DNA from: Mytilus galloprovincialis | Lineage: Eukaryota; Mollusca; Bivalvia; Mytilida; Mytilidae | Assembly (NCBI RefSeq): GCF_965363235.1 | Contig: NC_134841.1 | Span: 64,315,078-64,379,077, forward strand | DNA: 64,000 bases | Direction: 5' to 3' | Translations under genes and position numbers: made by a program | Shown here: one piece after another, positions 1-64,000 of the stretch | Layout: each line of letters begins with the position of its first letter | How positions within the stretch are numbered: position 1 is the stretch's first letter | The notes under the pieces: model-generated | The model's database searches: none | What the model saw: only the letters and a program-made list of their open reading frames with translations | Told to the model about the DNA's origin: nothing

Positions 1-636
1 TTGTCTTTCGAGAATTTAAATATATATTCATTGTAAAGTAAACTTGGCGTGTTAAAATCTATTTTAAACGGGCACGTCTGGACATAGGTAATTATGGTAA
101 CATACATTTTCCTAATGAAAGGTGTATCCCTTATTTCATTTAACTTCAAACTAATTTTAAATTTGTCAAAGAGGGGAATTTTGTACAATAATTGGCAATA
201 AACAGCTGCGCCATGACCGCATGATACGCCCGTCGTCTTGTGAGTGAAGTTGTATGCAATAATCAGGAATAGTTTCTGAGATAGGGCGCACCATGTGAAA
301 ACATCTATTCTTTTTTACAAAAAACTCAATAACTCTAAAATAAAAGTTTGAATCATGATCTAAAAGTATAGGGATCTTAAGATTAATATTAATAAGAAGT
401 GAGTAAAATTTAAACAATAATCATAAATAGGTTTTGAGATACATCGCAATACGTCCTGTCAAAATTGTGACGCGCGTGTAAAAACGCAAAGAAATGGAAA
501 AAAAACTCGTAATTAAAGGTCAATAAGTTTTATTAGGATGTCGGCCAAGTGGACTTATTTGTATATTTTGTCTTCCTTATAACTTTTATATATATTTGAA
601 AAAAAATGCATAGAAATCGATAAAAAGAACTTGAAA
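1..636. other. No gene seen; presumed intron or flank of the EGF gene
   Basis: AT-rich sequence with only short chance reading frames. It probably lies within the intron after EGF exon 11, because that exon ends with a donor site and no stop. Confidence 0.5.
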
Positions 637-1007
637 TTCGTCACTTATCTTTTAAAGTGTATACCGAATTAAAATATTGTAAGAAATAAGAAAACAGGGA
701 CATCCGCGAAATCGGATTATGTGAATTGGATTATGTTTATTATAAACAAGAAAGAAATCGTTAGATCTGTGTACCATACATGTATACGTTCCAGTCAAAC
801 CTGCTAACTTTTGACATATGCAGCTTTATACAATAGTTCAAAACGCTATGAATTCGAATCACTATGTCTCGCTTGTTTAAAAATATCAAAGAGAATGTTT
901 ATAATAAACATAATCCAACTCACATAATCCGATTTCCCGGTTGTCCCTGTTTTCTCATTTCTTACAATATTTTAATTCGGTATACACTTTATACGATAAG
1001 TGGCGAA
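637..1007. repeat. 371 bp inverted-repeat element (MITE-like)
   Basis: Two arms of about 113 bp (637-750 and 895-1007) are near-perfect reverse complements. Both contain GTGTATACCGAATTAAAATA and the run AATCGGATTATGTGA; only a few positions differ. About 145 bp of unique sequence separates them. It has the structure of a short non-autonomous DNA transposon; I could not fix a target duplication by eye. Confidence 0.75.
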
Positions 1008-2174
1008 TCTGGAAGACGTATAGGTTGCACGCACCCGACCCCACCTTTGGTTGCCAAAACTATATTGATTCATGTATTTAACGATTTTGTAAAGCAAACA
1101 ATAATCAAAATATTGTTCAACTCGGCGGTATGTATCTGAGACTCATATAAATAATAAGCCGCTGTCCGGTGAAAGAAGTTGTTTTCCAACGTCCCACAAA
1201 ACTCATTTTCAACGCTGAAGTTAAATGATCAATTATAATGAAATGCGATTATATTTGTTTTTATTTGACCAAACCGGGTTATGCATTGTGAAATCTATGA
1301 CGAAACCGGGTGGTAAACATTGACGAAACCGGCCAGTTCCATTTTGACATGACCCATTTCTTTCGTTCCATACACAGAGATACAAGTATTGAGATGCTCA
1401 TAATGACTAGTTTTGCAATCTCCGTGTCAGTATCTATCTTCCCGTACCTTTCTTTTCGTACAATGTGAACAATTTAACGAGAAATTAAACAATTTCGAGG
1501 CAAGGTTCACTCAATTCGTCATTTTGACATGCATTTTTACTTATTTCTCCGTTAATATAGAACAGTTGTAGAAAATATTGCATATCACAAAAGAAAATAG
1601 TTGTAATTGAATCATTAAATATCTAAATGCACATTTCTTCACTGCCAATTTCTTTTAACTTGATAGTGGTACAGCTAGGAAAGCTCTTTGGGATAACCAA
1701 ATTTATTAATAGACAAAGTGCGAGCTTGGTGCATTTCCGCCAAAAACTTTGGTTTTAGTGAACATCATTTGTGGGTTTAGGGCAATCGTCACTTCCGTTT
1801 CAATGTTGAGCGAGTGGTTGGAATAATATGATGCAATATTGCACGAATGATTATGCAAATTGAATGATCATAATTGACAAACAGCACTGCTGTCATTAGG
1901 GAGATGTGATTAAATACCTACGAAAAAAAAACATTATTTCTAGTTTATCCTGCACAATGGCGATCACTAAGACGCTTGATGAACGTTAATAGTGCAGGGA
2001 TATAGGCAAACCACTCTATTTGGTAAATGACGTCAAAAAGGCGCGCATAATTGACGAGTTTTTTTTTTCGGTGAAGGACAAACTCGAAAGTGGTTTATTT
2101 TGGGCTTTCTTTTCATTTAAAATCGATATTTTATATACCTTGATGGTAATGAACAACTGGGTGTAAATAAATAC
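1008..2174. other. Intronic/flanking sequence, no gene seen
   Basis: No coding exon or structured RNA recognised. Two nearby copies of an ACGAAACCGG phrase (about 1299-1337) are the only local repeat noticed. Confidence 0.4.
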
Positions 2175-2288
2175 CTGTCTGGCAGTTAGTTCCGATATAC
2201 CCTGGTAAACATGTGCAAGTGTATCCGTTCACGTTATCTGTACAACTTCCGCCATTTTCACAAGGGTTTGATGCACATTCGTTTATAT
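2175..2288 (-). CDS. EGF gene exon 11: calcium-binding EGF module 8
   Basis: 114 nt, phase 1-1. Begins [14 protein letters not shown] and ends with an open GT donor, so further exons must lie at lower coordinates, outside the window. No further EGF exon was seen in 1-2170. Confidence 0.9.
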
Positions 2289-5200
2289 CTAAAACATGCA
2301 ATTATTATGTACTTTACAGCTTCATTTACATTCATTCAAATAAAATCGAACAGCACGATAAACGAACGAAATAATTATTACAAAAAACAAATAACTTGCA
2401 TATTTATAATTTGTTGTATCTCTAATCATTAGAAATATTCTATTGTTCTTATTTTATTGTCTTGAATTCTGTGTCATCTTAATATCTTTTTTTCAACTTA
2501 CCAATAGACAATAATAGTGCATTGACTTGACATATTTACGATGTAAGGATGAGGCTTAGTAACAGGGAAATGCGAGGCTCTGCCGAGCTTATTCTCCATT
2601 TAGGGGCGAATACCTAAATCGGGGATATGTCAAGTCAATGCATTATTATTGTCTTTATACTGCAATCGGAAAAACATTTTTAATAGTTGTTTAATGTGTC
2701 ATTGTTATTTATTTGTTTTAAATATTGGGGTAAATTCCCCTTTAAAAAGGCCTCATATCAGGCGGAGAAATATACAACACCATTAAATGTACATTACCTG
2801 TTGAAACCCTCAATCGATGGTGAACGAGATTGTATGAATACGGACTAAAACATTAACAATAAGCATAAAACATAAAGATTTAGAGGTTTCAAATAAAAAA
2901 TATGAACAAGTGAAATATTAACAAGTGAAATATTTTTTTCCCAAGAATTGTAAAAGAAATAAGTTTGAGCCGTTCCATGCTTCGTTGTATAGACGACAAA
3001 TGCAAATTTGTCCGCCATTACGTAAAATCACACAGGTTCCCGTAAACGTTGACATCATAATTTGAGATATTTAAAGTCACAATTTAAAAGTGATTGTTGC
3101 TTGACATCAACAGGTGATTTGGAGTCGATCTAAGGTCATTCGGAGGCAAGATACAGCTAATTACCAAAAGTGTAAATACGTTTATTCATCGGAAACAAGA
3201 ACAGGTTGAAGAGGTCATATGAATAATGAGATATGGATTCGGCAACTTCTATTTAAATATTCATGAGTAAAAATTATATCGGGTCAGTGACTGTATATGA
3301 CATAGAAATATACAGTCAACCCATTTTGACTGCTCAAATAGAATGAGTGCAGTATAAAACATAATAAATACCTGTTTGACAATGTACTCCAGTATATCCT
3401 AGATCACATGTACATGTGTATGCATTAACTTGGTCTGTACACGTCCCAGAATTCTGACACGGATTTGAGTCACATTCATTTATATCTGTAAATCATACCA
3501 TTTAAGATGAACAATATGATATAAGAAAAAGTAAAATCCCAAAAATACCGACCTACGAGGGATATTCTAAACGGTCAGTTCCTAATCAATAAGCTCAGAC
3601 CCATCAAACGAATTGATAACAACTGCAATAGATAATAACTTTCAATTGAAAAAATATTGATAGAGTAATTAGAACTGTGGTGAAAAATCATGCTATTGAA
3701 AGATATTGTTGGTCATTTCGCACAGCCCTGTAGTGTATCTATGAGAACCGTATATTTGACCAGAGGTTTTGGGATATCTCACGTTTGTAATGTTACAAAA
3801 AAACATGAAAGCACGATATCAATTTCATGCGTCCGAAGCATTTTTCTGGATTAAACTATCAGGAACGCTCAAAGTCGAATATTTGAAAGCCGTTGATGAA
3901 TAAGGACAGACTACGAATACAAAGATTCTGAACATAACATTCTGTTGGAAGAGAACAAAATCTAAAACATATTGGTTATGACTTGCAGTAAGTTCATTGG
4001 TATCACATATGATCTCATGTTGATTCTAACTTTCGTCATATTGTAAACACGTTTGTGCTTTCCTCGGCAAAGTGGTATTAGTTTTACATTCAGATTAAAA
4101 AGTTTAATAACTTTATTGATCAAATGTAGACTAATTATAGTATAAATAATCGCCGTATTTAAATATCAAAAATAAGACAACGCGTGACCGAACGACGCAT
4201 GAATTAAACGAGTGCGCAGCACGAGTTTAATCCATAGCGGCGTTCGGTCACAAGTTGTCTTATTTTTGATATTCAAATACGGCGATTAGTTATTCTTTTT
4301 ATTACATTGGCAAATGGCTTTTTTTTTCATGAAATTAATGTAGAAAATGTAAGGAACTATATCTTTTTCCTACGCATTGACAATTTGTTTTGATCCGACG
4401 TTATCGACGTCTTGACAACGCCTATTGTTGTATGACGTCAGAGAGTGAAATAACCACGTTTATTTCACATGTGAAATTATCGGTTTTTATTTAACTGGGA
4501 AATCAATGTAATTCATTGCAACCAATTTAATAAAAGGATATATTACTGACGACTGACTGGGATATCATCAGTTGAGTCGGCAGTGCTACGGGACTTACAT
4601 GGTTTATAACATACTTTTCTTAAAAGAGGGACGAAAGATACAAAACGGACAGCCAAACTCATAAATCGAAAATAAACTGACAACGCCATGGCTAAAAATA
4701 AAAAAAGACAAACAGACAAACAATAGTACACATGACACAACATAGAAAACTAAGGAATAAACAACACGAACCACTGAAAAACCTAGGGGTGATCTCAGGT
4801 GCTCCGGAAGAGTAAGTAGATCCTGCTCCACATGTGGCACCCGTCGTGTTGCTTATGTGATAACAAATCCGGTAAATAGTATAATTCGGAAGGTCACATT
4901 CATGAAAGGGAATTGGATTGTAGTTACGACATAAGGAACATATCCGATATCATTTGTGAAACGGTTAATCCATAACGGTCAAACAACTCGTGATGGCGTT
5001 CGTATCCTTTACGAAGGGATGCGTTTTGTTATTTGAAATTGCCATGTGATTATGGACTTCCCAAATTGATTTTCCTCTGAGTTCAGTATTTTTGTGATTT
5101 TACTTTTTCAACCATTCTGAACTCTTGGTTTAATAGTTTCCTTGTGATCAGCAACCCTCTATCAAGAAAAACATGATAGGAAATGCAAGCACGGAAATAT

Positions 5201-8200
5201 CGTATCAATTGGGAGATATATACCCCATATGCAGGTGCTGCTGGAATGTTGCTACTTAGAAATGGAAAGTTCACAATTGGAAAGTTAAAATCATCTCTTT
5301 TGTCGTAAAGTTTTGTTTTATCTCTAGTTCGATGGGATAGATGCGTTCCACATAGTCACCAAATTTTGTATTATTTAGTGAAAGAACTTCATCTATAATC
5401 TATATAGCGGAAAGTAGAGTTAAAGGATATCGCTAACTTTTTATCTTTCTTCCTAAGAAGTTCCTGCATAAAGTCAGCCTCATAATAATAAAGAAACAAG
5501 TCGGCAAAAAGAGGGGTACACTTTGTTACCATTGGAATGCCGACAGTCTGTTGAAAAACACGTTCTCCAAACGTAACAAAATATGATGTCAATCAAGAAA
5601 TCAAGCATCTTGATAATATCAGTTTCAAAGAATTCTTTGCTTGAATCAGAGTGATCCCTTACAAAGTAGGATTTATCCCTCCCTAAGACAAGATACGTGT
5701 ATCTACGTTGACCATTCTTTTATATGAAGCAAAGCAATACCAACTCTTTCAATTTGTCTTTTAGTTTGGAATGTGTAATACTTGTGTAAAGAGTAGAAAA
5801 GTCAAATTTTATAATACTATTACAAGATAAAAGAGAGTTAGATTGTATGTTCTCTAAAAGATCTTTGGAATTTTTAAGTATCCACATCTGATTCACGCCC
5901 CCTCTAGAATAGGCAGTTTCACAATAACTTTGAAGTCCGTCTTTGATTGCTGATAAAATAGGTGTTAATAATTTAGAAAGAGGTTTCTTGGAGCACTTGG
6001 AAGACCCAGCAATAATATACCGTTGTTTGTAAGGACACTTATGTAGTTTAAGTATCAAATGTTCCGTTGTTAATCTCAGTAATCATTAGAAAAAATAAAG
6101 TTTCAATTTCGTCAAGCAAAGTAAAACTTATATGTGACAACTTTTTCGATCCTCTTTGGTCTTTTCGCTCATCACGTATTCAAATATTTATAAATACTCT
6201 CCTATTAAATTATAAGTTTGAATGTTTAATGAAGATTAATCCAGAGGAAAACGCTTTGGACGCACGAAATAATAAAGTATAATCTAACCAATATGTACGT
6301 AAACATGTTGTGCATACTGTAATATTTCCTATTAGAAATTGAAAACATATGTACTGGAAGTTAATAAATGGAATCTAAATAAGAACCACGTGTCAAGATC
6401 GTGTAATGTCGTAAAACATAGGTTTTCTTTAATATAAAGCAACAATATATATGTGTTATATATTTTAAGTCTCAACTATTTGAAAATTGATATGAAATAT
6501 AATCAGTTTTTGAAATATGTTTGCTATTTGTTACTCCAAAAATGTTTATATTTTGGTTTTATACCTTGATGTATATTTTAACTTTTATCTTTGAAAGACA
6601 TTACAACAGTTACATAAATATATATATTGACTTGTGGAAACAATGATCGTGTGATACGCGTCTTATTTTGTGCATTTTATCATTTATCATATTTTTTTCA
6701 AATCAAGCGACGAATATGATATCTAGAATTCAAAGACCACGAAAACATTTTGCTAGAGAGATGAGACACACACACAATTTGTATCGGGCAACATATTCGT
6801 GATGGGGACCATAAAACATGTAGTATCAATTTCAGTCGTTCTTCCATAAAACTAGAGTTTTTGTGGCAGAATCACACTCTGGATAATTATTTTAGCATAA
6901 TATCGATGTATTATTATCAAGGGATACCAATTTTCTTTCATTTAATGGGTAGAAAAAAACACGAATTGAAATGTTCAACGAAGCATACATTTTCTATAGT
7001 CTTTTTTTGCAGCTTTTCCAAGAAAACTAAGATTTTTCCTCAGTCCATGGAATTTAGATCCACGACAATAAATAAATCCATATTTACCTGTTTGACAATT
7101 TACGTCAGAGTACCCTGGATCACAAGAACAGCTGTATTCGTTTACATGATCTGTACAAGTTCCGCTATTCTGACAAGGATTAGAGGCACATTCGTTTATG
7201 TCTTTAAAAAAACAACATTTTATCAAGTTAAATGTAATTGCAGCATTAATGGATACTGTTGTTTTTTCTATTTTTTCCTAATTAGAAAAAGTGTTAAGAA
7301 CGAATACTTTTATTAGCAGATACATTACTTGTTCAAAACCAAACATATATATTTTCGAACTGTAATGCTACAGACTTCTTCTGTAAAATGTTATTAGTGC
7401 TTATTTCAATATTATATATATTTTCCAATTTATGAACCCATATGTCAGTCATATGAACTGTAAGTAATCAAATGTTTTGGATATCAGCACAATTTAAAGT
7501 TTCCTAAACAAAAATGAAAATAAAAAAGATTGTTCTGAAATCTAATTGGTTCGATAAGTCTACAAAGGCACAGTAATACACAGAAGTCTTAGACTTATCA
7601 TAAATATCAGGATTAAAATTGCAAACCCGATACGCGCATTTCGTCTACAACATTGAGAACAAAAATGCCGTACGATAAAATCATACATTAAACAATCCAT
7701 TTGCGTCTCAATGAAATTTTTATATAAAAACGTATAAAGGACGTTTTTTTTTCAAACATTTCAGGTTTTTTTTTATTTGAGTACTGTAATTAAATCAGAA
7801 TATAAATGTTGTGACATACATATTATTTCCTTTTTTTTAATTTAAACCTCGTTTTATTTGTTTTAATGATGAGATAGTAATACCTGATTGACAATGCACT
7901 CCATCATATCCGGAATCACAAGTACAACTGTATCCATTTACATGATCTGTACACGTTCCGCTATGTTGACAAGGGTTGGAAGCACATTCGTCAATATCTA
8001 AAATTATATGATTATTGAAATTTTGATAATCTTTAGAATAAACCTGTACAAAATTTGGCTTCAAACATAATAATTAAATAGAATTGGAATGAATAAAATA
8101 AACTTGCTGAGGAGTTTTTTTTTAAATTTGAAAACATAAACAGTACGATTTTAAGTTACGTAACGCAAAGACTTTAACACTTTATTGATTAAGTTATTAT

Positions 8201-11200
8201 CATTCGAAATTTTGAACCTCAGATTTTATGAGATATGTATCTTAGAAATAGCGAAGGGTATGAAAAGCTGACCTGTTTGACAGTCGTCATCATTAAATCC
8301 TTGGACACAAGAACAACTATATCCGTTCAAGTGGTCAGTACATGTTCCACCATTTTGACAAGGATTTGAGTCACATTCGTCAAAGTCTGAAAAGAACATA
8401 TTATGATTTAGCTACACATACAAAGTTATAATATGATTCCAAAAATTAACGGAATACATAGTCAATTCATAATATCTGTGACAAATAATCACCATACAAA
8501 CAATTTACAATGCTTGCTCTATATATTCTGACTTGGTACAGACACACGAAAAGATATAATGAAAAAAAATCAAAATTTAAAGTATATAAAATTCTAGAAT
8601 GTAGCAGTTATAGCTATTTAAGAAATTACTTGATTAAAGTTTAAATATTTTAATTGACAAAAAAAAAATAACGTTTGACCTTGCACTCCTTATTTATCAT
8701 ATGATTATTCAGTCAGAATTTTACTTCGTAAAAATTATCTACCCATTACGCCAGTTAATTTTTAAAATCGTAGAAAATGGAAGCCATTGTAGGGATGACG
8801 CGCTGCCAATTTATCTCTTGAAAACCGATAAATTTATCCACAAAGCACCATTACGATCCTTATATGTCAGTTGTATTTAAAAAGACAAGTGTAACACCAT
8901 CTAATGAACATCAGTTAATGTTCTTGTCTGTATTGAGTCAACTTAAAATTATTGTCTGATCGGTTGTCAGGTGGAATTTTCGAAAATTCATAAACATTTA
9001 AAAAAAAATTAATAATTAAATATTTCGTGGAAGAGCAGGCTAAAAATGTTAACTGGTTGAAGACAATAAACCCTAATTATCACACACACACAAATATGTT
9101 TTTTTCGAAGAAATGCATTTTTACCATCTTACTTAAAAGACCGTCGTCAAGTACTTTTAGTAAAAATTAGCTATTCGAACACACCTACTCTGTTTTCGTG
9201 ATTCATTAGAAAGTATTTCACTTGACTAATATATTTCATTTTTTAGTACTGTGAATTTCTTATGTTATAAAGTCGACCTGTAGCATTGATATATAAAAAT
9301 GATACAATCTGAAGCGAGATGATATATCAAATACTCTTGCTTTATACGTTTTCATGACGTTATATTCAATTCAAACACGCCCTAACATAAAAAAAAAAAA
9401 AGTACACTCGATTTCCTCTTTTCGATACAATTGTTACCAATTTTTGAATTATTTTTTTTCTTAAATCACATAATGGAAGGGCAGACACAAAAATTACTGA
9501 ACTAATAGATTGATATGTGCTCCGTCCGTGGTAAAAAAAATAAAAATCGAAGGTTATGCATTTTCTACATCCAATTGGATAGATACCTATGTCGTCGACT
9601 TGATATCTAATTGTTCTGCTTAACTTTGTAATAGATAAATTGAAAACTTGTGCAAATAGTGTTTTTAAAAAACAGCAAAGAGTTAAAATAAAGTGCCCTG
9701 TATAGATTTTGTTATACTGTTTTCAGCCGACTGTTGCCTTTTGAACAAGCATATTAAATATACTAGCACTTCTTCATATGCCTGTTGTCAGAATATGGTT
9801 ATAAATTCAGTTAAGCCCTGAATGATTAGACTATCATTAAATCTTAACGTCTGGTGAAAAAAGCAATACCCTGGTATCGTATTAAGCATTCAATTGCAGG
9901 ATGCCAAAGCTTTGAACATTTTGTCTTATTAACAAAATTGAAACATGAATTTTCAAAAATTGCATACATGTACAGATCAAAGAAGGGATAGTCAAATAAG
10001 CTATCCTCTATGCCTTATACTTGCCGTAACCATGAAATAAAACTGAAGAATAAAACACTTAAATAGTAAAAGTATAAGATCAGGAGACACAAAATACCAA
10101 AGGGGTAATAGTAAATCAGAAATCGAAGATAACAGACAATATTATGATTGCCAAAATAAAACAAAAACGACATAGTATATAAACAATATCTTGTTGTCTG
10201 CTCTATGGTCGGGTTGTTGTCGCTTTGACACATTCCCCATTTCCATTCTCAATTTTACAGTAAAACTAAAGACTATACAAAACAAACCCACCAGTAAAAA
10301 ATACGGGATAATCAGAGGGCCCGAGGGGATGAACAGACGGCTAAACCATCCGAGTTAATGAGCAGTAAACTGGCAGGATTTTTAATTCTTAACAAGACTT
10401 GGTAAGACTTGTCCTATATTAATGCAGCTATTCAAAGGGCAAAACGGCTCAGTGCTGGTTTTTATTCATACAACAATTTTTCTGTAAGTAATTTTGTATT
10501 GATGAGAAATCTTTGAAAGTCTCTGAAAGTTATTTTCATCCTAAGCAAAGGGAAATATGAAAATGTGGTATAATGTGAGTTAATTGTCGGGTAAATTAAA
10601 GAGCTTGATAACTTTCTGCAAATGATGGCGATAACCTGCCCCATTGTATTTATTTTTTTTAAGTTGATCTTTTGATCGTCGTTCACATTATTTATTTTAT
10701 ACCTGTTTGACAATTTGTGTCCGTATACCCTGGAACACAGGAACAGCTGTATTCGTTTACGTGATCTGTACAAGTTCCGCCGTTTTGGCAAGGATAAGAT
10801 GCGCACTCATCTATATCTAAAAAAGCAGGTTTTATCGTGTAATACACTACTGTATAATTTGTAAAAATTCAGCATCGAACGAGGCTGCTAATTTTGTATT
10901 ATATACGCACGTTTCTTCTTCATAAACTGATTTGTATAAAGAAGCAGGACTTAAAATGAGTTAGAACGAATGTTTTCATTTAACTTCTAAATTCAATTCC
11001 TTTTTCTTATATTAACAATTGAATTATTTAACGATAAAAAAATTGATGCAACAGACATATTGTGTAAATGTGCATAATGAGTACATATATTTCGATATAA
11101 TAACTCTTTCAAAACTATGAAGGTATATGCAAATCACAAAAACGAAACTTGCATTGTAAATGATAAAATAATGTTGGACAACAATATATATAAAAAAGAA

Positions 11201-14200
11201 GATCATGTGGTATGATTGCTAATGAGACAACTATCCACAAAAGACCAAAATAACACAGACATTAACAACTATAGGTCACCGTACGGCCTTAAACAATGAG
11301 CAAAGCCCATACCGCATAGTCAGCTATATGTATGTATGTCTTACATTATTTAGAATAAACAAATGTTTATTGATTTCTCAAAATACCTGTTTGACAATTC
11401 TTGTCTGTATACCCTGGAGGACAGGAACAGGCGTAATCATTGAGCATGTCCGTACAGGTAGCGCCATTTTGACATGGATCAGATGAACATTCGTTTATCT
11501 CTGTGATGAAAAAAAAACATTGTTTGGGAATGTAGAGTCTAATAATTATTGATTTATTTTTAAATCAAAGAAAAACCCCTGAGCCATTCATTATAGTAGA
11601 TTTATGATGAAAATGAAATGAATATTAACAAATCGGTCTTTTTAAGTGCACTAAATGCTTTACAGATATTTTTTATCATATTGTCTTGAGGACGAAGAAT
11701 TAGTTTGTGCATTGAAATTTAACAGCAAATACACCTCTAGTTATGTCTAAATTCGACTTTTCTAAGATTAAATCATTTACAAATAATATTTTACCAGACT
11801 TCAAAAGGGTAAAAGCAGATTATCTTAAACATATGATCATTTAAAAATAAATCGTATCAATGCTTGCTCGTTTGGATCATAGTGCCGTAAATCAAACAGT
11901 ATAGATATAAAACATCTTTACATATTATAAATTTACGTTACGTTTTTTTCCCTTGTTTGTCAAAGTATTCATGCCATGCAAAAGAGAAGATATAGGTCAT
12001 CGTCTACATTTATTGATTATTAATTTGATGTTGTCGTACAGAGTAAGACAGTAAATAGAATGATTGATTGATGATTGTTTGTGTTTTAACGCCACTTTTA
12101 AGCGCAACTTTTGAGCTATTTAAGACGGCCAGTTTATATTGGTGGTGGAAGCCGAAGTGTCCGGAGAAAACCCTCGACCCTCGAAAGGAAAGGAAAACTG
12201 ACAATCCTAGTCAATTAAGATTGGAGTCGAGTGCACATATGAAAAATAAATAGAAAGAAGATTAAAAGGTTTGGCAAATGTGTATTATTCGTACAATTAG
12301 AGTTCTCATTAAGTTATTTAGAAGGAAAAAACAATCGTTGGCAAAGATTCAATACAAAATATTTTAACCACTCAACAAATATACAAGTGAATTTACTGAT
12401 TTCCCAAAGACATAAAAACTTACCGTCAGCACAGTCAGTGGCTGGATCCCAGCCTGGTTCACATTGACATTCATAAGTGCTAGAGCTTGTTTCTTGACAT
12501 GTTCCTCCATTTTCGCATGGGAAGGTAAGACACGGATCGTCTAATTGTTTAAAGTAAAAATGATTTAATATATATATAGTCAAAACAGAAATAGAAAAGG
12601 GGAAATTTTCTTAAAAATATATTCTCGTCTTATAGGTTATCGTGCTATTAAGAATGCATTGTGATGTCACAATATCCACTGAAAAAAACATGCAGAGTAC
12701 GAATTTAAATGACGTACGAAAAAATATGATCTGACGATACAATATCAAATCTTCATGTTGCAAGTAAATTAATGAATCGAGAAAAAAATTAGAAATTCAG
12801 ATATCTCGGTTAAGGGATCTAAGAAATTACCTATACTTATATGAGCCTTGTTGTCATGTTGATCCTCGTGTATTTATTTACCGTATACATCCATTGATTT
12901 AAATAATACGGTATGAGCGATCTTGATGAACGGTTTTTTAGAAACCGCTTCAAACGTATGAAATTCATAGTGTAATAGTGTTATGATATACGGATTTCAT
13001 TCAACACATCTCATGATTCAGACTTGAAGCAATAACATGCGAAATGATTTCAACTTTCCTAATGTCGACTTTTAATTTTTTATTTAGTCAAGTTCAAAAA
13101 TCCTCAAACTATACGGAATACATTGACAGCTTTTCGTTCCATACACAAAAATACACAAAGTTTTGGTTCGAATATGTTCCATGGCTCCTACAGGTATATC
13201 CAAGGCTTGATTTTAATTTTGTGTTACCCGTACTTCACAGAATATTTTAACACAGAGTAGGTAGTCTGTTGATTTTTGTTATATTGCGGAGTGAATAAAA
13301 GCAATAGAAGTATACAAAACTGAGGGAAACCAATCAACTATAAGATGGAACAAAACGGAACAAAAGAAACACTGAACTGTAACAAATACAACCGCCAACA
13401 TACATATATGACGTCCATTATCACTGAACTAGTAACATATTTGTTTAGAGACTAGCTGAAGAACTCCTCTGGGTGTGGGAGTTTCTCGCTGCTGTTGTCT
13501 ACTGTATGGTCGGGTTGTTGTCTCTTTGACACATTCGCCATTTCCATTCTTAATATTATAGATATGGACTTTAAGATAACAACGGCCATATTCAAAGATC
13601 GGTAATAAAGATAGTATATTCCATTCTGTAATAATAACAGTAGTCATGGTAGTTACCTGTACAGCCTAGATGATAATGTGCTGGACAGGGTGTTGAAAGG
13701 TAACAAGTCTGTGATGCAGTACATGTATGACCCAGGCCACAATAATGCTCTCGAGACTGTTCATTGTGCATCTAAAAAAAATATTGAATATATGTGAATT
13801 TTCCTATTTAAGATAATATTACCGTAAAACGGTTAGCAGTTGGCAATGTACATAATTGTATGATAGAAGTATTGCACCAGATTCCTTTCACTAGGTTTAT
13901 GTTGAAACTACAGTAGCTACAGTAGTGAGTCATTTAATGTATAAATACTTGTCTGGTGCCATACATTGCTACAGTTAATGCTATTACATTAAGTTTGCTT
14001 GTTTTAGTTTGCGTATTTCCTAATAGAAAAACGTTTAAGCATTACCTATCTTTTGTTCCAACCATTATGTTATAGTTTGAAAAATAAAAATCGTTAAATG
14101 TGTAGATTTCTTTAATTATCTGTTTGCAAGTATTTTTAGAATAAGTACATGATAGTTACTCGATCACTCATAAATATGTTTTTGATAAAAGCCAGCAAAT

Positions 14201-14997
14201 CAGTCGGATTGTTATGTGAAGGTAATCCCATATCTATATTTGATATTTCTTTCTTATATTCAAGTATTTACCATACAACTGTATTTGTTAGCTTCACAAT
14301 AAGTCTCTACGGTATTACATGCCGGATCACTTCTTTTGTTTCTAGTTGGAGCTGTCAAGAAGGAGTGTGCTTCATGACTCGGTATTTTCCAAGGAGCTTG
14401 TACTTCTGCATAGTGTGCGATAGATAATTCTACAAATCAAATAAGGTAAGCATTCGGATAGAGATAAAGGAAACGTTATTATATGTCAATGACTCAGATT
14501 ACACTACATTACATTTATCCTGTTACTTATATTTACCGTTGATAGAGGAAGTTTTTCAAAGAAAAGTAATCAAATTAATATTCATTTAAATAGAGTTATT
14601 ACTGAAACTTATAGGATAAAATGGTTGATATACACAGAATAGCGTCTTTAATAATTTAATGTGTTTGATGTATTTTTTGTTAATATACAGGAAAAGCGCA
14701 AGAAGATGCATAACATGCTGGAAACATCTTTCTATATCTTATTATGAAATAAAATTTCAGTTTTGTTCTATTTTGAGAACAAAATGTTTACCTGGCCAAT
14801 ATTAAATCTAAGTACCTTAAAATAAAATTTGAGAGCTTTAAGAACCTATTTGCTTTTTGCTTTGCGGGGTAACATTTGACTTTTTGATCGTCCTCTTAGT
14901 ATATTCTGTGTTGATTTTGTTGTTGTTCTGTGGTATTTGGTTATAAAAACTTACCAATCAGAATTAAGATGAAATAATAATTTAAAAGGGCCATCAT
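2175..14997 (-). CDS. Multi-EGF-domain secreted/membrane protein, 5' part of gene (11 exons seen)
   Basis: Spliced gene read on the minus strand; the 3' end lies beyond the left edge. Exons found, in gene order: 14955-14997, 14272-14429, 13657-13771, 12424-12540, 11387-11500, 10703-10816, 8273-8386, 7884-7997, 7088-7201, 3372-3485, 2175-2288. Every boundary has AG/GT and the phases are compatible throughout. The protein starts with a hydrophobic signal sequence (residues 1-19), then a short segment ending in a dibasic RNKRSD site (44-49), a unique region with nine or so cysteines (52-105), then eight EGF-like modules of about 38 residues. Most modules carry the D-I-N/D-E-C start typical of calcium-binding EGF. 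All EGF exons are symmetric phase 1-1, so any can be skipped or duplicated without a frameshift. It resembles fibropellin/Notch-type EGF arrays, but without the C-terminal part the orthologue and function cannot be named. It acts outside the cell or at its surface by inference from the signal peptide. Confidence 0.85.
2507..2653. repeat. 147 bp hairpin MITE in EGF-gene intron region
   Basis: The left arm GACAATAATAGTGCATTGAC (from 2507) and right arm ending GTCAATGCATTATTATTGTC (to 2653) are reverse complements over about 29 bp with one indel or mismatch. The GC-richer centre contains GGCTCTGCCGAGC. It lies between EGF exons 10 and 11. Confidence 0.75.
2660..3370. other. Intron between EGF exons 10 and 11, no gene seen
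   Basis: AT-rich, no recognisable exon, RNA gene or named repeat. Confidence 0.4.
3372..3485 (-). CDS. EGF gene exon 10: calcium-binding EGF module 7
   Basis: 114 nt, phase 1-1. Begins [10 protein letters not shown]; ends [13 protein letters not shown]. Intact splice sites. Confidence 0.9.
3490..4145. other. EGF-gene intron, no gene seen
   Basis: Nothing supported beyond AT-rich intron sequence. Confidence 0.4.
4147..4292. repeat. 146 bp hairpin MITE
   Basis: Almost the whole element is one inverted repeat. ATCGCCGTATTTAAATATC at the left pairs with its complement at the right end, and the pairing continues through AAAATAAGACAAC and TGACCGAACG. The centre (ATTAAACGAGTGCGCAGCACGAGTTTAAT) is itself palindromic. 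The design matches the elements at 2507 and 50574: long AT-rich arms and a small GC-rich loop. Confidence 0.8.
4560..4935 (-). repeat. Dispersed mussel repeat / 3' tail of Penelope-like element
   Basis: On the minus strand this contains GGATTTGTTATCACATAAGC, CACATGTGGAGCAGGATC and the AGTTTGGCTGTCCGTTTTGT-like phrase. The same block occurs on the plus strand at 16700-17030 and partly at 39345-39530 and 43500-43690. It directly follows the Penelope-like reverse transcriptase relic, so it is probably that element's 3' region plus a fused repeat. Confidence 0.65.
4880..6060 (-). pseudogene. Penelope-like element reverse transcriptase relic
   Basis: Three broken minus-strand reading frames, in order from high to low coordinate, carry reverse transcriptase features of Penelope-like elements. 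6058-5720 has [20 protein letters not shown]. 5592-5389 has QTVGIPM...[14 protein letters not shown] sequence and FRYID, where the catalytic YxDD motif is broken by a stop. 5274-5083 has [18 protein letters not shown]. Frameshifts and stops separate them and a segment is missing, so this is a dead copy. It lies inside an intron of the EGF gene in the same orientation. Confidence 0.75.
6300..7086. other. EGF-gene intron, no gene seen
   Basis: AT-rich, without a recognised exon. A phrase like the hammerhead-repeat tail (GGACGCACGAAATAATAAAGTATAAT, 6258-6283) may be a decayed fragment, too short to call. Confidence 0.35.
7088..7201 (-). CDS. EGF gene exon 9: calcium-binding EGF module 6
   Basis: 114 nt, phase 1-1. 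Begins [10 protein letters not shown] and shares the T-C-T-D-H-V-N string with module 5. Confidence 0.9.
7205..7880. other. EGF-gene intron; decayed hammerhead-repeat fragment near 7600-7665
   Basis: Mostly featureless. Near 7625-7655 the minus strand reads GTAGACGAAATGCGCGTATC then GCAATTTTAATCCTGATA, which is the 3' half of the hammerhead repeat family seen intact at 52063. Confidence 0.4.
7884..7997 (-). CDS. EGF gene exon 8: calcium-binding EGF module 5
   Basis: 114 nt, phase 1-1. Begins [10 protein letters not shown]. Very close to modules 6 and 7, which points to recent exon duplication. Confidence 0.9.
8273..8386 (-). CDS. EGF gene exon 7: EGF module 4
   Basis: 114 nt, phase 1-1. Begins [13 protein letters not shown] and [12 protein letters not shown]. 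Six cysteines in EGF spacing. Confidence 0.9.
8390..10160. other. EGF-gene intron, no gene seen
   Basis: About 1.8 kb of AT-rich sequence without a supported exon, RNA or repeat family. Confidence 0.4.
10175..10250 (+). repeat. Dispersed repeat fragment (GGTCGGGTTGTTGTC family)
   Basis: CTTGTTGTCTGCTCTATGGT...GACACATTCCCCATTTCCATTC is shared with 13490-13560 and 19740-19815, so three copies lie within 10 kb. No coding capacity. Confidence 0.6.
10703..10816 (-). CDS. EGF gene exon 6: calcium-binding EGF module 3
   Basis: 114 nt, phase 1-1. Begins D-I-D-E-C, with PCQNGGTC and [12 protein letters not shown]; the full calcium-binding EGF consensus is present. Confidence 0.9.
11200..11335 (-). 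repeat. Dispersed repeat (ATCATACCACATCTT family), minus orientation
   Basis: ATGTGGTATGATTGCTAATG, AACTATAGGTCACCGTACGG and the AATGAGCAAAGCCCATACCG phrase match the reverse complement of the repeat at 32110-32255. It sits in an EGF-gene intron. Confidence 0.65.
11387..11500 (-). CDS. EGF gene exon 5: EGF-like module 2
   Basis: 114 nt, phase 1-1, splice sites intact. Six cysteines; begins E-I-N-E-C and contains PCQNGATC and CSCPPGY. Confidence 0.88.
11510..12420. other. EGF-gene intron with a mollusc-type SINE-like repeat at about 12050-12240
   Basis: 12060-12240 reads GATTGATTGATGATTGTTTG, GTTTTAACGCCACTTTTAAG, GGTGGTGGAAGCCGAAGTGT and CTGACAATCCTAGTCAATTA. I recognise this as a dispersed repeat common in bivalve and gastropod genomes. 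The rest is featureless. Confidence 0.5.
12424..12540 (-). CDS. EGF gene exon 4: EGF-like module 1
   Basis: 117 nt, phase 1-1. Six-cysteine EGF pattern (DDPC ... PCENGGTC ... CQCEPGW ... C). It starts DDPC, not D-I-N-E-C, so it probably binds calcium weakly or not at all, unlike the later modules. Confidence 0.85.
12550..13240. other. EGF-gene intron, no gene seen
   Basis: AT-rich with short chance frames only. Confidence 0.4.
13260..13570. repeat. Dispersed mussel repeat, composite
   Basis: Contains the ACTGAGGGAAACCAATCAA and GGAACAAAAGAAACACTGAA block, also at 19915-19990 and 22215-22290, followed by TATGACGTCCATTATCACTG and the GGTCGGGTTGTTGTC block, also at 19640-19815. Order and orientation differ between copies, so these are mosaics. 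Confidence 0.55.
13657..13771 (-). CDS. EGF gene exon 3: cysteine-rich, unassigned module
   Basis: 115 nt between a T-rich acceptor and GTAACTAC donor, entering in phase 0 and leaving in phase 1. It has six cysteines with spacing (YCGLGHTC ... CYLSTPCP ... GC) that is not the EGF pattern. With exon 2 it forms a compact cysteine-rich region before the EGF array that I could not assign. Confidence 0.65.
14272..14429 (-). CDS. EGF gene exon 2: propeptide-like segment with dibasic site
   Basis: The acceptor TTGATTTGTAG and donor GTAAATAC bound 158 nt in the frame of exon 1. It encodes the end of the signal peptide, a linker with an N-K-R-S dibasic motif (a candidate proprotein-convertase site) and three cysteines. 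It ends in phase 0. No known domain recognised. Confidence 0.65.
14955..14997 (-). CDS. EGF gene exon 1: signal peptide
   Basis: Two consecutive ATG codons (14997 and 14994) open a run of 14 codons, mostly Leu, Ile, Tyr and Phe, followed by a GTAAGT donor. The reading frame continues in phase 1 into exon 2, giving a signal peptide with a small residue (Ala19) near the likely cleavage point. I chose the first ATG; the second would remove one residue only. Confidence 0.7.
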
Positions 14998-14999
14998 GT

Positions 15000-16690
15000 T
15001 TCTGTGAAGAGAAAAAAACAAAGTTAAACATATCCTTGCGTGATGTGCTTTTGTACTTATAATAATTTTTACTGCTTACGGTCTTCACTGTTGAGTTTTT
15101 ATTCACATGTTTACCCAAATTTTAAAAGCGTGTTCTGTCGAATGTTTTAAGGTATCTAGATTTTTTTGATAAGGCTTTCTGCTATTTTTTTCTGTTTCCG
15201 ATTATCTTCCGATTTTCGTATGTCAAAAGACGGCGTCATATGTTTTCGTATGAAGTAAAAAAAGGATCAGTACACGGGACAGGAAACGACCATAAAATAC
15301 AGTAATGAGTATTTTCTAAAGCCCAGGATCTGATAATTGCTGGAATCATAACAAGAACTATCTTTAAAAAAGATATCCGACGTATTTAAATTTGAGTATA
15401 TGTTTAAAATATCATTTCGATAACCCTCAGAAGCACAAATATACCATTTAAATAACGTTTTCTCTGTTTGTGTTCAGTATTCTCGGTCCTCGTATCTTTC
15501 TATTTACATTCACCAAAACCCCGCGGAAATCTCACATGCGTAGGTGCGTTCTAAAAGTCATGTACGTTCGTACAACAAAGTTTACATTAAAAATTATATA
15601 ATTGTCCCAAATAAAGAGCTGTCACGGATGCAAAGAGCTATTGGAGAAACAATTATTTTAATAAAAATATAAATCTTTGTAAGATCTAGTTCCAATATCT
15701 ATAGTTTTTTCACTAGCTTCCATCACGATATAATTAACGAGACGTTTTTTTCAAACACAACCAAATCACCCACCATGAAAGCATTTTGTTTAATCACAGA
15801 AAAGATTTTCGAGCATACGTATTCTGTTGCCATAGTTAAGCGTCCTTAAGTACAAAGGGCACAAACCGAAACTATACCGACTACGTCGGAAAAAAAGTTA
15901 CTTGATAATTTTCAGTACGAACAGTAACTAGTATATAGCTTTTGGTTGATGCTTCATGTGCTGAAATTGAACCATTGTGATTTTTTTGGGGCACTGGGTT
16001 TCTACAAAAGTATTAATTAAGTGAATTTAAAATGCATTTTCAAAATTTGTGATTAAATGTAAAAAGTTAAAGACTGTTTTCATCTTGATGTATTAAGGAT
16101 GTATAAAAAGAAATATAAATTTTATATAAGAACCCTGTTGATTTGAACTCGCTTATTTGTAACAAAAACGACAAAACAAAAACATGACAGTCACATGTCT
16201 TGAAGATCCAGTGTCTGACAGGCAAACGACATAGCTGAACTTCATGTAACCCTTCAGAATGTTTCTCAACAACTATTCGAGTGAAGCATATTTTTAAAGC
16301 GACTTTAAATATGTTTTAAATGTGTCACGTTGTAGCGTTGTTGTTGTTTCAAATGTAGAAACCTAAAGACACCTCACAATGTACGCATGGATGCAATTTG
16401 GAGGTTGTTTAAAACCTATTTTTCTATGATTAAATATCGAATCAAAATAAATTGGCGAAAGCGTATAGAAAACAATGGTACATCACAAAATAAACACAGA
16501 ATGGAACCTTCTGTCTGGATCATAAAAAAATATAGGTGAAAACACTGTCCAAATAGGTGATATTTGGGTACCGTCACGTAATACGCATTCATATATTTGT
16601 TCTAATATTGTGGTTATTGTATTTGCATTTGATCTTTGGCTGTACATTAATTGAAAAATTAGTCAGGCAAGTAAAACAAAGCATACCTTA
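15000..16690. other. Upstream region of the EGF gene, no gene seen
   Basis: The promoter of the EGF gene (first ATG at 14997, minus strand) should lie here or in an upstream non-coding exon. No convincing TATA box, CpG island or other motif can be singled out in this AT-rich sequence. Confidence 0.35.
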
Positions 16691-16699
16691 AACCGTCAG

Positions 16700-17030
16700 C
16701 TAATGTATCGGATATGTTCCTTACGTCGTAACTACAATCCCCTTCCCGTTCATGAATGTGACCTACCGAATTAGACTATTTACCGGATTTGTTATCACAT
16801 AAGCAACACGACGGGTGCCACATGTGGAGCAGGATCTGCTTACCCTTCCGGAGCACCTTAATGCACCCTAGTTTTTTGGTGGGGTTCGTGTTGTTTATTC
16901 TTTAGTTTTCTATGTTGTGTCATGTGTGCTGTAGTTTGTTTGTCTTTTTCATTTTTAGCCATGGCGTTGTCAGTTTGTTTTAGATTTATGAGTTTGACTG
17001 TCCCTTTGGTATCTTTCGTCCCTCTTCTCT
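16700..17030 (+). repeat. Dispersed mussel repeat / Penelope-like 3' tail
   Basis: Same block as 4560-4935 but in the opposite orientation: GGATTTGTTATCACATAAGC, GTGCCACATGTGGAGCAGGA and AGTTTGACTGTCCCTTTGGT. No reverse transcriptase sequence was seen next to it here. Confidence 0.65.
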
Positions 17031-18700
17031 AATGAAATGAGGAAGCCGAACATTCATTTAATGGCATGTCATTTTGACAAAGAATAAATAAAGGCAACAG
17101 AGGTATACCGCTGTTCGAAGGTCATCAATTGATTGAAAGACAACAATTCGGATTACAAACTAAAACCGAGGGAAACACATCAGTTTTAAAAGGAAAACAA
17201 CTGAACAACAGAAACGAGTCATTTCGAATACCGGCTTGAAAATTCTACTGTTCGATGACTACTTTTTATTATCAAAGATACTTATTCATAAAATACAAAA
17301 TAGTATATAATTGGCGCTTAGTAATCTACAACAGCCTACTTGAAAATAATTTTAAAAGAATTAAATTTACTACAATATTTTTATATCTTGTCTCTATTTT
17401 AAAAAATGGAAAAATAACTGTTTGAAATGAAATTTTTAATTTGTCATATAAGCTTCTAGATTTATTTGTTTTATTTGTTTTTTTTTTTTTAACTTAGTTC
17501 AATAGATATATTTGATACGGTGCATTTAATATGAATACATTTATGAAAATCTATAGAGCAGATCATTTTGATTTTTACAATAAATATTCTTGAAAATTTA
17601 ATGTCCTCTTTTAAGTAAGTTTGAACAGTCCATATATTATAGACACATATTTGCTGACATAGATATCTAAACAATGATGGTAAGAATGGAAGTATCTGGA
17701 TAATAAACATCCCCTTCTCCATGTTCTCTTGGGATAGAGAACTACAACAAAAAGAGTCATTTTAGAAATTATTTCCTATGTTGTGTTGGAGAGAGACTAT
17801 GTACTAATGATAATTTTAAAACCATTCATAGCCATGTTGTGAAGTGTTTTTCAATTACGATTACAGTTAAGACATTTCTTCACTTATATCACTTTTCATG
17901 TCATCAGATCGTCTTTAAAATGTCTTTGTCTAAATATACTATCGAAAACCAGGATTCTGGTATCAAATGTCTTGACTCTAGCATTTCTGGTGAAGTTTTA
18001 TTGTATCTTTCTGGTAGGGAAACATTTTGTAACTACCTTTTGCTTATGGTTTCCGATTGCCGCTTTGATACCTTTTTTCAATGATGTTACGTAAGCCTTA
18101 CATTATAAAAGGACAGAATGGGAAGTCTAGTGCGCTTAGAATCATTTTCTTTAAATCTTTGCAATCTCAATTATAATTTTGGCCCTTCATCGTCATGAAA
18201 GGTAAAGGTAATAAAGTGTCACATAAATAATAAAACAATTATATTTACAAACATTTAAAAAAAAAATGCAAATATTAAACCAAGGTATATTTCATAATAA
18301 TATCCTTTATCGAATGAATTATGTCGAAAGTTTAAAGTTATGTTTTCTATCTACGAAGGTTGGGTATCCTTTACAATTAAAATTATGAACTACTTTCGTG
18401 AAAAGTACGTGTCAACATTTAACCACTTTAAAACTTTGTGTAAATCTTAAAATTAAATTGAAATAAATAAATTGTTTTTTCAAGAGATTTTGAAATTAGT
18501 ATTTTATTTTATTGTAACCTAACTGAGAGATACATTATATTTGATATTGTTTACTTTTGCTGACGGCACAGTTACGTCGACTGTCTACCAATATGTTGTG
18601 GGGAGGGGGTACTTGTCGTGTAGTTATTCTTTAAAATTCGACGATTATTACTTTGTCAGAGTGAGTTATTAACTAATAGTATTACTAGTTCAAATTAATA
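17031..18700. other. No gene recognised; one unidentified open stretch near 17839-18084
   Basis: 17085-17260 has a decayed copy of the GGCAACAG...GAGGGAAACACATC repeat. 17839-18084 (+) is an 81-codon frame without recognisable domain or splice context; it may be a chance frame or a retroelement remnant. The rest is featureless. Confidence 0.35.
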
Positions 18701-18704
18701 TCAA

Positions 18705-18960
18705 CGTACTTTGACAAATGGAGAACAAGCCAAACAACAAACTTTGATTTTTTTCGAAAAAATAAGAACTTTCTTATCCCAGGCATATATTACCTTAGCC
18801 GTATTTGGCACAACTTTTTGGAATTTTGGATCCTCAATGCTCTTCAACTTTGTACTTGTTTGTCTTTATAAATATTTTGAGCGTCACTTATGGGTCTTAT
18901 GTAGACGAAAAGCGCGTCTGGCGTACTAAATTATAATCCTGGTACCTTTGATAACTACAA
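18705..18960 (+). repeat. Hammerhead-type retroelement repeat, decayed monomer
   Basis: Shares TTATCCCAGGCATATATTAC, CTTAGCCGTATTTGGCACAA and CGCGTCTGGCGTACTAAATT with the intact copy at 52063-52480. The catalytic core reads CTTATGG instead of CTGATGA, so the ribozyme should be inactive. Confidence 0.7.
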
Positions 18961-19609
18961 AGACTGCACATATTGATTACCAAAATAAAAGATTAGTCAA
19001 GAAAAGAAAAGTGTCAGACTACAAAGAATTCTTTAAAATTAGTTTCAACTTTATACATAACATATTTTAGAATATAAGTAAAATAACCTTCTGGTTAACT
19101 GAAGATCACCGCTTCTTATATGTATAAACCAACTTCAATTAGTCAAAAATGTGTTAGTGTTTATACCATGCAGGCATATACTTGTAATTGGGGTAAAAAG
19201 ATTTGTATCCAATGATTTAAACTTCTTCCACGTAAATGACAATTATTTTGATAAATTAGTAAATACTTATGATTTGAATAATAGTCACGCAAAAGTTAAA
19301 AGTATTAAAAATGTTTAAATTGTCAAAAGAACCAATTATAATAAGTTTTACTAGTTCTGCTACACGGAAGTAAAGGAAAAACCAGTGCCACCTTAATCAG
19401 TTTCAACTTGTCAAAACAATCCTTGAAATATTTCTTTCAATTCATATGTAAAACGCAGTACGTAATGTCGTTTGTTTATTCTACATTGGCTAAAGGTATA
19501 TGGGTAGGGTTAAGATCTCACAAAACATGTTTAACCCCGCCATTGTTGTGCCTGTCCCAATTCAGGAGAATCTGGCATGTGTAAGTCTTGGATGTATTTT
19601 TTCTTAAAG

Positions 19610-20000
19610 TTTGGTTCATTATAATTTTGTTTCAGGTTTAAGTATGACGTCCATTTTACAGAACTATTACACATTTGTGTTAAGGAGCCAGCTGAAGCTG
19701 GGTGCGAGATTTGGGGAAAACGTGTTGAATAGCCATTGGTGGCCTTGTTCTGTTTTCTGCTCTATTGGTCGGGTTGTTGTCTCCTTGACACATTTTCTAT
19801 TTCCATTTTCAGTGTTATTCTCTCCGTTGATGGTATTAAAAACAGCATAGATGACGGCAACAGTAGTATACTGCTGTTCGAAATTCAAAAATCGATAAAG
19901 AAAAAACAAATCCGGGTTATAAACTGAAACTAAGGGGAACGCATTAAATATAAGAGATCTACGACACAACAGAAAAATAACATTAAAATGTAACACACAA
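19610..20000. repeat. Dispersed mussel repeat, composite
   Basis: Contains AGTATGACGTCCATTTTACA, GGTCGGGTTGTTGTCTCCTT and, further on, GACGGCAACAGTAGTATACTGCTG with AAACTAAGGGGAACGCATT. These blocks recur at 13260-13570 and 22145-22300. Confidence 0.55.
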
Positions 20001-20164
20001 GAGACGAACTATGATATAACAATGGCCATTTTCCTGACTTGGTATTTTAAGCATTTTAAGAAAAAAAATGGTGGGTTAAACCCGGTTTTGCATGACAGGA
20101 CTACAATACAAATAATTGGGAGAAAATATAGGACAAAGAATCACACGATTAAATAATAACCAAC

Positions 20165-20345
20165 AAAAGGTACCAGGTTAAACAAATTAATACGCCAGAC
20201 GTGCGTTTCGTTCACACAAGACTAACCAGTGACGCTCAGATGAAAAAAGTTTGAAAGCCAAAACAAATACAAAGCTAGAGAGCATTGAGGATCAAAAGTT
20301 TCACAAAAGTTGTGACCAATACGGCCAGGGGTATCCGCCTGTGAC
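20165..20345 (-). repeat. Hammerhead-type repeat, decayed, minus orientation
   Basis: The minus strand reads GAGCGTCACTGGTTAGTCTT then GAACGAAACGCACGTCTGGC and GGTACC. This is the hammerhead repeat with a mutated core (CTGGTTA), and with the upstream CCGTATTGGTCACAACTTTTG part retained. Confidence 0.7.
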
Positions 20346-20349
20346 AAGA

Positions 20350-22140
20350 ATGTCCTTATTATTTAGAATAATTCATACTTTTGCAAACAGTAAATTTAAT
20401 GAAATGACTATATAAAAGATATACATGATAAAACTGAAGTAGTGACTATCTACAGAATAAAAACGATACATCACAAAAATACACAGCCAGTGCAACGCAC
20501 AAAGTGACGTCACATTTGAATATCTAAAACGTGTTCTCAAAGTTATGAAAGAATTTAGATGGAATTCAAGATTAGATTTGTAGAAAAGATATATGAACAG
20601 AGTTTTTAGTAGGGGCAGCATACTTGATTTTCTACCACATTAATGTTTTGCGCTATTCATCATGTACTTTTTTATCTAGAGCAATTATTTGATTTTAAAT
20701 TGAGAATCCTTACTTTAAGAACATATATACGACAGTCATTTACTAATGAATAACCTAGGCTTATACAGAAATAACTCTTCAAATTAAATATACTATGTCT
20801 GAAATTTAGAAAAACAAGCTTAGTTATGAAATTAGTGTAGCCAATGCCTTGCTTGTGATCGTTTCACTCGCAGAAATAAAGTTATAAGTCCTATTTTAAT
20901 TTTCAATATTAGTGTATATCATATACTAAAACCCCAATGTTGCCTAGTAAATAATTTTTATAGAAAAAATTGCAGGGTGTTACTAACCAAAATGAAAATA
21001 TTTTTATTCGAAAGACAATGTACACATAATTTCAAAGTTAGGTTTGATTTTTTTTTATAAGAACTTCGTTCTTAAAGTTTTGTACAAAATTACGGTTTTG
21101 AGCACCTTTAGGTGATAATAGTTTTTTTTTACTCTGCGTTGAAATAAAACTTTATATCTTACAGGCATCAGAGTATACACATTGTGCTTTGATACTGTAC
21201 ATTTAATTTAGAATTGAAAGACCACTACACAATAATCGAGTTGTTACATTTATTAAGAGGACATTGGCCCACATAAAATCTCAGTTTCAAAGCGTCGAAT
21301 TACGATTTTAAATGACGATAAAGTACATCAATTATACTAACTTAATTCACAATTCGTCACAAGATATCTATCTTAAATACAGATATGTACCAGGTTAATA
21401 AAGGCAATAGTAGAATACCACTGTTGAATAGTCATAAATCTTGTTATTTTCAATCAAATGTTAAAAACAATATTTATAATCGATTGTTTCACTGTAAGTT
21501 GTATTCAATTGAATAGAATATATAATACAAAAGGAAAAGTTGAAGCGGAAGCGGAAGTTTTAGTATAACTGTTTAAAACAAATTTATGCTTTTCTTTATA
21601 AAACTGAACAGTTTTTGAAAATAAAACATGTTCAAAATTATCAAGTCGCTCATAAGAATCAGAATCTGGATATTTATTATTCTAGTCTAGGTCCCTTGGT
21701 GCGTAACATGATATGTACACACACACACAAATAATACATTGTGATTTATAACAGAGAAACATAATTTTACATTTAAATGAAAAATTAAAGTTCATATAGA
21801 TATTATCATGAAATAGCTACATATATTTCTTCATTTCATTTAAATATAAATCACTAACTAATTTAGTTCCATTCAGCCGGGAAACCATTAAAATAATCTT
21901 CGTCGTTACGTATATTAATCTACATTTCGTCTAACATCTATTGTTAACATAATTCTCTAAATATGTCAGGGAAGGAAAATGTTCATGAAAAAATTATCAA
22001 ACAAAAGTTTAAAAAGAATGTTTTTTTTTAAATTAGCTCGATCATGAAATTTCACATTTAGATATATTGATGAAGTTCTTTCCAGTAACAATCCAAACTT
22101 TTCTTATTGGGTCCATCGATATATCCTCCAGAACTAGCGA
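20350..22140. other. No gene recognised
   Basis: AT-rich intergenic sequence. Only scattered simple repeats such as ACACACACACA (21719-21729) were seen. Confidence 0.35.
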
Positions 22141-22144
22141 TTGA

Positions 22145-22340
22145 ATTAAGGCAACAGTAGTATACCGCTGTCCGAAATTCATAAATCGATTGACGAAAAA
22201 AAAAGGGTTACAAATTAAAACTGAGGGAAACACATCGAATATAAGAGGAGAACAACGACACAACAGAAACAAAACACTAAAATGCAACACACCCATAAAC
22301 GAATTATAATATTACATAGCCATTTTCTTGACTTGATACA
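22145..22340. repeat. Dispersed mussel repeat (GGCAACAGTAGTATACCGCTG family)
   Basis: GGCAACAGTAGTATACCGCT, ATTCATAAATCGATTGACGA and AACTGAGGGAAACACATCGA match the repeats at 17090-17200 and 19857-19990. Confidence 0.55.
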
Positions 22341-22344
22341 AGAC

Positions 22345-23845
22345 ATTTTAAGACAAACCTCGAATTTGACATAAGCGGTCATTTCAATACCAGAATCTAT
22401 AATAGGCAATACGATTTTAATTTTGAAATTATAAATTTTCCCAATCTTAACTGATACCAACTTCACCAGCATATGGAATATACATTTCCCAACTCAGTCG
22501 GTATTCAAAACTTGCATCTGCTTCTCACTCTATAAAAAGTCACCAGTGTATGAGCAGAAATATTATAATCCATTGCTATATCAAGAACGTATCGTCTGAA
22601 AATACCAAGACCTGGTTAGTAAATGTTCCGTATCGACTTCACAAATAATACATGATGATCTTCAAAAATAGATTCTAGGTACTGACGCTGTTTGTCATTT
22701 TAATTACGTATAAAAGTTTACTTGTTTTGTGCTTTTATATTTTTATCCTTTACCGTTTACTTCATTTTTGATTGTATACATATGACGGTACTTATACATC
22801 CCGTCATTGTGATATTGTGCTATGATTTTTGAATATTGTTTATAGTTTTTGCTTATGTTCTTTGTCTACATGCCCTTTTGTGTTTCTCTTTGCAAACCGT
22901 TATTTGTTTTTATAGTGATTAGGATTACACAATGTTGACACCAATTTGAGACGTTTTTAACATTTATGTCGATTTGTTTGATCGCACATTGATATCAATA
23001 TAACGGAATTCAATGCAACTTTCATACAAGGGAGATGTTAAGCTAGCTATAAAACCAGACAAATATTTAAAGATGCACATAAATAGCTCATATTTTTATA
23101 ATTTTATCATAGAAAAAAAAACAAAAAAAAACATAAATCTTACAAAATACAAAATCCTCATGAATGGAAAACATAAACAACAATAAAATATGGATTTCAA
23201 CAATGAAAAAAAAATGCTACCATAAAGTCAACTATTAAAACAAAGCACCGACATGACAAAATGCGAAATAATGCATACCCAAAAAAACAAAGACTGATTT
23301 CTGGAATAGAAAATAAACAACAGAACACTAATAAAATAGATTTCCACCACCAACAACCACCGTATTACGTAAGGTCTGTTGACTTGTTCTCCCTTACGTG
23401 GTTCCTTACAACAGGTGTGACTGAATTTTTGAATATATTCATGTTGAGTGAGTATCTAAGATTATTTTGGGACCATGTTACATCAGAAAAGGTATATTCA
23501 AATTAACGATAAGACATCTTTAGTCATAATGATGGATTTCCTAAAAACAAATGAGATAGATAACTGTGTTTCTATTGTACATTTCCTTCTGCATTTAGAC
23601 AATATTAACCTATTTGTTGTGTTAGTCTAACATGAATAAAGCATATCAGTATAACATGGTTATTGCCTATTTAAGAATCTTAATTCCTGCTCATAATGTT
23701 CAAGACACTTTAGTAATCATTTTATAACAAGAAGTTATTGGATACTCGTTTGTAAGTTGCTGAATCATAAGCTCCAATATAATCTTAGTCCAGATCACTC
23801 TCAGAAATATAACTGCATATTAATTGTACAAATTTGTGACAACTT
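22345..23845. other. Downstream flank of the GPCR gene, no gene recognised
   Basis: AT-rich. It should contain the 3' UTR of the minus-strand receptor gene, but no clear AATAAA signal was identified on the minus strand close to the stop codon. Confidence 0.35.
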
Positions 23846-23851
23846 CTGTCT

Positions 23852-25498
23852 TTATAAACGAGTACTTGTGTGTCCGTTCGTTTTATCTAGATAGTCCTTC
23901 CCTGACTCTATATGACTGTCATTTGTTGGTTGACTCTGAATATCCTTTCTGTATTTCCAACTTTGTCCGTCTTGTTCTCCCGTGAACAAAGACTTGTAAA
24001 GCTTGAAGACACGTTTGTTCCATATATATGAAACAAAAATAAATAATCCAGTAAGCAAATTACAAATCGAGATCAATATTGAAAAGACAGATTCCGGCAA
24101 AAAAGAGTCAATAAACTGTAACAACCAAGTGCATCCAGTAATAGCAAATAATTTAAAATATATTACTACATCATTCGTTTTATCGCGTGGTTGATTTTCA
24201 GATGACACTTTAGGAGTGTTGCAAATATGGCGAATCGCAGTTCCAAACATAAAAACATTCGACAAGAGAATGCATCCAACTGGGAATAAAAATGTAGCAA
24301 TCACGGCTGTCCTCAGTAAAATGAAGCAGAGATTTCCTCCATATCCAATCGATCCTTCGATAGTGTACGTAACTACGATATTGCATGTAACAATAACAGT
24401 TGGAAGTCCAAACACATACGCTCTGTACTTACAAGCAACATGAAAATTAGAATTAAAGTTTCTTGAAAATGAACTGGTAAAAACTCGATAAATATGGAAC
24501 GTACAAATATTAAACGAAGTAAATACCGATAATGTGAAAAAGTGTTGAAGAACTCCAATGATTTTACATGCGTTATCTCCCTTGATCTCATACAATCGTA
24601 TGTGGAAAAGTATTTCATTTAAAATCAGACAAAACACTAACGTCATGTTGTTTTGACCTGGGACTGTCATGAGTACTCTGAACAAACTATAGGTTATCAA
24701 TGTTAAAAGTAAGCATATAAGGGATATGATATTACAAATACGTCTCACAACCAGCATAGGTGTATCTATAGGTTCTTCGGGAATATTAGATACGGCCTGT
24801 ATATACTTCTCAGAACATACCCGAATCTTATTTTCTTTAACTACTAAAAAATCATTTGGTCCTAAGGATTCGCCATTGATTTGGAGAAGGATATTCCGCT
24901 CACTGCTCTGTTTTACATATTCTGTTTCGCTTAGTTCAACTTGTGTACAAAGAAGAAGGTCGTTGACATGATAATGAATTGGGAAGCCATCTGACGACAA
25001 TACGCTGGATTGGAAAATGCACACGTCTGAAAATTGTAGGCTCGTTATCAATGATGGTAAATTAAAAGCTTTGTCGTTTCTTTTTAAGACAACCTCAGCA
25101 GCTACCTTACTTGTGTTAATTCTAATAGTTGAATCTACCAGTTGCAATAGCTTTTCTTCTGTATGAAGTCTATCAACTCTCTCCTCTGCGCACAAACCTA
25201 AATAAATATACCCTGAAAATAATGCTTTACGATTTCTACAGGAACTTTCAGACATAACGTTTTTCGAAGTTTGATATAACCGTGCTTCAGGCAACTTTTT
25301 CATCAAATGATCAAACACTTCAGAGCCAATAATTTTCAACAAGGTCTTGTCTTTACCGTCAAGATTGTTATCGTATACTACAACATCGAAACCAACAGCA
25401 AATATGTAACATAGACCGGTGGTTGTCCTCAGTAGGGGAATGCATGTGTTGTTTGATAACAATTTTCCTGGACTACACTTCAAGTCTCTACAAGTTTT
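23852..25498 (-). CDS. GPCR exon 2: juxtamembrane region and seven-transmembrane domain
   Basis: The acceptor is TTCATTTCAG; the exon starts AAA ACT TGT in phase 0 and runs 548 codons to the stop. It contains the stalk, all seven helices and a short Ser/Thr-rich C-terminal tail. Having all seven helices in one exon suggests an old retrocopy or intron loss. Confidence 0.88.
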   Translation of the reverse strand, partial: KTCRDLKCSPGKLLSNNTCIPLLRTTTGLCYIFAVGFDVVVYDNNLDGKDKTLLKIIGSEVFDHLMKKLPEARLYQTSKNVMSESSCRNRKALFSGYIYLGLCAEERVDRLHTEEKLLQLVDSTIRINTSKVAAEVVLKRNDKAFNLPSLITSLQFSDVCIFQSSVLSSDGFPIHYHVNDLLLCTQVELSETEYVKQSSERNILLQINGESLGPNDFLVVKENKIRVCSEKYIQAVSNIPEEPIDTPMLVVRRICNIISLICLLLTLITYSLFRVLMTVPGQNNMTLVFCLILNEILFHIRLYEIKGDNACKIIGVLQHFFTLSVFTSFNICTFHIYRVFTSSFSRNFNSNFHVACKYRAYVFGLPTVIVTCNIVVTYTIEGSIGYGGNLCFILLRTAVIATFLFPVGCILLSNVFMFGTAIRHICNTPKVSSENQPRDKTNDVVIYFKLFAITGCTWLLQFIDSFLPESVFSILISICNLLTGLFIFVSYIWNKRVFKLYKSLFTGEQDGQSWKYRKDIQSQPTNDSHIESGKDYLDKTNGHTSTRL

Positions 25499-27209
25499 CT
25501 GAAATGAATTCAAAACAATGATTAGTGTACATATAACCTTATTCGGGAATAAAACGTATAATAATGAAAAGAAATATGATTTCTCAAAAGGCGAATTTAA
25601 ACTTTTGTAACAGTTGCTGAGGGTAAAAAAAATATTTGGGTAAGAATAGTTTTTGCAGACTCATAACATTAACTGAATGCTCTAAAATGATCTTCTTGAT
25701 TTAATCGTAGAGTATATTAAGTAAGCATTACTGATCATGTCTTTGCGTCTGGCGTAATAAATTATAATCCTGGTACATTTGATAACTATTTACACCACCA
25801 CTGGGTCGATGCCAATGCTGGTGGACGTTTCGTCCCCGAGGGTATCACCAGCCCAGTAGTCAGCACTTCGGTGTTGACATGAATATCAATTATGTGATCA
25901 TTTTTATAAATTTTCTGTTACAAAACTTTGAATTTTTTGAAAAACTAAGGATTTTCTTATCCCAGGAATATATTACCTTAGCCGTATTTGGCACAACTTT
26001 TATGTGTCCTCAATGCTCTTCAACTTTGTACTTGTTTGGCTTTACAACTATTTTGATCTGAGCGTCAATGATGAGTCTTATGTAGACGAAACGCGCTTCT
26101 GACGTTATAAATTATAATCCTTGTACACTTGATAACTTTTATTGTCTGCAACGTGTATGGCATTAAACAAGCCCTCTGAACAGAAGATAATAGGTATGAA
26201 CTTAGGCAACTGTGACACACAAGCGTACAAAGTCTTCTGGTTTGCATTTTTTTGTAGTAGTCATCCAAATTTGCACTTTGAATGCATGTTTTTAATGCGT
26301 TTATGTTTGAAAATGCAACTTATTTGGGGGAAATCAAAAATTTCTTTTATACAAGTCAAACATATTATTATTATTAAAATATAAATATCGACCAGAATGA
26401 TAGACGGTTTCTGCTTGCAAGGAAGCTATTCAATCGAGAGTTCCAAGTGATTAAAATGAAGTAATCCATTCAAAATTTTAACAGACATCATCACGAGTTA
26501 TAAAATATTTACTTCATAGATGACGACGGATATGTCCTTTATGCGTTACCATAATTCCGTCCTCTTTTCCTCGAATGAGGCCTATATATTTAGACTTAGC
26601 AAAACTTAGTCATTTGGTATCTGATGAATCGTCCGAGTATAATATACGTCTGTTGGGTTTTGAAAAGTTAGCCTCATTGCTCTTAAGAAAAATCATTTGA
26701 ATGTAATAAATTTCATACGTATAATTTGTAGTTCTTTTCTATATTTTACTACATTTTTGTGTACTGGAATGCACATTGTTTTTGTTTTTCTTATTTTTCA
26801 AATATTCATAACATATAAATTATTCAAACATTTAAGTTCCAACTCCCTATGGCATAGTGTACGTTCGGTCAATTGGGCTTATCTTTCAGGTCCCTTGTAG
26901 TTTCTGAGGTTTTTTATATGCCAGTCAATCTTCAAATGTGCGAGTTTATTCTAATGATACTACTTTTGCTTCTGTAATTTTTCTTCTTTCGTTTTTTTCT
27001 TTTGAATAACATCAATAGTATTGACTACGAACGTGTAAGTTGCTGACGTGCTACTGACGTGTTACTGGCGTGTTATTTCCTTCTTTACTGTAAGTATTAA
27101 TTGTACAGTTTCAACTTTTTGATGTATTCGACTTACAATCGTGTGGTAAAAGACATGCAAATAACAAAGAAGTATTTAGAACGCCTGTTTTTTACCATTA
27201 TACTAATTA

Positions 27210-27279
<70 letters not shown>

Positions 27280-29030
27280 CAGTCTTTGTTTCACGCCATT
27301 TTTTCACTATCGAGTAAAAACCTTACCATTATTTTGTCAAACAACTGATCTGGCAAACACATTGGATCTGAATCTTCGTGTATGTAGCTATCATATGACG
27401 TCAACATAAACATAGAACGGTAACTTAAACTGTCTGACGAACTATAGTCACTTACTTTACAAAGCTGACAAAACACACTTTGAATTATGTATTTATTAGA
27501 CGGTACTATATCACAATGATTTGTTCCTACGTTCAACAGTTCTTGAAATTTTCTATCCAAACAGAAAAAATGAGCAAGATCTACCCATTCATTACACATA
27601 TAGCAGAAAATATTATAATATCCATTGTAAGCCATTAGGTTTTTATCTTCAAAAGTAAGACAAGCGTTTTCAATCATATCGTAGGTTTCTGTGAAATATC
27701 CCGGATTTTGACAATTTCTAATAAGATTTGTTTGACGAAAGCATTTCATCATACTATCTGGGTCTTCGATTTGAAACATGCAGCCTCTCGACTTTGATTC
27801 AGTTTTAATTTGATTTATGTTGTAAAACAAACTGAAAACTTCTCTGCTCGGACAAGTGATGGTATACTGCGATTGTCTCGTGAACGAAACTGAATGATCT
27901 GTATTATCAACTGCATTAGTTTCATATGGAAGAGTTTCTTCGACATCAAATGTGGAATTTACCACATGTTGGTCGTCATATGCTCCCAAAACAAAACCAG
28001 AGCTACAGTATCGAGAAAAAATATAGTAAACATGACTCATTCTTGCAGAATTTTCACTATAAAAAATATCACTCACGAATTCTGTTGTTACATTGATATT
28101 GCAAAAATAGCAATATCTGTTTTTGAATGGATACATACTTCGGTCAAGGTTGGTACTGTTGCAAAGTTTCGAGTAGTCATTGGAATCACTTGGCAAACAC
28201 GTTGTTATAATTTCAATGTTTCCAGATGGAGGGTTGCACATGTAACAAAATACATTTCGAAACATTCCGATTGGTTGATCTATGGATTGACATGCGTTTA
28301 AAATTGCGTCATTGCTTGAAAGCCATGTGCCAGTTTGATTGCATTCTGATATAAAAACGGTTGGATTGTCAATACATATTTGGACAGGCAGGTTCTGGTT
28401 GTTTGCTAAAATGATACAATCATTTTCTAAAGAAAGTTCAACTATTTCAGTTAAAGAACTTAGAATATTGAAATCAGTCATTTCCGAACATTCAAAATCC
28501 GGAAACCATGATTGAATGTTGTAACTATCATTATTGCACTCGGAACAGTATATACTGTCATATGTCAAAAAGCTGATTAATGACGTCACAGGTAGTGTAG
28601 TCAATTTTTCCGTTAAATTTCTCTTTCGTTTACATTTGGAATGCAGGTCATCCGGAGTGTGCGCAGGACATTCTTTAACAACTTTGTGATCAGTTTGGTT
28701 TATTTTTAAAATGTTTACATCCTGCATAGATTTGTCATAAAATACTTCGTTTTTACATATTCTACTAGGAAATATAAATTCAATCTCTGGACAACAGTTT
28801 CCACGTTTTATACAATCAAACGTACAAGAGCAACTATTGCAAATTGACGTTATGAGATTATGTTCAGTACTGGAATTGTTTCTGCCGTTACCAATACATT
28901 TTGATGTACCACAAAAGTTATAGTATTGTCTAAGAGCATCTTTTTTCCAGTTGTCGTTTGCTTTCTGTTCAATACTCAACTCAATCAATATGGAAATAAT
29001 GCTGAAAATTTTCAGAAATCTTGGTCGCAT
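23852..29030 (-). CDS. Family-B (Methuselah/adhesion-like) G-protein-coupled receptor, two coding exons
   Basis: Join of 29030-27327 and 25498-23852, phase 0, about 1116 residues plus stop. The product should be a plasma-membrane receptor with a large ectodomain. Residues 1-20 form a signal peptide. A somatomedin-B-like cysteine cluster (about 64-92, C-x-C-x3-C-x5-CC) follows. Then come five copies of an aromatic-C-x-x-C-N/K motif (for example RNVFCYMCN, NRYCYFCN, YNIFCYMCN). Seven hydrophobic segments occupy about residues 818-1065: TM1 begins near NIISLICLLLTLI, the TM6 region contains GCTWLL and TM7 contains LLTGLFIFVSYIW. Many N-x-S/T sites lie outside the membrane. I see no clear GPS autoproteolysis motif (H-L-T/S). 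The seven-helix region and ectodomain resemble molluscan receptors annotated as Methuselah-like; the ligand is unknown. I chose the ATG at 29030 over 29093 because it starts a clean signal peptide. Confidence 0.85.
25742..26140 (+). repeat. Hammerhead-type repeat, dimer-like copy in GPCR intron
   Basis: Starts with GCGTCTGGCGTAATAAATTA, the 3' end of a hammerhead. It then has one full monomer (GGGTCGATGCC..., TTATCCCAGGAATATATTAC, CCGTATTTGGCACAAC) and ends with a second hammerhead at about 26060-26105. The second core reads ATGATGA for CTGATGA and the cleavage triplet is TTC, so it has decayed. The two cleavage positions (after 25749 and 26099) are about 350 bp apart. Confidence 0.75.
26145..27205. 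other. GPCR intron, no further gene seen
   Basis: AT-rich sequence between the two receptor exons; no additional exon recognised. Confidence 0.4.
27209..27278 (+). repeat. Compound (TA)n(GA)n microsatellite
   Basis: About 16 bp of TA dinucleotides followed by about 52 bp of uninterrupted GA dinucleotides, 49 bp from the 3' end of GPCR exon 1. The perfect long GA run should be length-polymorphic. Confidence 0.95.
27327..29030 (-). CDS. GPCR exon 1: signal peptide and cysteine-rich ectodomain
   Basis: One 568-codon open exon from the preferred ATG to ...D-K-I-M followed by a GTAAGG donor. The frame runs 12 codons further into the intron before a stop. Unusually, the whole ectodomain is in a single exon. 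An in-frame ATG 21 codons upstream (29093) is possible but adds a non-signal-like leader. Confidence 0.85.
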
Positions 29031-29229
29031 TTTGAACAAATCTGTTAGGTAATGCTGTAATGAGATACAATATTTATGACAAAATGAAACCAATTCAAAT
29101 AATATAAGATGTCCATCTTATTGTTTCCTTTTCGAAGATGCTGTCGCATGGAAAATTAGTTGGTATTAAAAGATTTTATTTAAATCTATGATCAAAATCA
29201 TTCAAATATTGAATTCAGTTATAAATTAA

Positions 29230-29470
29230 CTGTTAAAAAAAACTTTGAATGTTTGAAATACTAAGGCTTTTCTACCTCAGGAATAGATTACCCTAGCTGT
29301 ATTTGGCAAAACTTTTAGTAATTTGTGGTTCTCAATGTTTTTCAACTTCGTACTTTATTTGGCTTTTTTAACATTTATTTTTATTCGAGCGTCACTGATG
29401 AGTCTTTTGTAGACGAAACGAGCGTCTGGCGTAGATATAAAAATTTCAATTCTGGTATCTATGATGAGTT
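29230..29470 (+). repeat. Hammerhead-ribozyme terminal repeat of a retroelement, monomer
   Basis: Contains the family's TTTGAATGTTTGAAATACTA...CCTAGCTGTATTTGGCAAAA block and a complete hammerhead at 29389-29432 (see separate entry). It is followed on the same strand by retroelement-like coding sequence, as expected for the terminal repeat of a Penelope-like element. Confidence 0.75.
29389..29432 (+). ncRNA. Type I hammerhead ribozyme, complete core
   Basis: Stem I 5' strand GCGTCA (29389-29394), core CTGATGA (29395-29401), stem II GTC/GAC with loop TTTTGTA, GAAA, minimal stem III ACGAGCGT, cleavage triplet GTC (predicted cut after 29426), stem I 3' strand TGGCGT (29427-29432). All conserved catalytic positions are present and stem I pairs fully, allowing one G-U. 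Confidence 0.8.
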
Positions 29471-29479
29471 TAATTGCAA

Positions 29480-29835
29480 CAGCAAAAAACTTTTGATATT
29501 CAACATATTAAACTATTATTCCTTATCCTCAAATTTAAGATCGACTACCTTTACTAAATTCTTCCATAAATATAAAGATTTGATTTTGAAGTTTGGTTGT
29601 ACCTGTAGAAAACTTATTTCAAACGGGATAGCACATCCACATTTTTACGGAAATGTTGTTTACCGTGCCGGAAATTTAGAAACGATCCTGGTAAACTTAT
29701 CGATCCTTTAAATAAACTTATTCTAAAAGGTTACCAATTCAACACTGTAATTAGGTCATTGAATATTGTTGTTATTGGTATTAATATTGATTTTGTTATC
29801 AGTAAATTTAAAGCAAACTAAATGTTATTGGTATA
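29480..29835 (+). pseudogene. Retroelement ORF fragment downstream of hammerhead repeat
   Basis: The open frame reaches R-K-L-I-S-N-G-I-A-H-P-H-F-Y-G-N-V and continues after a frameshift as NPLNKLIRKGYQFNTVIRSL. I recognise this type of sequence from mussel retroelements of the Penelope/hammerhead group; the match is from memory, not computed. It is interrupted by a stop and by the 1.7 kb inverted-repeat element that begins at 29838. Confidence 0.5.
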
Positions 29836-29837
29836 TA

Positions 29838-31537
29838 TGTTACAGGGAATTTGTAAAATCAGGGATTTTGTAAAATCACTGGACTAATCAGTGATTTTGT
29901 AAAATCACTAACAGTTCCAGTGGTTTTGTAAAATCCCTGAAATTGTTAGGGATTTTACAAAACCACTGAAAATAGAGCTAGGGATTTTGTAAAATCCCTG
30001 ATTACAATTAAGTAAAACTTGCTATTAGAAATGTGTTTTTTTTTAATTAAAAAAATACTACTGATCACTGATGATTTTGACATATTTTCGTTAATAAACA
30101 CTATGAGCTAGCACTAATGTATAATGATAATGACCAACAAAGCATATAAACGGATATTTATACCACTGTTATTACTTATTTTAGCATGACAAGTTTGGGT
30201 GACATCTGTTACAAAATTATCTGCTTTTTGATGCATATCTGAATCAAATCAACTTGTCTTCGGAAATTTTAAATCTTTGCCTATTTTATACTTAACGACA
30301 ATGCCTTTAGTTTACTGTAGCAGCTCTACGGTTGTTTTTTAGTTAGCACCTCTCATAGTTCCTTGTAAAGTTCTAAAGCTTTGTAAGAAACATTTGCACA
30401 CTTTCTATTTGCGCACTTTTAATACCATTTCGTCCCTACCACCATGGCCTTTTGATATGTCAATTTTCTGAACTATGCTGTACTTGTCTTCAAGACATAC
30501 ATTATATTTTTAAAACATCTTCATCTGTGTTAAGCGTTATTAAACGATTTGATCAAATCTCCGTAATGAAGAACTCCATTCCTACACGAGAGAGAAAGTT
30601 TAAACACTTATTCAAGGTTATATCCCTTTGTGATAGAATATATGTATCTGATATATGACCAAAGTAAGTAAAACTTTTTTTTTATTTTGCTTGCTTAGAA
30701 CCTATTCATAAACATGCAAGTATACAAAACACATTATTCTTACCTATATTTTCTGTTGTCTTTATTATTATTATTTTTTTAATATCAATGTTATTTTGTA
30801 GGCATCAAATTAATAATACAACACTTGTTTGCTTTTTATATATCAAATTTCATGCAGCAATAAGATGATCTTGCTCTGATATGAATGTAATATTTGCCAC
30901 TGGATCACATACCCTAACCCACTCAATTTCTTATACCTAACATATGTGTTTTTCTTCTATTATGACAGCAATCAACCTAATTTTCCGTCTCTATATTTGA
31001 TTTTAAATTTTTTATATAATTGGTTTTATTTTTTATAGTAATTACAGAAAAAAAACTATAATAAACAGCAACTTTCTTTCAAACAAGGTAGTGATATCAT
31101 ATTTTCCTACGGGTTTTATATGTTGATTTTTAAATTTACCTCAATTATTTGAAGTAACTTTTTGTGTGTATGTTTGTTCTTGATTTAAAGACATCAGTGC
31201 CTTAGCCATTATTCTACAGTATGTCAGTTGTATAGTGCATGAAAACAGCTCACTTAATATTAAAATAAAGGCTAGATTAACCTCAAACTTATTGAGTGTT
31301 ACTGTTGTAGGCTTTTTCACAGAAATTCTTAATAAAAATGAATAACTTTATTTTACTAATTCCCTGAATTTAATCAGTGAATCTGTAAAAAAGATCTTAA
31401 TTATTTCAGGGATTTTGTAAAATCACTAGTCAAAATCAGGGATTTTATAAAATCACTAATTAGTTCAGTGATTTTACAAATTCCCTGAAATTTCAGTGAT
31501 TTTACAAAATCCCAGATTTCACAAATTCCCTGTAACA
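29838..31537. mobile_element. 1.7 kb DNA-transposon-like element with long, internally repetitive inverted termini
   Basis: The ends TGTTACAGGG (29838) and CCCTGTAACA (31537) are exact reverse complements and open arms of about 160 bp. Both arms consist of repeated copies of a palindromic phrase, GGGATTTTGTAAAATCCCTG or CAGTGATTTTGTAAAATCACTG. Flanks read GTATATA and TATACAT, compatible with a TATA target duplication. The 1.35 kb interior has no recognisable transposase; the longest frame is 68 codons (30452-30658, +). It interrupts retroelement sequence that resumes at about 31545. Family not identified. Confidence 0.75.
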
Positions 31538-31545
31538 TATACATA

Positions 31546-32260
31546 TACACATTCATGGATCTACAATCTGTCGATTCTTGTTTCTTGGCATTGCACATGG
31601 TCATGTTTTTTCTCTGACTGCTTATGACGTCTTTACACTAAATCCATTGGATGTTCAAGTTGGGTATGTACTGATTGATTATTTAGTCTCAGATGCATGA
31701 TTTTTTTTAATTTGTTGTTAGTGGCTTTGAACTAGCTGTCAGTAACTGCGAGTACTCTCAGATATGTACTTAGTGTCCTGTGTTTTTGGGATGTACAAGT
31801 ACCCGCCCGTGTCGACTTGTATTTGTAGTATTTGTATTTTTATCCATCTGATGAGTTAAGCCTTTTTCAACTGATTTTTATATTTCGATCTTATAATGTA
31901 CAGTTACATCACAGTTCCAGGTTAGGCGGAGGGTTGGGATCCCGCTAACATGTTTAACCCCGCCACATTCTGTATTTATGGGCCTGTCCCAAGTCATGAG
32001 CCTGTAATTCAGTGGTTGTCGTTTGTTTGTGTGTTACATATTTGATTTTCGTTTACTTTTTGTAAATAAATTAGGCCGTAAGTTTTTTTCGTTTGAAATG
32101 TTTTACACTGTCATTTCGGGGTCTGACTATGCGGTATGGTCTTTTCTCATTGATGAAAGTCGTACGTGACCTATAGTTGTTAATTTCTGTGTATTTTGGT
32201 CTCTTGTGGAGAGTTGTCTAATTTGCAATCATACCACATCTTTTTTATATGTCCTAATAT
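31546..32260 (+). repeat. 3' portion of the interrupted retroelement and fused ATCATACCACATCTT repeat
   Basis: 31575-31685 keeps an open stretch (G-I-A-H-G-H-V-F-S-L-T-A-Y-D-V-F-T-L-N) that I associate with the same retroelement group. It is followed by GCTTTGAACTAGCTGTCAGT, ATGAGTTAAGCCTTTTTCAA, GGGATCCCGCTAACATGTTT and, at the end, ATTTGCAATCATACCACATC. Related 3' blocks occur at 32350-32640, 40636-40917, 44208-44575 and 11200-11335. Confidence 0.6.
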
Positions 32261-33555
32261 CAAACATTTTTTTAACTGCAAAAATCGGAATCACGGAAAA
32301 TATGATTTGTATATACCTAATTACAATTTGTTCGTATGTTGAATAGTTGCCGTATATCATTGAACCAGATTAAGGAGAGAGTCAAGTGCCCCAAGACGGT
32401 TTGACCCCGCAACATGTGCCTGACCAAAGTCAGGAGTCTGCAATTTATTTGTCAAAAATCAGCCCGATTTTTTTTTTTTGGCGTTTAACTTGTTTCACAT
32501 TTTGTCATGGGTGGGCCTTACAAACCTGAATTTACGTTATGGTATTTCTCATTTTGAAGGCCGTATGGTTCACGCTATTATTTTTATAATCCACGGTACT
32601 TTGATAGTTGTCTCAAATATGAAATCCTACCACATTATATGATTCTTTATATTTATAAGCTAATTCAAACCACAAATACACAGAAAGTATGCAAATCCTA
32701 CATATATACATGTATATGTCAATATGTTTCCGATATTTTTTTCATTTTCGATAATGACTTTGTAAACCAAGTGTAGAGGTGCATGCATAGCGAGAGAGAC
32801 TTACCCTGTCGACCTACACGGTCATGATCTATATTTAAGTTGACTCTCAATTAACTTCTTCACATAACACATTTTTACTTATTATATATTTCTTGTTGAT
32901 TTGGGTTTAGTGGCTGAATGATGAGCTTGATGTGAACCACGATATATCTGCAAAATTGGAAATGAAAAGTACATTATGCTTCCGTATCATTTGATGTTGC
33001 TCTCGGGTTCATGGTTATTGCTATCGGTTTAATATTTCAACGTTCCATTAACATTATTTGTCAAGAGATCAAAATAGTACAAAATACGATGAATGGGAAA
33101 AAACAAATAATAAAAGACAGCTAGAAAGGTGGTTATAATGATCGCGGCAAACTGATTGATAAACGTTAATTGTTATGAAATTCAGAATAGGAATAATTCG
33201 GAAAAGAGGTAATGGGAAAATTAAAAGTACATGACACACACAACTGTGAAATACAAGTAAGCAATAAATTTGTATATAAAGATTGTATGAGGGATGGAAC
33301 GAAAAATTATTACCGCCACTGAAAAAATAAAGAAGATGTGGATCAGATAAATAGTGTTTTCTTATAACAGGCTACCTACGAACATTTCGCCACAGGCCTG
33401 TTGCTTTGTACATATAGGCTAATTAAGTCTTAATAATAACTTGACATGTTAATAAGTTTACTGCATCAAATGACAATTTTGAAAAGTTATATCTCTTCGG
33501 TGATGATCGATCCATTTTTTTTTTTTTTTTTTTTTTTTGTAAATGATTGATTTTT
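32261..33555. other. No gene recognised; decayed repeat at 32350-32640
   Basis: 32380-32640 is a diverged copy of the GTTTGACCCCGC ... TCCTACCACATTATA repeat. A 20-base T run is at about 33518-33537. The rest is featureless. Confidence 0.45.
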
Positions 33556-33559
33556 AATG

Positions 33560-33770
33560 CTGTAAACCAACTTATTTTCGCGGATACTTTATTTCGCGTT
33601 TTACCCATTCTAGTCCATTTCGCGCCTTTTAAAATTCTCGATTTTCTTATTTACTTGATGTAGATTAATAACGATTTACTTATTCGCGACGATGTATATT
33701 CGCGTTATTTTTCTCCTCGCGAAAGTCGCGAAAATAAATCGCTCGCGAAAATAAGTTGGCTAGTAAGTTG
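33560..33770. repeat. MITE with GTAAACCAACTTATTTTCGCG ends
   Basis: Left end TGTAAACCAACTTATTTTCG; right end CGCGAAAATAAGTTGG followed by a duplicated CTAGTAAGTTGG. The interior is rich in TTTCGCG/CGCGAAA motifs. I recognise this as a widespread invertebrate MITE type. The duplicated right tip is unusual. Confidence 0.75.
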
Positions 33771-33774
33771 GCTA

Positions 33775-35170
33775 GTAACCAATACAATTTTTTGAGAGCT
33801 AATATAACCTGAACTAAGCCCGTACAAGAAACGAAAGATATGCGTGAAGGAAACGTTCTTTGATTAAAAAAAATATGCTTCTTATACATTCTTGGGTTTC
33901 CAATATTCGGCTTTGGCCGGTTTTTTTTTTTGTGTGGTTAGTCTAGAAAAGCGCTTCGGACACATGAAATTTATAACGTGAGATTTTTTTTTTTCATTTC
34001 TTATAGTACTCAGTAGGTCGATATCGTTGCAGATAGACTATTAGTCCCCGGTGGTATCATCAGCTCAGTAGTCAGTACTTTGATACTGACAATCTTATAA
34101 TGAAATATAGCAATTATTTCTTATAATGTCCACTATATGAAGTTTGAAATTATAAAGAAACTGAGGTTTCAACTCTGCAAGGCAACGTTGACTTTATAGA
34201 TAGATATAACTAATTATTGTAAGTCCTTTTTAGTTATAGAGCAATAGCCGTATTTGCATGCCAGTACTGGAGATTTTAACATGCTTGGATGGTGATTGCC
34301 GCGGGAAGCAACAGTCGAACCAGTGGTAACAATAATCTTAAACGGTATCAATTTTACTGCACCAGATGCGCTATCTCATCAGTGTTGCCCGAGGACGAAA
34401 TATATTTGTAAATCCAAAACATTGATACTAGCTTTAAACGGTAGAACAAAAACTGCGATGCTATACATTATAATCGTTTAAATACAAATGTATTGCAAAA
34501 GATACATTATTTTTAAGAATATTTGAAACAGGTATTTCAAAAGTATGAATTTGAGATTGATTTTTTTTTTTTGCCGCGAGTAAAGAAAGTGAAACTTTGC
34601 ATTCACCTGGGAAACAAGCTTTACGTCATCTGCAATCTTTTCTCAATGACATATGTTTAAGATAGTAATCGCCAAAAAAAATACATGACCAAGGATTTAA
34701 GTTATTAAAAATATATGTATAAAAATGTATGTTCAATTGCCTTACCTTCAATACAAAATGATACTGTCAGCTAGTATCAACAGATATAAAATGAACTGTT
34801 TGGTGTTTGAAGTAAATTTACATTATTTGAATAAATATTGAATGTTGATGACATTTTCCATTGTTTAATAAATTCATAATGGAGATTTCATCAGATGATG
34901 GCACGAACAAGCATGCAGACATCAATAATCAAACATTTGAATAGCAATATCTAATTGAAACAAAAGTTGATGTGCAAACAATATAATTGTATCAAAATAA
35001 TTTGTGTGTGCATAATCGGTCGTGATTTATATTTCATATATAATCTATTCTCTTCATGTAAAATCGAAGCTATTTCATTGGCCAGTTTAGCCGATAGCGG
35101 TATTACAATATTGAACATACATGTATTGGGGGAAATGTTGATAATTGTCAATTAGTTAACGGGTGACAAG
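33775..35170. other. No gene recognised; decayed hammerhead-family pieces
   Basis: 33990-34100 has GTAGGTCGATATCG and GGTGGTATCATCAGCTCAGT, which is the 5' block of the hammerhead family. 34355-34400 (minus orientation) has CACCAGATGCGC...CTCATCAGTGTTGC, a decayed hammerhead region. Both are fragments. Confidence 0.4.
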
Positions 35171-35172
35171 TA

Positions 35173-35439
35173 TCATTTATATCTCATCGATGCCACTAGC
35201 TTTACGCGACTTAAGGTTTTTTTTAAAATTGGAGCAATTTGTGATCTACCAATATTTACTGAAATATTTGAATCAGGACAAACTTCGTCGTTATCAATAC
35301 TCGACAGAAAGTCATTAACCTCATCTTGCATATTACAATTAATTGGGATATCCTTACCAAAAGAATTAAAATGGATGCTTAAAACAGCACTTATGTCCTT
35401 CTCTTCCGTAAATAGTTCGGACTTATTTTTGGGGTTCAT
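35173..35439 (-). pseudogene. Possible non-LTR retrotransposon fragment upstream of reverse transcriptase
   Basis: The 88-codon minus frame ends at a point where a one-base shift gives I-L-K-K-N-L-K-S-R-K-A-S-G-I-D-E-I. This resembles the conserved start of LINE-type reverse transcriptase (K-x2-K-A-x-G-x-D). No catalytic motifs follow, so it would be a 5' fragment. It could also be a fragment of another element; weakly supported. Confidence 0.4.
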
Positions 35440-35459
35440 AATTTGTTGAGGGGCAATAC

Positions 35460-36828
35460 TATTATTTTTACCTTGCTAATAGAAATGCAAATCACTGACT
35501 TCAATTGAGGCAACAACACATTATCTATATAGTAGGTAAGCTAAAATGAGATAGAATTAAACCTTATGCAACTGAACGGATATACATGTATATATACGAC
35601 TTTGATTGATTTCGGAACATTCAAATACGAAATTAAGATATATTTTGCTCTTTTTTTATAATTTTCAATTTTCAAATAGTTAGATATTTTTCCAACTCGA
35701 AATAATGGTTAACAGATGTTTTGATATTCATTTGCATATGCCCAAAGGTTGTTTCTGTCCGATTCAGCTCAAAAAGATCAATTGGTATTTGCTATTTCTG
35801 TCAAGTATGTCATAATGAGAAACTTGCAACATCATTTTGCTCATCGTAAATAAGTTGAAAATATTTGGATTAATAAGTTAGTCCGGACGAGGAGGTGGGG
35901 GATGCATTTTGTAATGGTGAAAATTTTATCAATTAACCAAAACAGAAAAGAATATACTCTTGAGTGATTTAATAAAACAAAATAAACAGGTGCTGTGAAC
36001 ATGAAGATTATTGATACTTGACTTGTAACTACAAAATAGGAAAATGATCGAAAATATCAACGAAAGAAACATTCTAGATCAAATATAGCTGATATGGGTA
36101 AACCTAAAATTCAAGCTTTTGCTTAGCAGAGAATGTTTATAATGATTGAATATACGTCATCAGTTTTAATTAACGCTTAATTCATGTATAAGTATGATTA
36201 GTTTGAGTACAATATTGTGTTATTTACAAAAATGAACCATATCTTTTCATATATAGATGGTATAATTTGCTACTCACCATCATAAGTTTCCTTTACATTT
36301 TCAACTTTATAACGTGTGACATGGTTACATACTGGTACAAATAATTTAAATAATAATAAACGGGTGATTATATTTCTAGCCCATTGGCTCTTACATCGCT
36401 CATCTGTCATGGTACAGATTTTTATAACACAGATAATATTTTATTTGACACAGATTACATTTTCAAAATTTTACTTTAACTGAAAACAAATTTTGTGTAA
36501 TATCATTTTTTTCTCATTTTTATTGCATTGATGAGATAAAAGACATTTAGAAAATTATAAATATTATACCTGTAGCTGTAAATTCAAAGTGACGAAACAA
36601 ATATCGAATTTATAAAATATATATTTGTATTTTCTTCACCGGAAAATGGGAATTAGTGTACTAGTAGGACGAGGCGGCCCAATACTTGTGTTCTGAAGGT
36701 CAATTCTTTCTTAAAAGACTTTAAAGGTATGTTGAAAATTGGCATGTAGAAAGGTAACATATGTGCAATTTAAAAAAAAAATTGTTAAGAAAAATGTTAA
36801 GAAAGCTGTGAAAATTGCAGAGGGACTG
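35460..36828. other. No gene recognised
   Basis: AT-rich intergenic sequence without supported features. Confidence 0.35.
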
Positions 36829-37360
36829 CAGGGGCGGATCCAGCCATTTTAAATCAAAGTATTATTTTTAGATATTTTACTGTTCCTGATCATGTGGTGA
36901 CCCAAGTTTCCTTCGATCTCCGTCTTCTTAACCCGAATAATTCAGTCGGTCGTAATATTTTCGGGTGATCCTATTTTCGTAAAAAAAAAAAATACCTTTT
37001 CGGATAAATTTTTCGTCGTACCGAAATTGGTCCGATTTACTTTGAACTCCGTATTTCCGGCAAACGACAGCGATAAGAAAAAAATTGCCTGGTAAAAATA
37101 ATTCCATATGCCATATGAACCATATTTAATATTCTTAAACACATTTACATTAACAAGCAATAGTACATAACTAAATGGGAGTGACGGCACTTTCATATCA
37201 GAGTTTCAGAGCAGATTTAAGGAGAAAAAAGGGGGATAGGAGGGGTGCACTGGATCCTTTTGTGGGGAAATTTTGGTACATTATATATCGTGCATATTGA
37301 ATCACTAAGCGGCCCCCTTCCTTTTTTCATCTTTTTGTAAAATTTCTGGATTTGCCACTG
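36829..37360. repeat. Inverted-repeat element with CAGGGGCGGATCCAG ends
   Basis: Starts CAGGGGCGGATCCAG and ends CTGGATTTGCCACTG, which are imperfect inverted ends. They match those of the 165 bp element nested in the BEL/Pao relic at 54483-54647. The 532 bp length suggests internal insertions. No coding capacity or obvious target duplication. Confidence 0.55.
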
Positions 37361-37738
37361 AATGATTTTAACAAACGTGACAAAATTAAATTACTTGTAT
37401 GAGTCAAATTAAAAAAAATTTGCTTTTTATGACAACTAGTTATATTATTTCATTTTATTTTTGAATTTTCCTGTCATAATCACAGTGATTAAATTTCACA
37501 AACACATACATGTATATTTTACCTGAGACACATGACCTGTAAGTTATATAATTTGAACACTTCAATGCAGTCAAGATTTCCCTTTATCCTTGACTAGTTT
37601 TTGATTAATACCTTGTGTATTAATTAAGCGACAGGGGGTATAATGATGGACATATAGGGCCACCATGGTGGACATAATTTTTATGGCCACCATGAATAAG
37701 ATAATGTCACAGGTAGTACTGTATAACCAGGGACTTTC

Positions 37739-38990
37739 CAGTGGCGTAGCTGGGTCATTTTTACGTGTACGCCCAAACCTTGGCCAGGGATATGAGGGGT
37801 GCCAACCTCTCAATGTTAAAGCATCTGCGGGTAGTTGGTTCGAAAGGGACAAAGCCCCCAAAAGCTATCGAGAATGAGATACCATAATGATTCCTGTCAG
37901 TAAAAAATCATTCAATGATAGCAACATACTTTTGAATCTAAATGGTTTATTTGTTTTGGTTAAATTTTGTAATATGTTAACTTATTCATCGTGTTAAACT
38001 GGAAGCTAGCCGAATGGTCATTGGTTTTAGAGAAAACGTCCAAACCAAAATTACTTTTAAATAAGTTTTAAGGATGCAGTGAGTGAGCATACAATCGACA
38101 AAAAAATATAAAAAAATTCTGGAACACCTTGGATTTCTTCCCACAAAAAGTGAATCAATTTATCATTCCTTTAAAGGGATGTAAAAAAAATCTAAAACTT
38201 TCTTTTTGATATTTTTTTCTTGATCTGGAATATTTCACGACAATCTATGAAGGTTTATAAATTGAGCATGTAAAACAATTAATTGCGTAAAGAAGAGTCT
38301 GGCTATCTGTCTAACAGAAAAATGAACGAAAACAAATGCTTTCAAAATTTCAGCTTTAGACACTAGTCAAAGAAAAAGCTTCTTCGGCATTTACATAAAA
38401 TTCGATGAAGGTTCGACAAGTAGTTAATGTAATTGAGAAATAACAAAATGTGCGCCCAAACTGCGACCACTTATTAGTTGCAGAAAGAAATACATTTTGT
38501 CCTTAAAATGCGGGAAAATTAAAGATATTATAATTGCATTATTATATTGCTCTGAATACTCTTTTGATTATAACAGTTTCTGTCCAACTTTCGTAAAATT
38601 TCTCGGAGAGTCATTCAAAAGACTTTATTCACATTTGGAACCTAAATATTGACGCCGCTTTGTCTCGCTTTTGGGGCATAAATCACAGGCTCGACAAAAA
38701 TACAAACAGCATATCGAATCTGCGCAGATAGTGAATTAATTAAAATATAAGAAAAGTACGTAGAATTCATAGTAGATTCAGACTTTTACAAAAGATTTGA
38801 ACAAATATATTAGAGATGATCTATTTGACTAAATTTAGTCTTTTTTTATTCAAAATTACAATCCATTAAAAAAAGAAGCACAAGGCTGATGTGCTTTTGA
38901 ACAGTTTTTCTTATTCTATGTCGATTATTTGTTTTATTTTCAAAATTCAAGTGTACGCCCGGGCGTTTTGACGTAAACGTAGCTACGCGC
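37739..38990. repeat. Possible inverted-repeat element with CAGTGGCGTAGC end
   Basis: Left CAGTGGCGTAGCTGGG...TTACGTGTACGCCC; right GTGTACGCCCGGGCG...ACGTAGCTACGC. The two GTGTACGCCC/GTAGC blocks are in inverted context at the tips but imperfect, and no target duplication was seen. Tentative. Confidence 0.35.
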
Positions 38991-39344
38991 ATGCTTTCTA
39001 TACTACATGTTTAGAAAGTCACTGCTATTACATAGACTAGTGTACTCTGTCATATACCTTTTTTGTCATTGCAATTGTATTAAGTCTTTGGGCAAAATGA
39101 TGTCTTTTAATATATGAATGTGTGTGCTATATACATGTATGACAGCCAATATCCTGAAATCAACTATTATTTTGACACTGTATTGATTTATACCTGCTTT
39201 TTTGCAGACTACACATTACATGTATGAGATGTAATGAGGATCTTCCCCTACACCCCAACATGTTTTCATGTACACATATGCTGACATGGTACAAATATTC
39301 AAGTAGAACTGAAATATCATGCATACATATATGTGGATTAAAAG

Positions 39345-39530
39345 AAGGACAAAAGATACCAGAGGGACAGTCAAACTCATAAATCGAAAAAAAAACTGAC
39401 AATGCAATGGCTAAAAATGGAAAAGACAAACAGACAAACAATAGTACACAGGACACAACATAGAAAACTGAAGAATAAGCAACACGAACCCCACCAATAA
39501 CTTTGGGTGATCTCAGGTGCTATGGATTAA
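39345..39530 (-). repeat. Dispersed mussel repeat fragment
   Basis: The minus strand carries AGTTTGACTGTCCCTCTGGT, GTCCTGTGTACTATTG and TGGTGGGGTTCGTGTTGC, as at 16850-17030 and 43500-43690. Confidence 0.65.
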
Positions 39531-39766
39531 AGTGTCCTAAAAAATAGAATTTATTAACCATTAAATTTTATTTACTTTTCATTTGAAATACATTTTTTTT
39601 TATAAATTTACCTGTTTTTTTTTTTAATTCATATGCTACTTTTTTAAACGACTATGTATTGTACTAAAAAATATTGGAAAAAGCATGATTTGAATGGCAG
39701 CTTTTATAGTGAAAGACAAAATTCTATTTTTGAAACTGTAAATAGATACTTTTTGGGTGAACCATG

Positions 39767-39961
39767 AGGGGGGATAGGACCTTTATCAGGACTCCGGGAT
39801 CGGGAAGTTCAGGATTTCGGGATTGACCCTTTCAGGTCTGGGAATTCTTTTTTTTCGGAATTTCGGGATGTCAGGATTTACTTTATTTAAATTTGGGACC
39901 TTGGGATTTTGTGTTTTTAAGTTCAGGATTTCGGGATCAGGACCCCTCCTATCCCCCCTCA
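39767..39961. repeat. 195 bp inverted-repeat element with TTCGGGAT/TCAGGAT interior
   Basis: Left GAGGGGGGATAGGACC and right CCTATCCCCCCTC are inverted; both flanks read AACCAT, a candidate target duplication. The interior is built from repeated TCAGGATT/TTCGGGAT words. Non-coding. Confidence 0.6.
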
Positions 39962-39964
39962 ACC

Positions 39965-40630
39965 ATAAAAACAAAGTGATGTGGATTTCAAAATGATTTT
40001 TAACACTGGAGAAATATCTATCATTTGGATACAGCTGTTCATATGTTCTGCACTTGGACACCCTCACCCCCAAAAAAAATTGTGTTAAGTAAGATTCAAA
40101 TTATATTATCAGGATAAAAAATGAAAAACAAAAACCCAGTTTTATCATGTTTTAAATCTGTGTTTATTTCAAATGTCCAAGAAATAATTTTTGGAAAATT
40201 CCAATAAAATCCTGTCACTGGTAAAGAGTTGTAGATACAGTATTAATTTCCCTATCAGCTATTTTTGCCTAAAAGAACATATATTTTTTACTGAATACCA
40301 TGAATATTTTGTGTTTTAAAGTACAAATGTACATAATGTATTAAATAGATATTACATGTACATTTGACAATCAATTTACTTACTATGTTCCAATTTACAA
40401 TAATCATGATAATGTTCATACAATGTATGCCTTAAAAAATAAAACTTACAAAAAGTATTTTTAATCCACACTAAAAAGATAAATGAGATATTTATCAACC
40501 TATGGTGAATAAATTATTTGAAATAGATGCAATTCTAGACACTGCCTTGGGATACATGTAAATTAATGTATGGTATTTCATTGAAAAGATCAGGGGTGAA
40601 TTGATCAATGTATTAATTTATTTGAAAACG
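39965..40630. other. No gene recognised; upstream region of the glucose-6-phosphatase gene
   Basis: AT-rich; no defined promoter element can be supported. Confidence 0.35.
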
Positions 40631-40635
40631 AACTA

Positions 40636-40917
40636 GTGTTTTTCTATGTTGTGATGTTATGCTATTGTTTCAGAAAAAGGGTGAAGGTCTGGATCCATTA
40701 AAACGTTTAATTCCGCTGCAAATGTTTGCACCTGTCCTAAGTCAGGAATCTGATGTACAGTATTTGTCGTTTGTTAATTTGATTTTTCCGTGTTTCTCGT
40801 TTCTTTTTTTTTTAAATTTTGTATAGATTAGACAGTTGGTTTTCCCGTTTGAATGGTTTTACACTAGTAATTTTGGGGCCCTTTATAGCTTGTTGTTCGG
40901 TGTGAGCCAAGGCTCCG
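40636..40917 (+). repeat. Dispersed repeat, left arm of a 3.4 kb-spaced inverted pair
   Basis: GTGTTTTTCTATGTTGTGAT through GTGTGAGCCAAGGCTCCG. It is nearly identical to the reverse complement of 44305-44577. Contains the GTTTAATTCCGCTGCAAATG block typical of the ATCATACCACATCTT family. Confidence 0.75.
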
Positions 40918-41294
40918 TTTTTAGACCACATTCATTCTGTGTCAGAAACCTATACTGTGTCAACTATTTAATCACAATCCAAATTTAGAGCTCTTTCAAG
41001 CCTTTAATGCCCATATGTGTCCATACTTGCCCCAACTGTTCAGGGTTCGACCTCTGCTGTCGTATCAAGCTGAGCACTGCAGAGCATTTTATTTTCATAA
41101 TGATTGGACCTGGACCTGCATCCATGACACACTTTATATGTCAATCATTTCAGATGGCATCATATTCAAGCAATATACATGTAGCTTCACTTAACCACGT
41201 TGCTAAAGGGCCCTGGAAGAGAATGATTATACACTTTTATTTATGTGTGTTATACTTTAATATATACATCATATTTATAATGTACAACAGAATT

Positions 41295-41399
41295 ATGGAG
41301 ACTTTAAATCAGCTGTTGGACCTAAAAGAACCAGGCGTGATGGACTATGTTCACCTACAGGGAGTTTATTTTATTCACAGCATTCAAGCATTATTTAAG
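41295..41399 (+). CDS. G6PC: G6PC exon 1
   Basis: 35 codons from ATG to ...Q-A-L-F-K, donor GTAAAG, phase 0. The frame is open upstream, but the family N-terminus fits the ATG at 41295. Confidence 0.85.
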
Positions 41400-44300
41400 G
41401 TAAAGTGTTAATGTGTAAATTGTTCAGTTATACAATGTACAATGTACATTTTGCTCTCAAAACAGACATCTAATAGCTCTTCAAATTTTACACAGTTATA
41501 TTTTATTTGGTAGTATGATTTGATATAAAATTTTGCACAGGAAAGGAATAATTTTAAAGTCATCATATGGTTTCTCAATTATAATAATTTTGAGAAATGA
41601 TTGAAAGTGTTTAATTCAATCCATTTTATTGGTTTTAGGATAGGATTTTAAAAAAATGGTATTTTTTGGGGGATTTGTCTTTTACAATCAATCTTGAAAA
41701 AAGTAGTACTACATGTATATATATTTCAAGAAATGTCTAATTCACAAAACCATTAAATGGTTGATATTCTTAGTAAATGTGATAAAAGGTTAATAAAATT
41801 CATCTTTATTTTGGCAGCACCATGGTGACCTCATGCAGTTCATAACAACAGTTGGTGATCCTCGATATGCATTTCTGATTTACTTCCCCTTGTCTTATTG
41901 TTTACACAGACATACAGGAATACAAGTCATTTGGTTAGCATGTATTTCGGAATGGTTAAATGCAGTATTAAAATGGTAGGTTTTACATGTTCTTTTTCAT
42001 TCATTTCAAGAACCATTGTTATGTAAAACTATTTTTACCCTTTTTGCAATAAACAACATTTTAGAATTGGTTTTATTTAATTTTGTTGAAATTCCTTTCT
42101 AATTAAGTATATTCCCTTCAAACCTATGTTTTAGTATATTGAAATACCTTTTGTCTGTTTTTTAAATGGCTTTTTATTTGAATATATATTTTGTAATCGC
42201 TCTTCTCCCTTTATAGTCGATTTGCATTGAAGGCTTCAAGCAAGTATCAATCAATCAATCAACAGAATTGAAAAATCTGTTGATAGGTGAACATTTTCAA
42301 AGTTGTTATATTCACTCTAAAAAAATAATTTTCTAATAAAACAACCTTTTCCCCCAATTACTTTTCAGGATATTACATGGAGAGAGACCATACTGGTGGA
42401 TACATGAAATACAACAACATGATCATGTGATGCATCCTGTTTCCCTGCAGCAGTATTCTCTTACCTGTGAAACAGGACCAGGCATGTGACTTAATCATGT
42501 GACAAGACATGTGATGTATGCTCCTCCTATTGCTATGTGTGTGCCCTGCATGCTTTATTTCTGTAAGGCTGTACCCTTAATGTGTAGATTGTAATCCCTG
42601 CATTTTAGGTCCGGGTAGAATTATTTGTTTAGATGTGTTCACTTATTAGATAAGGATATTTTGGGCTTATTTATTTACATGGGATTGTAAAATTTCAATA
42701 CATTTTTGATTTTGACAATCAATTGACTGGACTGATCTATCAGTTAATGCACAATCTCATTATCTGTATAAGTTACTAGCTGTTACTGTATTAAAACTTG
42801 TTACTGCATACACATCTTTATTTGTTGGATACCAATTTTAGTGGATATCTTATAAAAAGCTTAACTAATGAAGAGATAAATGTTCATTGAAGTGCACAAT
42901 TTTATGTGCTTTAAAGCAGACTTTGACAAAACCACCAAAAAAAATCTATGATGAGCCACCTTGTGTTTGAAGATTGCTATCTATAGATCCGTCATATTTT
43001 GATATTTAATATTATCAAACTTAACAACCATTAAGTAATATTATAGCTATTACACATCTGCTCAAAAAGGAAATTTTTTCCGATTTTTCACAAGAACTTT
43101 AAATTAAGCCTTACTGAAATTTAAAATTAAGCTTCATGTGTGCATGCTATACCTTGTGATGCTTTTTCACATCCATTGCTTATCAACTTCCTGTTTATAA
43201 CAGAACTGTTAAAATCTTATTAATTGAAAATCTCTGCCAACCTCATGCTTTAATTTTTACTGTCTCAAGAAGTATTATTTCATACTGGAGGCATTTGTAG
43301 AATTATATTTACACTGGTTTATCAGCTAAGAACTATTAAAAGATATCCATGTTCATGTATGTAAGAAATGATACTAAAAGGGGGAGAAGATACTTAGAAG
43401 CAGTAAAAAAAATAAGACTGAAAGAAGAAGGTTCAAAGAAAATATACGAACAAACAAATAACAGTCTATAAATCACTGTGCATAAGATCTTTGTTTGATA
43501 GAAGTTTGCAAGGAGGGGCAAAAGATACCAAAGGGACAGTCAAACTCATAGATCGAAAATAAATTGACAATGCCATGACTAAAAAAGGAAAAGACAAACA
43601 GACAAATAATAGTACACAAGACACAACATAGAAAACTAAAGTCTAAGCAACACGAACCCCACCAAAAACTGGGTGTGATCTCGGGTGCTAGCAACTTTAT
43701 TCCTCGAAAACGTGACAGGCCTATCATGCGCTCATGGCACAGCTGTTTATTTCTCTTGTATTTGTTCCTGTAACCACTTTTCAATAGTATTTTTTATAGC
43801 ATGCTTATTTTACTGTTGCAATAGTTTTACCTATAGTTGTGTTGTTTTTGTTTTCTAGGAAGTCCATCAGGGCATGCCATGATAACAGCTGCTGTAATGT
43901 ATGTGATGATGAGATCCTTCAACAAACATGCTCTACCATCTAACAGGTACCAATATATACCAATAATACTGTAAATTCAGAAATTATTGCATGCATTTAT
44001 TATTGCGTTTTTGTGATTTTAGACTTAAATGCGATTTTAATTTTTACAATTTTGAGAAAACTCCTGTTTAATTCATATGAAATATTTCAAAATGCGAGTT
44101 TAAATTATTGCGTTTACAGCTCTGTAGCATTTTTGGCAATAATAAAACCTCGCATTAATTTCTGAATTTACAGTATATCATTATATATTGCAGCAATCAA
44201 ATAGATATAGGAAGATGTGGTGTCAGTGCCAATGAGACAACTCTCCATCCAAATAACAACTTCAAAAAAGTAAACCATTATAGGTCAATGTACGGCCTTC

Positions 44301-47300
44301 AACACGGAGCCTTGGCTCACACCGAACAACAAGCTATAAAGGGCCCCAAAATTACTAGTGTAAAACCATTCAAATGGGAAAACCAACGGTCTAATCTATA
44401 TAAAATAAAAAACGAGAAACATGTATAAATTACATAAACAAACGACAACTACTGTACATCAGATTCCTGACTTAGGACAGGTGCAAACATTTGCAGCGGG
44501 ATTAAACGTTTTAATGGATCCAAACCTTCTCCCTTTTTCTGAAACAATAGCATAACATCACAACATAGAAAAACACACGATAAAATATCAATTGGCAGGC
44601 TTAACTCAATCAAAAAACGTACATTAATACACTATAAACGAATAAATTTGATCTGCAACACTTTTACCTAAACTAACATGTAGTTCTTCAGTTATTAGCA
44701 TACATCAATTTTATTTCACACTAACTGCACACTTATTATGTTCAACAATGGTCAAATTTACAATGTAGAAAACCACTTTAGCAGTCAATTTTACCACTCA
44801 TTTCTTATTTCAGTTTTGTCTTTTACCTTTAATATATTTAGTGGTTGTACCTTTGACCAGTTCTTTTTATTATTTTGTTCCTGTAACCACTTTGTAACAG
44901 TTATTTTGTTATTGAAGTATGATATTGAACTTGAGTTAAAAATCATTTTCATTTTTTATAAATTTGGTTTTTCATTGATTTAGATGAAAGCGGCTGTAGG
45001 TCACTGTACTGTACTACAATTAGCAAAACCTGTACAGTATATTCAGCTATAAAAGGCCTGGATTTGACAAAATGTAAAACTATTCATATAAAAAAACACT
45101 CATTTATGATAATACAATGCAGGGAACAAATATAACAGACAGGATCTAACAACCACCACTAAATTACAGGCTCCAGGATTTATTTTTTACTTAGTTATTT
45201 ATTGAAAGGGCAAAATATGGTACCTTCTCCTTTTTTGTTGGGGTGTAATATTCTTTTATATAACATTCAAAAGATTTGTGAAGGGTACAGAAAAAGATGA
45301 AAGATTAAAAACTCGATAGATAATGATCTTATATATTAACTATAAAATTCAAAGATTTTAAACTATGTTATATAATGGTATATAATGAATTACAGAAATG
45401 ACCTGAAGTTTATGATATGGTGTTTATATGGTATGTTGCTGTTTGCTGTCAATATATCCAGACTATTTATAGCTACACATTTTCCACACCAAGTGGTTGC
45501 AGGAACTATTGCTGGTTAGTTATCAAAGTTTGACATGACAGGATTTTTATGGCCCCACTATACCAGAGGGGTCATTCAGTTTTAACCTTGTCTGTATGTC
45601 TGTAAGTACGCATGTCTTACGTCATTACAACCGTACGTCCCAAAATTGATTTCCCTACTCTAATTTTGGTTTGCCTCAACCAAATATTATACAACTTATA
45701 CACAACACTTAATACTGCAAAACCCAGATCGAGTTTGAATTTTTATGTCATCACTATTACCCCTCTAGAGTTATGTCCCTTTACAAATAGAAAAATCAAA
45801 AAGTATTGAATCTTAACACAATACTTATTAACACAAAACTCAGATCAAGTACCAATTTGGGTACTGAAGATCACTTTTACCATATTTGAGTTATGTCCCT
45901 TTATAACATTAAATGCAAGTGGGGGAATCATCTGTGTCTCACATTTGTGTCCAATGGAAACATTCCCCATTTATTTCATAATAGATCAGTTACTTTCAGT
46001 ACTTTTTGAAGTTAGAATATCTATGGAAGGGAGGGATGCTTAAAATATAGAGCATGATGAAAGTTTGCTTTAATTTGATAGTTACATTACTGTCTTTAAC
46101 AATGAGCAAAACACCTACTGACCTCTGTATATTCAGCCAAAAAAATCCCCTTACTAGTATTCATGTTTGAATTACATTTTAGAAATCAGTCCATTTTTGA
46201 CTGAATAAGACCTAAAATATAATATTGTTTGTTTCCCCAATCTCAACTGACCCTGTAAAAGTGGTCCGACTCATAAAATTTTATTGTCAAAACTAAGTCT
46301 AATATTATTTTATTCATTTCCGATTTTCAGGCTTGCCGTAACGACCAATATTGTTCCAGCTTTTTGTAAAAAATAAAATTATTTCCCTTACTACCTACCC
46401 ACACTTGGCTTGGCAAGGGCGGAATTGGGGAACAAACAATATATTAATTTAGGCTTAAACAAGTATGAATTTAGCTAATTTTTTTAAAACCTTAGGATGT
46501 TGCAGGGTTTAACATATCTGTCTTTAGAAACAGGCATAATTTTGGCCAAAAAATGCAAAACATATTACAGTTATCAATATATATTCCTTATTTTAGACAG
46601 AAAGATGCACAATGTTTAGTTAAAAATAATACCACTACTTTTAAAATATTTCAAATTACTGTTGACTTGTTTTATATTTGATTACTGAAGGTGTCAAACG
46701 GTTATTCATATAACAAACAAATGTATTTTGCTATTAAACATAGAAAACAAAAAATATATGGTTAAGCAGGGTTGGCAAAAACCCGGGTTTTATGAGTATT
46801 GCCCAGCCCAGTGGGAAATACTGGGAAAACCCGGGTTTTACTGGGTTTTAATGGGAAATACTGGGCAATACTGGGTAATATAAAATACTGGCCTGAATTT
46901 TAAAGAGAATTCAGTGATCAAACTCAATGGCAATGCATTTAAGATATTTATAAACACATTTTGATTTATAAATTAGTTGACTTGTTTGAGAGTGATAATA
47001 AAAGTGTATATATACATTTGAAAAAGTACTATTCTTGCAACTATGAGACAAGTAAACATGTAGGCATACATTACACAAATATTAATGGAATAATTCTCTT
47101 CTGAAAGTCTATTAAATCACCCTCTCGTCTAGATTGGTCAAACTGTTAACATAAATTCAAAGAATTCATTTTTCAAATGTATATATCTTACATTAAGAAT
47201 TAACAAGAAAATGTAAGAAAAATTACTTTTGCATTATTTATATGTACATGTATCACTAATTAATAAGTAATTATTCAGATTAGGACATTGATATGTTTAT

Positions 47301-50300
47301 ATAACAATATTCAGCCTTTTCATTTCTATAAGGGTTAATGACTTGACCCTGTAGGGTGTTTATTTAGCAATATGATTGCATAGACATTTAAATTTATAAT
47401 TCACATAAACACTGGTATAAAATGCATTTTTTTTTTAAAGTTTGGATAGTTGAAACAACACATGGAAATTAACAAGGTATTAATAATCCTAAAATATTCA
47501 AATTTTGTATTCTGCCTACATAGAAGTAGTGGAGAAAAGAATGAAATTGAATTTTCAATCTTCTAGAAACATGACTCTCAATGGTTATCTGTATAAAATG
47601 TATATATTTAGCTATAATACTATGAAACTACAACAAGACTTTACTATTTTGTGTTAAAATAAGCTTAAAAAGTCTTATTGCCCAGTATTACCCAGTAATA
47701 CCAATTTCTGGGAGTATTGCCCAGCCCGGGAAAACCCGGGAATTCCCGCCTGGGTTTTCCCGGGCGGGTAATAATTTGCCAACCAGGTTAAGTACTAAGG
47801 GAAAACAAAAGGCTAAGCAGTAGCTGGAAAAAACAAAATGAAGAAAAAAATAGTAAATTTTACTCACATTAAAAAATTCTGAACTATATCCTGTCAGTAT
47901 AACTGGTATGGCTTCAAACAAACACTAATTAAAATAGTAGAGGAGATTCTATATAAAGTTTGTTACCTGATAAAATGTTTGACAACAAATAAAAGAGAAG
48001 AGATCAGTAATTTTGTGATGAATAATTTCGGTAAGGATTAAAGATGGCAGTGTCAACAATATTTGTTTAAGTTTGTGATTTTGTTAGAAAGGTGAGATAC
48101 ATCTGTGTTAACAGTTCATTGTGATATTGAAGCCAACATTAAGATTTGCATGGAAAATTATTTAAATCACCACTTTAGAATCTGAAGGATTTTTTTTTTT
48201 TTACCCCAAATCAAATTAATGTCACATCATTGGCTTAAGAATTAGAGCCAGTAACCCCAAAAGGGTTAAAACAGCACTGAAAAGGTGTATTTTGTAAAAT
48301 TCAATTATTTGGATAAATTTTATGACCATGTATTGCTAAATGTATTATTTTTGTAAGAATAATTAGATTATTAAACATCAGCTTCATATATATTAGCTTG
48401 AAATAGGAATAAATTTAATTTTAGTCAAATTTTTCCAGAAATTTTTTTCTTTTTTTTAAACTTTTATTTTTTTAGATTAGCTGCCACCCTTTCCCCAGAA
48501 AAAAAAATTGTTGAAGAGAAAAGAATAACGTTTAAAAAGAGAAAAATTCAGCAAAAATATGTGTGAGCGAGGGGTGACACCACTTTTTTTTAAAACTGTC
48601 ATTCATGATGCAAAATTAAGCAAAAAAATATGTTTTTATCAAAACTATCCTACATTTATGAAGTCACAAATACATCACTAATGAGGCAATTTGTGGAATT
48701 TTACAATAGGACATTTAAACATGTGTTTTCATTGAATTTTATAATATTATTTCAGATTATTTATTTTTAATTTTTAAGGGCACAATTATTTATGAACCAA
48801 CTTGTTAAGGAAGTTTTTAATCAAGTACGTCTTGGTGTATACTTTTGAAAATATTACCCATAGTGCATTAGATTCTGGAACAGCAAGTTACTCAGGCGAA
48901 GATAAATTCTTTGTCTGTAGACATTTGTCTAAGGGCATCTTAGTATATTGTAACAAGCTTTGTTATAACAATGTTTAAATGAATTAACTTAACTTTTTCA
49001 GGTATGTTACTTGGAGAAGTGATTAAACATGAACATGTGTCAAAGCTTGCCTTGTCTTATTACCTTGGTTGGTGTACATTGTTATTGATATTGGTAGCAG
49101 TGACCTACTATACAATATTACTGATAGGATTGGACCCATTCTGGTCTATAGCTAAAGCAGTTAAATGGTGTGCCAACCCAGACTGGGTACATCCAGATAC
49201 GTCATTATTCTTCAGTATAGATAGAGATATATCAACATTATCAGGTAATATGTAGTAAACAATATAAGGTCATTGTTATAATTTGAATTTTTATGCCCCA
49301 CCTACGATAGTAGAGGGGCATTATGTTTTCTGGTCTGTACGTCCGTTCGTCCGTCCGTCTGTTCATTCATCCGTCCGTTCGTCCCACTTCAGGTTAAAGT
49401 TTTTGGTCAATGTTGTTTTTGATGAAGTTGAAGTCCAATCAACTTTAAGCTTAGTACACATATTCCCCATGATATGATCTTTCTAATTGTATTGCCAAAT
49501 TAAAGTTTTGACCCCAATTGCACGGTCCACTAAACATAGAAAATGATAGTGCAAAGTTCAGGTTAAAGTTTTGGGTCAAGGTAGTTTTTGATGAAGTTGA
49601 AGTCCAATCAACTTGAAACTTAGTACACATGTTCCCTATGATATGATCTTTCTAATTTAAATGCCAAATTAGAGTTTTGACCCCAATTTCATGGTCCACT
49701 GAACATGGAAAATAATAGTGCGAGTGGGGCATCCGTGTACTATGGACACACACTTGTTTTTTTTAAAGGATGCTTAGAAACTTAGAAATGGCAAGATTCA
49801 CTGTTCCCCAAAACTCTTTTCTTCTGAATACAAAATAATTGGGGTTTTTTTTGCTGCTACAAATGGCTACGATTACATAAACTGAAAGGATTAATTTTCA
49901 TCCCAAAACAAACCAAAGAATATGTAGAAAAGTGAGGTGACATGAAATCAACATTGCACAAAAAAATACCTCTGCTACTATTTTTGGGGAATAAAGACAT
50001 CAGGCAATGTTTTAGTGTACTTTGCTACAGTACTATTGACATAGGACATATAAGACTTTAGATCCTAGTATTATTGAATGATTGGTGTTTTGTTTTATGT
50101 TCAGTGGCAAATATAACAGACAATTTGAGGACAAGAACTAAATGATAAGAGACAATGTAGACTTTTAAACATTAAGTCATCAGGTACCAGTCTCCACATC
50201 ACTTTAAGAAATAAAGTATAACATAATCACAATTTAACTAACTTGGTTTGAAGTGAGAAACACATTTCACAATTAGACTGTCAATGCAATTTATACAATT

Positions 50301-51279
50301 CGCTGTTTCAGAATCTATTGCATTCTTGGTAATATTTTCAAAAGCATACACCAATTTAGCAAAACAATGTAATTAGTATAAAACATTTTAAACAATACAA
50401 ATTCAACCAATAAAGTAATGTTCTTTTCATATTGGTGTACCAACAATGAGATTACCCTTAGTCCTTTAGATTCTGAAGATTGATTTGAATAGTGAGGGTT
50501 GTTAATATTTGTACAAAAATAGATTTTGCTGAAAATTCATTGCAACAATGCAATGTATGGTCATGTATTTAAGGAATGACTGTAATATTTTTTCTGTCTA
50601 TGAAGAAATAACATTAAAAATTTGGTGCACACTAAATAATGCGCGTAGCGGGTTATTTAACAGTGTGCACCACATTTTTTATGTTATTTCGAATAGACAG
50701 AAAAAATATTACAGTCATTTCTTATAATTTAATTCTAAATTTCATTTTAAACCGTAGAAAACCATGAAAAAAACGTTGATGACGTCTCGGTCACATGACT
50801 AAATTATGTCTATGGGCTCATAACAAAATAACGTCAGCCAATCAGAAGACGCGTTACATCCAAAATTTAATTATATCTTGATAGTAAATATTCTTAAAAG
50901 AAGCTAGACCTGTTAATTTTGTTTCACCATTTTCCCGAAGGCATTTCAAAAATGATTTTTTTGGCAATTTTTAAATTATAAGAGAAAATTATAATCTTGC
51001 TATCTCTGTTTTTCAGGTTTTGGAGTCAGTTTGTACCTAGCTAAACATCTGAAAGTAGATAGCGAGTTAAGAAATCCCATGGTTAAATGTCTCCAGATTA
51101 TACTGAGTATAGCAGTTACATTGACAATGGAGTCATATAAAATCCCTCATCAAAATGAACTTATATTCTACATCGGAGGATTCGTCAAATTTTTCTCCAT
51201 GGTCAATATTGTTGTTGTTGTTATACCATATTGTTTGAAAAAATGTTTTCAACCTGTTGAAAGAATAAAAAATTCATAA
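41295..51279 (+). CDS. G6PC: Glucose-6-phosphatase catalytic subunit, complete, seven coding exons
   Basis: Hydrolyses glucose-6-phosphate to glucose in the endoplasmic reticulum, the last step of gluconeogenesis and glycogen breakdown. Join of 41295-41399, 41818-41975, 42369-42481, 43859-43946, 45396-45514, 49002-49244 and 51017-51279. The total of 1089 nt gives 362 residues, close to vertebrate G6PC (about 357). The phosphatase signature is complete: K87-x6-R94-P95, P-S-G-H at 128-131, and S-R177-x5-H183 followed by F-P-H-Q. By analogy the nucleophile is H183 and H131 the proton donor. Several hydrophobic helices are spread along the chain. The C-terminus ends R-I-K-N-S, a weak match to a KKxx-type ER retrieval signal. 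Vertebrate G6PC has five coding exons, so two extra introns are present. All introns are GT-AG except intron 3, which reads GC-AG. Confidence 0.93.
41818..41975 (+). CDS. G6PC: G6PC exon 2
   Basis: Acceptor TTTTGGCAG; encodes D-P-R-Y-A-F-L-I-Y-F-P-L and the K-W that begins the first phosphatase motif. Donor GTAGGT, phase 2. Confidence 0.9.
42369..42481 (+). CDS. G6PC: G6PC exon 3
   Basis: Acceptor CTTTTCAG; encodes I-L-H-G-E-R-P-Y-W-W and ends C-E-T-G-P-(G). The only donor that keeps frame is CAG|GCATGT, a GC donor, phase 1. Confidence 0.88.
43500..43690 (-). repeat. Dispersed mussel repeat in G6PC intron 3
   Basis: The minus strand reads AGTTTGACTGTCCCTTTGGT and GTGGGGTTCGTGTTGC, the family of 16850-17030 and 39345-39530. 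Confidence 0.65.
43859..43946 (+). CDS. G6PC: G6PC exon 4
   Basis: Acceptor TTTTCTAG; encodes S-P-S-G-H-A-M with the catalytic PSGH motif. Donor GTACCA, phase 2. A MITE begins 21 bp into the next intron. Confidence 0.9.
43967..44175. repeat. 209 bp MITE with TACTGTAAATTCAGAAATTA ends in G6PC intron 4
   Basis: TACTGTAAATTCAGAAATTA at the left and TAATTTCTGAATTTACAGTA at the right are exact reverse complements, with TGCG/CGCA motifs following inside. I recognise the end sequence as a widespread animal MITE type. It lies only 21 bp from the exon 4 donor. Confidence 0.85.
44208..44577 (-). repeat. Dispersed repeat, right arm of inverted pair
   Basis: The minus strand carries the full family block. 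Its 44305-44577 part mirrors 40636-40917 with few differences. Contains GAGACAACTCTCCATCCAAA and the GGTGTCAGTGCCAATG edge of the ATCATACCACATCTT family. Confidence 0.75.
44580..45390. other. G6PC intron 4, remainder, no gene seen
   Basis: AT-rich intron sequence without supported features. Confidence 0.4.
45396..45514 (+). CDS. G6PC: G6PC exon 5
   Basis: Acceptor AATTACAG; encodes the S-R-L-F-I-A-T-H-F-P-H-Q active-site segment. Donor GTTAGT, phase 1. Confidence 0.9.
45548..45960 (+). repeat. Dispersed GGCCCCACTATACC/AGAGGGGTCATT repeat in G6PC intron 5
   Basis: Starts ATGGCCCCACTATACCAGAG and contains two diverged internal units, each ending ...GAGTTATGTCCCTTTA (45770 and 45892). The architecture resembles the repeat at 49290-49755, a family frequent in molluscs. 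Confidence 0.5.
45965..46755. other. G6PC intron 5, no gene seen
   Basis: No supported feature. Confidence 0.4.
46767..47784. mobile_element. 1.0 kb hAT-like non-autonomous element in G6PC intron 5
   Basis: Left end CAGGGTTGGCAAAAACCCGG; right end CCCGGGCGGGTAATAATTTGCCAACC. Both ends carry reiterated ACTGGGAAATACTGGG / CCCAGTATTACCCAG words. Flanks TGGTTAAG (46759-46766) and AGGTTAAG (47785-47792) match at 7 of 8 bases, fitting the 8 bp duplication of hAT elements, as does the CAGGG tip. No transposase frame; the interior is AT-rich. Confidence 0.7.
47800..48995. other. G6PC intron 5, remainder, no gene seen
   Basis: No supported feature; simple T-rich runs only. Confidence 0.4.
49002..49244 (+). 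CDS. G6PC: G6PC exon 6
   Basis: Acceptor CTTTTTCAG; two hydrophobic helices plus the W-C-A-N-P-D-W-V-H segment conserved in G6PC. Donor GTAATA, phase 1. Confidence 0.9.
49290..49760 (+). repeat. Mollusc ATGCCCCACCTACGATAG repeat with a tandem 169 bp pair, G6PC intron 6
   Basis: Begins ATGCCCCACCTACGATAGTA, then a CCGT(T/C)CGTCC-rich stretch. Two tandem units of about 169 bp follow (49391-49559, 49560-49728), both with TTTTTGATGAAGTTGAAGTC. The end is GAGTGGGGCATCCGTGTACT. GCCCCAC at one end and GTGGGGC at the other are inverted tips. Confidence 0.7.
49765..50570. other. G6PC intron 6, no gene seen
   Basis: No supported feature. Confidence 0.4.
50574..50721. repeat. 148 bp hairpin MITE in G6PC intron 6
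   Basis: Left GAATGACTGTAATATTTTTT... and right ...AAAAAATATTACAGTCATTTC pair over about 60 bp, including GTCTAT, AAATAACAT and GTGCACACT. A small GC-rich loop (GCGCGTAGCGGG) lies in the centre. Same design as 2507-2653 and 4147-4292, with a different sequence. Confidence 0.8.
51017..51279 (+). CDS. G6PC: G6PC exon 7
   Basis: Acceptor TTTTTCAG; encodes G-F-G-V-S-L and two C-terminal helices, stop TAA at 51277-51279. A possible AATAAA polyadenylation signal is at 51971-51976, about 690 bp downstream. Confidence 0.9.
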
Positions 51280-51284
51280 TTGAC

Positions 51285-52060
51285 CAAGTGTTGTGTATAA
51301 ACATCAGTGGCGGTTCCAGGGGTTAGAAACTCTTTTTTTGGACGATCAATGCAATTGAATTATGAGTTAAGGATTGCATAAAATGCTACCAAAACATTTA
51401 CATTACTGGCTTGATATTATTACTTCAAGACATTTTATCTACCTAATACCTAGGGTTTTTTAACAACATTAGTGCATGAGAAGAACATTCTTCTGCAACA
51501 TCAATAGGCGTCTTTTCCTTTCCTATATTTTCTTCCAATTATACCAATCAAGAAAAACTCAAATTACCATACTCCATCCAATTTTTAACTATATTAAGTT
51601 ACAATGACCCTACATTTTGACAACTTGACTAATACTGTAATGCACGGATATTCGACATTTAGTGAATATGCCTGCTGGAAGACTCATGGTTATGGCTATG
51701 TTATATCATTGTGATGACAATGGGGTTTTTTTTAATGTTATATTTTCTGACACTATTTTTGTTGCTTGACTGGTCAAAAGGGCCATGTAAGCTACCAGTA
51801 TTGCCATCACTTGGCGTATGTTGACATTGTAAACTTTTAAACTTTTATAAAGATGTTCTGTTTTGATACTACTGAAACAATTTCAGCAAAACGTTTGTTT
51901 GATCTTTAGCGTAACTAGTTAAAAGTTTGTTGTTTTTTCGTCAGTCAACAAACATTGCCACCATGGCAAAAATAAAACATAAAGAGGAAAGATGCATTTA
52001 TTGTCTTATATCTTGAAAACTACAATAAGTTAGAACAAAAAACAAACAAAAAACTTACAG
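51285..52060. other. 3' flank of G6PC, no further gene seen
   Basis: Contains the presumed 3' UTR. A lone CAGTGGCGGTTCCAGGGG at 51306 resembles the tip of the CAGGGGCGGATCCAG elements, but no partner end was found. Confidence 0.4.
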
Positions 52061-52062
52061 GT

Positions 52063-52106
52063 GTGTCACTGATGAGTCTTATGTAGACGAAACGCGCGTC
52101 TGGCGT
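52063..52106 (+). ncRNA. Type I hammerhead ribozyme 1
   Basis: Stem I 5' GTGTCA, core CTGATGA (52069-52075), stem II GTC/GAC with loop TTATGTA, GAAA (52089-52092), minimal palindromic stem III ACGCGCGT, cleavage triplet GTC (cut after 52100), stem I 3' TGGCGT. Every conserved position is present. The two-base stem III loop is typical of hammerheads thought to work as dimers. Confidence 0.85.
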
Positions 52107-52398
52107 ACTAAATTATAATCCTGGTACCTTTGTTAACTATTTACACCACTGGGTCGATGCCTCTGCTGGTGGATGTTTCACCCCCGAGGGTATCACCAGC
52201 CCAGTAGTTAGCACTTCGGTGTTGACATGAATATCAATTATGTGGTCATTTTTATAAATTTCCTGTTTACAAAACTTTGAATTTTTCGAAAAACTAAGGA
52301 TTTTCTTATCCTAGGCATTGATTACCTTAGCCGTATTTGGCACAACTTTTTGGAATTTTGGATCTTTTTTTGTTTGGTTTATAACTATTTTGATATGA

Positions 52399-52442
52399 GC
52401 GTCACTGATGAGTCTTATGTAGACGAAACGCACGTCTGGCGT
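52399..52442 (+). ncRNA. Type I hammerhead ribozyme 2
   Basis: Stem I GCGTCA/TGGCGT, core CTGATGA (52405-52411), stem II GTC/GAC, GAAA, stem III ACGCACGT, cleavage triplet GTC (cut after 52436). The distance to the first cut site is 336 bp. The stem III palindrome is broken by one G-to-A change, but the three base pairs remain. Confidence 0.85.
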
Positions 52443-52913
52443 ACTAAATTATAATCCTGGTACCTTTGATAACTAATTAATGCTTAGAATGCTAAGATCT
52501 ACCAACTTTCTGTTAGCAGCAAAATTATCTGATTATTCCTCAAGGAGTTATAGTCTTTGAATGATTAGATCTGACACAAATGTCAATATAACCATTTCTA
52601 TCAAATAACTACTTATTGGAGTATAGGAGTTATTGCTCTTAAAAAATGAGGGTTTTACACATTTTTCGAGTACCTTGTTTTGCTTCTAATGTGTTAACAG
52701 CAAAATTATCAGTATATAATTCAAGTTCTATAAGAATGTCATTAAGACCGACCCCATTTGCTCAGGACCCCTTATAGTAGTGATTCGGACTGATTCCCCT
52801 AAAATTATGAATGTTGGCCTATTATTACATTGAAATGTTTTTATATGTCCCATCTAAGAGTGTTTGTAAATGTGTGCACACAATATGTGCAAAGAATATC
52901 ACAGAAAAGGGGT

Positions 52914-53055
52914 TATCATAAAGTGGGTGATAGAAATAAAAGACGTCTTGACTATTTGATAGATGTATTAGAAAAGCATAGTAACACGTCAAGGTGACGT
53001 GACGTTACATAAAGCGCGGTACATCGTAAACGTCCAGTGTGAGGTATTTACAATA
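52914..53055 (-). repeat. BEL/Pao 3' LTR
   Basis: 142 bp, begins TATCATAAAGTGGG and ends TATTTACAATA in plus orientation. It differs from the 5' LTR at only a few positions (for example ACATCGTAAA against ACATAGTAAA), so the insertion is not ancient. Confidence 0.88.
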
Positions 53056-53225
53056 TACTGGGGGCCGCACAAAAGTGAAATTAGCAAAAAATTACTAAAT
53101 TACATTGAATTTAGCCATTAAGAAAATAAAATAACTGAAAACTTTAAGCATTTCTCAAATGAATTAATGTCCATGAAAAACTAAATTGAATCTCGCTATT
53201 AACACATTTAAAGTCTTTGTATAAT

Positions 53226-55938
53226 TCACTTAGTCCATTTCTTTATCTTCTCCATGGCAACCATTTTAGCTTTGCGACATGTTTTAGATGCACAGTCTGA
53301 ATTGTCATTATCGCTATTCAAACTAACTTCAAGTGGGTATAGTTTTGTGATCGGACTCGATGTTAGTCCATTTTTGGTCCGTATGACGGTAGATCTTGCT
53401 AGTCCGTCTCCTCCTACATGGAGTTTTTCGACAACGGCTAGTGTCCATTTGATCCTCTGCGAATCTTCATAGATTTGTACCACGTCTCCTATGCTGACCA
53501 ACTGTTTATTGTTCCCTGTATTGCGATGATATTCTCGAAGAGCTGTTAAATACTCATGTTTCCATTTATACCAAAAACTTTGAATAATCTGTGTTTTCAT
53601 CTTAAACAGTTTATTCGTAGATTTATGTGTCATACCATTTTGTGAAGGTTCCAATTGCTGATTCGTAGGGTAAGGTAGTGATGTTATTCTACGTCCGTAA
53701 AGTAAGTGGGACGGGGTGAGCGGTTCATCTAATGGGTCGGATGATACATATGTTAAAGGTCTGTCGCAGCGAATTAATTTGTCTTTAGCTATGTATAATT
53801 TGAGTTGTTTGACAAGGTTGTGTTTTTCCCCCTCTCCTGTTTGCAAATCTTGAATGATTTCTGAATAATGCTTTTTCTGTGTGTATTGTATCCACGTTAT
53901 AGATGCGTTTTGTATTTCGATCGTGTTTAACATCCTGTTTGTATAGCTCGTGTTCTACAGTTTGTAATAAATCTTCTCAAGTAAGCAGTAATTCGAAGAA
54001 GTTTCTTGAATGAGTTGAATTTATTCAAATCGATGACATTTCCGATCCCTTGTATCATGTGTATAGTAAATTTGTTCTGTGTAGCTTGTACGGTATCTAC
54101 TACGACTTCTTGCTGTGCAATAGTGGATAAAACTATTGCTTCATCTGTGTGCCATTCTGGCCAACTATCTTCTTCTGTGAGCCAACCTGGGCCATGCATC
54201 CAAAGTCTGCATGTTGTCTTTGAACTTGTCTATGGTTATCCCTCTTGACAGTAAATCAGCCGGATTTGACTCACTTGAACAGTATCGCCAAGTCAACTCT
54301 TCTGTTAGCTCTGTAATTTCTTTAACGCGGTTTGAAATAAATGGTTTTAAAGTTTTCTTTGAACTTAACCAGGTCAAAACTATCTGGCTATCACTCCATA
54401 AAACTGCACGGGTTATCTGCAAAGTGTTCCTAATGTGTGCTAAAAGTCTGCTTCCAATTAATACTGCAGCCATCAATTCTAACAGGGGCGGATGCAGGAA
54501 TTTTCGAAAGGGGGGGGGGGTGCTAACCCAGGGCACCCAGGGCAAAGGGGGGTGCAAAACATATGTCCCGATACAAATGCATTGATCGGCAAAAATAAAG
54601 GGGGGGTGCGCACCCCCGGAACCCCCCCCCCCCTGGATCCGCCACTGTCTAATCTGGGTATTGTCAGTTGTTTCAGAGGTGCTACTCTGTTCTTTGTCAT
54701 TATTAAAGAACTTTTTCCGTTTGCGACAATGTACGCGCATGCGCCGTAGGCTTTCATACTAGAGTCCGTGAATACATGAATAACGTTGTCGTTGTTTGTA
54801 CCTGAACTTTCATCAAAATAATGTCGGGGTACAACTGTCTTTGTGGCTTCCTGTATATCCTTTCTGATATTCACCCATTCTGTGATCGTTGAGTCAGGTA
54901 GTAATTCGTCCCAGTTAAAGTTTTTCTCCCATATGTTTTGCATTAACATTTTACTGCGGACGGTTATAGGGCTTAATATTCCTAGCGGGTCATAAATCCT
55001 TGATGATTGTCTTAGTACTTCGCGTTTTGTTATTAGTTCTGATGTATCCAGATTAGGCGTAACGAATCCTAATGTGTCACTGGTTGTATCCCATCGTAAT
55101 CCTAAGATTTTGATTAGTTGATCTTTGTCTATAACGTTTTCGGTTCTTGCTAATACTTGTAATAGTTGACTGTTCGAGGCCCATGAGCGCAAATTAAATC
55201 CTCCATCTGCAAATAAACTACGAACGAGTTTAAAGTATTTCAACAGTTCTTCTTCTGATTCAAAGCTTGATACAATGTTATCTACATATAAATCTTTGGT
55301 AAGTTTTTCCGTGAAATCAAATGGATTGTTATTCAAGTGCTTTGATAATACGGCGTTCAATATAAATGGCGAGCATGTAGCACCAAATAGTACGGACTTG
55401 AATCTGTATGTTGTTAAATCGCTGTTTGGGTCTGTTGGTTTACTCAACCAGAAAAACCTAGTTACGTCCCGGTCCTCAATGTCCAGTCCAACATTTAGAA
55501 ACGCCTTTTCGATGTCTGTAGATACTGCATACCTATTCAAGCGGAATCTGAGTAATATGGCAGTGACTTCATTTAATTTAGGCGGTACATTCAGTAAGCA
55601 GTCATTCAAGCTAGCACTATCTGGTGTCTGTTTGCAACTACAATCATATACGATCCTGATTGGCGTCGTGACTGAATCCTTCTTTACTGGGTGATGTGGT
55701 ATGTAATGCAGCTTGATATTTGGTTTGATTTCTTCGTTATCAACCCTCTCAATGAACCCTCGCTTTTCCTGCTCATCATGTTCTCTAAAGTTCTTTTCTT
55801 CTGAGTGACTACTTCTAATAATGTTGAAATTTCCTCATAATCCGCTTCGGAACTTTGTTGAATTTCTTCAAATTTCTTCAGGAGTTTCGTTACTGCACCT
55901 TTGTGTCCCGCTCGGACGGCTTTCATCTTCGTATCCAT
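53226..55938 (-). pseudogene. BEL/Pao gag-pol pseudogene (gag N-terminus, reverse transcriptase, RNase H, integrase end)
   Basis: In minus order: a gag N-terminal fragment (55938 to about 55770, begins M-D-T-K-M-K-A-V) runs abruptly into pol at about 55770. Pol contains H-Y-I-P-H-H-P-V-K-K, a reverse transcriptase part with S-T-D-I-E-K-A-F-L-N and a DNI motif (D-L-Y-V-D-N-I-V, replacing YxDD as is usual in BEL/Pao), then V-F-T-D-S-S of the Pao-type domain. After the nested element it resumes with RNase-H-like S-D-S-Q-I-V-L-T-W-L, then an integrase-side segment (about 54199-53760) and the integrase C-terminal part to 53226 (P-L-T-P-S-H-L-L-Y-G-R-R). The integrase core is missing near 53765, and a frameshift lies near 53930. 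Non-functional. Confidence 0.85.
54483..54647. repeat. 165 bp MITE nested in BEL/Pao pol, with perfect target duplication
   Basis: Ends CAGGGGCGGATGCAGG and CCTGGATCCGCCACTG are imperfect inverted repeats. TCTAA flanks both sides (54478-54482, 54648-54652). It splits the pol codons of P-R-L-E-L-M-A-A. The interior is dominated by G runs at the left (11 or more) and C runs at the right. Same end type as 36829-37360. Confidence 0.85.
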
Positions 55939-55947
55939 TTCCCTTTT

Positions 55948-55960
55948 GGTTACGGCACCA
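55948..55960 (-). promoter_or_regulatory. BEL/Pao primer-binding site
   Basis: The minus strand reads TGGTGCCGTAACC three bases inside the 5' LTR, the position where tRNA-primed minus-strand synthesis starts in LTR retrotransposons. The TGGTGCCGT-ACC form is common in BEL/Pao elements. Confidence 0.7.
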
Positions 55961-55963
55961 TAA

Positions 55964-56105
55964 TATCATAAAGTGGGTGATAGAAATAAAAGACGTCTTG
56001 ACTATTTGATAGATGTATTAGAAAAGCATAGTAACACGTCAAGGTGACGTGACGTTACATAAAGCGCGGTACATAGTAAACGTCCAGTGTGCGGTATTTA
56101 CGATA
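55964..56105 (-). repeat. BEL/Pao 5' LTR
   Basis: 142 bp copy of the 3' LTR; shares GTGATAGAAATAAAAGACGT and AACACGTCAAGGTGACGTGA. Adjoins the primer-binding site at 55948-55960. Confidence 0.88.
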
Positions 56106-56199
56106 GGGGTGTTGCTGTACTTAGGATGTACTTTTTTAGAAAATCGACGAGACGTTCTTTGACATAAATAACCCTTGTTCATCAACTTTCTGCCCAGAC

Positions 56200-56960
56200 A
56201 CTGATGACATTTTACAAAGTCTGAGTAGCAGCTGCATGCTCTTGAATACCTAATGAGTTCGGAAATGTATATCCCCTATGCAGGTGAAATTGGTAAATTG
56301 GTTAAAGGTAGTGAAAACGGATCATTTCAAAGTAAAAATCGTCTTGCTTGTCATAGATTCTGGTACTGACCTTACCGCTGATGTCAAAAGTCTAAAAATG
56401 AGTCCGAGGAAGTTTTGTCTGTTGTTACTTTAATTTCTAGTTCTGGGGATTATATAAATGGAACCCAATCAGAAAAAAATAGATTGTTAATTATGGAAAG
56501 TACATCATCACTATATCTGAATGTGCAATAAATGATCTGGTTTCTTTGATCTTCTTGTTTTTATTTGACAAGTGTCTACAGGAACTCTGACTCATGAAAA
56601 TAAGGAGAGGTGCACAGTTAGTTCCCATTGGAATGCCAACAATTTGTTGAAAATATCTACCTCAAAGTTCATCAAATGTGTTGTCAATAAGAAACTCTAG
56701 CATACTGATAACTTTTTCTTCAGTGTATAATGTTTCAACTTTTTATTTGAAAATCAAAATTTCAGATAAAGATCGAGATTTAAAATTACTCAGAAGTTCT
56801 TCATGTTTTGTTTTTTTTAGAAAATACATACGGTTAGTACCACTTCGCAAAAAAACATTTTCACAGTATTTCTGAAGACCTTCTTTCACTGTGGACAGAA
56901 GTTTTGTCAATAATAGTGCATTGAGCACAACATTCGATATCATTTTATCTATGAACAATC
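56200..56960 (-). pseudogene. Penelope-like reverse transcriptase relic
   Basis: The frame at 56958-56743 has L-L-S-T-V-K-E-G-L-Q-K-Y-C-E-N-V and N-R-M-Y-F-L-K, equivalent to the [12 protein letters not shown] region of the copy at 5720-6058. Further down the minus strand lie I-V-G-I-P-M-G-T-like sequence (about 56640) and P-I-Q-(V)-G-I-Y-I-S-like sequence (about 56270). Many stops; no intact YxDD. Confidence 0.6.
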
Positions 56961-56964
56961 ATAA

Positions 56965-57605
56965 AATTTATGTGATATGTAGTATCTGTTCTAAAAAATA
57001 GTAATTATCTTATTGTTAAAGAATATTTAAAATCGGAGTTATGTTTCTTTGTTCATCATGTAGTTACCAACTTCAATTAAAAAGGCTCTGTTTAATTTTT
57101 AATTCCAACTGCAAAACTTGTTAATCAAAAGTAAAAAGGGAGGAGTTATCCAGTCAGTGTTTTAGTATTTTTAAAAACTAGAACATCAAAATAAAAATAA
57201 ATTATGAAAGGACCTTTTTGTAAGTATGTGCAGATAGATATTTAAACATCTCGAGACTGAAAACATTTTGAGCAGATAAAGAACATGGTACTTTCATATC
57301 TAACAGAATCTTGATAATGATACATTTTGCATAAACACCATGTTCAGTGGCTCAAATTCCCAACCACAGACATTCAGTTTAAATGACATGGTGAAAGCCA
57401 GACACACACGAAAAAGAAGAATTTGAAAAATTCTCGAAATTGAGGCCAATGTTGGCCATTATAGCCCCTTCTCCTTTGGCCATTTGCTTCGTCCTGTAGT
57501 ACAACCCTTGTAAAAGTGGTTGCTGTGCTGGATGTATAAATTCGCCTAATTCCATTCGAGAATGGCCCTGGAACGTTGATTCCCATGCCTCATGTAAAGA
57601 GAATG
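56965..57605. other. No gene recognised
   Basis: AT-rich; nothing supported. Confidence 0.35.
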
Positions 57606-57608
57606 CAA

Positions 57609-57825
57609 TTTTATCTGTAGGTTAAGAACCCTTGCAACAACTCTTTGATGGGTAATTTTATCTGTACACTTTGCTGGGTAATTTTTTCTGTACACTTTGC
57701 TGGGTAATTTTTTCTGTACTCTTTGCTGGGTAATTTTTTCTGTACTCTTTGCTGGATAATTTTATCTGTACAATTTGCTGGGTAGTTTTATCTGTAGGTT
57801 AAGAACCCTTGCAACAACTATTTGA
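57609..57825 (+). repeat. 26 bp minisatellite (five units) inside a 40 bp direct repeat
   Basis: Five tandem 26 bp units of the type GGGTAATTTTTTCTGTACTC+TTTGCT run from 57650 to 57779, with a partial sixth. Both sides carry TTTTATCTGTAGGTTAAGAA+CCCTTGCAACAACT (57609-57643, 57787-57820). Unit variants (ATTTTAT/ATTTTTT, CACTTT/CTCTTT) show stepwise expansion. Confidence 0.9.
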
Positions 57826-57829
57826 TTGT

Positions 57830-60360
57830 CTCATGTAGGTGACATGTCAGTTCCAGGCTAAACTTCAGTTCCGATTTAATATATTCCTATTTTATTTTCT
57901 GGTGGCAATCCAAATTATCATCCCGTCAACCTGGTCATAATCTATTTCAGGGCATATCTATTTTATTACTAAAATAATTTTCAATTTGTTCTCGTCCAGA
58001 ACATATATGAAGTATTTGCCAATGGACTTTTTTTCTTTGTAAGAATCCGGCAATTTAGGTAAAAATTAAAACATGATTAGAAAAAACCAACCGAGCTAAT
58101 CATGCTATTTAATACTAACCATCATCCTGAGTTAAAAATAATTGGTCTTTTGTTTGTGTGTGTCTGGTAAAATCAAATAACTTGGTTAGAAAATTGGTTA
58201 GAATGATAGCAAATTACAGAGTTATCTCCCCTTTTTTGTTAATTTCTAGTGCATTTCAACCAAAATGTATCTTCTATTACCAGAACAGAAAATGGAAATG
58301 AATGTTATTTTTGTGCAAAACTACATATTATGAACTGAAATCAATGTCAAATAGGGTGGGGTTTTTTTTCATGTTTTCACCACTGCCTGATTCTTAGGCA
58401 GACTGGCACTTTAAAAACAAATAACAATCAATCAATAAGCTTAGGTGAATAAATTGATGGCTATTAAATGAAACTAGTATTTCTTTTCGTTCGAAATTGT
58501 CAAATATATTGAATGCATGTGAGCATTATGATTTCACGCCGAAATAGATTTCAGTTTACCCGTCACCTGTTCATGGAATAATCTTTATCAGATAGGCTCG
58601 AAACCAAAAGTTTGAAATGCCGAATTCTACAATAAAAACTGCTTTTCATTGCACTCCACATTATTTCAGTTCTACAGGGCACATAAACAATGCTATAATT
58701 GTTCTTTGTGAACTGTCTCGTACACGTAATGACAAAACTGTCATGTTTAAAAAATGCTTTACGATTCTAATCTTTTGTTTTTACTTTTATAGTCATTTCA
58801 TAGTCTATAGATGTTTTGTATTTTAGAAATTTGAAACTCTCATTATGTCTTATTAGTGAATGGTATTCAATTTCAGAAATTCTGCCAAGCGATTTCATGA
58901 TAAACTTTATTGTTATAGTGTATATATATACTTTAGGGATCGACCCGCTTTTTTCCCCTGATCATTTTATATAATTACACTCGGAAACAAAAGAAATAAT
59001 ACAACTTTATTTTAATGGATATACCCCAAGAAGACGAATGCCAACTTTGAATGGCTATGAAATGTAAAAAAGATGGGGGTTCATGAACTAGACATAATTT
59101 ATTTTATTTTCTAGTCAAGTTTATTAATAAAAAGATGCTAAAATAATGCATTCGTCTTCAATTCATCGCTTGATCTTTTGAAAACATAAACAAAACAATC
59201 GTTTCATATTAGTAAAAATATTACTGATTGATTAGTTGTTGAAAGTTTAGTCAATGTAGACGCTTCTCCATCGGAAACCATTACGTGGATAAATACTGAA
59301 AGGTGACAATTGTGCAACAGACTGACAGACCAACAACCGACTTCCGACTTCATTCAAATAATAGATTTGCAAGAAAACAAAGACAAAAACAACAAACAAA
59401 ATACGGTAAAGACTTGGATTCCTGCACAAAATTTGTTAAAACAGTATGTCAAACGATGTCTGCTTAATATCTTTGACTTTTTTTATTCACATGTCGTCCA
59501 AAAAGAAAGACATTCAAAGTCATAAGTCCAAAATGGCAATTAAAAAAAACGAAAAACGACTAAAGACAAACAGCAGTAAACAAAACACAACAAAACTGAG
59601 CAACACGACACGAAGTCCACCAAAAACCAAATAATCTCCTTTTTTCCTTTTCTGTTGTTGGTGGGGTTTGGTTTTTTTTTGGGGGGAAGGGGGGGGGGAG
59701 TATAACCGTCAGACATGCATTTTACTTTTGTATTTGAAACCTCGTGAAAATTATTTTATTTTAAACTGTGTGTCGTTTCTTTTTCTGTCTAGTTTATCAA
59801 TAACGTTTTGTTTTGTTTTTAACTATTCTGTTAAACATTCACGAATTATCAATAAAATCTTCATGCATATCAACCCATTTAAATTTATGAACTAGTGTGT
59901 TGAGAAATGTAAAAATCCGTTAATGAATACTACATCCTCCTTTGTATCGATTTTAAGGTGGTGGTCCTACAATTTAAAAGTCTAAACTTCAACTGATCTA
60001 TATTAATTTGAATTCGATTTAATCGGTACGGATTGCATAAAAGGATAATGTTTTAACGCACACCTCTAGGGATAAAAGTCATATTAATACCTGCGGCCAC
60101 GTCCAGTTATCTTTTTTAAATATTATATCATTTGATTTATTGAATACATTTGAAACCAGCAATCCGTGGAGTATAGTAACCAGATTTATTATATTTGACT
60201 ACACAATACTTCATAATTTCAAAAGCTAACAATTAGTTATGAAGTAATTCTGAGTTCAGTTGGAGTTAAAATCTTAGACGGATTAGTGAAATCCAATATT
60301 TTTTTCAGTTATACCATTTATTCCGTAATATAAGATTTTCAAAAAAATATCTATAACTTC
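57830..60360. other. No gene recognised; upstream region of DEG/ENaC gene
   Basis: AT-rich, with a G-rich tract at 59680-59700 (GGGGGGAAGGGGGGGGGAG) and CCACCAAAAACCAAATAATC/TTGGTGGGGTTTGG words around 59620-59670. No exon or promoter motif is supported; the first ATG of the channel gene is at 60368. Confidence 0.35.
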
Positions 60361-60367
60361 ATAAAAT

Positions 60368-61149
60368 ATGGATGAAGAAGGCAGCAATTGGCAGGATAGA
60401 TGTGAAAGATATTTTACTTCTTTAACGGATAGTGACAAACAAAGACAACGGGACAAGAAATTGAAAGACAAAATGGATGAAGACTGTTGGAAAAAACTAA
60501 CTGAAAAGACGGATAAAAGTAGGAGAAAAAAGAAAGTTCAGTATTGGTTCCGTGCTTTGGATATTCATGGATTACATTTTGCTGGCTCTGTTCGGAACAG
60601 TTTAGAATGTGTTGTGTGGGTCTTGTTGACAATAATTGCATGTGGTGCACTCTCGTTTCTTCTTTATTTGACTGTGAACGGTTATTTGAACCAAAATAAT
60701 TATTTGGAACTGAAAATGTCTTCAATGACTTATAAAAACCATCCGCCTACATTTGTAACTGTATGTAATTTGAATTTATTTAGAAAATCCAGTCTTTTAG
60801 CGAATCAAGGCAGATTTTCAAAACTTGTTAATATTAATTCAGGGGTTTTTAGTCCCCAGCCCGTAACGTCTACGGAGCAGCTTATGAAAAACTCCGATAT
60901 TTGGTCTATACTGAAAAACTCTGGAGTCCTTTCATATGCATCACAGTTGGACCAAGATTTTCTCCCATACTCAGGGATGATAACATCTGATGACTGGGGA
61001 AGTTTATATGGAGCTAGTATGAAATACGGCTTTGGAGTATGGACAGAAGCCGTAAGACCCACGTTGTTAGAATTAAAACTTCTAGGACACAAACCATCTG
61101 ATATGATAGTAGAATGTTTTACAGGCACCGGTGGACTTTGTCAACTAAG
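60368..61149 (+). CDS. DEG/ENaC family sodium-channel subunit, first coding exon (partial gene)
   Basis: A plasma-membrane cation channel subunit of the degenerin/epithelial sodium channel/ASIC superfamily; such subunits assemble as trimers. 260 codons from ATG to a donor CTAAG|GTAATT (phase 2). Features: a charged cytoplasmic N-terminus of about 60 residues; the conserved gating His-Gly (67-68, in LDIHGLHF); TM1 at about 80-103 (W-V-L-L-T-I-I-A-C-G); then the family's post-TM1 motif P-T-F-V-T-V-C-N-L-N (127-136) and the start of the extracellular domain. The cysteine-rich region, TM2 and the G-x-S selectivity filter must lie in later exons, which I did not find before the right edge. It resembles molluscan peptide-gated or acid-sensing channels, but the subtype cannot be fixed from this exon. 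Confidence 0.9.
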
Positions 61150-64000
61150 GTAATTATATCTTTAAAAAAGAACTTTTTTCAAGAGTTTTTTTTTAATCAT
61201 CGACACATTTATTTACAGAAATTAGAGACCAAATGTCGCAGAAGTTATCTCAACTATAGGTCACCGTACGGGATTAAACGTTGAGCATGACTGAAACGGC
61301 ACAGCAAGCTGTATAAAAGTTCATGTTCTTCACAGTCAACCTAAGCACATGTGTTCCGACGTTTTGGCAATTGAAAGTTGTAATGGTACTTTACTAATTT
61401 GGTCTATATGCGGTTGCGAATGCAGTCTTAGACATCTGCTTAGCTATATGACTGAGTGTTAGCAAGCTTTCTGATTAATTATTGCCCTTTTTGGTTGAGA
61501 AACACTTATTCTGCATGAAGTTTTCGTCATGCCTTTACCCATATATCGTAGATAATTACGCAATTTGATAAAAGTTGTTCTTTTGAAATTGTGACAGAAA
61601 TAATTGAATAGTATTTTTTCTAGACATGTTTACTGAACATCACCTTTCTTATCGATGTCAAAGCAACAGCTATTAAGAGATGCTTTGGATATTGATTTCA
61701 TACTAAAAATCCAATTACTTCAGTTGGTAATTAAATTTTAAGTTACCATTTTATGAAGTGTTCAATGAAAAACATTAAATTTTATTGTCTTTTGTTTTAA
61801 GAGTATGTGATCTCCTGCTGTGATTATGGCCCCTTAACTTTCTTATGTGTTTACAAATGATTCATTATAAAGTTCATTCTTGTTCACGATTTTAAAATGT
61901 CTCGTCTCCAAGAATCAGCTCAGATCAAGACTTTTGGTAGCTGTTGGGCAATAAATTATTATACATTGTTAGGTAATATTTGTACATATTAAAATTACCT
62001 GAAGGATCAAAGGATTAAAATATAAAAAATTCTTGTATTTATTACAGATATATTTCATTTATCATATCTTGATCATGACGTGTTTGTTATTGCCGATGGG
62101 TAGTCATGATTGTTCTTAACAAATAACTAATTTATAAAACAAGTATTCTATACTCTTCTTTTGTAAACAAAATTATCATTTCAACAAAGAATGTATATGT
62201 CAAACCATTAACTTCAAAAAGGGGGGGGGTATAGTTTATAAGAAAAAATAATCTGGTTCCCAAATTGATGAAAACAAATATTCTGTTTAAACAGGGGACA
62301 AGACAAATTATTCTGAATCCCGAATTTCCTAAACCCTTACAATTGCTTAAATTTTAAACAAAATAGTTTGATTAATGAAAAAATGAATATAATTGTTCGC
62401 GTAAAAAATTTCTGACTCTGACAAAACACCATACCCCCTCCGTGTGAAGTTAAATAGTTGTTCCCTAAGTTAGCTAATAGATATTAAAAATCAGTAATCT
62501 ATGTTTTACCCATATAACTCGGTTCACTAACTGCAGTTTTCTTTGTTGCTTCCAGTTCATTGTTGAAATGGGTTCTTTCAAAATTAATGTGGAGAAATGA
62601 ACAGAATAAATATTGTAAATATTTTATTAGTTTTCACTGAGACTATGTTTGTTTAGATTTAATGCACATTTATAATATTACGCTCATATCGAAATTCACT
62701 GATATGCATACCTCATACTTATAGCAAAAAGTGGTGTATTGCATGAATACCCTCTTTTTAATTATTACGCAAGACAGCCTTTAGATTTTAAAGTTCCCAC
62801 GAATTATTCGAAATTTAAGAATAAATGGTATACAGTTTAAGAAAAACCTGATCAACATCATTAAGTGATTTCTTTGTATGCAAATACAATGACAGTAATT
62901 CTATTTAATATTTACTTAAGGAGAACTCTTTTATTGATGAATTTGCATTTCTAGTCTAAAGTTCTAAAGAAGATAAAGTCTGGAAGTGTGATTTGATTAT
63001 TTTTGCAACTAAGATACGAATACTAGTTTTAATTCAACCTTACGCGTTATATTATGGCCACTCAAAGTTCATTACACTGTGAATGTTAAAACTTTGGTGG
63101 TCGAAAAGTCAGTTTACTGACGGCCAGTAAACGGATATTTTCGACCGTCATATTATATAAATTTACCCACACATTTTCATTATCCATAACTGTTAACTCA
63201 TTTCTTATTCAATTGAAAAAAACACCGCTTCCAGTCGTAAGAAGTCGCTATAAATCTACGATAAGTGCTGTAATACAGAGTGGAAGGTAGATCAGGGAAA
63301 GGGGCTGGATTAATCGGGTTACGCTGAATCATGATTTATTGTAAATCTGACCCGAATAATCCAGTCGATATATATGATCCGCTAATCAACGATAATTGTT
63401 GCATTAACGAGTAGGAGAGTTATTCATGGGGAGGGACTTGGTTTATTCTGTTTACGGTGAACCATGCATTGTTATTCAGTGAGACGGTCTGCTCTTACAA
63501 GCAAAAACGAATTTAATGGTACAATTTCCTAATTATTCTAACGCCTTCCTAGTATACCCTTGTAACACATTACAAAGCAGACTGTGACGTTCAAGACAAC
63601 TGTCTATTGTATACTGTTGTTTGAAAGGGTGAAATTTAAATCACGATTGTGTTCAAAATAATGAAATATTAAATTTAAAGTACTACATGCACCTTTGTAT
63701 TCAGTAATTCAAGATCTGTAATATTATTAATTGCCAACCGTTTGAATTATAATTATATAACTGTTTGAAGTTGTTCTTTCTGGTATCGCATTTGACGCAT
63801 TTCTATTCAAAATGTACACTATTAATAGTACCTGGGATTTCACTACCATTTATTGAAATATTAAACTATCTGCATATTACATTTTTTATCAAAAAGGTTA
63901 AATTACATCAATTTAACAATAATGGTTTGTTTTGTAAGTTTATCTATCAAAATCAATCAATGTTCACGTTTATTTTCAATAGTGCACAGTCATTGTTCAA
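61150..64000. other. DEG/ENaC intron 1 and right edge, no further exon recognised
   Basis: 61230-61315 has a decayed piece of the CAACTATAGGTCACCGTACGG repeat. 62215-62440 has opposed G9/C5 runs (GGGGGGGGGTATA...CATACCCCCTC) that may be ends of a small element. Otherwise AT-rich; no exon with DEG/ENaC similarity was seen. Confidence 0.4.

Follow-up and report, generated by a model that had tools for sequence, protein, structure and literature searches.

The window, that is, the whole 64-kb stretch of DNA analysed here, contains a 553-aa frame (23852-25513, minus strand) that matches the secretin-family domain 7tm_2 (55.8 bits) and lies 0.2 kb from a retrozyme copy at 25745, a 600-aa open frame (27291-29093, minus strand) without a Pfam match at E 0.001, and a 261-aa frame (60368-61153, plus strand) matching the amiloride-sensitive sodium channel family (ASC, 35.7 bits). 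A remnant of a BEL/Pao LTR retrotransposon was found at 53226-55609 on the minus strand, its RVT_1, Peptidase_A17 and DUF5641 matches being in separate frames. Tandem repeats are present at 49388-49721 (169-bp unit, two copies) and 57643-57796 (26-bp unit, about six copies). In total, the window holds seven pieces of a retrozyme family, listed in Table 1 together with the parts of the element at 52 kb, referred to below as the window copy. Subfamilies A and B are our own labels.

Table 1. Pieces of the retrozyme family in the 64-kb window and parts of the window copy
Feature	Position	Strand	Details
Short old family fragment	7595..7649	-	76% over 55 nt
Second subfamily A copy	18739..18957	+	left-truncated single unit; hammerhead core changed
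Old diverged family fragment	20166..20448	-	~77% identity
Third subfamily A copy	25745..26140	+	slightly more than one unit; hammerhead altered at core and cut site
Subfamily B copy	29219..29472	+	left-truncated; one intact hammerhead core at 29395
Short old fragment of unit body	34016..34091	+	75% over 76 nt
Retrozyme insertion, subfamily A (window copy)	52065..52479	+	~1.2 units, 415 bp; unit alignment from position 351 to ~71-75
Left type I hammerhead ribozyme	52063..52106	+	Rfam Hammerhead_1 31.0 bits, E 1.5e-5; predicted cut after 52100
Right type I hammerhead ribozyme	52399..52442	+	Rfam Hammerhead_1 30.1 bits, E 3e-5; predicted cut after 52436
Predicted released RNA unit, 336 nt between both cuts	52101..52436	+	no ATG frame longer than 26 codons
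3' terminal stretch past second cut	52437..52479	+	ends with GATAACTA and a few further bases, as inserts of the family usually do on the right

An 82-aa frame without a Pfam match stops at 51279, and an AATAAA occurs at 51971, between this stop and the window copy. The earlier note had placed the element 0.8 kb downstream of the stop of a host gene; the stop is there, while nothing in Pfam speaks for a host gene. As the genome is so full of copies (seven pieces in this window), the nearness of the element to this stop is probably incidental.

Hammerhead motifs of the window copy

Both type I hammerheads reported in the earlier note were confirmed at exactly the positions given there, as were the two predicted cuts 336 nt apart. 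Each motif has the full set of core bases (CTGATGA, GAAA and GTC). Stem I, described earlier as fully paired, does have six pairs on both sides, including three G-U wobbles in the left motif and two in the right one; stem II has three pairs in each. Stem III is minimal, as had been noted, being formed by an A-U and a C-G pair, with a further G-C pair only across a 2-nt loop. The unit alignment of the left motif stops at 52065, inside stem I, and the outer two stem I bases of this motif (GT) may, judging from the alignment, be flank or a changed element base; GTGTCA was seen in one or two others of 106 cores. Stem I is paired at all six positions in 87 of these cores, which come from the fetched loci. 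Covariation in stem I did not exceed that in shuffles (mean 5.774 pairs against 5.769, a value reached by 177 of 500 shuffles), since the stem varies too little for covariation to show.

A 30-nt motif with at most three mismatches was found five times, against 0.00 expected in shuffles of the window. The covariance-model check named in the earlier note gave an adverse result: the curated cut-off of Rfam Hammerhead_1 is 34 bits, both motifs score below it (Table 1), and a scan of the whole 64-kb window at the gathering threshold listed no family. Other family members likewise fall slightly short of 34 bits (33.0 and 30.3 bits at locus L079). These scores were not taken as a refutation, because the evidence from the family as a whole is far stronger than one score.

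In isolation, the left 44-mer has a modelled energy of +1.4 kcal/mol as a hammerhead and -8.1 kcal/mol in its minimum-energy fold (gap 9.5), and the right 44-mer -3.4 and -8.9 kcal/mol, respectively (gap 5.5); neither adopts the hammerhead as its minimum-energy fold. Folded as a circle, the 336-nt unit was not clearly more stable than its shuffles (z -1.1). The earlier description of the ribozymes as catalytically complete stands for the core of both; their activity is predicted, less strongly for the left one, which looks weak in the folding model.

The two ends of the window copy form a 79-nt direct repeat (52065 and 52401, 96% identical, spacing 336). Hammerheads in direct repeats of 150-450 bp, in dimers to multimers, are a feature of metazoan non-LTR retrozymes and are present both here (336 nt) and elsewhere, as 354-nt arrays. 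Aligned with the unit of an array on contig C7, the window unit differs by 11 substitutions and is 18 nt shorter in net terms (336 against 354 nt); by this alignment it is a deleted form of the 354-nt unit. Its G+C content is 38%, i.e. below 50%, as in metazoan non-LTR retrozymes, and when the 336-nt unit is read round as a circle, its longest ATG frame has 19 codons on one strand and 26 on the other. There is nothing unusual about the window copy, a dispersed and slightly decayed one that has lost 18 nt and whose left ribozyme appears weak.

The chances are even that this particular copy is a retrozyme fossil, giving rise to no circle as its left ribozyme is too weak; this reading is compatible with the insertion route preferred below and was judged separately from it. 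Its left stem I is made partly of wobble pairs and perhaps partly of flank, the modelled energies of the left motif point the same way, and so do the differences from the C7 unit. However, all core bases are retained, nearest-neighbour folding ignores tertiary contacts, and the published mussel ribozyme is reported to cleave though it is without most of the usual loop contacts (PMC7229834).

Genome-wide family and related elements

The genome searched consists of 331 contigs with 1,384,861,812 bases in total. Matches to the core pattern CTGATGAGTC(5-9)GACGAAACG(2)CGTC number 18,649 (9160 and 9489), while the reversed control gave none in the same 1.385-Gb genome. No match to the fixed-length core pattern was found in viral contigs, and a literature search found no paper containing a 24-nt piece of the motif. 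A 418-bp query gave at least 76 matches (40 scored of 3990 first-look candidates), including a 354-bp tandem array on C7; matches of this query and of the GIY-YIG search described below were placed on contigs C1-C14 and C42, a distribution consistent with, though no test of, the 14 chromosomes of Mytilus mussels. Family units are about 354 bp long and occur both dispersed and in tandem. Two subfamilies, A and B, are about 80% alike and differ in the tail and in the loop of hammerhead stem II; the 23-nt tail of subfamily A has 10,478 exact places in the genome.

The C7 array (L009, C7:1054000-1063900) contains 18 long 354-bp units with a mean difference of 0.2%, and is either very recent or homogenised. 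Among the 20 loci with at least two long units, 15 have a mean within-locus difference below 0.06, compared to a between-locus mean of 0.081, a value weighted by the 18 C7 units. Differences of 0.078-0.080 were obtained at L075, L077 and L078, and higher ones at L033 (0.117) and in the window (0.093), both of which hold separate inserts; at these five loci, units resemble one another no more than they resemble units from elsewhere. The likeness of units within multi-unit inserts fits several laps of copying round one circle; later duplication of DNA could do likewise.

A non-LTR retrozyme has been described in Mytilus galloprovincialis by Cervera and de la Pena (2020; PMC7229834), who reported about 5000 copies of the hammerhead belonging to two families, repeat lengths of 350-390 bp, self-cleavage at about 0.1 per minute and circular RNA on Northern blots. 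The family found here matches this metazoan element by features rather than by clone sequences: as presented in that report, the two have in common type I hammerheads, two similar families, units of about 350-390 bp, low G+C content, dispersed and tandem occurrence, and thousands of copies (PMC7229834). They differ in copy number, with 18,649 exact cores here against about 5000 in the report, and the window unit (336 nt, with its deletion) is shorter than the published repeats (PMC7229834). Measured cleavage, observed circles and in vitro ligation are on record for the mussel element or its relatives, whereas the return of metazoan retrozymes into DNA via circle templates is put forward there as a hypothesis (PMC7229834).

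Plant LTR retrozymes share with the present family the organization of a non-autonomous element flanked by hammerheads and the circular RNA (predicted in the present case), but are described as having type III hammerheads instead of the type I found here, as well as LTRs, a primer site, a polypurine tract and 4-bp duplications (PMC7229834). Metazoan non-LTR retrozymes have no LTR, primer site or polypurine tract, and any target duplications they show exceed 4 bp. The class named in the earlier note, a retrozyme whose RNA could be cut and circularised, was the right one, with a family of 18,649 cores and a published mussel counterpart behind it. For the same reasons, the apparently intact dimer without coding sequence that the note had singled out is the usual form of the family. 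Altogether, the earlier observation is confirmed and its interpretation partly supported.

Insert ends and flanking duplications

The ends of 60 subfamily A inserts with at least 86% identity were mapped, inserts below this identity being excluded from the end counts. The set includes 19 inserts in best-hit loci, three copies from the window, the C7 array (L009), L018, and 36 inserts in loci picked for an intact core, so that copies truncated inside the hammerhead are under-sampled and some end types are possibly hidden. Loci of the latter kind (L029-L079) cover 60 of the 100 core-pattern places listed, from the total of 18,649. L001-L008 were dropped as duplicates of the window or of the array, and L030, L031, L036, L042 and L046 as overlapping duplicates; L055 and L056 were left out because they lie next to L054 and are nearly identical to it. 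In L009 and L018 the left end is beyond the fetched stretch, and these two were excluded from the left-end and flank tests. The three copies L054, L055 and L056 (C1:2395892, 2402107 and 2408320) share their near flanks and follow one another at intervals of about 6.2 kb, an arrangement suggestive of local tandem duplication of a segment carrying the insert.

Right ends are concentrated in one place. In 51 of the 60 inserts they fall within unit positions 71-78, roughly 39 nt beyond the ribozyme cut, or in 49 of 58 without L009 and L018 (29/36 inserts in intact-core loci, 17/19 in best-hit loci and 3/3 window copies). The nine remaining right ends are at unit positions 36, 52, 56, 63, 66, 67, 139, 183 and 218; none of the 60 mapped inserts ends at the cut itself (unit position 32). 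Base-by-base agreement with the unit extends to A71 in 48 of the 51 inserts and declines over positions 72-76 (43, 39, 27, 27 and 15 of 51). Subfamily B has its right ends at the matching place, before TTTACA-CCACTGGG, an assessment made by eye on 25 tails, some of which are A tails or internal joints.

Left ends, by contrast with this common right end, are scattered round the unit, their distribution being not clearly non-uniform (Rayleigh length 0.21, n=58), and aligned insert lengths vary from 89 to 1362 columns. Five of the 58 left ends are at unit positions 24-34, near the cut (binomial p 0.034), an interval chosen post hoc, so that this is a lead only.

In-register flanking duplications of at least 6 nt (6-13 nt) were found in six of 49 inserts, the best being 13 nt long (L028), and are absent from the other 43, including the window copy, where the longest in-register match is 1 nt. 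In the control with shuffled partners the mean number of such duplications was 1.23 and the maximum 5, none of the 500 shuffles reaching 6. A looser test pointed in the same direction, with a mean longest match of 5.45 compared to 4.97 in shuffles, one of 300 shuffles reaching the observed value. Inserts that share one right end, vary in their left ends and have short duplications are the outcome of target-primed reverse transcription by a non-LTR element. The titles and abstract openings searched revealed no work on the insert ends of metazoan retrozymes.

Proposed insertion route and alternatives

The window copy is, with high probability, a dispersed insertion of a metazoan non-LTR retrozyme; it would have entered the genome through reverse transcription of joined RNA. 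In the proposed route, source loci would be transcribed into multi-unit RNA, which the type I hammerheads would cleave to give units of about 350 nt; by analogy with the mussel element or its relatives, these units could then be closed into circles by a host ligase. At a nick in the DNA, the reverse transcriptase of another element would use such a circle, or else an uncut multimer, as its template. Judging from the insert ends, copying would begin at one fixed site, immediately ahead of TTTACACCACTGGG and about 39 nt beyond the cut, while its end point would vary, from less than one lap to several. The window copy would be one such product, now with an 18-nt deletion, and a circle derived from it is putative.

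As the right end lies about 39 nt past the cut, the copied RNA would have been continuous across the cut, i.e. a circle or an uncut multimer and not a self-primed linear unit released by cleavage. The end pattern and the duplications together fit target-primed reverse transcription of an RNA that runs on across the cut, and the end pattern, without being proof, supports the published circle-template hypothesis. The wider proposition that mussel-type retrozymes insert by target-primed reverse transcription from one fixed internal place of cut-joined RNA, most simply a circle, is offered tentatively, as a possibility somewhat short of an even chance. If it is true, the genome would contain thousands of fossil records of reverse-transcribed RNA circles made by ribozymes. 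The 3' joint shared by the inserts, about 39 nt beyond the cut and at the matching place in the two subfamilies, together with the scattered 5' ends, makes the insertion hypothesis testable from genomes alone, and the joint is a sequence to seek in candidate partner elements. Retrozymes of this kind are already known, and the window copy by itself adds one more genome assembly to those holding them; the pattern of insert ends is the addition, and the part that most deserves the attention of specialists.

Alternatively, the family could be satellite-like tandem DNA spread by unequal exchange or DNA circles, with the ribozyme being incidental. Some loci are indeed long homogeneous arrays, such as the 18 nearly identical C7 units; this reading is nevertheless highly unlikely, as many of the inserts mapped are dispersed and do not reach the length of one or two units, and as the common right end, the variable left ends and the flanking duplications of some inserts argue against it.

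Another alternative is that the hammerheads belong to a larger Penelope-like element, as part of its pseudo-LTR, and that the window holds a remnant of it. Penelope-like elements are reported to carry minimal type I hammerheads and share with the window element the minimal stem III and the tandem arrangement (PMC7761336). The genome has GIY-YIG matches at no fewer than 147 places (150 scored of 1001 first-look candidates), and open frames there reach 911 aa. However, Penelope-like elements are protein-coding (reverse transcriptase, often with a GIY-YIG endonuclease), whereas the window element has no protein-coding frame and, at 415 bp, is too short for one. No GIY-YIG match was found in the five Pfam-scanned frames among the 17 of at least 70 aa at 45000-60000, where the sole reverse transcriptase is that of the BEL/Pao remnant on the opposite strand. 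Locus L080 (C13:29485500-29490300) encodes a Penelope-like 613-aa frame that matches GIY-YIG at 31.4 bits and RVT_1 at 28.7 bits, slightly short of the cut-off of 29.6 for the latter; no hammerhead pattern occurs in its 4.8 kb or in three 3' flanks of a second GIY-YIG family (L081-L083). Neither L080 nor these flanks match the retrozyme unit at E 1e-3, the best match being at chance level (E 0.10), and a reverse-transcriptase partner was thus not found among the two GIY-YIG families sampled. The Penelope-like origin is the least probable of the readings considered.

At L079, a GIY-YIG fragment lies near retrozymes; these are separate copies, on both strands and of both subfamilies, and the proximity was read as coincidence. 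L080 also contains an inverted partial copy of its own 3' part, recognised by a 152-aa minus-strand frame at 633-1091.
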